This document shows, piece after piece, positions 1 through 64,000 of a stretch of 64,000 bases of DNA. Position numbers and translations under genes: made by a program. The notes under the pieces are model-generated. The model made no database searches. It had not been told where the DNA came from and saw only the letters and a list, made by a program, of their open reading frames with translations. The stretch is from NCBI GenBank assembly GCA_963924555.1, contig OZ004581.1, positions 9,277,338 through 9,341,337 on the forward strand, read 5' to 3'. The stretch's first letter is position 1. Every line of letters begins with the position of its first letter. The DNA is from Crambe crambe (taxonomy: Eukaryota; Porifera; Demospongiae; Poecilosclerida; Crambeidae).

Positions 1-110
1 AGAGAATAGACAGCATGTAAGTAATAGTGCTGAAAGTTGTCAAGAATAACTCACATCCTGAAGGATCTAAATATATCAATGAAGGTATGACAGGGTAAGA
101 TAATGAGAAG
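1..110 (-). repeat. Gene-proximal end of a third one-codon-exon array (gene C)
   Basis: The first bases match the end of the big array at 55,911-56,020 almost exactly, so an array of the same kind continues off the left edge. On the minus strand there is a complete one-codon exon (GAT, 55-57) between an acceptor ending TTCAG and the donor GTGAGT. A second one (GAG) lies outside the array at 249-251, between a T-rich acceptor and GTGAGT. The match shows the duplication; the continuation beyond the edge is inferred. Confidence 0.75.
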
Positions 111-151
111 TGATAAAACAATATGTTAATGAAGTATAAGTAATGACTTAC

Positions 152-210
152 CAGGAGAAGGGGTAATAAGTTCCAACATCAAATTGAGTGTGTATGGTGT
201 GAAAGAACAT
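152..210 (-). other. Exon-like segment conserved in genes A, B and C, without a visible acceptor
   Basis: A GTAAGT donor is preceded by an open stretch starting at an ATG (MFFHTIH...TYYPFS). The same segment occurs at 56,064-56,122, and a version one codon shorter at 20,322-20,377 keeps the reading frame. The donor would leave in phase 2, which does not fit the phase-0 one-codon exons. There is no AG acceptor just upstream. It may be an alternative first exon, a regulatory ORF, or a decayed array unit. Confidence 0.35.
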
Positions 211-748
211 GATGCCAAATATAATAATGTCAGTCTTGAATGACTCACCTCCTGAAAAAAAACATTTATACACATACTAACTAAAGGTCATGATAATTCA
301 GCACTTTCTAATCAATAAATATTCCAGACACAATCTTGAAACTTCCTTCCTTTTTTGGTAAAGGGTTGACAAGTGAGAATTGGCCCCACCCGGTATACCC
401 GGTACCCATACAATACACATGGGCCACATACAGTATTGCCAGGTTCATGGATTTATCCACAATCTGTGGATTTTTGGATAAGAAAATTGTCTATGGATGG
501 ATAAAAGAATTGTTCGGTATCCTTTTCTGTCTGTGGACTTTTTAAGGGAGCAACCTGGCAACACTGCACATAGGCACACTGCAGTACAGCACAAACTGCA
601 CTTCAGGTGAGGAAGGAATGAGCTTCCAAGTCATTACCAGTGGTGGGTTGCATTGGTACACCCTCTATAATCAATACTCCACAACTAAATGAGCTGTCAC
701 ACCCTAGTCCCTAGTCCCTAGCTACCTTTTTCATGTGAATGCACTCAC

Positions 749-823
749 AAAATATGGTTCAGCTCTGCTAGAAGTAGCCTTCTTCTCTGTCTCTTCATTC
801 TCTTCACCTTTTTTATCACTCAT
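749..823 (-). CDS. First coding exon of gene C (MSDKK family)
   Basis: An ATG at 823 opens 25 codons beginning MSDKKGEEN and ending SSRAEPYF, followed directly by a GTGAGT donor. The exon ends on a whole codon, so any three-base exon spliced after it keeps the frame. The same exon occurs at 56,489-56,563 (gene B) and 21,518-21,583 (gene A), with frame-preserving length differences in the Lys/Glu-rich middle and a conserved TSSRA tail. The peptide is short, charged and hydrophilic, with no signal peptide, so the product is probably cytoplasmic. The remaining exons would lie left of the window. The exon call rests on three-way conservation and the donor; the function of the peptide is unknown. 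Confidence 0.7.
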
Positions 824-936
824 GATGTGATCCAGTAAATATTTCTTACCTGACAAAAAAATCGCATGAGTCGTCGATCCAAAGGTCTGTGGATTCAAAG
901 GTTATAATGATTCACTATGCATGTGCAAGATGCAAA

Positions 937-2389
937 TTGTGTACTGTACAGGAGAGAAGTAATGATGGATCAGTGTGTCTATCCACAACACAATAACATA
1001 ACCTCCTCATAGATTGAAGAAGGCATACACTCACACACAAAAAGGAAAAAAAAAGAAATCTAAACTCTCACAGTATTGGAATCTGCAACTGTGAAAAGGT
1101 CATGTAACCAAGGGTCCAAAGTGATTTATTATGGCATGGAGACAAAGAACGGAGAAATATTGGCCTATTAATAATGAAGCTGAAGATTTTCAGAATTTCT
1201 TTTTGAGCTATAAAATTACATTTGGGAATGCAATGGAAAAAAATGGAGGAAGGCACTTGCGTGCTAGCTAAGCATTAGCTAGCATGCAGGTTCTGTGCGC
1301 ATGCGAGAGCCTGCATGGGGATGAGGCTAAGCATTAGCTGGATTGTAGCTACTGATCAATTTAATGTAGCTGTATCACATTTTAGTAGTTTACTTCAGGA
1401 ATATCAGCAATAGCTAGAAGATTCACTGGCAGGTAGGTTACACATAGCTTTCCAACTCTATGTACTTCTGGTAGCAGCACATCTACTAAGGCCACTGGAA
1501 ACATTCCTATGGTATGAAATGTCTATCACCAAGGTATTGTGTTATCAACTTTAGCTAGCTATGTACTTCATGGCAGCACACATGTTTAGCTTTAGCTAAT
1601 TAGAGCATGAAATCACCCTTGTCCAAGTTATGCAGGATTTTAATGGTAAGGGGTCTAATACTTGGACAGTACCAAATATTGGCAATGGCAACTTCATTGT
1701 GTTAATAATCATTAAAAGCGCTGAGCCAGCCCACATGTTTTAAGTTCTAATTAGAGCTCATCCCATAGTCTTCTTGCAGTGTTCAGTTCAAGAGTGAGAT
1801 TAAGCTTTTGTTTACATAGCTAAGAGAGTGTTGTTTTAAGAATTGATACATGACTAACCACAAATACAAAACATGCTCATTTTGATTAGTGACTCATATA
1901 CTTTTTCATTAGCTTACTCCATTTTTACTTTTTTTAAATTTATATAAGAGTAGCTCTGTACCAAATAATGGACAGGTCAAAATTTTTACAGGATATTTGA
2001 TGGTAGACGGGATTGGACACCTGAAATCTTCAGGCTGCACTTACAGCTATACTAAATGATAAACTCTCCCTTAGAACTACTTTTGGTGTGCCTAAAAGAA
2101 ATTGGAAGCTGAGTGGAAAAAGATGGAATGACAACGTGAACAAGGACAGAGCTGGTAAAGGATATGGTCAGGGATGACGAGGAAAAGCTATGAATCGTGT
2201 TGCTTTATACAGAATCCATGTCTTCAAGTGACTCCAGTGATGCCGAGAGTAATGAAAGAGATGAGGGGTGTGGTCTTTTGTCAGCTGACGAGAGCAGTGA
2301 TGCTGCAGTTGAAAGTTGATTATCAATGCATCATTTGTGGGAATTCAGGATTGTGTTGCCTGTGATGAGTATAGGTTATTGCACTAAGT
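937..2389. other. No gene recognised
   Basis: AT-rich sequence with short, unconvincing ORFs. GCTA-rich patches occur near 1,262-1,290 and 1,549-1,560. I see no domain, TIR pair or conserved exon. Confidence 0.5.
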
Positions 2390-2545
2390 CGAGGAGTTTC
2401 GCTATTAATTTTTAGAACCTGAGGCTGTTGCTATTATGGTGACCGAGGGCGAAGCCCGAGGTCATCATAGGCAACAGCTCGAAGGTCCTAAAATAGTGGA
2501 ACTCTGAGGCTGAGGGCATTAACCTACTTAGACTATGGCAGCAAG
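2390..2545. mobile_element. Imperfect foldback (MITE-like) element
   Basis: The arms GGCTGTTGCTATTATGGTGACC and its rough inverse (GGTCATCATAGGCAACAG) flank a short GC-rich loop (GAGGGCGAAGCCC). The layout resembles the GC-rich foldbacks near 57.04-57.14 kb. There is no coding capacity and the ends are approximate. Confidence 0.4.
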
Positions 2546-2756
2546 TGGGTTACAACACTATGCAGGTTCAATGAGTCCCTTTTATACTGAGCAGTCTTGT
2601 TGTACAGGATGTAATTAGTGATCATGAATATGATTAATTTTTATTTTTTCTGTGCACTTTTCTACACTTTTCAAGCAATTCAAGTATGTAGTTTTTGATA
2701 CCACTATTTATTAGTAAAATTTAAAGCAATGCAAAATATAATCATATTCATTACAC

Positions 2757-3002
2757 AAACAAGTGAGCACAAAAACATCTTCTAGGGATAGCCTAAAATC
2801 TAGCTGGGCTGTATAATGTACTGCAGCCTCGTATGAAAACAATCCCTACATTTATATCCACTACCTATAGCTAGCTATGGGCCGTTGTAAAAGTAGGGAT
2901 TGTTTTCATACGAGGCTGCAGTACATTATACAGCCCAGTTCGATTTTAGGCTATCCCTACTTAACTTTTTATTTAGAAGAAATTTTTGGTGCTCACTTGT
3001 TT
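2757..3002. mobile_element. Foldback element with long inverted arms
   Basis: Outer arms (AAACAAGTGAGCAC at the left, its inverse at the right) and long inner arms (from GGGATAGCCTAAAATC through CAGCCTCGTATG) are inverted copies around a centre near 2,870. Total length is about 246 bp with no ORF. This is a typical non-autonomous hairpin/MITE layout. Confidence 0.75.
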
Positions 3003-4167
3003 CTATCCTTTTTTTGAAAGTAAGTTTGTATAAGTAAAGAATTGAGGGTGGCAGTATTGATCGTCATTTGAACTGAGAGTATGCAGTGATTATTAATGGT
3101 ACTATAGTCTATACAAAGTCAGCTCTACATAAACCTATCTTTTTTTCTTTTGTAGGCACATACACAGTCTCTGGAAGAATTTATTTAGCTATTTAAGTTT
3201 TATCTATTATTTAATATAAGACTTTACAGCAACAGCAATGTAAATGACATGTGCATGGCATGGTAAAGTGAGCTGACTACACTACAGCCAAGTACTGGCT
3301 CTATAGGATGAGCATCTGTACTGCAATGCAGCAAGGAGCGTCAGGAAGATCATCAGATAAGAATAAATAGCTAGCTAAACGATTAAACTGAAGACCTAGC
3401 TTAGCTACTAAACTGATTAGGCTGCACCGTAGCCCTTATATGTGGCCTCACCCATATGCTCCACCCCCTACTGACGTGCACTTCAAAATGGCGTAGAAAG
3501 ATTAGCCGAGTGCTGATTTGTGAAGTAGCGCTTTAGTCAAAACTAATAGCAAAAGATCAGCCTCTAGGTGCCGCTCTAACAGATGGCCAAAGCAGAATTT
3601 TGATGACTATAGCCAGTAAGTCGGTACGTCAATCTGATTATTATTATAAAGAAAAAGAACAAAAGTCAATTTTAGAACTTGTTTTTTTCTTGTTAGCGAA
3701 TGAATATTTGGTTTTGAACATTTTTCTTTCTTCTTTGTAGATGTAATAATTCACTGTAGCCTTCTGAGAACCAGTAGAGTAAGGGTAGAAGAAAAGGAAG
3801 AGTTTTAGTTTATACAGTCTTATGACCTTTGACCCGCCATCCCTACTTAGAGATAGCGCACTCTCGATAATTGCATTCTTTTAAAACACAATGAAACCTA
3901 TTGAAAGGTCTGAGAGTTTGACACTGTAAAAACAGCCCTGGTCATTTATTAGTTTAGAGATGGTAGTTTCACTGTTTTAAAAACCTCATTGTGGTCAAAA
4001 CTTCAATACCCGAGGGGTGGGAATATTTCACAAGGCCATAGGCCAGAATGAAATAATTATGTCCAACCAAGGGATCTGATATTCAACAAAGGAGTGTGCA
4101 ATAAATATTTTATTATATATAAGTGGATTCTACAGTTTCCAGCCAGGCAGCTACATATGCGTGTATA
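3003..4167. other. No gene recognised
   Basis: AT-rich, with no ORF of note. The phrase ATCCCTACTTAG near 3,840 repeats part of the end of the preceding foldback and may be a fragment of a related element. Confidence 0.4.
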
Positions 4168-4592
4168 GTCTGGCGTAGCGGCGACCCTTACCAACCCAAG
4201 GGAAGGAAAAGGATCTGGGGACATTAGCATCAACGACTTGTCACTTTGGAATTCCAGGAACGTTAATTTACAACAAGATTATCACATGCACGGTATAATC
4301 ATAATTTTGTGCGCATCAAGAGCCTTGCTCAAATTCTGGTGGATGACCTGTAGTGAAGTTGCTAAATATAACTAGATAGCTTATATTAAAACTTTGACTA
4401 GATACGACATAGCTATTAAAGCATTTTCTACATAAATCTATCATCTTCTTGGCCCTTGTCTCTTCCAAATTTTCCATCAAGCGATCTAATTGGTGGCGTC
4501 AAAATCTTGACGTGAGACACAAGTCATTGATGCTAATGTCCCCAGACCCTTTTCCTTCCCTTGGGTTGGTAAGGGTCGCCGCTACGCCAGAT
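4168..4592. mobile_element. MITE with about 75-bp terminal inverted repeats and TA flanks
   Basis: The left end (GTCTGGCGTAGCGGCGACCC) and the inverted right end match over about 75 bp and are bordered by TA on both sides, as expected for Tc1/mariner-type target duplication. There is no transposase inside. Related end sequences (GGACCCTTT...GGGAAAGGGTCTGG) occur near 20.5, 20.9 and 36.6 kb, so this is a family in this genome. Confidence 0.8.
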
Positions 4593-5340
4593 TAATGCGT
4601 GTAGGAAGTTGTAATGTGAACCTGTAATGCTTACCACATTCGATAAGCCTATCAGTCCACCAGACCTACAAACAACTAAGATAAGCCAATGCACTTTGAC
4701 AAACCGCTGTAGAATTAAGCTTGCCTATCATCTTCAGAAATGTCTGCCAAAAATGTTGCTAGGCTCAGTCTGCAAACAAGGCATTGAATAATGCCATTGC
4801 ATGAATACCGTGGGTAACGGACCAATCAGATTGCTTGAATCCACATATATTAGGATATTGACTGGTACTGTGTGGATACCAAGGACTAGATATCCTTTCT
4901 GAGTATTGACATTACATTGACTATACAGGGTTCTATCTAGGATTTTTTAATAGGGGGAAGAATATCTGTGTGGGAAAATTTTTGCCTTGGCCATGCCCAC
5001 TTTTGCCCTTCTCGGATATCAAACCATGCCCACTTGTAAAAATAATACAAATAATGACTTTTAGCTAGCAGCTGCAATTGTTGACATGAGATTAAGATTA
5101 CACTCCTAACCCCCCAGTAGATAGAACCCTGCAATATTGTTTGTTCAATAGGTATTGGTGTACAATACTCAAACTGTGTGTACAAAAATTAGTTCCAATG
5201 TCCAATAATTGGTCCAAATATTTTTTTGTAGAAAAGGGTGGGTTTAAGTTGGAGTCAAAAAATGAGTAAAATTCATTTTGATACTGTTTCCAATACCACT
5301 CAGTAAACCTTAAGTGTCCAAAATGTGGCCCTTTACATCT
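4593..5340. other. No gene recognised
   Basis: Two overlapping minus-strand ORFs (4,937-5,355) show no domain, no homologue in the window and no plausible splice structure. An imperfect inverted pair (GGGTTCTATCTAGG near 4,928; the inverse near 5,115) hints at a small foldback. Confidence 0.35.
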
Positions 5341-5355
5341 GGCTACATCACTCAC

Positions 5356-5415
5356 AAAATATAGTCCAGCCCTACTAGAAGTATAGCCGCCTTCTTTCTC
5401 TTTCTTCTTAATCTT
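5356..5415 (-). pseudogene. Relic MSDKK-type first exon
   Basis: Twenty codons rich in Lys/Glu, with the family tail (TSSRAGLYF), end on a whole codon at a GTGAGT donor exactly as in genes A, B and C. The ATG and first codons are mutated (the position of MSDK reads QVKI), and no array or GTPase exon follows to the left. The upstream GC-rich stretch is related to the one upstream of exon 1 of gene A. I read it as a decayed fourth copy. Confidence 0.6.
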
Positions 5416-5500
5416 TACTTGAGGTTTTACGCCCCCTTATGGGTCACGCCGCGCCGCGCCGCGCCCAGCTAGTTTTTACGTGCAGACTGCGCAGGCGCAT
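5416..5500 (-). promoter_or_regulatory. Upstream region shared with gene A
   Basis: The sequence containing GGTCACGCC followed by GTGCAGACTGCGCA matches the segment upstream of gene A's first exon (about 21,630-21,720) in order and spacing. Conservation of non-coding sequence upstream of two copies of the same exon suggests promoter sequence, though shared ancestry alone could explain it. Confidence 0.4.
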
Positions 5501-6105
5501 GATGTACGTGTAAGGGATTGGAAACCCGCCCCCGCATCCGTACATATACTCCTTGTCCGGCCGAGAGAAGGGTGCCGATACATACGCCCACGCTAATTAA
5601 CTACCTGGTTGCTAGGGTAAGCTAGCTCTAAAACTACTTGCAGCAGAGGCATTCAACCAGCACAGGATTATGGAATGCTATAGGTACTACACAAGCCAAG
5701 AATGAAGGATGAATGATAAATCTTACCCAAGTTACAGCCGATTCTATTCTCAACATAAAGGACGTAGTATCTCGATGATCGCCAGGAGTAAAAGGCTAAT
5801 TTTTGCTATAGAGCTTCTAGTACTATCTTCCATCATTATTACGATTTGTTTTTGTTCATTAGTACTTTACTTTTCTATTTATCCATATGATGCCACGTGT
5901 TTGGAACATTCTAGACTGGATATGAAGAAAAGGAAATCGTAACTTTTTTCCTCATCCAAAGTATTGTTGCAGGCAACATATGGGCCTAGTCCCATATTCG
6001 GTTCCAGAGATATAGTGCGCTAGCCTACCCGTATTATTATAAAATCAGGCACCTAAACCCCGCCCCTATAATATTCATGCGCGCGTGTAAAATCATGCAT
6101 GCTAG
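5501..6105. other. Unassigned; possible P-type element end
   Basis: The motif GGGATTGGAAAC at about 5,515 is the core of the P-type terminal repeats found at 6.1, 8.4, 57.66 and 59.7 kb, so an older element end may sit here. A 77-codon plus-strand ORF (5,709-5,942) has a hydrophobic stretch around residues 30-58, but nothing else supports it as a gene. Confidence 0.35.
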
Positions 6106-6184
6106 CATAGATAGTAGAAGAGAGAAGGGATTGGAAACGCCTCATTGGATTGAACGTTCCATCCTTGTCACGGTCACGTGAAGA

Positions 6185-7168
6185 TTGACCTTTGACCCCC
6201 AAGTGAGTATGTCTACTGGGCTTGTTAGAGCTGCTTTTTGCTCCATTCTGACTGAATCTGTGGACTTAAGCGAGAGAAATAAGAAGGTTAGAGAAGATGT
6301 TAGACTATTCTTGGATCAACTGACAGAAAACTGCATGCTAAAGAAATTTGATGATTTTGCTACTTCACTCTTTTCAGCAATTGAGCAGTCTGTATCTTCT
6401 TGCATCTCTGCTGCTAAAACCTGTAGAGCCAAGTCTGTTTTAAGAGAGAAGCTATGGTGATCTTTTCATCAAATTCGGGCTAAAAAATTGAGAGATATTT
6501 GGAGTAAGTTTTATTCCGTGGTGAAGAGAAAGAGATTTGATCCTTTAATTGAGCAGCAAGTTAATGTGAAACTATTTGAGGGTGTTCTAAAGACATATCT
6601 TGAAGTTCCATCCCAGGCAGCAATTGGTATGAATGCTTCGCTTCAGCCACAAGAGCTTTCTGAGGAAGAAGAGCAGATTGTCCGATATGCAGCTGGTTAT
6701 GTTCCAATGTCACTGTTGAAGAAGCATGAAAAAACATTTTCTGAGAAATCTGTGGAATTTGTAGAATGTCTCAGTAAAATGGCTGTAAATGGTGATGAAA
6801 GCTCTTTTCTGTCGTATACACTTGAATGGAGTAGTCGTGGTGGGCTCTTTGAAATCAACGATGAGGCGTATAGACTGTTCAAATAAATTGAAATGAAAAT
6901 GCAGAAACAATTACTATCAATACTTGAGAGTTCTCTATCTCTACCAGGAAAAAGGGAGTTGGTGATAGATGCTGTTGCTGGTGATGATGATGTCCAGTTT
7001 CTGTGGGTGCTCCTGTCATGTGATATTACTGATGAAGAAGATGCCATTTGTCTGTTAAAAGAAATTATAGGTCTATGGCTTACAATACGTGGATTTTCTA
7101 TAGCTGGAACTTGGCTTGAAGAATATAAGAAGAAGGCTGCTGGTACTCGCAAGACCAAAGGAGTCTGA
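6185..7168 (+). pseudogene. Second ORF of P-type element (RYAAGYVP family), two nonsense codons
   Basis: One reading frame runs from about 6,185 to a TGA at 7,166, broken by TGA at 6,458 and TAA at 6,884. The conserved order is REKLW-SFHQIR, then RYAAGYVP, WSSRGGLFEIND, a charged helical part, and LTIRGFSIAGTWLEEYKK near the C-terminus. The same order appears in the right-edge ORF (63.25-63.98 kb, minus) and in a relic at 58.86-59.16 kb, each time convergent with a P-type transposase. I do not recognise a characterised domain. Association with three elements suggests a transposon-encoded accessory protein; this copy cannot make a full product. Confidence 0.7.
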
Positions 7169-7319
7169 AACAATCTGAAACAAAAAAACAATCATCATCA
7201 GAAACACAACAATCAGAAAATGACGACGTTGAAATACAACCTTCAGAAAATGACATTGAAATACAAAATGACATTGAAATTCAAAACTGCTAGCTAGGAT
7301 TAATAAAAGAATAAAGTTT

Positions 7320-7517
7320 TCACAATGATCTTTTGCATCTCTTTCTTTTAGGTAAGGGTGTATTGTCAGGAACATTGCAGCTTGAAGCTCTTTTTCGGCA
7401 ATTTCCTCTTGCTTGTTCTAGGGCAGCAGAACCTTGAACCCGTAAGGACACAGTGTTGTCCATGAACTGTTTGACATTGGGGTTTTCATTCCGCCCCCCA
7501 CGTGCTCTCTGTTTGCC
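7320..7517 (-). pseudogene. P-type transposase, C-terminal remnant
   Basis: Sixty-five codons ending in TGA carry the family's C-terminal block: GKQRARGGRNENPNV, then FMDNTVSLRV, then ARGNCRKR and a basic tail. It aligns with the intact-looking C-terminus at 62.94-63.16 kb (FFGCIRQHG...NDNPTV...TGNCRG) and with the relic at 58.57-58.72 kb. Only about 250 bp separate it from exon 1 (7,774-7,893), so the catalytic middle is deleted. Confidence 0.8.
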
Positions 7518-7773
7518 AAGCTAAGCTGCACACCATGAACCACCAAGCTCCACGTCAGATCGCTCTTCACTGTTTGGAGTTTCACTTGAACTATCCATAA
7601 TTTTGATGAGAACTATAGCAGTTGGAAGGGTACTCCTATCAGTCCAACTAGAATCATGAACTAGCGACTCATGAAGAGAACTTAACAATAGTGGTTGCTA
7701 TAAATAGAAAAATCACTATTGATAAATGGAGGTAGGGTGGGTAGGGGAGGGAGGAGATACAGTGATACCTTAC

Positions 7774-7893
7774 CTGACTATCCTGGGCTTGTTGCTGAAT
7801 CGATCTACTTCTTTTAGGAGGACGTCCAGTAGGTTTTTTTATCTTAGTACGTTCATAATTCTTCCGCACATGTAGACGGGACTTCCTCCCCAT
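7774..7893 (-). pseudogene. First exon of the deleted P-type transposase
   Basis: ATG at 7,893 opens 40 codons of very basic sequence (MGRKSRLHVRKNYERT...) with an AT-hook-like core (GRPPKRSR), ending on a whole codon at a GTAAGG donor. It lies just inside the right end of the element and points toward the C-terminal remnant. A DNA-binding N-terminus is an inference from composition. No THAP-type zinc finger is seen. Confidence 0.55.
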
Positions 7894-8452
7894 TTTCCAG
7901 CCAATGAAGAGATTATTCTATATAATGATCAGCAGGGTCATTCCATTAATGTTTGCTTCAAAATAACAGTGTCTTTCTGAAGGGGAAGGAAAATCAGTAT
8001 CTAGGCTAAAAGTACACAAACTTCAACTACATTTACAAAGTAACAAGTGGTTTATGTCCATATAATAGCATTTTCATTCAGAAACTTTGCATTCATATCA
8101 TCAACAGAACATTTTCTAGCTCTCTTATTCAGGTTTCATGGCTAATACTGTGCTAGAGAGAGCTATAAAAGTACACAAGTATCCTAGTGACTTACCCGTG
8201 AAGGAATTCTAAGGGAAAAATCCTTTTTATCTCCAGCAAAACACAAAATTCCTAATTGTGTATGAGGGGTCAAAGGTCGATAGGATCACTCATAAGGCCT
8301 GTACTGTACTGTGTGTATATTAATAAAGGCTAGAAAGTGCATGATACTGGTGGGTGCAGCCATTTTTTTGATCGTGACGAGGATGGGTCGTGACGTCATC
8401 ATTAGACGTATGGGTGTTTCCAATCCCTTCTCTCTTCTACTATCTATGGATA

Positions 8453-9619
8453 TACTCATTCGAGCGTATTAATTTTTTTAAATTTAACCGCGAACCCAGC
8501 GCCATTCTTAATCGCACCTTATTTTCGCGGGTCAACCTGATTGCATATTAAACTGGTAACAGGATGGTGCGTGTTGTTTTGATATAATATACAGCAGCCA
8601 TGGTCTGAGGATATGCACACTATGCAGCCATGGGGTCCTCCTGTTCAGCTTGTAGGCTTCCATTTCTTCTTCAGTGGGTTCCCGACACTCCCCATCCCTC
8701 TTCAGAGAGTTGTATGGTCTCTTCCTCTCATCCATCACCATCAGTCTCTCCATCTTCCCCTCTCGGTCCTCCTCAGCCAGTAGTGCCTGAGGGTGGGGGA
8801 GGGGAATAGATCAGGTGATTTTATCAAAGCTGAAAGATACTGATTATGGTACAGTAAACTCCCTCCTTAATTAACAAAACCTTCTGAATTCCTATTAAGA
8901 GCCATTAGTTATTAATTGGATAGAGAAAACATGACTACATTTTTGAGAAATAATAACACTTTATTTTTTGAAATTCCTCATTTTCCTAACAATAATTCTT
9001 TCAATTTAGTGTGACCTGATAACATAGATGTCAATATGCAATTTCCCCACTTTGGAATTTCACCAATTTTCATAGCAACAAATACCACCAAGGATTAAAC
9101 AAAGAGGGTTATACAATAGAATTACTCAAACCCACCCCAAGGCAATTGCACTTCATTATGGTGATGGCATTGTGTCATCACCTGCCAGACGTGTGACAGT
9201 GGAGGGTAGAAATCTTTTGAAAAAAGACTCACCAGTGACCTCAGCTACCTAATTAACCCTACCAGTGAGGTAAGATAGCTCTTGGATCCACAGAAACCTT
9301 ATAGACCAGATAAAAGGAATCTTCCCCTGCTATCCCCCTAAAAACCACTAATTCAATGATTATTTAATAGGACCTAGACACAATAAATCTAGAAAACTAT
9401 TGTAATTATTGTGTATCCACACACCAGCCACTACTATGATATTCCACACGAATAGTTCAACATCATCCTTATACGACATCCACTTCCTATAGGATTAGCT
9501 ATAGGATTAGACAGCTGCTACTAATAATGACAGGGACAATCACAGGAGGAGGGAGGGCATGTTAGAGTTTTGCTACTAATAATCACATGACCTTGAGTTC
9601 CCATAGTATAAAAATGACT
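8453..9619. repeat. Recent segmental duplication of 26,741-27,898
   Basis: About 1.17 kb is almost identical to the segment about 18.28 kb to the right, including the SLU7-like last exon and non-coding flanks. Homology starts at the edge of P-type element 1 and stops at 9,619. The near identity over non-coding sequence indicates a recent copy. Confidence 0.9.
8532..8786 (-). pseudogene. SLU7: SLU7-like last exon, duplicated copy
   Basis: After an acceptor (CTCAG) the exon reads [15 protein letters not shown], then DERKRPYNS, then [10 protein letters not shown]. The last two are the hallmark C-terminal motifs of the splicing factor SLU7. After [10 protein letters not shown] the frame runs into an unrelated tail to the stop at 8,532. 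No other SLU7 exon adjoins this copy, so it is a stranded exon. SLU7 acts in second-step 3' splice-site choice; this fragment cannot. Confidence 0.75.
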
Positions 9620-10635
9620 AACATTTCATTTGTTTGGAGGGAACATGTACAGCTGTTTTCATCTTCTAGGAGTCCAGGGAAACCCCCATGTGTTACCCAC
9701 ACAATCAGAGTTACATGTAGGGACATGCCGGCATAGTTTTGGGCATAATGGGTTGAACCTTAATGCCAGCACAATGCTGGCATAATAGGGGATTTTTAAT
9801 TCCAGGGGTTGGCAGATATGGAGGTATTGATGTCGACTCTTGAGTTCCTTTGTATAAACTGCTGAATTAGAGTAGCCACCTACGTAATTGGTGGTGATAA
9901 CCAAAAAAAAAACTGTCTTCTGCTGCAGTTTTCTTTACTAAACGTTTCAGCAAACTAACTTGCTGCTGATAAAATTATGATGGATGACTAAAGAGGCTGC
10001 AATTATGCTACAATAAATTTTCTTACCAATTTTTTAAAAGCATAATTGTTGAGCATAATAGGGCAGGGGTTCTGGCATTGGAGCATAGCATAATAGGGAA
10101 GGGAAAAAAGCATAATATGCATGTCTCTAGTTACATGCTGGGCTGTGGCCTGCCAAATAAGGAAAGTCATAGAAATTGCATTCTGACTGCATTTAATCAT
10201 AAAAACTGTCCCATGTCCTACAGTTATCAGGTCACACTAAATTGAAAGGTCATTTCCAATTTGTTAGGCAAATGAGGAAGATTAGAATTTCAAAAAGTGA
10301 TATTTGATATGGGGAATGTCGTGATCTGTCTGTGTACTACACTAATACACTGTCTCCCTCCTTTGCTCAGCATGTGGATCTTCTAGCATGCTCCTCTATT
10401 TTAGTGTATCGGTTTTCCTCCCTTGGTTTGTGTGTGGGTGTTTCCCCCTAGGGGTGCACACTTTAGCTAGTACCAGTCCAGTAACCATTAACATCACTCA
10501 TCAAAGAACTGACAACTTCCTGGGAAAGGTATTCATGTAGACAGTGATAACCACTTTCTTCCATCACTATTAATTGGTGGGAGCACAGCAGGCTAGCATT
10601 TCCAAAAGAGAAGTTTAAAAACCACACACTAGATA
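9620..10635. other. Dispersed-repeat sequence, no gene
   Basis: Phrases such as CCCATGTGTTACCCACA and the TTTGTTAGGCAAATGAGG block recur near 24.6-24.7 and 29.57-29.65 kb, marking a dispersed non-coding repeat. ORFs here are short and unsupported. Confidence 0.45.
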
Positions 10636-12240
10636 TCTTATTTGTTTGCACACTGTCACAGGTGCAGCTAGCATGATAACTGTATAAATAAAAGTTGAGC
10701 TTTGAGGTTGACCATTAAGAGCTTGCTACATGCTCCCTTCACAGTACAGAACGAGAGTTGCCATTGCCTATTGATAGAGAGCATGAGTCTATTCCCACTT
10801 GTACCACTAGATGCATCATTAGCTGATTATCTTGCCAAAACAGGTGCAAGTCACATGACCATATCAGTGGGATAATTACAAACCAGATGCAAGTCACATG
10901 ACCATATCAGTAGGATAATTACAAACCAGATGCAAGTCACATGACCATATCAGTGGGATAATTATAAGCCAGATGCAAGTCACATGACCATATCAGTGGG
11001 ATAATTACAAACCAGATCACAGACTGGAGCTAGCCATGGTGAGTGGATGGAGAGGAGTGTCCACTACAGGAGAAGGGGTAGACATTATGTGTTCTCTTAT
11101 CCATGGTGTGACCTCACTCCCTAAGAACCAGAACCTGGGCAGACTTAGTGCTGCTAGAGGCCATGGTCTTTCGTCCCCCCTGGAATTTCAGTACTATTGA
11201 CATAGTTACTAGCTATACAAGAAGCCTTCTATTCACCTTGAGTTCCCATACTGTAATGTTGTGTTGCTGAGTCAATGCTGACTACACCTGATGTTACCAA
11301 GGGCAACCACATGATACAGCAAATTCCTCCTGTGGTATGATACATATGAAGTAGGGTCCAACCCCACAATAAATTCTAAATAAATAGACTCTTTCAGATT
11401 GTTCAAGCTCTGTGTACAGTAGCAGGGAAGTAACTTAGCAACTGAGAAAGGTGAAACTTAATGAACCAATTGACTAGTGCCACATACGAGCAGTTAGAAA
11501 CTTAGAAAGTAAGGAAACAACTGCTGTGGTGGACCTGAAAGTACAGCTAGGGGTGTGCTAAACTTACATATTTTAGTGGACGCAATAATAATAGGTAACC
11601 AAAGAGAGTCACGTTCTGCTATCTAAGAATCAACCAATGTGGTAGCTTACAGACAAGGACTATGTTTGTGGGTTATGTGAGGTAGTAGGTGATAGGAACT
11701 TTCTGATTTCTGATGCTACCGGACTCCATTAGCAGGAGTGGTCCCTCACTTTCCAGGAGCTAGCCATGGGTCGGGAGATTAATGGGACTGAAACTTAGTG
11801 TTGATTGGATTGGGTTCTCCCCTGATGGCATAAAAGCCTCTAGACCAGCAAACAGGAGTATTTCACTGTTTTATGTGAAATAGGTTCTATCAGGTAATTG
11901 GTCCTAGCTAGTAGAGTGGCGGACAAATACATTTCCAAAAGTTACTTTTTAATTTTTCTCTAAAAACTTTCTCAAACACATACACACACTCCACTGAGTA
12001 CGGTAACCCTTGTGCATGTCCACTGGATCTGTTGTTTTCTTACCACTATTAACAACTTAGGCAATGGCAACTCTCGTTCTGTACTGTGAAGGGAGCATGT
12101 AGCAAGTGCATGATGGTCAACCTCAAAGCTCAAGTTTTATTTGAGAGAAAAGGTACTGTACATGTGTGAGAAAGATCACCTTATCATGTGAGCTAGCTAG
12201 CTGCACTTGTGTGCTAACAAATAAGATAGTGTGTAAACAG
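10636..12240. mobile_element. Large inverted-repeat (foldback-like) unit
   Basis: The left arm (about 10,640-10,780; includes GAGCTTTGAGGTTGACC and ACAGAACGAGAGTTGCC) is repeated inverted at about 12,055-12,235. The 1.3 kb between has no credible ORF, but holds a short tandem repeat (10,845-11,015). The arms are imperfect, so this is an older element or a rearrangement. Confidence 0.55.
10845..11015 (+). repeat. Tandem repeat, about 43 bp x 4
   Basis: Four nearly identical copies of a unit containing GTCACATGACCATATCAG and GGATAATTACAAACCAGA. Each copy carries a CACATGACC box. Copies differ by one or two bases. Confidence 0.9.
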
Positions 12241-13324
12241 GTCAACAATGACTCTGCAATTTCTCATTGTTGTTCATCCACTCTCTCTGCTGGTATTTGG
12301 AAATTAGGTTAAAATTATAGTGAATGATCAAGGTGCTAGGTGAATTAAGACCACACACATCACACTGACAGAACTTGCATACCCCATAACTGGTCAACAA
12401 TGACTCAGTCAGAAATGGTAAGCCATTGTTGCCCATGCACATTGGCTTCCACTTTATTAGTGTACAATTCCAACAGTTATTTTAAAAGAAACTTATGACC
12501 ATAAGGATTAGAGATTTTAGCTTATGTGGTCAGTCTTCTTGCTGCTAATAATGGCAGGGGCATGTCACATGACTTATTCTACAGAGTTCCCATAGAATGC
12601 AATTCAGTAGACTGATAGCCCAGCTGCCATTCCTGAAGCAATAACAGTGAGGATTAACAGACCATTCAGAGAATTGTTATAAACTGCCCAGTTTAAACGC
12701 AAATTGCCACAGGCCCTCCACCTATTGACCACTGTAATAAGTTGACCTTCAGGCTTCAGCTACATGCCAGACATGCTGTCAGATATGCCAGGGACAAGAT
12801 GATTATGACAGTAGGTATTTATGAATCCCTGGTCATAGAAGGATACATAAATCACTGGTAGAATACTGTATCTCCATTACACATTATGCTCATGTCAACA
12901 CTTGGAATTTCAGAATACACCATTACTTACTACTTCATCTAGACTCACTTTTCCCAGTCTTGCTTTTGGCAACCAAGCTATGAACATGTGATCGTTAAAA
13001 GGACCAGAGGACTATTATAAAGTAAGTTCCTTGCATCAGCTAGTATCTGTCAAACATGGAAATAACACCAGGACTGTCTCTAATCTGATTAGAGGGGATG
13101 GTCCAGATTTGATGGATGTCCATGCAACCTTTGTGGACACTATTTGGATCAGCAAACTGATTAAAGAAAAGTGACCTGCCAATGGACAATGCACCCAAGC
13201 AGTTGCATTGATTGAATAGAAATCTGTGGTACCTAGTATACTAAGGTGTGGTTTGTTCCACTGTGTTACAAACACACACACACAGTAGTACCTGGAAATA
13301 TTCAGCACCTCCATTATGAGTTTT
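12241..13324. other. No gene recognised
   Basis: Only short ORFs without domains. The phrase CTGCTAATAATGGCAGGGGCATG near 12,540 resembles sequences near 9.52 and 27.8 kb, so part of this is the same dispersed repeat background. Confidence 0.4.
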
Positions 13325-13471
13325 CGACTTCCTTCACTTCCTGTGTAGGAGGAAGTAAACCCTCCGTTCTGCTATGTCATGTCATGGAATATGATGTCTC
13401 ATGCACTGTACTCACAGCTAAGTCTAAGTCCTCCTCCCCCTCTCTTACAAAGCCTTTCTCCATGTCAAAGT
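13325..13471 (-). pseudogene. EIF3J: eIF3j relic (internal exon plus start of next)
   Basis: The exon 13,416-13,471, bounded by an AG acceptor and GTGAGT, encodes DFDMEKGFVREGEEDLDLA, matching the acidic N-terminal exon at 30,630-30,712 and 36,228-36,298. The next exon begins (GAAGTGAAGG...) at 13,340 but diverges and meets a stop within a few codons. The first exon found at 30,995-31,013 in another copy is absent. It is a dead fragment just downstream of gene A. Confidence 0.65.
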
Positions 13472-13641
13472 CTGAAAAAGCCACATAGAACGCAACCAAT
13501 CAGAATCCTCACTGTTGACATCACCAAAGTCTGTTTTATTAATCGGTAAAGGATCGATTTTTTGCGCTGATTCTTATTTTGCGCGCGCATTAAATTTGAT
13601 CGATGGATGGAGGGGGTTAAAAAGGACATGTAAAATAAAGA

Positions 13642-16600
13642 TCACAAGAACTTCTCCCAACAGTACTTCATTTCAATACTAATTACAATATCTTTTCGGT
13701 TGACCAAAGGGTCTCTGAGGGCTGTGCAGAGACTTTTCCAAGATGGTGGCTGACTTCCCTTCATCTTTAACCACTGCTCAATGAGATCCTTCATGCATCC
13801 ATTGATATCATTGGCATTATCATATCTGATTTTCTCAACTTCCGCATCTGGCAGTCCTAAAGCCGCTCCAAGATCTCTCCACTCCCTCACTATGCCAATC
13901 AGTGCTGTCCTCACATTACGATAGGCTGCATGCAAGCAAATAACGACTCATTAAATTATATATTTGGTAGTGCTATTACATGTGCATGCTACAAGTAAAC
14001 TATCCATTCACTCAAGGTGTCATCTCTAACTTCAACTGATTTCCTTGTTGGTTCACTCTATAGACATACACAGTGTGTGTAAGTTGTCTTTAAATCATAA
14101 AAGATGACATTCTTTATAATTATACTTACATCAGAAGGACTACTTGTTCCTTGTGGTTGAGGTTTGTTGGTTAAAGATGGTATGGAATGAGTAGATGGAT
14201 TTTGTAGAATTTGAGGTTCTGAGAGATAGGAAAAACTATAATCATTAGCAATTAAATTTTTACAGCTATAAATATATATTATAGCCAGATAAATACATAC
14301 ACAATATGCATACTAGTAATGTTGCTATACATACCTTTCTCAAATTCCAGCTGCATCCATCTATCAAATTCCTTGCTCTTTTCCCAGTGTTGTTCTCTGT
14401 CTAATTCACTCACTTGGGCCTATAATAACCATTATTATTAAACAGTAGCTACTTAGCAATACTTACAGCTGGAGCAAGTAAATGTGGCTGCCTCATCAAT
14501 ACTGCATGGATATGATAATGTGATGGTGTTATTAACTTGCACATTATAACTAGCTGTAGCTATTAACCTTCTTCAAATTGTACTTTTGGCCGATTCATTT
14601 CCTCGTTCTCCTTTTTGCTCAATTGTAGCTGTGTTAATTATAGTTACTCGTGAATCACTTATTGATAAAACCACATGCAGTAAACTGTGCACTTACAGAA
14701 GTACCAAGTGATTGCTGATGAGGTGGACCAGTTGAAGATGCTGACTGAGTCAGCCAAAGCTGATGTGAAATTTGACGCTCTACAAAAGTAAAAGGATCGA
14801 GTATCCATCTAGCTGAGCTACACACTTCACCTTTCTCCAATTCTTTCTTCAACTGATCAATCTCCTTGTTCTTTTCGTGTATTTCTCTGTCCTTTGAACT
14901 CAGTTGCTGCTCATAGCGCTCCTTGTGCTTGTGGAGAATCAATCTGGAAAAAAGTGATATTAGCAGGTCAATAATACAATCATCACAAGTATACTTTTTC
15001 TGCATGTCTTGCATGCCTATACTGCTCAGATGCTGGAGGAGGTGAGGTCTGGATACTATCTCCATCTCTTCCTGCCACAGGTCTAGCAAAATCCTTGCAT
15101 TATAATTGATGTCTTTCAAGTGTTCTGACATCTCCAAGGCTTCTGCTAGTTCCTTCACCTTCTTACACTTCTGAACCTCAATGGCAATAACCTCAAGTTC
15201 AGAGGAAGAGATAGTAGCAATCTCCTGAAAAAAAAAACAAAAAAAACTGTTAAATAACACCCACTTATCTTAGTTACTATATAACTACTCACTTGTCGAA
15301 TACTCAACCAAAAGTTTTGATCAATACTTAATTTTGTCCGAACACTTTTTTCACAAACTAGTGCAGGATTAGAAATGGTGGTGTCTGCTGGAAGGATGAC
15401 GAAATGATCTCTACGTGGACAACCTTCACACTTCAATGCAAAATTGATGCCGATCCCTGGCAGCCATTTCTTGACTTCTATGAACAAGTGTTGAATGATT
15501 TCAAGTATGGCATGACATGAACTTATGAAGGTGGGACATTTGTACGTCCTTGAATCGATACGTTGTATGTCAATTCTCACACTAAACTTTTCTTCTGTAA
15601 TAAAAAGTCGGTCCAGTTGCTGTCCAGGAGATCCAAACAAGAATTGGATTTGATTTCGATATATCTTCTTATCGACTGGTAGATGACATTTACGGTGCTT
15701 TGACATGACTGCTGCCAGTTGAGTGAAGAAGCCTGGAGGCAAGTAGTTGGTGCTGAAAACAAGATGCAATGGAATTGCAGAATTGATGGCAGTGCTAGTT
15801 GAGTGTGGATCATCAACATTCGGTAAATAAGGTAGCATGGATGGAACGAAATATTTCCTACCATGACTATGTTTTTCAATACTGATTTTAGCAATGATCA
15901 AGAAATGCTCCAATAGATCCACAATCTGTTGAGGTTGCAACTCTTTCTGAGCTCTCAATACTTTTTGGTATAATGATTCTACCAATACTCCATCCTCACG
16001 CAGCAACTTCCAGAGACGTTCATTTCTATATTCTTCTCGCCCTTCCAGTGCCAACAAACGGGCTATTTGCTTGATGAGCCATTGAGGGTCAGCAATGACA
16101 CAAGACTTCAAGCTGGGGATGTCAGAGTAGTGAAAGAACACGGCAAGATCATGATAGAATGTAAGGATGCTAGTAAGAGTATCTTCAGGGATAAAACATC
16201 CTCTGCATAGTTCCTTCACTTCCTCTAAAGAAACTACTGGCTTCTTTTGAGATCTGGCATATCTCTGGAACACTTTCCTGAATAGCAACCAAGTGATTGG
16301 AGTACGAATAGATAAATCTTCTGTTGCAAAGTTACTCACAGTTTCACGAATGAGCTTAAAAGTGGGATCTTCTTTCATCTCTCCTTTACCAGCTGTCGTG
16401 TTATCGACTATTGCTCCATCCAAAACAATATCAGAAAAAACTTTATCTGCAATTTCTGAAGAAAGCTTTTCAAGAATCTCTTGTTTCCTTTCCTTAACAG
16501 AAATATCATCACCATGTGAACCAACTGGCAGAATGCGAGGATATTTGGGGACTTCTTCATCTTCTACAATTTCTTTATCGATAATGAGCCTCTTATTCAA

Positions 16601-17414
16601 GAGAGTAGCATGAATGGTGGATATCCACTGCACCATCAGGTCAAGTGTGGATATATCTTCTAGATGCTCAGTGGCTCTTCCTTTCAAATACGTGAGTGAC
16701 CGACATTGATCATGGAGATCACGTCTGGCATCAAACATTAAGAGAAACAATGTCCTCGCTGTTAGGAATGCAGGAAGAATTTTAAGAAAAACTGGCTGGC
16801 CTCCACAATCCCACACATGCAGATAAACTTCCTCTTCAATAAATGGGTCATCAGTGGTTATAACAGAAAGAATCTCTTTCAAAATCCCCTCAATCAATGG
16901 GTGGTCAAACTTGGGGGCAGTTTTACTAGGTTGATTTTTGTCACTGCTCACATCACTTCTTGCGGCAGAATTGGAATCTTTGTGGTCAAAAATAGTTTGT
17001 ATCAACTGAGCAAGTCCTTTGATTTCATCAGCATCAGTTATTTTAGTCCAGTACTTTCTTTCCTGGCTGCAGGCCCAGTAACTCTCAGTGGGGCGGAGGG
17101 AGAACGTGTCAGCGACCTGGGTGCTGTAGGCTTCACAGGGAAGGGGCAGATTCATCAAGCCATTGAGTAGACTGCTCTTGCCCACACCTCCAGGACCAAC
17201 GATCATCACACGAGCATATGCAACCTTTGTTTCACCCTGCCCCAGGGCATTAAGGTAATCCACTGAAAATCAAATGTACCAAAATAATTAATATCTATCA
17301 AAATAAAAATATTACCTTCAGTCCTTGAGGCTCGAATCTCAATAAAAAAGAATTCAACATGGAAACGAAGTTTATTTACAAGTGAATTATGCACAAAAGA
17401 CATACACTCACCAC
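13642..17414 (-). CDS. Gene A: Roc-COR GTPase with death domains (3' exons)
   Basis: Exons, all with GT/AG borders and matching phases: 17,412-17,414 (GTG), 17,316-17,337, 15,293-17,262, 14,995-15,224, 14,831-14,943, 14,697-14,779, 14,568-14,628, 14,467-14,501, 14,335-14,419, 14,130-14,218, 14,012-14,057, 13,642-13,925. The big exon has a Roc GTPase (P-loop GPGGVGKSS near residue 22, switch WDCGGQ near 150, PVGSHGDD) and a COR domain (DPQWLIKQIA). Then follow a death-like fold (ELEVIAIEVQ...LLDLWQ), coiled coil, a Pro/Ser/Gln linker and a C-terminal death domain (EWRDLGAALGLPDAEVEKI...PPSWKSLCTAL). The family is known for signalling and self-association. No LRR or ankyrin repeats are seen. 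The reading frame is intact. Immune or cell-death signalling is an inference. Confidence 0.88.
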
Positions 17415-17506
17415 CTGAAAATATGAACACCACAACAGTGAAAGTATTATGAGATTCAGTGAGCGAGAACAGAAAGAAAACTGACTGTCAACACATTAAT
17501 TTTGGT

Positions 17507-20030
17507 AGAGTAACAATGCAGAGAGTGAGTCAGTCAGTTCAGAATAACTTACTCGCTGAAGGAATGAAATTAAGCATCAAAAGACGTCAGTGAAGGTACA
17601 ACAGGGTAAGAAAATAGACAGCATGTAAGTAACAATGTAGAGAGTGAGTCAGTTCAGAATAACTTACTCGCTGAAGGAATGAAATTAAGCATCAAAAGAC
17701 GACAGTGAAGGTACAACAGGGTAAGAGAATAGACAGCATGTAAGTAACAATGCAGAGAGTGAGTCTGTTCAGAATAATTTACCGGCTGAAGAAGAGCATC
17801 AAAATACGACAGTGAAGATACGACAGCGTAAGAGAGTAGACAGCATGTAAGTAACAATGCAGGGAGTGAGACTGTTCAGAATAACTTACTTTCTGAAGGA
17901 ATGAAATTAAGCATCATGAAGGTACGACAGGGTAAGAGAATAGACAGTATGTAAGTAACAATGCAGAAAGTGAGACAATTCTGAATAACTTACATCCTGA
18001 AAGAATGAAATTAAGCATCAAAATATGACAGTGAAAGCATCAAAATACGACAGTGAAGATACGACAGTGTAAGAGAATAGACAGCATATAAGTAACAATG
18101 CAGAGAGTGAGTCTGTTCAGAATAACTTACCAGCTGAAGAGTGAAGATACGACAGTGTAAGAGAATAGACAGCATGTAAGTAACAATGCAGAGAGTGAGT
18201 CTGTTCAGAATAACTTACATACTGAAGGAGAGCATCATAATATGACAATGAAGGTACGACAGTGTAAGAGAATAGACAGCATGTAAGTAACAATGCAGAG
18301 AGTGAGTCTGTTCAGAATAACTTACATACTGAAGGAGAGCATCATAATACGACAATGAAGGTACAACAGTGTAAGAGAATAGACAGCATGTAAGTAACAA
18401 TGCAGAGAGTGAGTCTGTTCAGAATAACTTACATACTGAAGGAGAGCATCATAATACGACAATGAAGGTACAACAGTGTAAGAGAATAGACAGCATGTAA
18501 GTAACAATGCAGAGAGTGAGTCATTTCAGAATAACTTACAAGCTGAAGGAATAAAATTTATCATCAAAATACGACAGGGAAGGCATGACAGGGTAAGAGA
18601 ATAGACAGTATGTAAGTAACAATGCAGAGAGTGAGTCTGTTCAGAATAACTTACAGGCTGAAGGAATGAAATTTATCATCAAAATAAAACATTGAAGGTA
18701 CGACAGGGTAAGAGAATAGACAGCATGTAAGTAACAATGCAGAGAGTGAGTCTGTTCAGAATAACTTACCGACTGAAGGAGAGCATCAAAATACGACAGT
18801 GAAGGTACAACAGTGTAAGAGAATAGACAGCATGTAAGTAACAATGCAGAGAGTGAGTCTGTTCAGAATAACTTACCGGCTGAAGAGTGAAGATACGACA
18901 GTGTAAGAGAATAGACAGCATGTAAGTAACAATACAGAGAGTGAGTCTGTTCAGAATAACTTACCGACTGAAGGAGAGCATCAAAATACGACAGTGAAGG
19001 TACAACAGTGTAAGAGAATAGACAGCATGTAAGTAACAATGCAGAGAGTGAGTCTGTTCAGAATAACTTACAATCTGAAGGAATGAAATTTATCATCAAA
19101 ATACGACAGTGAAGATACGATAGTGTAAGAGAATAGACAGCATGTAAGTAACAATGCAGAGAGTGAGTCTGTTCAGAATAACTTACATACTGAAGGAGAG
19201 CATCATAATACAACAATGAAGGTACGACAGTGTAAGAGAATAGACAGCATGTAAGTAACAATGCAGAGAGTGAGTCATTTCAGAATAACTTACAAGCTGA
19301 AGGAATAAAATTTATCATCAAAATACGACAGGGAAGGCATGACAGGGTAAGAGAATAGACAGTATGTAAGTAATAATGCAGAGAGTGAGTCTGTTCAGAA
19401 TAACTTACAGGCTGAAGGAATGAAATTTATCATCAAAATAAAACATTGAAGGTATGACAGTGTAAGAGAATAGACAGCATGTAAGTAACAATGCAGAGAG
19501 TGAGTCTGTTCAGAATAACTTACATTCTGAAGGAATGAAATTTATCATCAAAATACAACATTGAAGGTACGACAGTGTAAGAGAATAGACAGCATGAAAG
19601 TAACAATTCAGTCATTTCAGAATAACTTACATCCTGAAGGAATGAAATTTAACATCAAAATACAGCAGGGAAGGTGTGATAGGGTAAGAGAATAGACAGT
19701 ATGAGTGAATCTGTTCAGAATAACTTACATCCTGAAGGAGAGCATCAAATACAACAGTGAAGATACAACAGTGTAAGAGAATAGACAGCATGTAAGTAAC
19801 AATGCAGAGAGTGAGTCAGTTCAGAATAACTTACCACCTGAAGGAAGGTACGACAGGGTAACAGCATGTAAGTAACAATGCAGAAAGTGAGTCAGTTCAA
19901 AATAACTTACCCGCTGAAGGAATACAACAGTGAAGGTATGACAGGGCATGTAAGTAACAATGCAGAGAGTGATCCTGAAGGAACAAATATATCAGTGGTG
20001 GAATGACAGGGTAGGGTAAGATGACAAGTT
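17507..20030 (-). repeat. Gene A one-codon-exon array (about 23 units)
   Basis: Units of about 107 bp. On the minus strand each has a branch-point-like CTTAA or similar, an acceptor ending TTCAG, three bases, then GTAAGT. In gene order the triplets translate as R V D D N P L Y I S, then P S P L Y Y Y L D K, then P R R. The outermost unit (near 19,970) has lost its donor. The triplet nearest the GTPase is CGA at 17,553-17,555. The array lies between the MSDKK exon and the GTG one-codon exon, all in phase 0. The splice-signal layout is seen directly; that the triplets are exons is inferred and needs transcripts. Confidence 0.75.
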
Positions 20031-20321
20031 TCATGAATAATAATTATCCATTGACAGAAAAAATTTTTTATGAAAATAATAATGTTATCACTTGTGTGTG
20101 GTGTGTGTGTGTGTGCATACGTGTAATAAATATGTAGTATGTAGTGGATGGCTCATGCTTCACCTGTTAAGTTTCTTAGTCTAGAATGGATCTGTTTGTT
20201 AGCACATGCACGTGTGCAAGTTCGAGGGGTGTGACCAGTTGGCCATTGAATCTATGTCAATTAAGCTTTTGATGATTCATGAATATTTTTGACCCTTGCT
20301 ATACGGTAATGAAGGACTTAC

Positions 20322-20377
20322 CAGGAGAAGGTGTGAATTCCAACATCAAGTAGAATGTGTATGGTGTGAAAGAACAT
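20322..20377 (-). other. Exon-like segment, gene A version
   Basis: Counterpart of 152-210 and 56,064-56,122, reading MFFHTIHILLDVGIHTFS and then a GTAAGT donor. It is one codon shorter than the other two, with the frame kept. There is no clear acceptor, and the exit phase does not suit the array exons. Confidence 0.35.
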
Positions 20378-20410
20378 TATGGCAAGTAGCTATGATAATG
20401 TTAGTCTCAC

Positions 20411-20413
20411 CTC
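20411..20413 (-). CDS. One-codon exon (GAG) between exon 1 and array, gene A
   Basis: A T-rich acceptor ending TTTAG, then GAG, then GTGAGA. The same codon sits at the same relative place in genes B (56,161-56,163) and C (249-251). It lies outside the tandem array, which argues that one-codon exons are a feature of the gene and not only of the repeat. Confidence 0.55.
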
Positions 20414-20479
20414 CTAAATAAAATGATACACTAAGTAAAGGTCATGATCATAACAACCCTTCAAGTTTCAAACATTGAG

Positions 20480-20990
20480 ATCTGGTGCAGATCTAGTCTG
20501 TGGCGCCGGACCCTTTACCTCCTTTTTCTTGGGGGCAGGGGGAGGGAAAGGGTCTGGCAGCCAACTCTGGAATGTCAACGCTGCCAGGACAGCAGCCTAA
20601 TCAGATTGCAAGGAATTGGTGTGTGCCTTAATAATAACCCATGTGTTTCCCAGATCCAAATGGTAGTCCTGTGTATGGAGTGCTTCAAGAAGTATTTTCA
20701 AAGCTGGGATTCAAACATATAGCTTAGTCAGACTAAACTATGTGGACTAGCAGTAAGCTCCACCCATCAATATTACATACTTCCAACACACAATACTAGT
20801 GCCCACTATCCATCTCATCATGTCACCTAGTCTGGTGAGGGTCAGCCACTACATGTCACCACCACACCCATCTTACCACAGCCCTTCTGTGTTGATGTGC
20901 ATTGGTACACCCTAGTCTCCCGCACCAATCCTTTACCAATCACGAGGGAAGGAAAGGGTCTGGTGACTTGCCCATACAAGCGGAATGCGG
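20480..20990. mobile_element. MITE-related fragments
   Basis: Sequence at about 20,500-20,570 (CCGGACCCTTTACC ... GGGAAAGGGTCTGG) and at about 20,915-20,970 (CACGAGGGAAGGAAAGGGTCTGG) resembles the ends of the TA-flanked MITE at 4.17-4.59 kb. They lie in the intron between exon 1 and the array of gene A. Boundaries are unclear. Confidence 0.45.
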
Positions 20991-21517
20991 CATGCAGTTT
21001 TGTCAACATAAACAATGCGAGACCACAACATAGATTATCTGCTACAGCAGAGTAGTACTATGAATTTCAGGATGGTTGTCAGAGAAATAGGTAGTAGGCT
21101 TACAAACCACATGTTATGATTGGCACTTGGAACCTTCTCCCTTGCAGTTGGTAAATGGTCAGTGCGTGAGACTAGGTATACCCCCATATATAATAATGCT
21201 CCTCTCATAGCATAGATTAGTTGCATCAGAATGTAGTGTACATGAACTTTGAACCCTTAGCTAGAACGCATGTGCTAATACCGCTATGTAGCTTGAGTAA
21301 GAGTGTTGACATTGAGGGGTTGACATTGGCATTGAGGGGTTGGGTTCATAATGATATCTGATACCTAATTCACTCAAAGTACTACCATTCCTGTACTTCA
21401 TGGCAGCTAGCATGTTTAGCTAGCTATATTATCTTTAATTACGAGCATGAAGTCACCTTGTCCTAATTTAATACAGGACTTTGATAAATAATGGTGACTC
21501 ATTAAACTAGCACTTAC

Positions 21518-21583
21518 AAAAAATGGTGTAGCCCTACTAGAAGTAACCTCCTTCTTTCTCTTTTTCTTCTTCTTATCGCTCAT
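21518..21583 (-). CDS. First coding exon of gene A (MSDKK family)
   Basis: ATG at 21,583 opens 22 codons: MSDKKKKKRKKEV then TSSRATPFF, ending on a whole codon at a GTAAGT donor. The start is chosen because the same ATG-Ser-Asp-Lys-Lys begins genes B and C, and because the GC-rich upstream segment resembles that of the 5.4-kb relic. The lysine run could act as a nuclear or membrane-binding signal, but this is speculation. The next exons downstream are the GAG one-codon exon at 20.41 kb and the array. Confidence 0.72.
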
Positions 21584-22219
21584 GGTCGATATTTCTTACC
21601 AAAAATTTCTTACCTGAGATATAAAGCTTTAACAATCGGTTACGTCCCTTTTTGGTCACGCCCGGCCCTTATTAGCCAGCTAGCTAGCTAGTGTGCAGAC
21701 TGCGCATGTGCAATAAACCAAAGTTAACTTAGGAACGATTAATATACGCATGCGCATTGCTGTTCATACGCATGCGTAGTTGCTATTCAACCTTAGTAAC
21801 CATTCTGCTCTCAAGAGGCTGCTTGTGTCAAATACAAAATTTCCCTACCCACCCTCCCTTGTCTGTTGGTCTGACTCCTTTTTCCAACATGACCGTGCTG
21901 TCTTCTGGTGTACGTACATGAGAGTAAGTTGAGACTGCTCCCAACTTCTCCCTCCATGATATGCAGGCCCTAGCTATACTCTAACACTTATTCCACCCCA
22001 AAGTGCATGCTGATGTCATTATAATATCGTAATAGGCTGATTGCCTAAGGCCATGGGTAAGGCAATTGTAGCCATGCTGTGTAACTTATATTTGGGGAGG
22101 AATTACCAAGCTCTAATATCAGCAAGCTGCAGTCACCAGAATCCAGCACACCCTCCAAATATCCGGTGAGCTACATCACGCACATTGCTATTGAGGTAAG
22201 GTACTATACTACTATTAGC
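21584..22219 (-). promoter_or_regulatory. Gene A upstream region
   Basis: GGTCACGCC and GTGCAGACTGCGCATG near 21,650-21,720 match the segment upstream of the 5.36-kb relic exon. No TATA box can be assigned. Beyond 21,750 I see no gene; short repeats of GCTA occur. Confidence 0.4.
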
Positions 22220-22580
22220 GATTCCGGAAGCCATACATTTCCTGAAACTTTGGCCGGCCAGCGCAGCCTGACGGTTATAGAAGCGCTTGATGTTTAGATA
22301 TCACTAGCTAGCTTATAACAAGGCCTACCTGCTGGTGTGGGTTAACCAAGGAACAGGTGAAGCACATAGATGTTATACAGATTTACCGTTTTCCCCATAT
22401 AAATCTCCATAGAACTAAAAATCAACGGCGCTAACTGTGAACATAACACACTGGTTCATTTGGTGTTTGAGTAGTTAGTACATTTATTAAGCTGCTGCTG
22501 GATATGAGTTAAGCGTTCATGTGTTGATTGATCTTTGAGATAGAGCTAGTTATATGTGGGCAGGTCTAGCTTCCGGAATC
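22220..22580. mobile_element. Short TIR element (MITE-like)
   Basis: GATTCCGGAAGC at the left and its exact inverse at the right bound about 360 bp without an ORF. The ends are short, so this is a moderate call. Confidence 0.45.
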
Positions 22581-22726
22581 ACTACTACTATTGCTTAATT
22601 AGTCTTATGTATACAATAATTTAGCTTCCTTTTCTAGTGACTATAGTTAACGCAGTTTTCAGGTTGGTTGTCCAGAAAAATTTTCCCTTCACTGCACATG
22701 CGTAGTGTGCTACAGCGTGCAACTTT

Positions 22727-22749
22727 GCTAGCTAGCTAGCTAGCTAGCT
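22727..22749. repeat. GCTA microsatellite
   Basis: Perfect tetranucleotide repeat of five to six copies just upstream of the PB1-like ORF. Confidence 0.9.
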
Positions 22750-22770
22750 CTGTTTAGGTTTACCCTGTAA

Positions 22771-23735
22771 TGATGGCTGAAAACGTTCCAAGTCAACCTT
22801 CAACTGTCTGCATAAATAACAACGTATCAGTCTTGGAGAAAAGCCATCTGGGAAATGCAGCAAGAACTCCAAATAGTGCACATCCCTGTTTTAGTGACTC
22901 CACTTACAGTTACTTCTGCCGTTAGACAGCGCACATTCAAAGTATTGCTGAAAGTGGTATCTAAGTCGAGTAAGGTCCGCAAAATGTTCACTCTAAGAAA
23001 CCTTGATCAGAGAAAGGTATTGAGTATTGAGCACCTAAAAGAAGTAATTGGAGCTCAGTTAAAGAAGGATGTAATCGCAAGTGACTTTGATGTTGGTTAT
23101 ATAAGTGGTAGCAATATGGTCAGTATTCGAACTCAAGCTGATCTTTCTGAAGTTTGGTCAGAGATTATTTCAGGGAAAAATTTAATTTTGTGGTGTGATG
23201 GCTTAAAAGATAACTCTTTTAACAAGAAGCGGAAGCAGTGCCAGTCTTTGAATCATGATGAGAATGTGAGTGATGAAGAGGCTTGGCAAGCACCTAAGTC
23301 AAAGAAAAAGAAAACAGGAGGAACGTGTACAGTCCACTATCAAAAAACTAAAAGAAAAACATGGTTCTTGCTTTACACCCATGCAAGTAAGGATTTGGAG
23401 CGAGATGATAAATGGTGGCTTGCATAGCAGTTTTGAAGAACCCCCCACATCATCAATGTTTACCAGAGCAGGAAAAGGATGCCCTTCAAAGAAGAAAGAA
23501 GATAAAAACAGTTTGTCAGAAGCTGTTACACAAGCAGCAGTAGCCATTTCATCAGCATTATCCCCTCGTAGTGAGTGTCAGTTCTGGAACAAGTCCTGCC
23601 AAAGTAATTGAGGCACGCTCTAAATGCTACAAGCAACTACATGATCTTTCAAGCCTAAAGGAGTCGGGTGTGCTTACTGATGATGAGTACATTTATGAAA
23701 AGGATGCGGTTTTGGGGATTTTAAGGAAGCTTTAA
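22771..23735 (+). pseudogene. PB1-like, Lys-rich ORF beside a Tc1/mariner element (frameshifted)
   Basis: The reading passes through three frames. A likely start is at 22,771 (MMAENVPSQPS...). A main part (22,855-about 23,330) has a PB1-like ubiquitin fold pattern (KVRKMFTLRNLDQRKVLSI ... LILWCDGL), followed by a basic stretch. A third part ends at 23,735 with AKVIEARSKCYKQLHDL and DDEYIYEKDAVLGILRKL. The three frameshifts make it a pseudogene unless they are sequencing errors. It is convergent with, and only about 30 bp from, a Tc1/mariner transposase, so it was probably carried by that element. PB1 is assigned from pattern only. Confidence 0.55.
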
Positions 23736-23767
23736 AACTGATTAATAATATAATTATACAGACATGA

Positions 23768-24519
23768 TTAAATGTATCCGCTATGTTGTGTGTAGCCTAG
23801 GCAATCTTCCTTGGTTATAAATGTGAATGCCATTACAAGAAGTGCCCTTGGAGCAGAACACGCTTGGAAAATGTTATCATTCATCTTCATAATGCCCTTG
23901 ACTTTGCTAAAAACTTCCTCAAGGGGCATCAAGTCTGGTGAATAAGGAGGAAGAAAGATGATTTTAGCTTGAGCATTTGTTTCTATCATATCAATTACAG
24001 GGTCAACATGGTGAATCGTACAGTTATCCATGATCACCACAGATAAAGGGTTCGTACCATTGAAAGGGTTCAGAATGGGGAGAACTGTAGTTTCAATGAA
24101 TCCTTTGAACTTATCACCATTTACACTTCCTTCAATGATGCCAACATCATGGATTGCATGTATGGACATCACAGGTATTGCTGAGTATCTTGTCCCATGA
24201 ATCAAGAGCCTGTGGTCACGTGGAGGGATTCCTCTTACTGAGTAGCCACATCTTCTCATATAGTTTCGTCTGTCACATCCTGTCTCGTCGATCCACACGA
24301 ACATGGCAGGATCATACATTGCAATTTCTGCCATGAATTTCCCTCTGCATTGATCAGAGCATTGCAAGGCAATTCGTTGGATTTTTTGTCGGCTACAACC
24401 CATATGTTTTAATGTTCTACATATTGTAGCAGCACTGCATGTAAATTGCGCACTTGGTAAGCAGCTTATCCTGAAGTTCTGCAATATAAATTCCAGGGTT
24501 ATCAATAATCAATCTCAAA
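23768..24519 (-). pseudogene. Tc1/mariner-like DDE transposase, N-terminally broken
   Basis: Within 245 codons the DDE catalytic triad is visible: D in FVWIDETG (about residue 73), D in VVIMDN (about 160) and E in SPDLMPLEEVF (about 196), i.e. DD35E spacing, with the usual CTIHH and LPPYSPD motifs. Upstream, NPGIYIAELQDKLL continues the homology in another frame, so a frameshift lies near 24,440. The N-terminal DNA-binding HTH is missing or decayed. The catalytic core looks complete, but the full protein is not encoded. Confidence 0.8.
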
Positions 24520-25083
24520 AGTGGAACACTTCCATGCAGACATTAATTTTTTTTGTTTCCTGCAGCTGTTTTCATAATAAAGGCTTCACATATCCAGGGA
24601 ATCCCCCATGTGTTACCCACAATCACATACTGTGTATCAAATATCAGTTTTCAAAAATTCAATCTTCTTCATTTACCTAACAAATAAACCATTTCAGGCA
24701 ATGACCTTCAGTTTGGTGCAAAGCATGCAGTAGTATACTTGATGATGGTCCTGATCTCAAATGTGTGTAGTTGCCTTTAGGAGTTCAACTGGAAAATGAT
24801 GAAAATTGACTGGATGAAGACAAGGTGGCTGTAAAGTGTCTTGTGCCTGCATAACAAACACTGATAAGCTATCATAGTCGCTCTATATTCACAGCCCAGG
24901 GCTTGCATTGCACAGACTTCCTGTTGTGTTCCCTTTTTTGGCAGAACCACTTCACCAGCTTTCACAATAAACCACTCCAGTGAGTAAACTAAGGAGGTGC
25001 AGCTTCAATTATTTGTGCTGTCACATGTAATGTAAAACTATCTCATATCTATAACTTAATGGTTGTAAAAGTGACCAATCTCA

Positions 25084-25090
<7 letters not shown>

Positions 25091-25150
<60 letters not shown>

Positions 25151-25172
25151 CCCCCCCCCCCCCCCCCCCCCC
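25091..25172. repeat. (TC)n microsatellite followed by poly-C
   Basis: About 58 bp of TC dinucleotides run directly into about 25 C residues. Read-length and polymerase slippage may affect the exact length. Confidence 0.95.
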
Positions 25173-25661
25173 AATCAATCACAGAATCTTGCCAGGCTTT
25201 GATCTATACACATCAACCTTGGATAATATGAATGGGATCTGCTGAAGATCGTGATCATTAAGGTTCTGCCTTGTGTCATGCGAGACGTGGCTACCACCTG
25301 GCTTCCATACTGTGTCTCTCAAAGATAACATTTGCTATCTGCTACATGAGGTAGCTATCCTAGCTATAACATGTGGTTTTACAAAAATCAATCAAGTTTT
25401 GAAATCTTATCCCACGAAAACTCTACCTTCATGAATATTTTCCTGCTACATAGCTTAGAAGACCTTTTAAATTAGATTGCACAGACAATATTATGAAGTC
25501 CACAAGTTTTGTGACTTCCTAAATTTGTTGTTGTCACATGACTTGTTGCACACTTGGTCAGGAAGTGGGTTTCTTAGATAGTACATCACCTGCGATTAGC
25601 CTGAGGTATACCTCTTTGAATAAAATATAGCCCTTCACTGTCTCACAAGTGCTGGCACACA

Positions 25662-25663
<2 letters not shown>

Positions 25664-25699
<36 letters not shown>
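25664..25699. repeat. Poly-T run, about 36 bp
   Basis: An uninterrupted T-run. It could be the poly-A tail of a minus-strand retroposed sequence, but no target duplication or recognisable body is seen. Confidence 0.8.
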
Positions 25700-25702
<3 letters not shown>

Positions 25703-26184
25703 CATATACCTCGCACACTGCACAGGGACGATTTAATAGAAAAATAATATAATTATCATGTGTAAGTGATTATTGCACACAAAAGAAGAGATTGATTGGT
25801 GAAGTAATAAGACAGTGTGATAAGTGCATTATGTATAAAGAATATGAAAATGATTGGACTGTGATAAGTGATAGATTGGATTAGCTAAGTGATATCATTT
25901 AATAATAAAACAGAGGGAAGGTCACATCAGCCTGCGACTCTGCAGTCTTAAATAACTGTGTAATAAAAAATAGGTATGTTTTTCACAACACAGCTGCTCA
26001 AACTAATGAGTTGCAGACAAGACCTCGCAATGTGGAAACCATAAAGGATTTTTGGAAGGTTGGAGGGTGCGTAGTAGATACATACTTATACTTACTATGT
26101 GCCCATTTCATACAAGACGACCATCAATTCACTAGCAGCACCATCTTGGCTTTTTCCTTCTCCACCATTAACTCATTCCAAACC

Positions 26185-26712
26185 CTAACACAAACTCCTT
26201 CCTCCACCTCTTGTCTCTCTCACGGCCCTCACAATGCAACCCTCCATGGAGTCCACCTCTCCCTCGCAAGTAGGAGGTAAGGCCTGAGCATGAAAAGATT
26301 TCAAGTACACTGGGAAGGATTCCGAAGTATTGGACAACCAAGAGGATGATCGTTTAACTATAGTCTATGGTTTAACGCACCATTTCCACCACCATTCAAT
26401 CGTGCTAGTTCTAGTTCTGCAGTAAGATAAGCAGTTGTGTTAACAAGTTAGCTGTACAAGATCTGAACGATGACGTAATCTATGCTTACATGTGTCTGCG
26501 ACCGACGACTGTGATCTATCGTGCCATGCCTTCCAAGTATCATCTCACACTTTAGCTATTTAACTCTAATGACTTACCCTGCTGGCTACATCATCGAGCA
26601 GCCTTTTGTTTCGAGCATTGTAATCAGATAGCTTCTTTCTTTGGCCACGGCTTGTATACGTATTGTTATAAGATCGGCAATGCTGAATTCGAAGTTGCTT
26701 AATAACTGACAT
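26185..26712 (-). CDS. Possible two-exon small gene (MSVIKQLRIQH)
   Basis: Exon 1 (26,578-26,712) encodes 45 residues (MSVIKQLRIQHCRS ... RLLDDVASR) and ends on a whole codon at GTAAGT. A candidate exon 2 (26,185-26,283) begins after GCTCAG in the same phase and stops after 32 codons (ALPPTCEGEVDSMEG...). I do not recognise the product. It lies about 100 bp downstream of the SLU7-like last exon. It could be the first part of a truncated gene. The exon 1 call is moderate, the exon 2 call weak. Confidence 0.35.
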
Positions 26713-26740
26713 GGTTGGAAAGCTAGGTAACTCATAGAAT

Positions 26741-27898
26741 ACTCATTCGAGCGTATTAATAGTTTTAAATTTAACCGCGAACCCAGCGCCATTCACCTTA
26801 TTTTCGCGGGTCAACCTGATTGCATATTAAACTGGTAACAGGATGGTGCGTGTTGTTTTGATATAATATACAGCAGCCATGGTCTGAGGATATGCACACT
26901 ATGCAGCCATGGGGTCCTCCTGTTCAGCTTGTAGGCTTCCATTTCTTCTTCAGTGGGTTCCCGACACTCCCCATCCCTCTTCAGAGAGTTGTATGGTCTC
27001 TTCCTCTCATCCATCACCATCAGTCTCTCCATCTTCCCCTCTCGGTCCTCCTCAGCCAGTAGTGCCTGAGGGTGGGGGAGGGGAATAGATCAGGTGATTT
27101 TATCAAAGCTGAAAGATACTGATTATGGTACAGTAAACTCCCTCCTTAATTAACAAAACCTTCTGAATTCCTATTAAGAGCCATTAGTTATTAATTGGAT
27201 AGAGAAAACATGACTACATTTTTGAGAAATAACAACACTTTATTTTTTGAAATTCCTCATTTTCCTAACAATAATTCTTTCAATTTAGTGTGACCTGATA
27301 ACATAGATGTCAATATGCAATCTTCCCCACTTTGGAATTTCACCAATTTTCATAGCAACAAATACCACCAAGGATTAAACAAAGAGGGTTATACAATAGA
27401 ATTACTCAAACCCACCCCAAGGCAATTGCACTTCATTATGGTGATGGCATTGTGTCATCACCCGCCAGACGTGTGACAGTGGAGGGTAGAAATCTTTTGA
27501 AAAAAGACTCACCAGTGACCTCAGCTACCTAATTAACCCTACCAGTGAGGTAAGATAGCTCTTGGATCCACAGAAACCTTATAGACCAGATAAAGGGAAT
27601 CTTCCCCTGCTATCCCCCTAAAAACCACTAATTCAATGATTATTTAATAGGACCTAGACACAATAAATCTAGAAAACTATTGTAATTATTGTGTATCCAT
27701 ACACCAGCCACTACTATGATATTCCACACGAATAGTTCAACATCATCCTTATACGACATCCACTTCCTATAGGATTAGCTATAGGATTGGACAGCTGCTA
27801 CTAATAATGACAGGGACAATCACAGGAGGAGGGAGGGCATGTTAGAGTCTTGCTACTAATAATCACATGACCTTGAGTTCCCATAGTATAAAAATGAC
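26741..27898. repeat. Segmental duplication of 8,453-9,619
   Basis: Near-identical partner of the 8.45-kb segment. Here the left flank is unbroken and leads to the MSVIKQ exon, so this is probably the source arrangement and the 8.45-kb copy was cut by P-type element 1. Confidence 0.9.
26811..27065 (-). pseudogene. SLU7: SLU7-like last exon
   Basis: Same exon as at 8,532-8,786: [20 protein letters not shown] and [10 protein letters not shown], then an unrelated tail. In SLU7 the EEEMEAY motif is followed by a conserved basic/acidic end, which is replaced here. With the exon at 28,539-28,640 upstream on the same strand it may be the 3' part of one SLU7 copy whose intervening exons I could not find. 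Confidence 0.7.
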
Positions 27899-28538
27899 TA
27901 ATACTGTGTTGCCTTGGAAACCCCAGGCAGATATTAGCCTTATACCTGATGTTACCAAGGACAATGGAATTATGAATATTCCAACTAGAAACAGCATGTT
28001 AACAATTTCCTCCATGTGGTAGATTGCCTGAGGATACAGAGCTATGAAGTGGGTCCAACCCAAATAATATGGTTGTGCATACAAATACTGTTCCTGATTG
28101 TTCAAGCCGTAGTAAAGATGAAACTTAATTAGTAAACAACTGAGAAAAGTGGAATACAAATAGACAAAGAATGAATGTACCCACTTCAATAAATTTCAAT
28201 TTATGGCCAAATAAAATTAATGGCCACTTCAAATTCATCAACAGTTAACTTGAGCCACGTGCCAGAACATGCTGTGGACCTGATTATTAATTGTTCAGAA
28301 CACTTGTATGAATAATATAAAATGGCTCATTGGCTCAAGTTACTTGTTGAATTAGACCACTTTTCTCTGCTTTTGAGAGATCCTTAGTGCAAAGGTCATC
28401 ATGATATTCGCACTCTTACAGTTAGTGAATTTCTCTCCAGTTTTGGTTCAAGGTTTTTTTTGCATGAGGTGTTCTAGAGGTCTTTTGCATGAGGTGTTCT
28501 AGGGGTACTCTCTCTCTCTCAGCTAACTTAATACTTAC
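27899..28538. other. No gene recognised
   Basis: Lies between two SLU7-like exons. A 108-codon minus ORF (27,863-28,189) has hydrophobic stretches but no family signature. No SLU7 exon carrying the expected WGSYW region was found. Confidence 0.4.
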
Positions 28539-28640
28539 TGAGTGATTGTTTGGGAAGATGTCTTCTTCATAACATGACTTAGCAATGGCTTTCTCTTGTC
28601 CCTTGATGACATTGCCAGAGCGAGAATACTCCACATAATT
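28539..28640 (-). pseudogene. SLU7: SLU7-like internal exon
   Basis: Thirty-four codons ([18 protein letters not shown] ... [11 protein letters not shown]) match the conserved VEYSR.G.VIKGQE block of SLU7. The exon ends at GTAAGT in phase 0; the acceptor is a weak GAG. It is the only SLU7 core exon in the window, so the gene is incomplete here. Whether an intact SLU7 exists elsewhere cannot be told. Confidence 0.7.
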
Positions 28641-28815
28641 CTCAACAACAGTTCAGTGGGTGGTACCTACACAATGACAAATACGCATACCATATAAGGT
28701 AGTAGTAATATATCATAGCTCCAGCCAAGACCCACAGAATAGCAGCAAAGAAAAGGGAAAGAGCAGTCAGTGAAGTCATCATTATTGTTGGGACCAGATA
28801 TTATGCTGTGAGCAA

Positions 28816-29019
28816 ATGTGTGCGAAATTTTCAGAGAAACCAACCAATCAGCATTGGACTGCAGTAAAGCAGAAATATCTCAGAGGCACAGTCAATTTGT
28901 TTGTATGGCAAATGAGGCTCCAGTATGACTATTGCTTTGAAAGTCCTGTGTGCCTACGAATCTTGATACAATTAGGCCCTGAAGGAGGTAACTACCATTG
29001 GGTCATGTGTGATAGCTAA
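28816..29019 (+). mobile_element. Ty1/copia retrotransposon fragment
   Basis: The translation KFSEKPTNQHWTAVKQKYLRGT matches the linker between reverse transcriptase and RNase H in copia-type polyproteins (F..KPT..HW.A.K...YL.GT). Only about 30 codons are recognisable; there are no LTRs. Confidence 0.65.
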
Positions 29020-29828
29020 CTACATCACTTCTTAAACCAACAAACTTCTGGCCTAGCCCAAGAATCCATTTTCTTGGTCTGGCCAGGAGCGTTAATGGAT
29101 TGTATTATACATGTTTATCGTATCACACTATTTTTATCTTTGTTTATATTTCCTGATTTGAGCAAGCTAAAATCAATGATTGAATTCCTAGCAGGATTAG
29201 AATTGTGGAGATGTCTTGCCACCTGTACCTAGAGCACACACCACACCATACCACACCACACCACACCTCTGTCAATACCATACCACCTGCAGGCTAGCAC
29301 CTAGAAAACAGTCCAGATAGTAATCATCACTATTGCCCCATCTCTCATTGTACCTGTTGCATTGGACTACATGATTGGTTTAGAAAACTCTTTGGTCAAG
29401 TGCCCAGTCACTTGACCATTACAAGAAGTGATTATGCCCACAAAGTGCCTATTATGATGCTCCCTAACTAATTATAGAAGCATGTCTAACGAGGTTAGTG
29501 AATTAGAACCATGGAAACAGAGGAGGGGGGAATATTATTATAACAAAGTGGCCTATCATTATGACCTGGGAGTCCAGGAAAAACATGTCACCCACACCAT
29601 AATTCTTATTTGCCTAACAAAATTAGAAATTAGTGTGACCTGAAAACCGTAGGACACAGGACAAACATCATCATGACTTCCTACTACACTCATGCAAATT
29701 CTTCATTCTCATGGTCTTCTAGCATGGTCTCTCATGTATGCATCTGTCATGATTATTATGTATGTCTGTCATGACTGTCTCCCACCCTCTGCATGTAATC
29801 CTTGGTTCTAATGATCTTCTAGCATGGG

Positions 29829-29878
<50 letters not shown>

Positions 29879-30629
29879 CCTCCTCCATAGTAAGCAAGTG
29901 CAACAAAAATACCACTTAGGACTTACAACCACCAGTAACCACCCAAGAAATAGCAACTTCCTGGTTGTAACTGTGTACCTCCCCGAGGCAATCCATTATG
30001 GGCATAAACCAAGTTCATAAGATCACTTTCAGGCATGGGTATACTTTCTTCCATCATTGTTGATGTGTTTAGAGGTATGTGACCTACCCATGGAATGGTG
30101 ACAGACAAGATGTACACATGATAAGGTGACCTTTCTCTCACATGTACAGTATCTCTTCTCTCAAAGTGAGCTTGCTATATGTTATACATGCTCCCTTCAC
30201 AGTCTGTCTACATATTACAGTGTTTCCCCCACCATACTAAATGCAGGGCGGGCCACCCTGTTGGGATATAGAACTTCAAAGAAAGTGGGCTGGGTCTATG
30301 GCATTAATTGAATTATATTCTCATGAATATACTTAAGCACCCTGTTTGAAAGTACAGCTAGGGGAGACTCTGATATTCCCTCATTCTGTGCTGAGTATTA
30401 ACCATAACAAAACAACAGATTCCAACAAAGTGCACTACTCTAACATGGACTGCTTGCAATTCCCTAATATGGTGACTATTAAGGCTCTCTTGATCTGTCT
30501 GTCATGTGATGTGGCTACCACCTGCCAGGACAGACCTACCATGCCATACATAACATACACTTGCTATGGAAACTCAGATCTGTCATCTCATCAGACATGG
30601 AACATGCATGTCTCATGCACTGCACTCAC
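29020..30629. other. Repeat background, no gene
   Basis: Contains an ACCACACC-rich patch near 29.23-29.27 kb, a (CT)n tract (29,829-29,878) and the dispersed CCACACCATAATTC/TTTGCCTAAC repeat. ORFs are short and unsupported. Confidence 0.45.
29829..29878. repeat. (CT)n microsatellite
   Basis: About 50 bp of CT dinucleotides ending in a C-rich stretch. Confidence 0.95.
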
Positions 30630-31013
30630 AGCTAAGTCCAAGTCTTCATCTTCCCCCTCCCACTGCTCCCCCTCTCCTGCAAAGCCTTTCTCTACATCAA
30701 AGTCATCAGCATCTGAAAATACCACATAAAACGTAACTCAAGCTGACCAATCAGAATCTTCACTGCTGATATCACCAACCATTCAGTAAACTGAGGGGGC
30801 TTTATTTGCAAGACTATGACTAGGGCCAACCCTCTAGTCCACACTGTAATCCACCCTTTATTTAAAACAGTTGGGAGATCGAAGATATGTAGCAAACCCA
30901 TTCACACATGACATGTTAGCGGCAAACTAGTTGGCTGGAGATTTAGCTAGAAGGCAGCTGATGTCTAAAGTGAGTACTAAATATTGTCACTTACCCCAGA
31001 AGTCTTCTGACAT
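30630..31013 (-). pseudogene. EIF3J: eIF3j 5' exons, isolated copy
   Basis: Exon 1 (30,995-31,013) encodes MSEDFW and one base, then GTAAGT. Exon 2 (30,630-30,712) completes the codon and encodes DADDFDVEKGF ... EQWEGEDEDLDLA, ending at GTGAGT. The W-D-A-D-x-F start and WEGEDED motif are characteristic of eIF3j, a loosely bound eIF3 subunit. The coiled-coil exon found at 35,881-36,138 does not follow here, so this copy looks truncated. A GC-rich stretch just upstream (GCGCGCGC near 31,060) may be its promoter. Confidence 0.7.
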
Positions 31014-31099
31014 CTCTGTAGTCGGTAAAGGATCTATTTTCGCGCCGATTCTTATTTGGCGCGCGCGCATATAAACAATAATGAATCATAGCTACAGAA

Positions 31100-31188
31100 C
31101 TGTTGATGCCATGGCCAGTCTGAGACCAAGCAGTGGGGTCCTCTTGCTAGGAGTATGCTATCTTCCTCCCTCGCTCTGCCAGTGGTTC
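31100..31188 (-). pseudogene. Degenerate SLU7-like last exon
   Basis: After CTCAG, the sequence GAACCACTGGCAGAG and following bases align with the start of the SLU7-like last exon at 27.06 kb (GCACTACTGGCTGAG), but a stop follows within 14 codons. It precedes the eIF3j copy on the same strand. The same pair is duplicated at 36.2-36.83 kb. Confidence 0.55.
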
Positions 31189-31323
31189 CTGAGGGAGAGG
31201 AACACACATAATTTAAACAAGATGGAAGTTGATGGAACCTCTGATTGAAATGGACTGGAATTTCTGGAGGTTGTTGAGAGATATACCCATTATACTTAAA
31301 TTACCCACCACATCACTCACACA

Positions 31324-34300
31324 TCATATATCTTCCACCTCCTTCTTCCAAATATCAGTACAACCTACCATACAGTACTTTTGTTCAATACTAGATGCAA
31401 TATCTTTGCGGTTGATCAAAGGGTCTCTGAGGGCTGTGCAGAGACTGTTCCAAGATGGTGGCTCACTTCCCTTCATCTTCAGCCACTGTTTGATGAGTTC
31501 CCTCATGCACCCATTGATGTCATTGGGGTTGTTGACTCCTATCTTCTCAACTTCAGCATCTGATAGTCCTAGGACGACTCCAAGGTCCTCCCATTCCTTC
31601 ACTATGTCAATCAATGCTGTCCTCACATTGCGAGAGGCTGCATACACAATAGCATGACTCACAGCTATGTTGCTAAGATAGTTTGCAGTAGCTATACTAA
31701 CAAACTATTTACTCACTCAAGGTGTCATCTTTAACTTGACTTGCTTCAACTGATTTCCTTGTTGGATCACTCTGTGGACGTACACATTATTATAACTACT
31801 TTTAATTATATAATTTATACTTACATCAGGAGCACTGCTTGTTCCAAGTGGTTGAGGTCTGTTGTGGACTGAGTAGGTGCTGGACTGCAAGCAGGTTGAT
31901 GTTGAGGTGCACTTTGCAACTGGTTCAGATGAAAAAAAATAATAATCATAATGAATAATAACTACCATCAGTGACAGGTCAGGGAGTAGTGTTGGTTCAC
32001 TACACTACCTTTCTCAAATTCTCTTTTCGACTGACGCTCTAAAGGTAAGGAGAGATGATTATCAATCTATAGATAAGCTATACACACTTCACCTTTCTCC
32101 AATTCTTTCTTTAACCGATCAATCTCCTTGTCCTCATTCATCTGCTGTTCAAAATGTTCCTTATAGCTCCCATGTTTGTGGTATGTTAACCTGGGAGGTC
32201 ATGAAGGAGTTGGGAGATAAATAACCAATGAATAAGTTATTTACACAACTTACTTTATTTGCATGTCTTTTATTCCTATGCAACTCAAGTGGTGGAGGAG
32301 GTAAGGTCTGGCTGGAACATTCATCACATCCATCTCTTTCTGCCATTGTTCGAGCAGAATCTTGGCATTATTATCGATGTACTCAAAGTGTTCTGACATC
32401 TCTAAGGCTTCTGCTAGTTCCTTCACCTTCTCACACTTTTGAACTTCCATGGCAATAGCCTCAAGTTCAGAGGAAGAGATAATTGTATTAGCTGAGTGGT
32501 CCTGCATGAAATGAAAATACAACATGAATACATTATGAAGAGATATTAAGGCATGACTCACTTGTTGGATATTGAACCAAAATTTTTGGTGAACAGTTAA
32601 CTTTGTCGGATTCCCCTTTTGACAAATGAGGGCTGGGTTGGAAGTGGTGGGAGATGATGGAAGGACAACAAAATGATCTTTCTGTGGGCAGCCTTCACAT
32701 TCCAGTGCGAAATTGATGTCAATTCCTGGCAACCATTTTTTTATTTCGGAAAATGAAATTTGGAGTATTTCAAGAATATCATGACATGAACTTATGAAGG
32801 TGGGACATTTGTACTCTCTTGAATCGATACGTTGTACGTCAATTCTCACGCTCATTTTTTCTTCTGTAATGAAAAGTCTGTCCAGTTGCTGTCCAGGAGA
32901 TCCAAACAAGAATTGAATTTGATTTCGATATATTTTTTCACTGACAGGTAAATAACATTTAGGATGCTTTGACATGACTGCTGCCAGTTGAGTGAAGAAG
33001 CCTGGAGGCAAGTAGTTGGTGCTGAAAACAAGATGCAATGGAATTGCAGACTTGATGGCAGTGCTAGTTGAGTATGGACCATCAACATTCGGTAAATAAG
33101 GTAGCATCGATGGAACGAAATACTTCCTACCAGGACCTTTATGCTTTTCAGTACTGATTTTAGCAATAATCAAAAAATGCTCCAATAGATCCACAACCTG
33201 TTGAGGTTCCAACTCTTTTTGAGCTTTAAATACTTCCTGGTATAATGATTCTACCAATATTCCATCCTCACGCAATAACTTCCAGAGACGATCATTTCTA
33301 CATTCTTCTTGGCCTTCCAATGCCAACAAACTGGCTATTTGCTTGACAAGCCATTGAGGGTCAGCAATGACACGAGACTTCAAGCTGGGGATGTCAGAGT
33401 AGTGAAAGAACACGGCAAGATCGTGATAAAATGCAAGAATGCTAGTAAGAGTATCTTCAGGGATTAAACATGCTCTACATAATTCCTTCACTTCCTCTAA
33501 AGGAACTACTGGCTTCTTTTGAGATCCGGCATATCTCTGGAACACTTTCCTGAACAGCAACCAAGTGATTGGAGTACGAATAGCTAAATCTTCTGTTGCA
33601 AAGTTATTCACAGTTTCACGAATGAGCTTAAAAGTGGGATCTTCTTTCATCTCTCCTTTACCAGCTGTCGTGTTATCGACTATTGCTCCATCCAAAACAA
33701 TATCAGAAAAAACTTTATCTGCAATTTCTGAAGAAAGCTTTCCAAGAATCTCGTGTTTCCTTTCCTTAACAGAAATATCATCACCATGTGAACCAACTGG
33801 CAGAATGCGAGGAAATTTGGGGACTTCTTCATCTTCTACAATTTCTTTATCGATAATGAGCCTCTTATTCAAGAGAGTAGCATGAATGGTGGATATCCAC
33901 TGCACCATCAGGTCCAGTGTGGATATATCTTCTAGATGCTCAGTGACTCTTCCTTTCAAATAGGTGAGTGACCGACACTGATCGTGGAGATCACATCTGG
34001 CATCGAACATTAAGAGAAACAATGTCCTTGCTGTTAGGAATGCAGGAAGAATTTTAAGAAAAACTGGCTGGCCTCCACAATCCCACACATGCAGATAAAC
34101 TTCCTCTTCAATAAATGGGTCATCAGTCGTTATAACAGAAAGAATCTCTTTCAAAATCCCCTCAATCAATGGGTGGTCAAACTTGGGGGCAGTTTTACTA
34201 GGTTGACTTTTGTCACTGCTCACATCACTTCCTGTGGCAGAAATGGAATCTTTGTGGTCAAGAATAGTTTGTATCAACTGAGCAAGTCTTTTGATTTCAT

Positions 34301-34698
34301 CAGCATCAGTTATTTTAGTCCAGAACTTTCCTTCCTGGCTGCAGGCCCAGTAACTCTCAGTGGGGCGGAGGGAGAATGTGTCAGCCACATGGGTGCTGTA
34401 GGCTTCACAGGGAAGGGGCAGATTCATCAAGCCATTGAGTAGACTGCTCTTGCCCACACCTCCAGGACCAACGATCATCACACGAGCATATGCAACCTTC
34501 GTTTCACCCTGCCCCAGGGCATTCAAGTAATCCACTGAAAATCAAACATACAAAATAATTAATATCTATCAAAATAAAAATATTACCTTCAGTCCTTGAG
34601 GCTCGAATCTCAATGAAAAAGGATTCAACATGGAAATTCAACATGGAAACGAAGTTGATTCACAAATGAATTATGCACAAAAGACATACACTCACCAC
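31324..34698 (-). CDS. Gene B: Roc-COR GTPase with death domains (3' exons)
   Basis: Exons with matching phases: 34,696-34,698 (GTG), 34,587-34,608, 32,562-34,534, 32,254-32,501, 32,093-32,190, 32,009-32,038, 31,825-31,919, 31,717-31,771, 31,324-31,637. Domain order is as in gene A: Roc (GPGGVGKSS, WDCGGQ, VGSHGDD), COR (DPQWLVKQIA), death-like fold (ELEAIAMEVQ...), coiled coil, linker, death domain (EWEDLGVVLGLSDAEVEKI...PPSWNSLCTAL). Relative to A, several middle exons (14.3-14.8 kb) are collapsed into one 30-base exon. The large exon is about 17.27 kb from its partner and highly similar, so A and B are recent paralogues. The frame is intact. Confidence 0.88.
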
Positions 34699-34814
34699 CT
34701 GAAAATATGAACACCACAACAGTGAAAGTATTATGAGATTCAGTGAGCGAGCATAGACTCTCAGGTCATGACTCAATGTACATGTTATGATTAACAATGC
34801 ATTAATTTTGGTAG

Positions 34815-34851
34815 ACAACATGTAAGTAACAATGCAGAGAGTGAGTCAGTT
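34815..34851 (-). repeat. Stub of array B next to the GTPase exons
   Basis: A partial array unit (CATGTAAGTAACAATGCAGAG ... TCAGTTC) follows the TTAATTTTGGTAGA phrase that also borders array A at 17.5 kb, then breaks off into unrelated sequence. It shows that array B once reached the GTPase exons and was interrupted by the 34.85-36.83-kb segment. Confidence 0.7.
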
Positions 34852-35400
34852 CGATCATGCTGCCTTGCTTGCCAGTTGAAACAGACACACTAGAAGTGTC
34901 CAAATGCAGTTGCAATTCATCACAGCATACTTGAGATAGTTAATCTTCTAATTCAGCGATTAAAAGAATTTGTATTTGCTATGCATGATGACTATCATAT
35001 CATAGGTCCATATTGGGTCCACTTATAAATAATGCCTTTTGTTTTCTGTTGCCATGGTGCTTAGGACTGTATCTCAAATCCCCAGTGTCCATTGTAACAG
35101 GTAAGGGGTCATCATTGGCAGGACTTACATCCACCTTTCGGAATAGCCCTACTTTACCTTACATGGACCGATAATTATGAGTTCCATTATAACTTGATGA
35201 TATGTATGCATGTTGCTACAGAGTGTCTCTATCGGTATTTGAGAGAGCCTCCTTCAGCCATAATTGATCAGTGCAACCCTTACATGAATTTGTTCAAGTT
35301 GGAGAGTACCAACACTCCTGGGCCACAACACTTGCTGCTCCATGAACCTTACATAGTGTGGATAGAGTTTGAAAAAAAGAATTTTACAGTCAAAGCTGGA
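34852..35400. other. Inserted non-coding segment
   Basis: Left part of a roughly 2-kb block lying between the array stub and the main array B. I see no gene; the plus ORF at 35,194-35,493 overlaps a MITE end. Confidence 0.45.
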
Positions 35401-35810
35401 ATCAACAGTACAGTGAAACCTCTGAATCTTGGGACCCATCCTTTCATCCTTAGTATAGAGAGGTTGTCCTCTTTTGGAAGTTATTTTTTATAGAGTGTAA
35501 AGGATGGAGAGGTTTGTCCTCTTTCAGACTGTCCTTTATTCGGAGGTTCCACTGAAGGCAACCAAATCCTTATACTTCTGTAATGCACTTCACTCAACAA
35601 AGTATTAAGAATTAATTACTTCTTTAAAGAATACTTCAGATTACTCTTAAGTATGAAACCTGTATTAAAAGACCACCCAACACCTCTCTTTAAAGACCAC
35701 TAGGTATGTCCCAACATTGATTTTGACCTCTATAAAGAGACCACCTCCATTAAAAGACTTTTAGTGGTTGCTATAGACAGGTTGCACTGTATCAGTATGT
35801 CTGATTGCTG
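35401..35810. mobile_element. MITE-like element(s), pogo/Tigger style
   Basis: Phrases such as ACAGTGAAACCTCTGAAT at the left, GGAGGTTCCACTGAAGG near 35,540 and CAGGTTGCACTGTA at the right have the look of Tc1/pogo-type MITE ends, with internal repeats of GACCACC and CCTCT. It cuts off the eIF3j copy on its downstream side. Element limits are uncertain. Confidence 0.45.
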
Positions 35811-35880
35811 GAGCTCTCATTGATTTATACCCTGTGACTCAGTGTTATCCATCTTGGGGAGAACCTTATCGATCACTCAC

Positions 35881-36298
35881 CTCATACTTGGAGATCTTTT
35901 CTGAAAGTGCATCCTTAAATTTGCTGAATTCCTCGGCCTCAATCCCCCCAGACACCGCAAAGGTCTCCATGGCTATTCTCAGGTCTGACTCATGTTGCAG
36001 CTTCTCTTTCTTCTCTTTTTCCTTCTGCTGACTCAGCACTGGAGTGGTTGCCTTGGCAGCCTCTGCCTCCAGCTCAGCTGCTCTTCTCTTGGCCTTCTTC
36101 TCTTCTATTCGCTCCTCTGAGACTGGTTCCTTCACTTCCTGTGTAAGAGGAAGTAAAAATAACAACTTCCTTCCTTTCTGTCATCTCATCAGACATGGAA
36201 CATGCATGTCTCATGCACTGCACTCACAGCTAAGTCCAAGTCTTCATCTTCCCCCCACTCTCCTGCAAAGCATTTCTCCACATCAAAGTCATCAGCAT
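35881..36298 (-). pseudogene. EIF3J: eIF3j partial gene (exons 2 and 3)
   Basis: Exon 2 (36,228-36,298) encodes DADDFDVEKCF ... GEDEDLDLA. Exon 3 (35,881-36,138) encodes 86 residues: EVKEPVSEER, a long Lys/Glu/Ala helix, then LQHESDLRIAMETF and FKDALSEKISKYE, matching the eIF3j core (ESDLELAKETF, L.DKI..YE). Both exons are in phase 0 at their 3' ends. The start codon region is disrupted by an insertion at 36.59 kb and the 3' end by a MITE, so it cannot give a full protein. Confidence 0.75.
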
Positions 36299-36591
36299 CT
36301 GAAAATGCCACATAAAATGTAACTCAAGCTAACCAATCAGAATCTTCACTGCTGATATCACCAACCATTCAGTAAACTGAGGGGGCTTTATTTGCAAGAC
36401 TATGACTTGGGCCAACCCTCTGGTCTAAACTGTAATCCACCCTTTATTTAAAACAGTTGGGAGATTGAAGATATGTAGCAAACCCATTCACACATGACAT
36501 GTTAGCGGCAAACTAGTTGGCTGGAGATTTAGCTAGAAGGCAGCTGATGTCTAAGGTGAGTACTAAATATTGTCACTTACCCCAGAAGTAG

Positions 36592-36650
36592 TCTCGCGTA
36601 GCCAGACCCTTTCCCGGTTTTTGGCGCGAGGCGGGAAAGGGTTTTATCAA
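36592..36650. mobile_element. Short MITE insertion in eIF3j 5' end
   Basis: GTAGCCAGACCCTTTCCCG and its rough inverse CGGGAAAGGGTTTT flank GGTTTTTGGCGCGAGG. It replaces the ATG region that is intact in the copy at 31.01 kb. Confidence 0.55.
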
Positions 36651-36739
36651 TCGGTAAAGGATCGCTTTTCGCGTTGATTCTTATTTGGCGCGCGCGTATA
36701 TAAACAATAATGAATCATAGCTACAGAACTGTTGATGCC

Positions 36740-36827
36740 ATGGCCAGTCTGAGACCAAGCAGTGGGGTCCTCTTGCTAGGAGTATGCTATCTTCCTCTCT
36801 CGCTCTGCCAGTGGTTCCTGAGGGAGA
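36740..36827 (-). pseudogene. Degenerate SLU7-like last exon, second copy
   Basis: Same sequence as 31,100-31,188. Its acceptor side is cut at 36,827, where the one-codon-exon array begins abruptly. This joint is therefore a recombination or insertion breakpoint. Confidence 0.6.
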
Positions 36828-38129
36828 AGGTACGACAGGGTAAGAGAATAGACAGCATGTAAGTAACAATGCAGAGAGTGAATACGTTCAGAATAACTTA
36901 CTGCCTGAAGGAATGAAATTAAGCATCAAAATACAACAGTGAAGGTACGTCAGGGTAAGAGAATGGACAGCATGTAAGTAACAAAGCAGAGAGTGAGTAC
37001 GTTCAGAATAACTTACCTCCTGAAGGAATGAAATAAAGCATCAAAATAAGATAGTGAAGGTAGGACAGGGTAAGAGAATAGACAGCATGTAAGTAACAAT
37101 GAAGAGAGAGAGTCAGTTCAGAATAACTTACCGCCTGAAGGAATAAAATTAAGCATCAAAATAGAACAGTGAAGGTACAACAGGGTAAGAGAATAGACAG
37201 CATGTAAATAACAAAGCAGAGTGAGTATACAGATATAACTTACTTTCTGAAGGAATAAAATTAAGCATCAAAATACAACAGTGAATGTACGACAGGGTAA
37301 GAGAATAGACAGCATGTAAGTAACAATGAAGAGAGAGAGTCAGTTCAGAATAACTTACCGCCTGAAGGAATAAAATTAAGCATCAAAATAGAACAGTGAA
37401 GGTACAACAGGGTAAGAGAATAGACAGCATGTAACAATGCAGAGAGTGAGTACGTTCAGAATAACTTACTGCCTGAAGGAATGAAATTAAGCATCAAAAT
37501 ACAAGAGTGAAGGTACGTCAGGGTAAGAGAATAGACAGCATGTAAGTAACAAAGCAGAGAGTGAGTACATTCAGAATAACTTACCTCCTGAAGGAATGAA
37601 ATTAAGCATCAAAATAAGATAGTGAAGGTAAGACAGGGTAAGAGAATAGACAGCATGTAAGTAACAATGAAGAGAGAGAGTCAGTTCAGAATAACTTACC
37701 GCCTGAAGGAATAAAATTAAGCATCAAAATAGAACAGTGAAGGTACAACAGGGTAAGAGAATAGACAGCATGTAAGTATCAATGCAGAGAGTGAGTCAGT
37801 TCAGGATAACTTACCTTCTAAAGGAATGAAATTAAGCATCGAAATACGACAGTGAAGGTACGACAGGGTAAGAGAATAGACAGCATGTAAGTAACAATGA
37901 AGAGAGTGAGTCTGTACAAAATAACTTACCAACTGAAGGAATAAAATTAAGCATCAAAATACAACAGTGAAGGTACGACAGGGTAAGAGAATAGACAGCA
38001 TGTAAGTAACAATGCAGAGAGTGAGTCAGCTCAGAGTAACTTACCTCCTGAAGGAATGAAATTAAGCATCAAAATACGACAGTGAAGGTAAGACAGGGTA
38101 AGAGAATAGACAGCATGTAAGTAACAATG

Positions 38130-41100
38130 CAGAGAGTAAGTATGTTCAAAAATACTTACCTCCTGAAGGAATGAAATTAAGCATCAAAATACGATGACAG
38201 GGTAAGAGAATAGACAGCATGTAAGTAACAATGCAGAGAGTGAGTCAGTTAAGAATAACTTACTCGCTGAAGGATGAAATTAAGCATCAAAATACGACGA
38301 CAGGGTAAGAGAATAGACAGCATGTAAGTAACAATGCAGAGAGTGAGTCAATTCAGAATAACTTACTATCTGAGGAATGAAATTATGCATCAAAATACGA
38401 CAGTGAAGGTAAGACAGGGTAAGAGAATAGACAGCATGTAAGTAACAATGCAGAGAGTGAGTCAGTTCAGAATAACTCACCTCCTGAAGAAATGAAATTA
38501 AGCATCAAAATACGACGACAGGGTAAGAGAATAGACAGCATGTAAGTAACAATGCAGATAGTGAGTATGTTCAGAATAACTTACCTTCTGAAGGAATGAA
38601 ATTAAGCATCAAAATACGACGACAGGGTAAGAGAATAGACAGCATGTAAGTAACAATGCAGAGAGTGAGTCAGTTCAGAGTAACTCACCTCCTGAAGAAA
38701 TGAAATTAAGCATCAAAATATGATGACAGGGTAAGAGAATAGACAGCATGTAAGTAACAATGCAGAGAGTGAGTCAATTCAGAATAACTTACTATCTGAA
38801 GGAATGAAATTAAGCATCAAAATACGACAGTGAAGGTAAGACAGGGTAAGAGAATAGACAGCATGTAAGTAACAATGCAGAGAGTGAGTCAGTTCAGAAT
38901 AACTCACCTCCTGAAGAAATGAAATTAAGCATCAAAATACGACGACAGGGTAAGAGAATAGACAGCATGTAAGTAACAATGCAGATAGTGAGTATGTTCA
39001 GAATAACTTACCTTCTGAAGGAATGAAATTAAGCATCAAAATACGACGACAGGGTAAGAGAATAGACAGCATGTAAGTAACAATGCAGAGAGTGAGTCAG
39101 TTCAGAGTAACTCACCTCCTGAAGAAATGAAATTAAGCATCAAAATATGACGACAGGGTAAGAGAATAGACAGCATGTAAGTAACAATGCAGAGAGTGAG
39201 TCAATTCAGAATAACTTACTATCTGAAGGAATGAAATTAAGCATCAAAATACGACAGTGAAGGTAAGACAGGGTAAGAGAATAGACAGCATGTAAGTAAC
39301 AATGCAGAGAGTGAGTCAGTTCAGAATAACTCACCTCCTGAAGAAATGAAATTAAGCATCAAAATACGACGACAGGGTAAGAGAATAGACAGCATGTAAG
39401 TAACAATGCAGATAATGAGTATGTTCAGAATAACTTACCTTCTGAAGGAATGAAATTAAGCATCAAAATACGACGACAGGGTAAGAGAATAGACAGCATG
39501 TAAGTAACAATGCAGAGAGTGAGTCAGTTCAGAATAACTTACTATCTGAAGGAATGAAATTAAGCATCAAAATACGACAGTGAAGGTAAGATAGGGTAAG
39601 AGAATAGACAGCATGTAAGTAACAATGGAGAGAGTGAGTACGTTCAGAATAACTTACTCGCTGAAGGAATGAAATTAAGCATCGAAATACGACGACAGGG
39701 TAAGAGAATAGACAGCATGTAAGTAACAATGCAGAGAGTGAGTCAATTCAGAATAACTTACTATCTGAAGGAATGAAATTAAGCATCAAAATACGACAGT
39801 GAAGGTAAGACAGGGTAAGAGAATAGACAGCATGTAAGTAACAATGCAGAGAGTGAGTCAGTTCAGAATAACTCACCTCCTAAAGAAATGAAATTAAGCA
39901 TCAAAATACGACGACAGGGTAAGAGAATAGACAGCATGTAAGTAACAATGCAGATAGTGAGTATGTTCAGAATAACTCACCTTCTGAAGAAATGAAATTA
40001 AGCATCAAAATACGACGACAGGGTAAGAGAATAGACAGCATGTAAGTAGCAATGCAGAGAGTGAGTACATTCAGAATAACTTACTCGCTGAAGGAATGAA
40101 ATTAAGCATCAAAATACGACAGTGAAGGTAAGACAGGGTAAGAGAATAGACAGCATGTAAGTAACAATGCAGAGAGTGAGTACGTTCAGAATAACTTACT
40201 CGCTGAAGGAATGAAATTAAGCATCAAAATACGACAGTGAAGGTAAGATAGGGTAAGAGAATAGACAGCATGTAAGTAACAATGCAGAGAGTGAGTCAGT
40301 TCAGAATAATTCACCTCCTGAAAAAATGAAATTAAGCATCAAAATACGACGACAGGGTAAGAGAATAGACAGCATGTAAGTAACAATGCAGAGAGTGAGT
40401 CAATTCAGAATAACTTACTATCTGAAGGAATGAAATTAAGCATCAAAATACGACAGTGAAGGTAAGACAGGGTAAGAGAATAGACAACATGTAAGTAACA
40501 ATGCAGAGAGTGAGTCAGTTCAGAATAACTCACCTCCTGAAGAAATGAAATTAAGCATCAAAATATGACGACAGGGTAAGAGAATAGACAGCATGTAAGT
40601 AACAATGCAGAGAGTGAGTACATTCAGAATAACTTACTTGCTGAAGGAATGAAATTAAGCATCAAAATACGACGACAGGGTAAGAGAATAGACAGCATGT
40701 AAGTAACAATGCAGAGAGTGAGTACATTCAGAATAACTTACTCGCTGAAGGAATGAAATTAAGCATCAAAATATGACAGTGAAGGTAAGACAGGGTAAGA
40801 GAATAGACAGCATGTAAGTAACAATGCAGAGAGTGAGTACGTTCAGAATAACTTACTCGCTGAAGGAATGAAATTAAGCATCAAAATACGACAGTGAAGG
40901 TAAGATAGGGTAAGAGAATAGACAGCATGTAAGTAACAATGCAGAGAGTAAGTATGTTCAAAAATACTTACCTCCTGAAGGAATGAAATTAAGCATCAAA
41001 ATACGATGACAGGGTAAGAGAATAGACAGCATGTAAGTAACAATGCAGAGAGTGAGTCAGTTAAGAATAACTTACTCGCTGAAGGATGAAATTAAGCATC

Positions 41101-43752
41101 AAAATACGACGACAGGGTAAGAGAATAGACAGCATGTAAGTAACAATGCAGAGAGTGAGTCAATTCAGAATAACTTACTATCTGAGGAATGAAATTATGC
41201 ATCAAAATACGACAGTGAAGGTAAGACAGGGTAAGAGAATAGACAGCATGTAAGTAACAATGCAGAGAGTGAGTCAGTTCAGAATAACTCACCTCCTGAA
41301 GAAATGAAATTAAGCATCAAAATACGACGACAGGGTAAGAGAATAGACAGCATGTAAGTAACAATGCAGATAGTGAGTATGTTCAGAATAACTTACCTTC
41401 TGAAGGAATGAAATTAAGCATCAAAATACGACGACAGGGTAAGAGAATAGACAGCATGTAAGTAACAATGCAGAGAGTGAGTCAGTTCAGAGTAACTCAC
41501 CTCCTGAAGAAATGAAATTAAGCATCAAAATATGACGACAGGGTAAGAGAATAGACAGCATGTAAGTAACAATGCAGAGAGTGAGTCAATTCAGAATAAC
41601 TTACTATCTGAAGGAATGAAATTAAGCATCAAAATACGACAGTGAAGGTAAGACAGGGTAAGAGAATAGACAGCATGTAAGTAACAATGCAGAGAGTGAG
41701 TCAGTTCAGAATAACTCACCTCCTGAAGAAATGAAATTAAGCATCAAAATACGACGACAGGGTAAGAGAATAGACAGCATGTAAGTAACAATGCAGATAG
41801 TGAGTATGTTCAGAATAACTTACCTTCTGAAGGAATGAAATTAAGCATCAAAATACGACGACAGGGTAAGAGAATAGACAGCATGTAAGTAACAATGCAG
41901 AGAGTGAGTCAGTTCAGAGTAACTCACCTCCTGAAGAAATGAAATTAAGCATCAAAATATGACGACAGGGTAAGAGAATAGACAGCATGTAAGTAACAAT
42001 GCAGAGAGTGAGTCAATTCAGAATAACTTACTATCTGAAGGAATGAAATTAAGCATCAAAATACGACAGTGAAGGTAAGACAGGGTAAGAGAATAGACAG
42101 CATGTAAGTAACAATGCAGAGAGTGAGTCAGTTCAGAATAACTCACCTCCTGAAGAAATGAAATTAAGCATCAAAATACGACGACAGGGTAAGAGAATAG
42201 ACAGCATGTAAGTAACAATGCAGATAGTGAGTATGTTCAGAATAACTTACCTTCTGAAGGAATGAAATTAAGCATCAAAATACGACGACAGGGTAAGAGA
42301 ATAGACAGCATGTAAGTAACAATGCAGAGAGTGAGTCAGTTCAGAATAACTTACTATCTGAAGGAATGAAATTAAGCATCAAAATACGACAGTGAAGGTA
42401 AGATAGGGTAAGAGAATAGACAGCATGTAAGTAACAATGGAGAGAGTGAGTACGTTCAGAATAACTTACTCGCTGAAGGAATGAAATTAAGCATCGAAAT
42501 ACGACGACAGGGTAAGAGAATAGACAGCATGTAAGTAACAATGCAGAGAGTGAGTCAATTCAGAATAACTTACTATCTGAAGGAATGAAATTAAGCATCA
42601 AAATACGACAGTGAAGGTAAGACAGGGTAAGAGAATAGACAGCATGTAAGTAACAATGCAGAGAGTGAGTCAGTTCAGAATAACTCACCTCCTAAAGAAA
42701 TGAAATTAAGCATCAAAATACGACGACAGGGTAAGAGAATAGACAGCATGTAAGTAACAATGCAGATAGTGAGTATGTTCAGAATAACTCACCTTCTGAA
42801 GAAATGAAATTAAGCATCAAAATACGACGACAGGGTAAGAGAATAGACAGCATGTAAGTAGCAATGCAGAGAGTGAGTACATTCAGAATAACTTACTCGC
42901 TGAAGGAATGAAATTAAGCATCAAAATACGACAGTGAAGGTAAGACAGGGTAAGAGAATAGACAGCATGTAAGTAACAATGCAGAGAGTGAGTACGTTCA
43001 GAATAACTTACTCGCTGAAGGAATGAAATTAAGCATCAAAATACGACAGTGAAGGTAAGATAGGGTAAGAGAATAGACAGCATGTAAGTAACAATGCAGA
43101 GAGTGAGTCAGTTCAGAATAATTCACCTCCTGAAAAAATGAAATTAAGCATCAAAATACGACGACAGGGTAAGAGAATAGACAGCATGTAAGTAACAATG
43201 CAGAGAGTGAGTCAATTCAGAATAACTTACTATCTGAAGGAATGAAATTAAGCATCAAAATACGACAGTGAAGGTAAGACAGGGTAAGAGAATAGACAAC
43301 ATGTAAGTAACAATGCAGAGAGTGAGTCAGTTCAGAATAACTCACCTCCTGAAGAAATGAAATTAAGCATCAAAATATGACGACAGGGTAAGAGAATAGA
43401 CAGCATGTAAGTAACAATGCAGAGAGTGAGTACATTCAGAATAACTTACTTGCTGAAGGAATGAAATTAAGCATCAAAATACGACGACAGGGTAAGAGAA
43501 TAGACAGCATGTAAGTAACAATGCAGAGAGTGAGTACATTCAGAATAACTTACTCGCTGAAGGAATGAAATTAAGCATCAAAATATGACAGTGAAGGTAA
43601 GACAGGGTAAGAGAATAGACAGCATGTAAGTAACAATGCAGAGAGTGAGTACGTTCAGAATAACTTACTCGCTGAAGGAATGAAATTAAGCATCAAAATA
43701 CGACAGTGAAGGTAAGATAGGGTAAGAGAATAGACAGCATGTAAGTAACAAT
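38130..43752. repeat. 2,812-bp higher-order tandem duplication inside array B
   Basis: The block 38,130-40,941 is repeated at 40,942-43,752 with almost no change (rare landmarks such as TAAGTATGTTCAAAAATAC at about 38.14 and 40.95 kb). A third, shortened copy begins near 48.73 kb and lacks about 427 bp. Confidence 0.85.
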
Positions 43753-43759
43753 GCAGAGA

Positions 43760-46700
43760 GTGAGTCAGTTCAGAATAATTCACCTCCTGAAAAAATGAAA
43801 TTAAGCATCAAAATACGACGACAGGGTAAGAGAATAGACAGCATGTAAGTAACAATGCAAAGAGTGAGTCAATTCAGAATAACTTACTATCTGAAGGAAT
43901 GAAATTAAGCATCAAAATACGACAGTGAAGGTAAGACAGGGTAAGAGAATAGACAACATGTAAGTAACAATGCAGAGAGTGAGTCGGTTCAGAATAACTC
44001 ACCTCCTGAAGAAATGAAATTAAGCATCAAAATATGACGACAGGGTAAGAGAATAGACAGCATGTAAGTAACAATGCAGAGAGTGAGTACATTCAGAATA
44101 ACTTACTCGCTGAAGGAATGAAATTAAGCATCAAAATACGACGACAGGGTAAGAGAATAGACAGCATGTAAGTAACAATGCAGAGAGTGAGTACATTCAG
44201 AATAACTTACCTGCTGAAGGAATGAAATTAAGCATCAAAATACAACAGTGAAGGTACAATAGGGTAAGAGAATAGACAGCATGTAAGTAACAATGCAGAG
44301 AGTGAGTCAGTTCAGAATAACTTACTTGCTGAAGGAATGAAATTAAGCATCAAAATACAACAGTGAAGGTACGACAGGGTAAGAGAATAGACAGCTTGTA
44401 AGTAACAATGCAGAGAGTGAGTCAGTTCAGAATAACATACTTGCTAAAGGAATGAAATTAAGCATCAAAATACGACGACAGGGTAAGAGAATAGACATCA
44501 TGTAAGTAACAATGCAGAGAGTGAGTCAGTTCAGGATAACTTACCTTCTAAAGGAATGAAATTAAGCATCGAAATACGACAGTGAAGGTACAATAGGGTA
44601 AGAGAATAGACAGCATGTAAGTAACAATGCAGAGAGTGAGTCCGTTCAGAATAACTTACTCGCTGAAGGAATGAAATTAAGCATCAAAATACAACAGTGA
44701 AGGTACGGTAGGGTAAGAGGATAGACAGCATGTATGTAACAATGCAGAGAGTGAGTATGTTCAGGATAACTTACATACTGAAAAAATGAAATTAAGCATC
44801 AAAATATGACAGTGAAGGTACGACAGGGTAAGAGAATAGACAGCATGTAAGTAACAATGCAGAGAGTGAGTCTGTACAAAATAACTTACCAACTGAAGGA
44901 ATGAAATTAAGCATCAAAATATGACAGTGAAGGTACGACAGGATAAGAGAATAGACAGCATGTAAGTAACAATGCAGAGAGTGAGTACGTTCAGAATAAC
45001 TTACCTCCTGAAGGAATGAAATTAAGCATCAAAATACGACAGTGAAGGTAAGATAGGGTAAGAGAATAGACAGCATGTAAGTAACAATGCAGAGAGTGAG
45101 TACGTTCAGAATAACTCACCTCCTGAAGAAATGAAATTAAGCATCAAAATACGACGACAGGGTAAGAGAATAGACAGCATGTAAGTAACAATGCAGAGAG
45201 TGAGTCAGTTCAGAATAACTCACCAACTGAAGGAATGAAATTAAGCATCGAAATACGATGACAGGGTAAGAGAATAGACAGCATGTAAGTAACAATGCAG
45301 AGAATGAGTACATTCAGAATAACTTACTCGCTGAAGGAATGAAATTAAGCATCAAAATACGACAGTGAAGGTAAGACAGGGTAAGAGAATAGACAGCATG
45401 TAAGTAACAATGCAGAGAGTGAGTACGTTCAGAATAACTTACCAACTGAAGGAATGAAATTAAGCATCAAAATACGACAGTGAAGGTAAGACAGGGTAAG
45501 AGAACAGACAGCATGTAAGTAACAATGCAGAGAGTGAGTACGTTCAGAATAACTTACTCGCTGAAGGAATGAAATTAAGCATCAAAATACAATAGTGAAG
45601 GTATGACAGGGTAAGAGAATAGACAGCTTGTAAGTAATAATGCAGAGAGTGAGTTAGTTCAGGATAACTTACCTTCTAAAGGAATGAAATTAATCATCGA
45701 AATATGACAGTGAAGGTACGACAGGGTAAGAGAATAGACAGCATGTAAGTAACAATGCAGAGAGTGAGTCAATTCAAGATAACTTACACACTGAAGGAAT
45801 AAATTTAAACATCAAAATACAACAGTGAAGGTACGACAGGGTAAGAGAATAGACAGCATGTAAGTAACAATGCAGAGAGTGAGTCAGCTCAGAGTAACTT
45901 ACCCACTGAAGGAATGAAATTAAGCATCAAAATACGACAGTGAAGGTAAGACAGGGTAAGAGAATAGACAGCATGTAAGTAACAATGCAGAGAGTAAGTA
46001 TGTTCAGAATAACTTACCTCCTGAAGGATTGAAATTAAGCATCAAAATACGACGACAGGGTAAGAGAATATACAGCATGTAAATAACAATACAGAGAGTG
46101 AGTCAGTTCAGAATAACTCACCTCCTGAAGAAATGAAATTAAGCATCAAAATACGACGACAGGGTAAGAGAATAGACAGCATGTAAGTAACAATGCAGAG
46201 AGTGAGTCAATTCAGAATAACTTACTATCTGAAGGAATGAAATTAAGCATCAAAATACGACAGTGAAGGTAAGACAGGGTAAGAGAATAGACAGCATGTA
46301 AGTAACAATGCAGAGAGTGAGTCAGTTCAGAATAACTCACCTCCTGAAGAAATGAAATTAAGCATCAAAATACGACGACAGGGTAAGAGAATAGACAGCA
46401 TGTAAGTAACAATGCAGATAGTGAGTATGTTCAGAATAACTTACCTTCTGAAGGAATGAAATTAAGCATCAAAATACGACGACAGGGTAAGAGAATAGAC
46501 AGCATGTAAGTAACAATGCAGAGAGTGAGTCAGTTCAGAATAACTCACTTCCTGAAGAAATGAAATTAAGCATCAAAATACGACGACAGGGTAAGAGAAT
46601 AGACAGCATGTAAGTAACAATGCAGAGAGTGAGTCAATTCAGAATAACTTACTATCTGAAGGAATGAGATTAAGCATCAAAATACGACAGTGAAGGTAAG

Positions 46701-49700
46701 ACAGGGTAAGAGAATAGACAGCATGTAAGTAACAATGCAGAGAGTGAGTCAGTTCAGAATAACTCACCTGAAGAAATGAAATTAAGCATCAAAATATGAC
46801 GACAGGGTAAGAGAATAGACAGCATGTAAGTAACAATGCAGATAGTGAGTATGTTCAGAATAACTTACCTTCTGAAGGAATGAAATTAAGCATCGAAATA
46901 CGACGACAGGGTAAGAATAGACAGCATGTAAGTAACAATGCAGATAGTGAGTATGTTCAGAATAACTTACCTTCTGAAGGAATGAAATTAAGCATCAAAA
47001 TACGACGACAGGGTAAGAATAGACAGCATGTAAGTAACAATGCAGAGAGTGAGTCAGTTCAGAATAACTTACTATCTGAAGGAATGAGATTAAGCATCAA
47101 AATACGACAGTGAAGGTAAGACAGGGTAAGAGAATAGACAGCATGTAAGTAACAATGCAGAGAGTGAGTCAGTTCAGAATAACTCACCTGAAGAAATGAA
47201 ATTAAGCATCAAAATATGACGACAGGGTAAGAGAATAGACAGCATGTAAGTAACAATGCAGATAGTGAGTATGTTCAGAATAACTTACCTTCTGAAGGAA
47301 TGAAATTAAGCATCAAAATATGACAGTGAAGGTAAGATAGGGTAAGAGAATAGACAGCATGTAAGTAACAATGCAGAGAGTGAGTACGTTCAGAATAACT
47401 TACTCGCTGAAGGAATGAAATTAAGCATCAAAATACAACAGTGAAGGTACGTCAGGGTAAGAGAATAGACAGCATGTAAGTAACAAAGCAGAGAGTGAGT
47501 ACGTTCAGAATAACTTACCTCCTGAAGGAATGAAATTAAGCATCAAAATAGAACAGTGAAGGTACAACAGGGTAAGAGAATAGACAGCATGTAACAATGC
47601 AGAGAGTGAGTACATTCAGAATAACTTACCTCCTGAAGGAATGAAATTAAGCATCAAAATAAGATAGTGAAGGTAAGACAGGGTAAGAGAATAGACAGCA
47701 TGTAAGTAACAATGAAGAGAGAGAGTCAGTTCAGAATAACTTACCGCCTGAAGGAATAAAATTAAGCATCAAAATAGAACAGTGAAGGTACAACAGGGTA
47801 AGAGAATAGACAGCATGTAAGTATCAATGCAGAGAGTGAGTCAGTTCAGGATAACTTACCTTCTAAAGGAATGAAATTAAGCATCGAAATACGACAGTGA
47901 AGGTACGACAGGGTAAGAGAATAGACAGCATGTAAGTAACAATGAAGAGAGAGAGTCAGTTCAGAATAACTTACCGCCTGAAGGAATAAAATTAAGCATC
48001 AAAATAGAACAGTGAAGGTACAACAGGGTAAGAGAATAGACAGCATGTAACAATGCAGAGAGTGAGTACGTTCAGAATAACTTACTGCCTGAAGGAATGA
48101 AATTAAGCATCAAAATACAAGAGTGAAGGTACGTCAGGGTAAGAGAATAGACAGCATGTAAGTAACAAAGCAGAGAGTGAGTACATTCAGAATAACTTAC
48201 CTCCTGAAGGAATGAAATTAAGCATCAAAATAAGATAGTGAAGGTAAGACAGGGTAAGAGAATAGACAGCATGTAAGTAACAATGAAGAGAGAGAGTCAG
48301 TTCAGAATAACTTACCGCCTGAAGGAATAAAATTAAGCATCAAAATAGAACAGTGAAGGTACAACAGGGTAAGAGAATAGACAGCATGCAGAGAGTGAGT
48401 CAGTTCAGGATAACTTACCTTCTAAAGGAATGAAATTAAGCATCGAAATACGACAGTGAAGGTACGACAGGGTAAGAGAATAGACAGCATGTAAGTAACA
48501 ATGAAGAGAGTGAGTCTGTACAAAATAACTTACCAACTGAAGGAATAAAATTAAGCATCAAAATACAACAGTGAAGGTACGACAGGGTAAGAGAATAGAC
48601 AGCATGTAAGTAACAATGCAGAGAGTGAGTCAGCTCAGAGTAACTTACCTCCTGAAGGAATGAAATTAAGCATCAAAATACGACAGTGAAGGTAAGACAG
48701 GGTAAGAGAATAGACAGCATATAAGTAACAATGCAGAGAGTAAGTATGTTCAAAAATACTTACCTCCTGAAGGAATGAAATTAAGCATCAAAATACGATG
48801 ACAGGGTAAGAGAATAGACAGCATGTAAGTAACAATGCAGAGAGTGAGTCAGTTAAGAATAACTTACTCGCTGAAGGATGAAATTAAGCATCAAAATACG
48901 ACGACAGGGTAAGAGAATAGACAGCATGTAAGTAACAATGCAGAGAGTGAGTCAATTCAGAATAACTTACTATCTGTGGAATGAAATTATGCATCAAAAT
49001 ACGACAGTGAAGGTAAGACAGGGTAAGAGAATAGACAGCATGTAAGTAACAATGCAGAGAGTGAGTCAGTTCAGAATAACTCACCTCCTGAAGAAATGAA
49101 ATTAAGCATCAAAATACGACGACAGGGTAAGAGAATAGACAGCATGTAAGTAACAATGCAGATAGTGAGTATGTTCAGAATAACTTACCTTCTGAAGGAA
49201 TGAAATTAAGCATCAAAATACGACGACAGGGTAAGAGAATAGACAGCATGTAAGTAACAATGCAGAGAGTGAGTCAGTTCAGAGTAACTCACCTCCTGAA
49301 GAAATGAAATTAAGCATCAAAATATGACGACAGGGTAAGAGAATAGACAGCATGTAAGTAACAATGCAGAGAGTGAGTCAATTCAGAATAACTTACTATC
49401 TGAAGGAATGAAATTAAGCATCAAAATACGACAGTGAAGGTAAGACAGGGTAAGAGAATAGACAGCATGTAAGTAACAATGCAGAGAGTGAGTCAGTTCA
49501 GAATAACTCACCTCCTGAAGAAATGAAATTAAGCATCAAAATACGACGACAGGGTAAGAGAATAGACAGCATGTAAGTAACAATGCAGATAGTGAGTATG
49601 TTCAGAATAACTTACCTTCTGAAGGAATGAAATTAAGCATCAAAATACGACGACAGGGTAAGAGAATAGACAGCATGTAAGTAACAATGCAGAGAGTGAG

Positions 49701-52700
49701 TCAGTTCAGAATAACTTACTATCTGAAGGAATGAAATTAAGCATCAAAATACGACAGTGAAGGTAAGATAGGGTAAGAGAATAGACAGCATGTAAGTAAC
49801 AATGGAGAGAGTGAGTACGTTCAGAATAACTTACTCGCTGAAGGAATGAAATTAAGCATCGAAATACGACGACAGGGTAAGAGAATAGACAGCATGTAAG
49901 TAACAATGCAGAGAGTGAGTCAATTCAGAATAACTTACTATCTGAAGGAATGAAATTAAGCATCATAATACGACAGTGAAGGTAAGACAGGGTAAGAGAA
50001 TAGACAGCATGTAAGTGAGAGTGAGTCAGTTCAGAATAACTCACCTCCTAAAGAAATGAAATTAAGCATCAAAATACGACGACAGGGTAAGAGAATAGAC
50101 AGCATGTAAGTAACAATGCAGATAGTGAGTATGTTCAGAATAACTCACCTTCTGAAGAAATGAAATTAAGCATCAAAATACGACGACAGGGTAAGAGAAT
50201 AGACAGCATGTAAGTAGCAATGCAGAGAGTGAGTACATTCAGAATAACTTACTCGCTGAAGGAATGAAATTAAGCATCAAAATACGACAGTGAAGGTAAG
50301 ACAGGGTAAGAGAATAGACAGCATGTAAGTAACAATGCAGAGAGTGAGTACGTTCAGAATAACTTACTCGCTGAAGGAATGAAATTAAGCATCAAAATAC
50401 GACAGTGAAGGTAAGATAGGGTAAGAGAATAGACAGCATGTAAGTAACAATGCAGAGAGTGAGTCAGTTCAGAATAATTCACCTCCTGAAAAAATGAAAT
50501 TAAGCATCAAAATACGACGACAGGGTAAGAGAATAGACAGCATGTAAGTAACAATGCAGAGAGTGAGTCAATTCAGAATAACTTACTATCTGAAGGAATG
50601 AAATTAAGCATCAAAATACGACAGTGAAGGTAAGACAGGGTAAGAGAATAGACAACATGTAAGTAACAATGCAGAGAGTGAGTCAGTTCAGAATAACTCA
50701 CCTCCTGAAGAAATGAAATTAAGCATCAAAATATGACGACAGGGTAAGAGAATAGACAGCATGTAAGTAACAATGCAGAGAGTGAGTACATTCAGAATAA
50801 CTTACTTGCTGAAGGAATGAAATTAAGCATCAAAATACGACGACAGGGTAAGAGAATAGACAGCATGTAAGTAACAATGCAGAGAGTGAGTACATTCAGA
50901 ATAACTTACTCGCTGAAGGAATGAAATTAAGCATCAAAATATGACAGTGAAGGTAAGACAGGGTAAGAGAATAGACAGCATGTAAGTAACAATGCAGAGA
51001 GTGAGTACGTTCAAAATAACTTACTCGCTGAAGGAATGAAATTAAGCATCAAAATACGACAGTGAAGGTAAGATAGGGTAAGAGAATAGACAGCATGTAA
51101 GTAACAATGCAGAGAGTGAGTCAGTTCAGAATAATTCACCTCCTGAAAAAATGAAATTAAGCATCAAAATACGACGACAGGGTAAGAGAATAGACAGCAT
51201 GTAAGTAACAATGCAAAGAGTGAGTCAATTCAGAATAACTTACTATCTGAAGGAATGAAATTAAGCATCAAAATACGACAGTGAAGGTAAGACAGGGTAA
51301 GAGAATAGACAACATGTAAGTAACAATGCAGAGAGTGAGTCGGTTCAGAATAACTCACCTCCTGAAGAAATGAAATTAAGCATCAAAATATGACGACAGG
51401 GTAAGAGAATAGACAGCATGTAAGTAACAATGCAGAGAGTGAGTACATTCAGAATAACTTACTCGCTGAAGGAATGAAATTAAGCATCAAAATACGACGA
51501 CAGGGTAAGAGAATAGACAGCATGTAAGTAACAATGCAGAGAGTGAGTACATTCAGAATAACTTACCTGCTGAAGGAATGAAATTAAGCATCAAAATACA
51601 ACAGTGAAGGTACAATAGGGTAAGAGAATAGACAGCATGTAAGTAACAATGCAGAGAGTGAGTCAGTTCAGAATAACTTACTTGCTGAAGGAATGAAATT
51701 AAGCATCAAAATACAACAGTGAAGGTACGACAGGGTAAGAGAATAGACAGCTTGTAAGTAACAATGCAGAGAGTGAGTCAGTTCAGAATAACATACTTGC
51801 TAAAGGAATGAAATTAAGCATCAAAATACGACGACAGGGTAAGAGAATAGACATCATGTAAGTAACAATGCAGAGAGTGAGTCAGTTCAGGATAACTTAC
51901 CTTCTAAAGGAATGAAATTAAGCATCGAAATACGACAGTGAAGGTACAATAGGGTAAGAGAATAGACAGCATGTAAGTAACAATGCAGAGAGTGAGTCCG
52001 TTCAGAATAACTTACTCGCTGAAGGAATGAAATTAAGCATCAAAATACAACAGTGAAGGTACGGTAGGGTAAGAGGATAGACAGCATGTATGTAACAATG
52101 CAGAGAGTGAGTATGTTCAGGATAACTTACATACTGAAAAAATGAAATTAAGCATCAAAATATGACAGTGAAGGTACGACAGGGTAAGAGAATAGACAGC
52201 ATGTAAGTAACAATGCAGAGAGTGAGTCTGTACAAAATAACTTACCAACTGAAGGAATGAAATTAAGCATCAAAATATGACAGTGAAGGTACGACAGGAT
52301 AAGAGAATAGACAGCATGTAAGTAACAATGCAGAGAGTGAGTACGTTCAGAATAACTTACCTCCTGAAGGAATGAAATTAAGCATCAAAATACGACAGTG
52401 AAGGTAAGATAGGGTAAGAGAATAGACAGCATGTAAGTAACAATGCAGAGAGTGAGTACGTTCAGAATAACTCACCTCCTGAAGAAATGAAATTAAGCAT
52501 CAAAATACGACGACAGGGTAAGAGAATAGACAGCATGTAAGTAACAATGCAGAGAGTGAGTCAGTTCAGAATAACTTACCAACTGAAGGAATGAAATTAA
52601 GCATCGAAATACGATGACAGGGTAAGAGAATAGACAGCATGTAAGTAACAATGCAGAGAGTGAGTACATTCAGAATAACTTACTCGCTGAAGGAATGAAA

Positions 52701-54050
52701 TTAAGCATCAAAATACGACAGTGAAGGTAAGACAGGGTAAGAGAATAGACAGCATGTAAGTAACAATGCAGAGAGTGAGTACGTTCAGAATAACTTACCA
52801 GCTGAAGGAATGAAATTAAGCATCAAAATACGACAGTGAAGGTAAGACAGGGTAAGAGAACAGACAGCATGTAAGTAACAATGCAGAGAGTGAGTACGTT
52901 CAGAATAACTTACTCGCTGAAGGAATGAAATTAAGCATCAAAATACAATAGTGAAGGTATGACAGGGTAAGAGAATAGACAGCTTGTAAGTAATAATGCA
53001 GAGAGTGAGTTAGTTCAGGATAACTTACCTTCTAAAGGAATGAAATTAATCATCGAAATATGACAGTGAAGGTACGACAGGGTAAGAGAATAGACAGCAT
53101 GTAAGTAACAATGCAGAGAGTGAGTCAATTCAAGATAACTTACACACTGAAGGAATAAATTTAAACATCAAAATACAACAGTGAAGGTACGACAGGGTAA
53201 GAGAATAGACAGCATGTAAGTAACAATGCAGAGAGTGAGTCAGCTCAGAGTAACTTACCTCCTGAAGGAATGAAATTAAGCATCAAAATACGACAGTGAA
53301 GGTAAGACAGGGTAAGAGAATAGACAGCATGTAAGTAACAATGCAGAGAGTAAGTATGTTCAGAATAACTTACCTTCTGAAGGATTGAAATTAAGCATCA
53401 AAATACGACGACAGGGTAAGAGAATATACAGCATGTAAATAACAATACAGAGAGTGAGTCAGTTCAGAATAACTCACCTCCTGAAGAAATGAAATTAAGC
53501 ATCAAAATACGACGACAGGGTAAGAGAATAGACAGCATGTAAGTAACAATGCAGAGAGTGAGTCAATTCAGAATAACTTACTATCTGAAGGAATGAAATT
53601 AAGCATCAAAATACGACAGTGAAGGTAAGACAGGGTAAGAGAATAGACAGCATGTAAGTAACAATGCAGAGAGTGAGTCAGTTCAGAATAACTCACCTCC
53701 TGAAGAAATGAAATTAAGCATCAAAATACGACGACAGGGTAAGAGAATAGACAGCATGTAAGTAACAATGCAGATAGTGAGTATGTTCAGAATAACTTAC
53801 CTTCTGAAGGAATGAAATTAAGCATCAAAATACGACGACAGGGTAAGAGAATAGACAGCATGTAAGTAACAATGCAGAGAGTGAGTCAGTTCAGAATAAC
53901 TCACTTCCTGAAGAAATGAAATTAAGCATCAAAATACGACGACAGGGTAAGAGAATAGACAGCATGTAAGTAACAATGCAGAGAGTGAGTCAATTCAGAA
54001 TAACTTACTATCTGAAGGAATGAAATTAAGCATCAAAATATGACAGTGAA
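43760..54050. repeat. About 7.36-kb higher-order repeat inside array B
   Basis: Blocks around 43.8-46.7 kb and 51.1-54.0 kb align at a constant offset of 7,356 bp, marked by rare variants (ACAGCTTGTA at 44,391 and 51,747; AACATACTTGC at 44.44 and 51.79 kb). Both blocks carry the same order of triplets, with a few exceptions. Confidence 0.85.
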
Positions 54051-56063
54051 GGTAAGATAGGGTAAGAGAATAGACAGCATGTAAGTAACAATGCAGAGAG
54101 TGAGTACGTTCAGAATAACTTACTCGCTGAAGGAATGAAATTGAGCATCAAAATACAACAGTGAAGGTACGTCAGGGTAAGAGAATAGACAGCATGTAAG
54201 TAACAAAGCAGAGAGTGAGTACGTTCAGAATAACTTACCTCCTGAAGGAATGAAATTAAGCATCAAATAGAACAGTGAAGGTACAACAGGGTAAGAGAAT
54301 AGACAGCATGTAACAATGCAGAGAGTGAGTACATTCAGAATAACTTACTGCCTGAAGGAATGAAATTAAGCATCAAAATACAACAGTGAAGGTACGTCAG
54401 GGTAAGAGAATAGACAGCATGTAAGTAACAAAGCAGAGAGTGAGTACATTCAGAATAACTTACCTCCTGAAGGAATGAAATTAAGCATCAAAATAAGATA
54501 GTGAAGGTAAGACAGGGTAAGAGAATAGACAGCATGTAAGTAACAATGAAGAGAGAGAGTCAGTTCAGAATAACTTACCGCCTGAAGGAATAAAATTAAG
54601 CATCAAAATAGAACAGTGAAGGTACAACAGGGTAAGAGAATAAACAGCATGTAAGTATCAATGCAGAGAGTGAGTCAGTTCAGGATAACTTACCTTCTAA
54701 AGGAATGAAATTAAGCATCGAAATACGACAGTGAAGGTACGACAGGGTAAGAGAATAGACAGCATGTAAGTAACAATGAAGAGAGTGAGTCTGTACAAAA
54801 TAACTTACCAACTGAAGGAATGAAATTAAGCATCAAAATACGACAGTGAAGGTACGACAGGATAAGAGAATAGACAGCATGTAAGTAACAATGCAGAGAG
54901 TGAGTACGTTCAGAATAACTTACCTCCTGAAGGAATGAAATTAAGCATCAAAATACGACAGTGAAGGTAAGATAGGGTAAGAGAATAGACAGCATGTAAG
55001 TAACAATGCAGAGAGTGAGTACATTCAGAATAACTTACTCGCTGAAGGAATGAAATTAAGCATCAAAATATGACGACAGGGTAAGAGAATAGACAGCATG
55101 TAAGTAACAATGCAGAGAGTGAGTCAGTTCAGAATAACTCACCTCCTAAAAAATTAAATTAAGCATCAAAATACGACGACAGGGTAAGAGAATAGACAGC
55201 ATGTAAGTAACAATGCAAAGAGTGAGTACATTCAGAATAACTTACTCGCTGAAGGAATGAAATTAAGCATCAAATACGACAGTGAAGGTAAGACAGGGTA
55301 AGAGAATAGACAGCATGTAAGTAACAATGCAGAGAGTGAGTACGTTCAGAATAACTTACTCGCTGAAGGAATGAAATTAAGCATCAAAATATGACGACAG
55401 GGTAAGAGAATAGACAGCATGTAAGTAACAATGCAGAGAGTGAGTCAGTTCAGAATAACTCACCTCCTGAAGAAATGAAATTAAGCATCAAAATACGACA
55501 GTAAAAGTACAGCAGGGTAAGAGAACAGACAGCATGTAAGTAACAAAATGCAGAGAGTGAGTTTATTCAGAATAGCTTACCCGCTGAAGGAATAAATTAA
55601 GCATCAGTGACAGTATGACAGGGTAAGAGAATAGACAGCATGTGAGTAACGATGTAGAGTGTGAGTTGGTTCAGAATAACTTACCGGCTGAAGGCATCAA
55701 AATACGACAGGGTAAGAGAATAGACAGCATGTAAGTAACAATGCAGAGAGTAAGTACTTTCAGAAAAACTTACCAACTGAAGGAATGAAATTAAGCATCA
55801 AAATACGACAATGAACAGGGTAAGAAAATAGACAGCATGTGAGTAACAATGTAGAGTGTGAGTTGGTTCAGAATAAAGCATCAAAATACAACAATGAAGG
55901 TACAACAGGGTAAGAGAATAGACAGCATGTAAGTAATAGTGCTGAAAGTTGTCAAGAATAACTCACATCCTGAAGGATCTAAATATGTCAATGAAGGTAT
56001 GACAGGGTAAGATAATGAGAAGTGATAAAACAATATGTTAATGAAGTATAAGTAATGACTTAC

Positions 56064-56122
56064 CAGGAGAAGGGGTAATAAGTTCCAACATCAAATTGAG
56101 TGTGTATGGTGTGAAAGAACAT
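56064..56122 (-). other. Exon-like segment, gene B version
   Basis: Same as 152-210 (MFFHTIHTQFDVG...): ATG, 19 codons and two bases, then GTAAGT, with no clear acceptor. Confidence 0.35.
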
Positions 56123-56160
56123 GATGCCAAATATAATAATGTCAGTCTTGAATGACTCAC

Positions 56161-56163
56161 CTC
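56161..56163 (-). CDS. One-codon exon (GAG) between exon 1 and array, gene B
   Basis: Acceptor ending TTTCAG, GAG, then GTGAGT. The same codon is in the same relative position in genes A and C. Confidence 0.55.
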
Positions 56164-56488
56164 CTGAAAGAAAACATTGATACACATAATTCAGCACTTT
56201 CTAATCAATAAATATTCCAGACACAATCTTGAAACTTCCTTCCTTTTTTGATAAAGTGTTGACAAGTGAGAATTGGCCCCACCCGTACACATGGGCCACA
56301 TAGGCACACTGCAGTACAGCACAAGCTTCACTTCAGGTGAGGAAGGAATGAGCTTCCAAGTCATTACCAGTGGTGGGTTACATTGGTACACTCTCTATAA
56401 TCAATACTCCCCAACTAAATGAGCTGGTGTCACACCTTAGCCCCTAGTCCCTAGTCCCTAGCTACCTTTTTCATGTGAATGCACTCAC

Positions 56489-56563
56489 AAAATATGGTTC
56501 AGCTCTGCTAGAAGTAGCCTTCTTCTCTGCTTTTTCATTCTCTTCACCTTTTTTATCACTCAT
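56489..56563 (-). CDS. First coding exon of gene B (MSDKK family)
   Basis: ATG at 56,563 opens 25 codons, MSDKKGEENEKAEKK then ATSSRAEPYF, ending on a whole codon at GTGAGT. It differs from gene C's exon by a few substitutions only. It is the nearest upstream start for array B and the GTPase exons at 34.5 kb. If all pieces are spliced, the transcript unit spans about 25 kb with well over 170 introns. Confidence 0.7.
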
Positions 56564-56699
56564 GATGTGATCCAGTAAATATTTCTTCTGACAAAATGAT
56601 CCAAAAGTCTGTGGGTTCAAAGGTTATAATGATTCACTACGCATGCGCAAGATGCAAGTGGTTTGAATAATTCTCGAATGGTCTCAAAATTAATGTCTA

Positions 56700-57615
56700 A
56701 CCTAGATTAGACTATAGCTAGTCATAATCAAGTAATCTCATTGGTCCATTTGGTGAATTCTATTCACTTAGAATCACGCCTTGTGGCACTTAGAATCACG
56801 CCTTATAGCACTTAGAATTCACTTGCCCTAGGTAAACCTGGTAAAGATGGTCATTCCAATTGGTCCAATTCTAGCAACGCATCGCGGTGGCCACGGTTAT
56901 TGTTTCTAGGTGCGCTCTGATTCATGTTTGTTGCATTTAAAAACCATGGTTATTGTTTCCAAGTGCGTATTGAGGTAAGTTAAACAACTCCAGTGATTGG
57001 CTATAGTCTAAATAAGTTAGACACCTCGACCAACGGGATCTACGGTCTATTTAGAAACCTTCGGGTCCTTAGTAGCGCCCTCGCTGCGCTCGGGACGCTA
57101 CAGCCCAGGGCTCTCAGGTTTCTAAATAGACCGTAGATCCCTTGGTCTCGTTGTCTAACTATTATTTAGACTATAGCTAGTCACAATCAAGGAATCTGAT
57201 TGGTCCATTTGGTGAATTCTATTCACTTAGAATCACGCCTTATGGCACTTAGAATCACGCCTTATAGCACTTAGAATTCACTTGCCCTAGGTAAACCCGG
57301 TAAAGATGGTCATTCCAATTGGTCCAATTCTAGCAACGCATCGCGGTGGCCACGGTTATTGTTTCTAGGTGCGCTCTGATTCATGTTTGTTGCATTTAAA
57401 AACCATGGTTATTGTTTCTAAGTGCGTGTTGAAGTAAGTTAAACAACTCCAGTGATTGGCTATAGTCTAAATAAGTTAGACACCTCGACCAACGGGATCT
57501 ACGGTCTGTTTAGAAACCTTCGGGCCCTTAGTAGCGCCCTCGCTGCGCTCGGGACGCTACAGCCCAGGGCTCTCAGGTTTCTAAATAGACCGTAGATCCC
57601 TTGGTCTCGTTATCT
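56700..57615. repeat. Tandem duplication of a 460-bp foldback-containing unit
   Basis: The sequence from ACTATAGCTAGTCA... (56.71 kb) repeats from about 57.17 kb with few changes. Each copy ends in an inverted repeat (GGGATCTACGGTCTATTTAG and its inverse) around a GC-rich centre (GCCCTCGCTGCGCTCGGGAC). No ORF. Confidence 0.85.
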
Positions 57616-58319
57616 AACTATTATTCATAGCATAGATACTATAACCTCCGGACACGGGATTGGAAACGGGCTCACGTGCGCCTATGACAACCATTGAATT
57701 GCTTGCGTGCACTCCGCGTTGTAATTTTTGTTGACTGCACATAAAAGGAGAATAAAGACAGCACTCTGAAGCGGATGAATAGAGCGAGCCGGTAAGAAAA
57801 TAATTTATCTAATACTTTATACTACTCATTTTGATACTTAAAACAAAAATTTAAACCCTAGTTCATTAATATGGCTAGTTTTGCCGTGGTTGGTCAATTC
57901 CTGGAGAAGAAAACTGTGTGAAAGGTTTTCTGTGTTGAATTAAACTATTTTGCATTAATTTTTCCACCAAATGGTATACATAGAGATAAAGTTTGTTATA
58001 GAATACTTTTTTCCCCTAAGACTTGAACATTACTGGGAAAAAATCTGGGTTTTGTAAGTTCAGGAGGCCATTAATGTTTGTAATTGTGTGCTCAATTTAC
58101 CAGTCTGGGAGAAGTTTACTATGAAAAATAACTAGTTGATGTAGTAGCAAAATAAAAGTAGTTTTGCATGTGCATAGTTAGAGGAGTTGACTTTTAGTGT
58201 AAGCCTTAAGTTACACATCATAAATATGCTATAACCATAAACTTTAAAAACCCAATTGGGTCAACTCTGAACTAAATGCATGGTTATACTCCTACCTGTG
58301 ATGATTTTATTATTACATT

Positions 58320-58786
58320 TTATTTTATATATAGTGGCTAAAGGAAGAGTTTCTTGTCTATTTGGATGGAGTATAAAAGCAATGAAAGGGTTTTCCAAAG
58401 TTGAGAAAAAGAAAATGCTCCTTAGCCCTGAGACCTTGCTGGGTTTGAAAATGACAGGTAGCTAGCTAGCTAGAGCTTCTTGTTAGCTTGCTAATATTCT
58501 ATTATCATTAATGGAATATTCTGTTTTTCATTGATGGAGTGGAAAAAAAAATTTTGAGTGAGCACCTTTGCCAGGATCCACTGAAAAGTTTTGTGGGTGC
58601 CAGCGACAAAGAGGTGGAACTCATGATAATCCTAGTGTCAAGGAATTTATCAACAACACTCAAGCACTATGGGTGATTAATACATTTTGCAGAGGTCCAG
58701 TTAGAGGCAATTGCAGGGCTCACAGTTCCAAGCCTGATTTAGAAAAAGAAAATGCAAAGTGGAGAATGATTTCCAAACATGAATGA
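58320..58786 (+). pseudogene. P-type transposase relic (C-terminal part)
   Basis: Two fragments: KAMKGFSKVEKKKMLLSPET (aligns with SVKNREGFTDVERRNMMLSRET at 62.7 kb) and STEKFCGCQRQRGGTHDNPSV ... RGNCR (aligns with the C-terminal FFGCIRQHG...GNCRG block). A frameshift near 58,360 and missing N-terminal exons show it is dead. Confidence 0.75.
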
Positions 58787-58859
58787 ATCATTATAATATA
58801 TTCAGAAAAAATATGCATGCTGCATGAATTCTTGATTTATTGGTGATGAGGACCTTTAG

Positions 58860-59160
58860 AATGTTGGAGGGACTTCTGCTTAAAGTTTCAACCACGCATC
58901 ACCAAATGAGAACTCCCTCATCTTGATCCACCCTTCAATGATCATTTTCAGCAACTCCTTCCCAATTTCGACATTCATCCTAATATATAGACCAATTCAT
59001 ACTTCTCCCATGATTTCATCTTTTTTCTACATGACATTTCTTAATTGCTCCTACAATAGTATACCATGGACTCTGTCCTTCACAGTTCTATATATGTATC
59101 CAGCAGCATACCTCAAAGTGGCTCTTGATAAGAGAAAGGACATGCTGCTGTAACAGTAGA
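58860..59160 (-). pseudogene. Relic of the P-element second ORF
   Basis: Minus-strand fragments LRYAAGYIYRTVKDR and IIEGWIKMREFSFGDAWLKL match the RYAAGYVP and LWLTIRGFSIAGTWLEEY blocks of the ORF at 6,185-7,168. Stops and gaps separate them. Confidence 0.6.
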
Positions 59161-60440
59161 TCCCCCATCATATGTTCACCTAAAAAAAAAATCAGATGAT
59201 ATTCTAGAAGATGGGAAATTCATCACATTTTCTTCCACATTAAGATGAATTCATCCGATGAACAAATGCTATAATTATAAACTCCCACCTTTGTTTACAG
59301 CTGACTTTAAATAGTCAGAGCTGTTTCAAGTTTGCTAGCTGCAAGAGAGTTATATGCATGGTGCCTGGACTGCAGGAATGAATGTCAGCTTTCAAGTTTT
59401 GCTTTAATCCATAGCAGAGATGCAGAAGCATCTGATGAAGGAATTTTAAACCCATTAGCTACCTTCTTTTACTGCCTGAATTAATATCTCAGACTCACTG
59501 AGAGGGGCCTAAAAAGTGAATTACATAGCTGGATTTATTAAGGTTACAATCTTTAATTTACTATGCTTACTTGTAGTTGAAGACGTTTCTCCTATAGCTT
59601 CAGCCATTATTTGCGAAATACTTGCCTTCACTACTGTTTGGCAACGTCTTTGCTGACTCAGCAAACAACGCGGATTGTATTCTAAAATCTCGCGCGAACC
59701 ACCCGTTTCCAATCCCGTGTCCGGAGGTTATAGCATAGATACTATAGACTACGTACACGGGATAGGAAACTAGATCACGTGCGCCATAGCCACAATAGGA
59801 AATGACAATCCCACTCCGTGTCCACCGTTTCGAGCAGGAAGAGGAGGCTCCTATTCGCCGTATGCGGGATGTGCGTTACCTTATAGTCGCATTAATAAGA
59901 TGAAAACAGTAAGTATCCTAGCTGAAAGGCTACTAATGCAAAAATTAAAACTGTAGGAGAGATATAAATGAAATTTAGGCCTATAATAGCTAGAAATACC
60001 ATGGAAACCACTTTTGTGGAACCATAAGTAATCACAGTCTAGCCATACGTAGCTGTTAAAGCAATAAGCCACTCATATTAACTTAGTTCTATGCGTTAGT
60101 ATCATTTCTAGGATAAAAATACGTTAGTTAATGATGATACAGTCACTGTATCTCCCTGAACACTCCAAAGTTTGTGGGACACCATGAAGGATATATTCAG
60201 AAATGAAGTTATCTCCTGGTTATCATGACTTCCTTAAGAGCATAATAAATGAGGTTATACTGGTTTTATGTGCATGTTACTTCTATTTTGGTAGAAATAA
60301 GGCATATAGCTATTGCATGTCTTTCTTTGTTGCATGGTAATAAGTCTTTGAAATGTATCTTATACTTATACTGGCATATAGAGTAGGGAGAATACTCAAA
60401 TTGGCTACATAGTATGATGTTCTACTTATTCTTTAAAGGC

Positions 60441-63159
60441 ATGAGTCGGCGAAAGCTTCGATTTTATACCCCAAAAAACTGGGAGAGAAAATTGCAGCAG
60501 CAAAGACTTCTCATAAAAATTCCTCGAAAAGTAGCAGACAGAGCATTACTCTTTAATCAGATGAAGAGTGTTGAACTTGAAGGATGGACCAAATTATATG
60601 TCTCCTCCACAGGGTCAATTGCAAGGATATGCAAATATGACCATTCCACAATTCCTTCAAAAGTATTAATCATGGTGGATGTTGAGGACAATGCATGCAA
60701 AGTGTATGCAGGATCCAAAGCTGTTCCTCTTTATGATAAAGCAGTGTCTAGTATATCAGAGTTACTTTTTATTCTAGAGCAGTTGAACACATATAGTATT
60801 TGTCCAGCAATTGATGATCCGAAGTTTAAACCTTTAATCGAGAAGCACGGTGGATTGTTCTATGACTGTCATGGTAAGAAAGTAGCTATAGAGATTATAT
60901 AGTCATAGATCAATCAGTTACTTAATCTATCTTCTAATAAGGTAATATGATTGCTCAAGTGGACGACAAGACCATACGACATGTGAATTGTTCCATGTTG
61001 GTAAAGCCAGATGGAATCTGTAAACAGTGCAAGCTTTACAAGAAGAACTCTCTGTTACGTCAACTTAATCGTTTATTGAAAGATAACAAGGAAAATGATT
61101 TATGCTCTGCAAGTATAGCCATGTTAATTATCGATTTCTTACCGGCATTCAAAAGAATGAGCGCCTTAAGGCACTGCACTCTGAGCTTCGTGCAAAATGT
61201 AGGCAGTTGCATTCACTTGAAAAAAAGATACAGCAGTTACATGAGAAGGAAGCAGTGACTTTGGATGATGATAGTGATTGTGACATGCGTGCCTTGGTGG
61301 AGAAATACTCATCTGTCGTGATGAGCTCACAACCTGAAAACTCTAATAGGTCATTTCAATACTTGTTTTGGAAGCAGCAACTAGATGCTATCACTAAATC
61401 AGATGCACGATCTATTCGATGGCATCCTCTGATAATTAAGTGGTGCCTTTACCTACACCACAGATCGAGTGGTGCTTATAAAACATTACGGGAATCAGGA
61501 CTTCTTTCTTTACCATCTGGCAGAACACTTCGTGACTATCGCCATTTTGCTCCAGCTAAATCTGGATTCAGCACTGCATATGACCAGCAACTTCTCGATC
61601 TTGCTACAAAGACCAATTTTGAAATGGCAAAGAACATATATAGCGATCTTGATTGATGAAATGTACGTGAAGGAGGGATTGGTGTACAATAAAACTTCAG
61701 GGGCTCTTACAGGATTTGTTGAATTGGGTGACATTGATTCTCACCTTAATGAATATGAGCGTTCCATATATGAGCCAAAGAAACAAAAATCTTTAGCTAA
61801 AACCATAGTTGTCTTCATGGTTCGAGGAGTGGTGACCAGCTTGATCTTCCCATATACTATTTTCCCTGTGAGCTCGTTGAAGGGCTATAACTTATTTCCT
61901 CTGGTTTGGGAAGTTATTGGACGACTTACTCGTCACGACTTCAGGGTTTGGGCAATTATTTGTGATGGAGCCTCTAATAATCGAAAAATGTTCCGCATGC
62001 ATAGTTCAACAGGAGATGAAAATATTTTCAAAACCACTAATGTTTACAGTGAAGATCAGTATCCTATATATTTTATATGTGATCCTCCACATTTATTGAA
62101 AACCATTCGAAATTGTTTTGCAAGTTCAACCCGAAATTTATGGGTAAGTTCATTCTGTGTGTCAATTTATGACCACCTTTTATATTCTTTTTATTTTAAA
62201 GTGTAAAGGCAGGGACATTAAATGGAGCCATATTATCAGACTCTACTATCAGAATGCTGGTGCAGCCACTGGTTTGTGCTTGATACCGAAATTGAAATAT
62301 GAACATGTATATTTAACATCACGGTCTAAAATGCGTGTGGATCTTGCTGCACAGGTTAGACTGAGTTGATGATCATGCATATTAGCTATAGGCATAAGAA
62401 ACTTTTTTCAGGTCTTGAATGAAAGTGTATCACTAGCACTTCATCTAACTGGAGGAGAACAAGCTCATGAAACTGCTAACTTCATTAACAAAATAGACAA
62501 ATTTTTTGATTCTCTCAATGTTACATCATTTGATGAGGGAAGGCTGAAGAGAAAGCCTTTTTTACAGCCTTACAGAAGTTCAACTGATTTTCGATTGAAG
62601 GTATGATGTAACGAGCTGCTATGTATGCATGCTGTTATTTATATACATTATAGTTTCTTAAAGATGAATTTTTGGGATATCTGGATGCATGGGAAGTGAG
62701 TGTCAAGAATAGGGAAGGCTTCACTGATGTTGAACGAAGAAACATGATGTTAAGCAGGGAAACTTTGACTGGGATCAAAATTACAAGTATGCTCTATAGT
62801 ATTTTTTTCTACCACAATCTATATTAAACATGATAACTGTAGTTTCTTCATTCCTGGAGTTTGTGCCATCAATTTTGAAAGTGCCAGGGGTGACTGTCTT
62901 TTTGAGTGTAAAACTTAATCAAGATCCACTTGAGAAGTTTTTTGGCTGCATTAGACAACATGGTCAAGTTAATGATAACCCTACAGTGCTTCAGGCAATG
63001 ACAGCCACACAAACTTTGCGAGTAGCTAACTCCCTAAGATTTGCAACAATCACTGGCAATTGCAGAGGAGCTAGCAAGAAGGAAAGAGTTGATGACAATG
63101 ATACATGTAAGCTCCCAAAGCGAAAACAATCACGGAAAAAGAAACCCAAGAAACATTGA
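60441..63159 (+). pseudogene. P-type transposase, nearly complete, two frameshifts
   Basis: Exons about 60,433-60,873, 60,942-62,143, 62,202-62,354, 62,412-62,600, 62,654-62,786 and 62,843-63,159 have good splice sites. Order: basic N-terminus (MSRRKLRFYTPKNWERKL), a C..C/C..C segment (NCSMLVKPDGICKQC), coiled coil, then the RNase H-like core with LIDEMYVKEGLVYN, IICDGASNNRKMF, CDPPHLLKTIRN and QDPLEKFFGCIRQHG carrying the likely acidic catalytic residues, and a basic tail. Frame changes near 61,098 and 61,640 interrupt it, so it is a pseudogene or contains sequencing errors. No THAP finger is visible; an extra 5' exon may start at about 59,788 (MTIPLRVHRFEQEEEA). Confidence 0.8.
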
Positions 63160-63249
63160 GAATTATAATTCCCCATGCATATCTGCTATCGTATTCATTG
63201 AACATAAAATGTAATTGACTGATTAAGGAGTGAGGTATATATAAACTAT

Positions 63250-63980
63250 TCAGATACTTTTTCTTAGAGGCTTTGATTTTGATGTGTTCTTCTTGCTGAC
63301 TTGTTTATAAGTTTCCATAACTGATTTAGTGAAAGAAAATCCACGAATTGTTACATACTTAGCTACTATCAAACTTAAAATCACTCCTTTCTTATCTTCA
63401 TCTATTATTCCTGCTGCAGAGCACCAGTTAAATAAAACATCTGAATCACCTAGAATGCTGTCATGTATTTCTTTCTTATCAAACTCATTTGTAGTTGAAT
63501 GGCAGCGAATACAATACTCGATGGCACTAAGAGTTTGGCAAAAGCTGTCAGTAATATGAATAAGCCCACCTCTATCAACACAGCACACCCATTCATTTGA
63601 AGATGACATAGGAGAAGCTTCATCTTTGATCAGATATTTTGTGCTAGCTGACACGCTCTGATCCTTGGATATTGATTGAATGATATAGCCACCTATGTAG
63701 CGGATAGCATTGATCTCTTCATATGAAAGATCGCTAGGAATGGTACCAACATCCTTTATTATTGGTAGAATAGAACCTATCAAATAAATAGATGATAAAT
63801 ACTGATACAAAGCTGGATCAGCGTTTAATTTTTGACTAGTTAAAAACTCTCTTTGAAATCTTGTGCACTTCGTATCTGGTGAAATGACACCCAGAGTTTC
63901 TCCCTCTTAATTTTTTTTGGTACGTTCTGATTGTGCACCATCAATTATTCTCTTTAGTGATGAATACAGCCAGTTAGAAA
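63250..63980 (-). pseudogene. Second ORF of P-type element 3 (partial, one frameshift)
   Basis: From the right: NWLYSSLKRIIDGAQ, then a change of frame at a run of eight A (63,911-63,918), then REKLWVSFHQIR, AIRYIGGYIIQSI, VDRGGLIHITDSF, IRCHSTTNEFDKK, VLFNWCSAAGI and TIRGFSFTKSVMETYKQ, stopping at 63,250. It matches the ORF at 6,185-7,168 throughout. The homopolymer makes a sequencing error possible. It converges with the transposase, with about 90 bp between stops. The N-terminus lies beyond the window. Function unknown. Confidence 0.65.
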
Positions 63981-64000
63981 AATTTACAGTGCCTTTCTCA

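What the first reader, a model, noticed from the sequence alone, without database searches (positions are those of the whole stretch)
36828..56563. A 19-kb array of 3-base, one-codon exons feeding a GTPase/death-domain gene
Every unit of the tandem array carries, on the gene strand, an AG acceptor and a GT donor separated by exactly three bases, and those three bases are the most variable part of the unit. Exon 1 upstream ends in phase 0 and the exons toward the GTPase also start in phase 0, so 172 successive codons could be added one by one. Short introns (about 100 nt) would allow intron-definition splicing of such tiny exons. Very small exons are known singly in animals; a hypervariable array of this size is not something I know of. 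It could encode a long variable N-terminal segment or, by skipping, a large set of isoforms.
Basis: partly seen in the sequence, partly recalled or inferred. Interest (0 to 1): 0.97.

Follow-up and report, generated by a model that had tools for sequence, protein, structure and literature searches.

The report
Proteins spelled by one-codon exon arrays
In this animal genome, long stretches of dozens of proteins appear to be written one amino acid at a time, each amino acid sitting in its own three-letter exon between introns of about 100 letters; RNA data are still needed to prove it.

Summary
The window array (36826-56163, minus strand) has 172 units with AG|NNN|GT at exactly three bases, plus two zero-base units. 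Genome-wide, 3,433 places match YTTYAGNNNGTRAGTTATT, against 4 for the reversed pattern.

The triplets behave as translated, spliced codons. Stops: 0 of 1,133 where composition predicts 132; 8 of 3,433 genome-wide. C-ending codons: 8 of 1,133 against 280 of 1,461 in two neighbouring Roc-COR exons; AGN codons, which would create a frame-breaking acceptor, are also avoided. Triplets differ about 20 times more often than flanks. Exon 1 and four kinds of downstream exon can be read in phase 0.

37 exon-1-like places lie in a 1.2-Mb cluster. Arrays precede Roc-COR genes and ORFs with ZU5, Ig and Death domains.

Correction: here a 2-kb eIF3j segment separates the 19-kb array from the Roc gene, so that link is uncertain; the 23-unit array (17553-19913) joins its Roc gene directly. 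Serial inclusion of all codons is inferred; no transcript data were available.

The parts
56489..56563 (-). exon 1, MSDKKGEENEKAEKKATSSRAEPYF, ends phase 0 at GTGAGT
   Evidence: 37 related places in C1 8.16-9.37 Mb
56161..56163 (-). first one-codon exon GAG (E)
55967..55969 (-). second one-codon exon GAT (D)
36826..55776 (-). main array of one-codon exons from TTG (55774-55776) to GCA (36902-36904): 170 intact 3-base units (172 with GAG and GAT) and two zero-base units at 47187 and 46767
34850..36826 (-). segment with truncated eIF3j gene (ORF 35866-36180) between the array and the Roc gene; 93% and 86% identical, in two pieces, to a stretch 3' of another Roc gene
   Evidence: (eIF3 profile just under cut-off)
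34795..34854 (-). remnant of an array intron beside the Roc gene
   Evidence: read by eye
34696..34698 (-). one-codon exon GTG (V)
   Evidence: by eye
34587..34608 (-). 22-base exon IRASRTE, phase 0 in, phase 1 out
   Evidence: by eye
32250..34534 (-). Roc-COR exon
31324..31704 (-). Death domain ORF
21518..21583 (-). exon 1 of second gene, MSDKKKKKRKKEVTSSRATPFF
20411..20413 (-). one-codon exon GAG of second gene
   Evidence: by eye
17553..19913 (-). second array, 23 one-codon exons (RVDDNPLYISPSPLYYYLDKPRR)
17412..17414 (-). one-codon exon GTG of second gene
17316..17337 (-). IRASRTE exon of second gene
   Evidence: by eye
15155..17262 (-). Roc-COR exon of second gene
13642..13947 (-). Death domain ORF of second gene
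749..823 (-). exon 1 of third gene, MSDKKGEENEETEKKATSSRAEPYF
55..251 (-). first one-codon exons (GAG 249-251, GAT 55-57) of a third array of 193 units, nearly all outside the window

Best explanation
Each array is a string of one-codon exons. The transcript starts with exon 1 (phase 0), and the spliceosome removes the ~100-base introns one after another. Each removal adds one codon and leaves a new GTAAGT donor three bases beyond the joint, as in recursive splicing but keeping one codon per step. The result is an N-terminal string (23 to 193 units in the eight arrays read; charged helix-like, or Ser-rich) joined in frame to a further part: Roc-COR, coiled-coil or membrane exons, near ORFs with ZU5, Ig and Death domains. 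Because every unit carries exactly one codon with its own intron, gain, loss or conversion of a unit changes the protein by one amino acid without breaking the frame, so the strings can evolve fast. Shown by sequence: architecture, length constraint, near-absence of stops, splice-fitted codon choice, compatible phase. Inferred: transcription, serial inclusion, and a role as a variable segment of self/non-self or immune-type receptors.
For: 3,433 matches to AG-3-GT with this context against 4 for the reversed pattern. Within the eight arrays: 808 places with 3 bases and 2 with 0; the only other readings are 3 of 9 bases (the GTG exon read on to a later GT) and 1 of 12 (a GAT unit read from an earlier AG), while introns run 63-216 bases in all residues mod 3. 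Genome-wide exact patterns with 0-2 bases have 7 matches and with 4-9 bases 7, none in the arrays. Stops 0 of 1,133 (132 expected; 0 of 719 distinct contexts, 81 expected) and 8 of 3,433; sense look-alikes TTA+TCA 108. CGA 121, CAA 18, TGA 0; CGG 23, TGG 7. Codon choice against two Roc-COR exons: NNC 8/1133 vs 280/1461, NNG 655/1133 vs 278/1461, Arg AGR 13/165 vs 39/68, Ser AGY 0/170 vs 46/107; genome-wide AGN 21 and NNC 24 of 3,433. Phase 0 can be read at exon 1 and at four kinds of downstream exon (by eye). Matching units lie beside a Roc family only about 45% identical, on C11.
Against: No RNA or protein data. 10 of 1,146 units have a destroyed acceptor AG (some would shift the frame if the next AG were used), and 1 more has no acceptor. 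One of eight exon-1 copies (array A4) lacks a base at its joint and so has no donor. 8 stop triplets exist. 9 of 23 Roc matches on C1 contain in-frame stops. Hydrophobic periodicity of the strings is weak (lag 4 z 1.4-2.0, three arrays), so their order is not proven to matter. NGT codons, which I also expected to be avoided, are common on C11 (60 of 70 matches). The one C11 stretch read (5 kb) has no array. Accurate splicing of about 170 successive 3-base exons has no precedent that I know of (recalled). Function in recognition is inference from domain names.
Confidence: 0.78

Rival explanations
1. The codons are real exons but are used alternatively: each transcript includes one or a subset of the one-codon exons, so one gene yields very many isoforms, somewhat as in mutually exclusive exon clusters. 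Any subset stays in frame.
For: All exons are symmetrical, so every subset is readable. Stop avoidance and splice-fitted codons are expected here too. GAG, AAG and CAG (269 of 1,133) place a second AG three bases on, which would allow zero-base use. An ACTTAC motif able to pair with the donor stands in 731 of 812 introns, and RNAalifold on 60 of 278 distinct 112-base introns predicts just that pairing (-3.46; 3 of 60 column shuffles as low), which could mask donors.
Against: Array A3 can be read in phase into ordinary coiled-coil exons of like composition, which favours a joined string. Arrays differ in composition as whole strings, though duplication alone could do this.
Confidence: 0.17
2. 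The triplets are a recursive-splicing ladder: the units help to remove a 19-kb intron stepwise and the codons are tolerated by-products with little protein function.
For: A 3-base gap between acceptor and donor resembles a ratchet point; two units are exact zero-base AG|GT points.
Against: Triplets differ 20 times more often than flanks (0.212 against 0.0103 per site, 789 pairs) and amino-acid makeup differs between arrays; arrays of 23 or 37 units span only 2.4 and 4.1 kb, so a ladder is hardly needed there.
Confidence: 0.08
3. Satellite DNA: a tandem repeat whose unit happens to hold AG-3-GT and is never spliced.
For: The units are a tandem repeat with block duplications.
Against: Near-absence of stops, fixed length 3, avoidance of C-ending and AGN triplets, compatible phase at both ends, and matching units upstream of related genes on another contig.
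Confidence: 0.02

Closest known systems
Micro-exon genes (MEGs) of schistosomes (PMC4350168, passages read)
   Same: Most of the coding region is very small symmetrical exons, allowing protein variation by splicing.
   Different: No homology was tested. As I recall, MEG exons are several codons long and not a tandem array of near-identical units. Here each exon is one codon and matches number in the thousands.
Single 3-base microexons: Drosophila homothorax micro-Ex8 (PMC7392893, abstract and outline); RPS24 with three microexons (PMC11162997, search listing only)
   Same: Shows that a spliceosome can include a 3-base exon.
   Different: One or a few such exons in a gene, not an array.
Recursive splicing at ratchet points (PMC8605326, abstract)
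   Same: Acceptor and donor are juxtaposed and the donor is re-formed after each step.
   Different: Ratchet points add no bases; here each step would add one codon.
Plant microexons of 1-15 bases (PMC8831610, passages)
   Same: Includes 1-base exons with conserved GTRAGT donors.
   Different: Conserved in the cases read, not hypervariable arrays.
Coding minisatellites / tandem-repeat proteins (recalled)
   Same: Length and content change by unit gain, loss and conversion.
   Different: Here the coding part is 3 of about 115 bases; the rest is intron.
ROCO proteins, Roc-COR (Pfam)
   Same: Downstream part of the window genes.
   Different: The array-coded N-terminal string.

Membership tests
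ROCO (Roc-COR) protein with Death domain | Roc and COR-A domains in tandem | tested here: met
   COR-A 4.4e-15 and Roc 3.7e-09 (32253-34541); 2.2e-16 and 2.3e-09 (15158-17269)
ROCO (Roc-COR) protein with Death domain | Death domain in the same gene | tested here: inconclusive
   Death ORFs downstream on the same strand at 31324-31704 (4.4e-07) and 13642-13947 (6.6e-05); splice link not shown
Schistosome micro-exon gene (MEG) | most of the coding region in very small symmetrical exons | tested here: inconclusive
   True of the array part; the Roc-COR part is one ORF of about 700 codons
Schistosome micro-exon gene (MEG) | sequence relation to a MEG family, secreted product | not tested
   no MEG sequences compared
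Recursive splicing ratchet point | zero-base AG|GT joint | tested here: not met
   3 bases at 808 places, 0 at 2 in the eight arrays; works like, but is not, a classic ratchet point
Mutually exclusive exon cluster (Dscam type) | competing conserved RNA pairings | tested here: inconclusive
   RNAalifold on a gapped set of 60 diverse introns returned 0.0 for data and shuffles alike (uninformative). On 60 of 278 distinct 112-base introns it predicts one 6-pair helix, donor with ACUUAC, -3.46 against -1.05 (sd 1.15), 3 of 60 shuffles as low. No competing pairing was seen.
Mutually exclusive exon cluster (Dscam type) | one exon chosen per transcript | not testable with these tools
   needs RNA
Microexon (spliced very small exon) | inclusion in mRNA | not testable with these tools
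   no RNA data held

The most novel reading that the evidence does not exclude
A gene family in which long protein segments are encoded one codon per exon by thousands of exons, read by serial (recursive-type) splicing, so that the genome stores a variable amino-acid string as an editable list of one-codon cassettes attached to interchangeable Death-domain receptors: a codon-resolution diversity system, perhaps used for self/non-self recognition.
Probability: 0.6. Interest if true: 0.99.

Novelty: categorically new. Interest (0 to 1): 0.97.

Why it matters
It would move the assumed lower bound on how coding sequence can be divided: exons of one codon, by the thousand, in series. It makes testable how a spliceosome handles acceptor and donor sites three bases apart for 170 steps, and gives an animal gene family whose protein sequence can change one residue at a time by recombination of units. 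Ordinary gene prediction and short-read aligners would be expected to miss it (inference), so such arrays may lie unnoticed in other genomes.

Tried and rejected
Satellite without splicing: rejected on the stop, length, codon-choice and phase tests. Donor-masking hairpin: an ACTTAC motif complementary to GTAAGT stands in 731 of 812 introns. A first fold of 60 diverse gapped introns gave 0.0 for the data and for every shuffle, so it says nothing. A second on 60 of 278 distinct 112-base introns gave just this helix, 3 of 60 shuffles as low. The pairing shows no compensatory changes that I found, so I do not build on it. When I found that the first fold was uninformative, I moved the odds slightly (serial string 0.80 to 0.78, alternative use 0.15 to 0.17). 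Helical periodicity as proof that codon order matters: weak. Unit-level alignment of arrays A0/A7 and A4/A6: introns are too alike to place units reliably (15 of 84 and 52 of 165 triplet differences include misplacements), so not used. The block-duplication counts (triplets 19/330 to 43/528 against introns 34/11843 to 90/19125) carry the same risk and are used only for the trend. Avoidance of NGT codons as a second frame rule: 10 of 70 matches are on C1 but 60 on C11, so not claimed. Naming the species: a search by assembly size gave no match among the 15 of 639 papers listed, and a sponge-genome search was not conclusive; 'sponge' is my guess, untested. Paper searches for arrays of microexons or one-codon exons showed no such array in the titles and abstracts listed (20 of 46 listed); they cover only the held open-licence library. 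Thr codons are almost absent (1 of 1,133, against 78 of 1,461 in the Roc exons); I have no explanation.
Full report
What is in the window. Tandem Repeats Finder reports one array at 36826-55701, period 115, 171.8 copies, and a second at 17509-19972. Read on the minus strand, each unit is ...TTTCATTCCTTCAG|NNN|GTAAGTTATTCTGAAC.... In the main array 174 donors were found from 56160 to 36901; 172 have AG exactly three bases upstream, and two (47187 and 46767) have AG directly on GT. The second array has 23 units with largely other triplets. A third array begins at the left edge.

The family. The window lies at C1:9277338-9341337 of a 143-Mb assembly in 119 contigs. I read 260 contiguous kb (C1:9130001-9390000) and found eight arrays, here A0 to A7, of 45, 174, 23, 193, 62, 137, 151 and 37 units. 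Adding 13 further stretches (44.6 kb) gives 1,148 candidate units: 1,133 with AG-3-GT, 2 with a zero-base exon, 10 with a mutated acceptor AG, 1 without an acceptor, and 2 chance hits outside arrays. Whole-genome counts of YTTYAGNNNGTRAGTTATT are 258 forward and 3,175 reverse, against 1 and 3 for the reversed pattern. The stretch holding exon 1 has 43 matching places, 40 of them in C1 8.16-9.37 Mb, which make 37 after joining three adjacent pieces; two of the 37 match little or none of the coding part. The exon 1 of the 23-unit gene is not in that list and was found only in the fetched region, so the number is a lower bound. Roc-COR matches number 23 on C1 8.14-9.36 Mb (one is the query, the others 82-91% identical; 9 of 23 hold in-frame stops) and 19 on C11 (41-53% identical over the longer matches). 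C11 has the same units: 60 of the 70 genome-wide NGT-type matches lie at C11:7.13-7.28 Mb, among its Roc genes. In the one C11 stretch that I could read (5 kb, L051) there is a single unit-like sequence with a disturbed donor and a CAG|CAT|GTGAG site, but no array; units in the same gap lie further on, at 5875494, 5877655 and 5877866.

Are the triplets codons? First, stops. None of the 1,133 triplets is a stop, where the base composition of the three positions predicts 132; after collapsing identical contexts it is 0 of 719 against 81. These expectations assume independent positions and units, so the ratio matters more than any probability. For the window arrays alone it is 0 of 172 against 8.3 and 0 of 23 against 1.1. 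Genome-wide there are 3 TGA/TAA and 5 TAG matches, 8 of 3,433, while the sense look-alikes TTA and TCA have 108. CpG decay offers a natural control: beside CGA (121) stands CAA 18 times but TGA never, while beside CGG (23) stands TGG 7 times. Second, length. Inside the eight arrays the scan gives 3 bases at 808 places and 0 at 2; the only other readings are three of 9 bases (the GTG exon read on to a later GT) and one of 12 (a GAT unit read from an earlier AG). Introns shorter than 217 bases run from 63 to 216, with remainders 520, 218 and 74 modulo 3 (longer gaps were set aside). Genome-wide, the exact pattern TTCAGN{0,2}GTAAGTTATT has 7 matches and N{4,9} has 7, none in the arrays.

Are they spliced? 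Codon choice differs from that of the two neighbouring Roc-COR exons (1,461 codons). Ending in C: 8 of 1,133 against 280. Ending in G: 655 of 1,133 against 278. Arg as AGR: 13 of 165 against 39 of 68. Ser as AGY: 0 of 170 against 46 of 107 (the units are not independent, so the P values, 3e-15 and lower, are only indicative; its C-ending test used 281 for 280). G before the donor is the animal consensus and C the poorest (recalled). AGN after the acceptor AG would offer a second acceptor two bases on and break the frame. NAG codons, whose second AG is three bases on and frame-safe, are common (GAG 214, AAG 51, CAG 4). Genome-wide AGN is 21 and NNC 24 of 3,433. Against this, NGT codons, which would offer a frame-breaking donor, have 10 matches on C1 but 60 on C11.

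Phase and partners. An exon 1 starting MSD was read for all eight arrays (a ninth, similar stretch at window 5408 has no such start). Seven end in phase 0 at GTGAGT or GTAAGT; the one before A4 lacks one base at that joint (TTTTTGAGTG) and so has no donor. Downstream exons differ between arrays, and by my reading each can start in phase 0: GTG, then IRASRTE (TRASRTE in A0 and A7), then Roc-COR (A0, A2, A7); a transmembrane-like exon YCTATVFALLAIVLIILMF (A4, A6); coiled-coil exons VIEVHEKNKEIDHLKQ... (A3); ITDSSSELEVIAMESLKQ (A5). ORFs beyond these hold ZU5 (8e-06; two others under cut-off), Ig (2.2e-10), COR-A (9.7e-10) and Death (4.7e-06; three others under cut-off). Whether those ORFs belong to the same transcripts as the arrays is not shown. 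The strings differ in kind: E/R/K/I-rich in the window (A1), E/L/R in A5, Ser-rich in A4 and A6, mixed in A3.

Variation. For 789 nearest-neighbour unit pairs the flanks differ at 0.0103 per site and the triplets at 0.212 per site; 3-base control blocks in the flanks give 0.003-0.017. In long block duplications the contrast is 0.3-0.5% against 5.8-8.1%. Many changes involve two or three bases at once. Exchange between units with near-identical introns would explain this without a special mutator, with selection keeping the triplets diverse. That is inference, and unit-level insertions may inflate the multi-base class.

The link to the GTPase in this window. In A0, A2 and A7 the GTG exon lies 159, 138 and 159 bases after the last array donor; in the window's 19-kb array it lies 2,203 bases after. 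The extra stretch (about 34850-36826) holds a truncated eIF3j gene on the same strand (Pfam 7.1e-06, just under cut-off) and matches, at 93% and 86% in two pieces, a stretch 3' of the A0 Roc gene. A remnant array intron lies at 34795-34854. The simplest reading is that the 19-kb array and the Roc gene at 32250 belonged to two neighbouring genes brought together by a deletion; this is inference. Splicing across the insert would keep the frame, but this is the weakest point of the finding as given. The 23-unit gene is the clean example.

How it most likely works. Introns of about 100 bases are recognised across the intron (inference). After each step the joint leaves the next donor three bases downstream, so splicing would run stepwise, as in recursive splicing but adding one codon (inference). 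Any skipped unit leaves the frame intact, and the same property lets units be gained, lost or exchanged in evolution. Most introns (731 of 812) carry ACTTAC, able to pair with the donor; a fold of 60 same-length introns predicts that pairing and 3 of 60 shuffles do as well, so a role in timing the steps is possible but unproven. The Death, ZU5, Ig and Roc-COR partners suggest receptor or signalling proteins of the immune or self-recognition type; this rests on domain names alone.

Known cases. Single 3-base exons exist (homothorax, PMC7392893, abstract and outline). Plants have conserved 1-base exons (PMC8831610, passages). Schistosome MEGs have many small symmetrical exons (PMC4350168, passages). 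Recursive splicing uses juxtaposed acceptor and donor sites (PMC8605326, abstract). Searches for arrays of microexons or one-codon exons listed none, within the held library and by title and abstract only.

Noticed in passing
window 34850-36826, 30579-31198, 13329-13472; genome C1:9356314-9358378: Several partial copies of an eIF3j gene region are interspersed with the Roc genes of the cluster.
   Followed up: partly
array units, plus strand of the window: The opposite strand also carries CAG|NNN|GTAAGT, 181 times in the window, 168 of them with CAT, but without an obvious pyrimidine tract. Its GTAAGT is the complement of the ACTTAC motif.
   Followed up: partly
1,133 array codons: Thr codons are nearly absent (1), while CpG codons TCG (136) and CGA (121) are the favourites for Ser and Arg although little used in the two Roc exons (1 and 5).
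   Followed up: partly
intron positions +17/+18 of the units: A two-base spot that varies nearly as much as the codon (1.59 and 1.27 bits); function unknown.
   Followed up: no
window 23768-24508; 61436-62206: Transposase-like ORFs: DDE_3 (7.4e-22) and TNP-like RNase H (7.9e-22).
   Followed up: no
genome C1:6.606-6.707 Mb, plus strand: Another group of units with exon-1-like copies, on the opposite strand.
   Followed up: no
window 56707-57625: 459-base tandem duplication upstream of exon 1.
   Followed up: no
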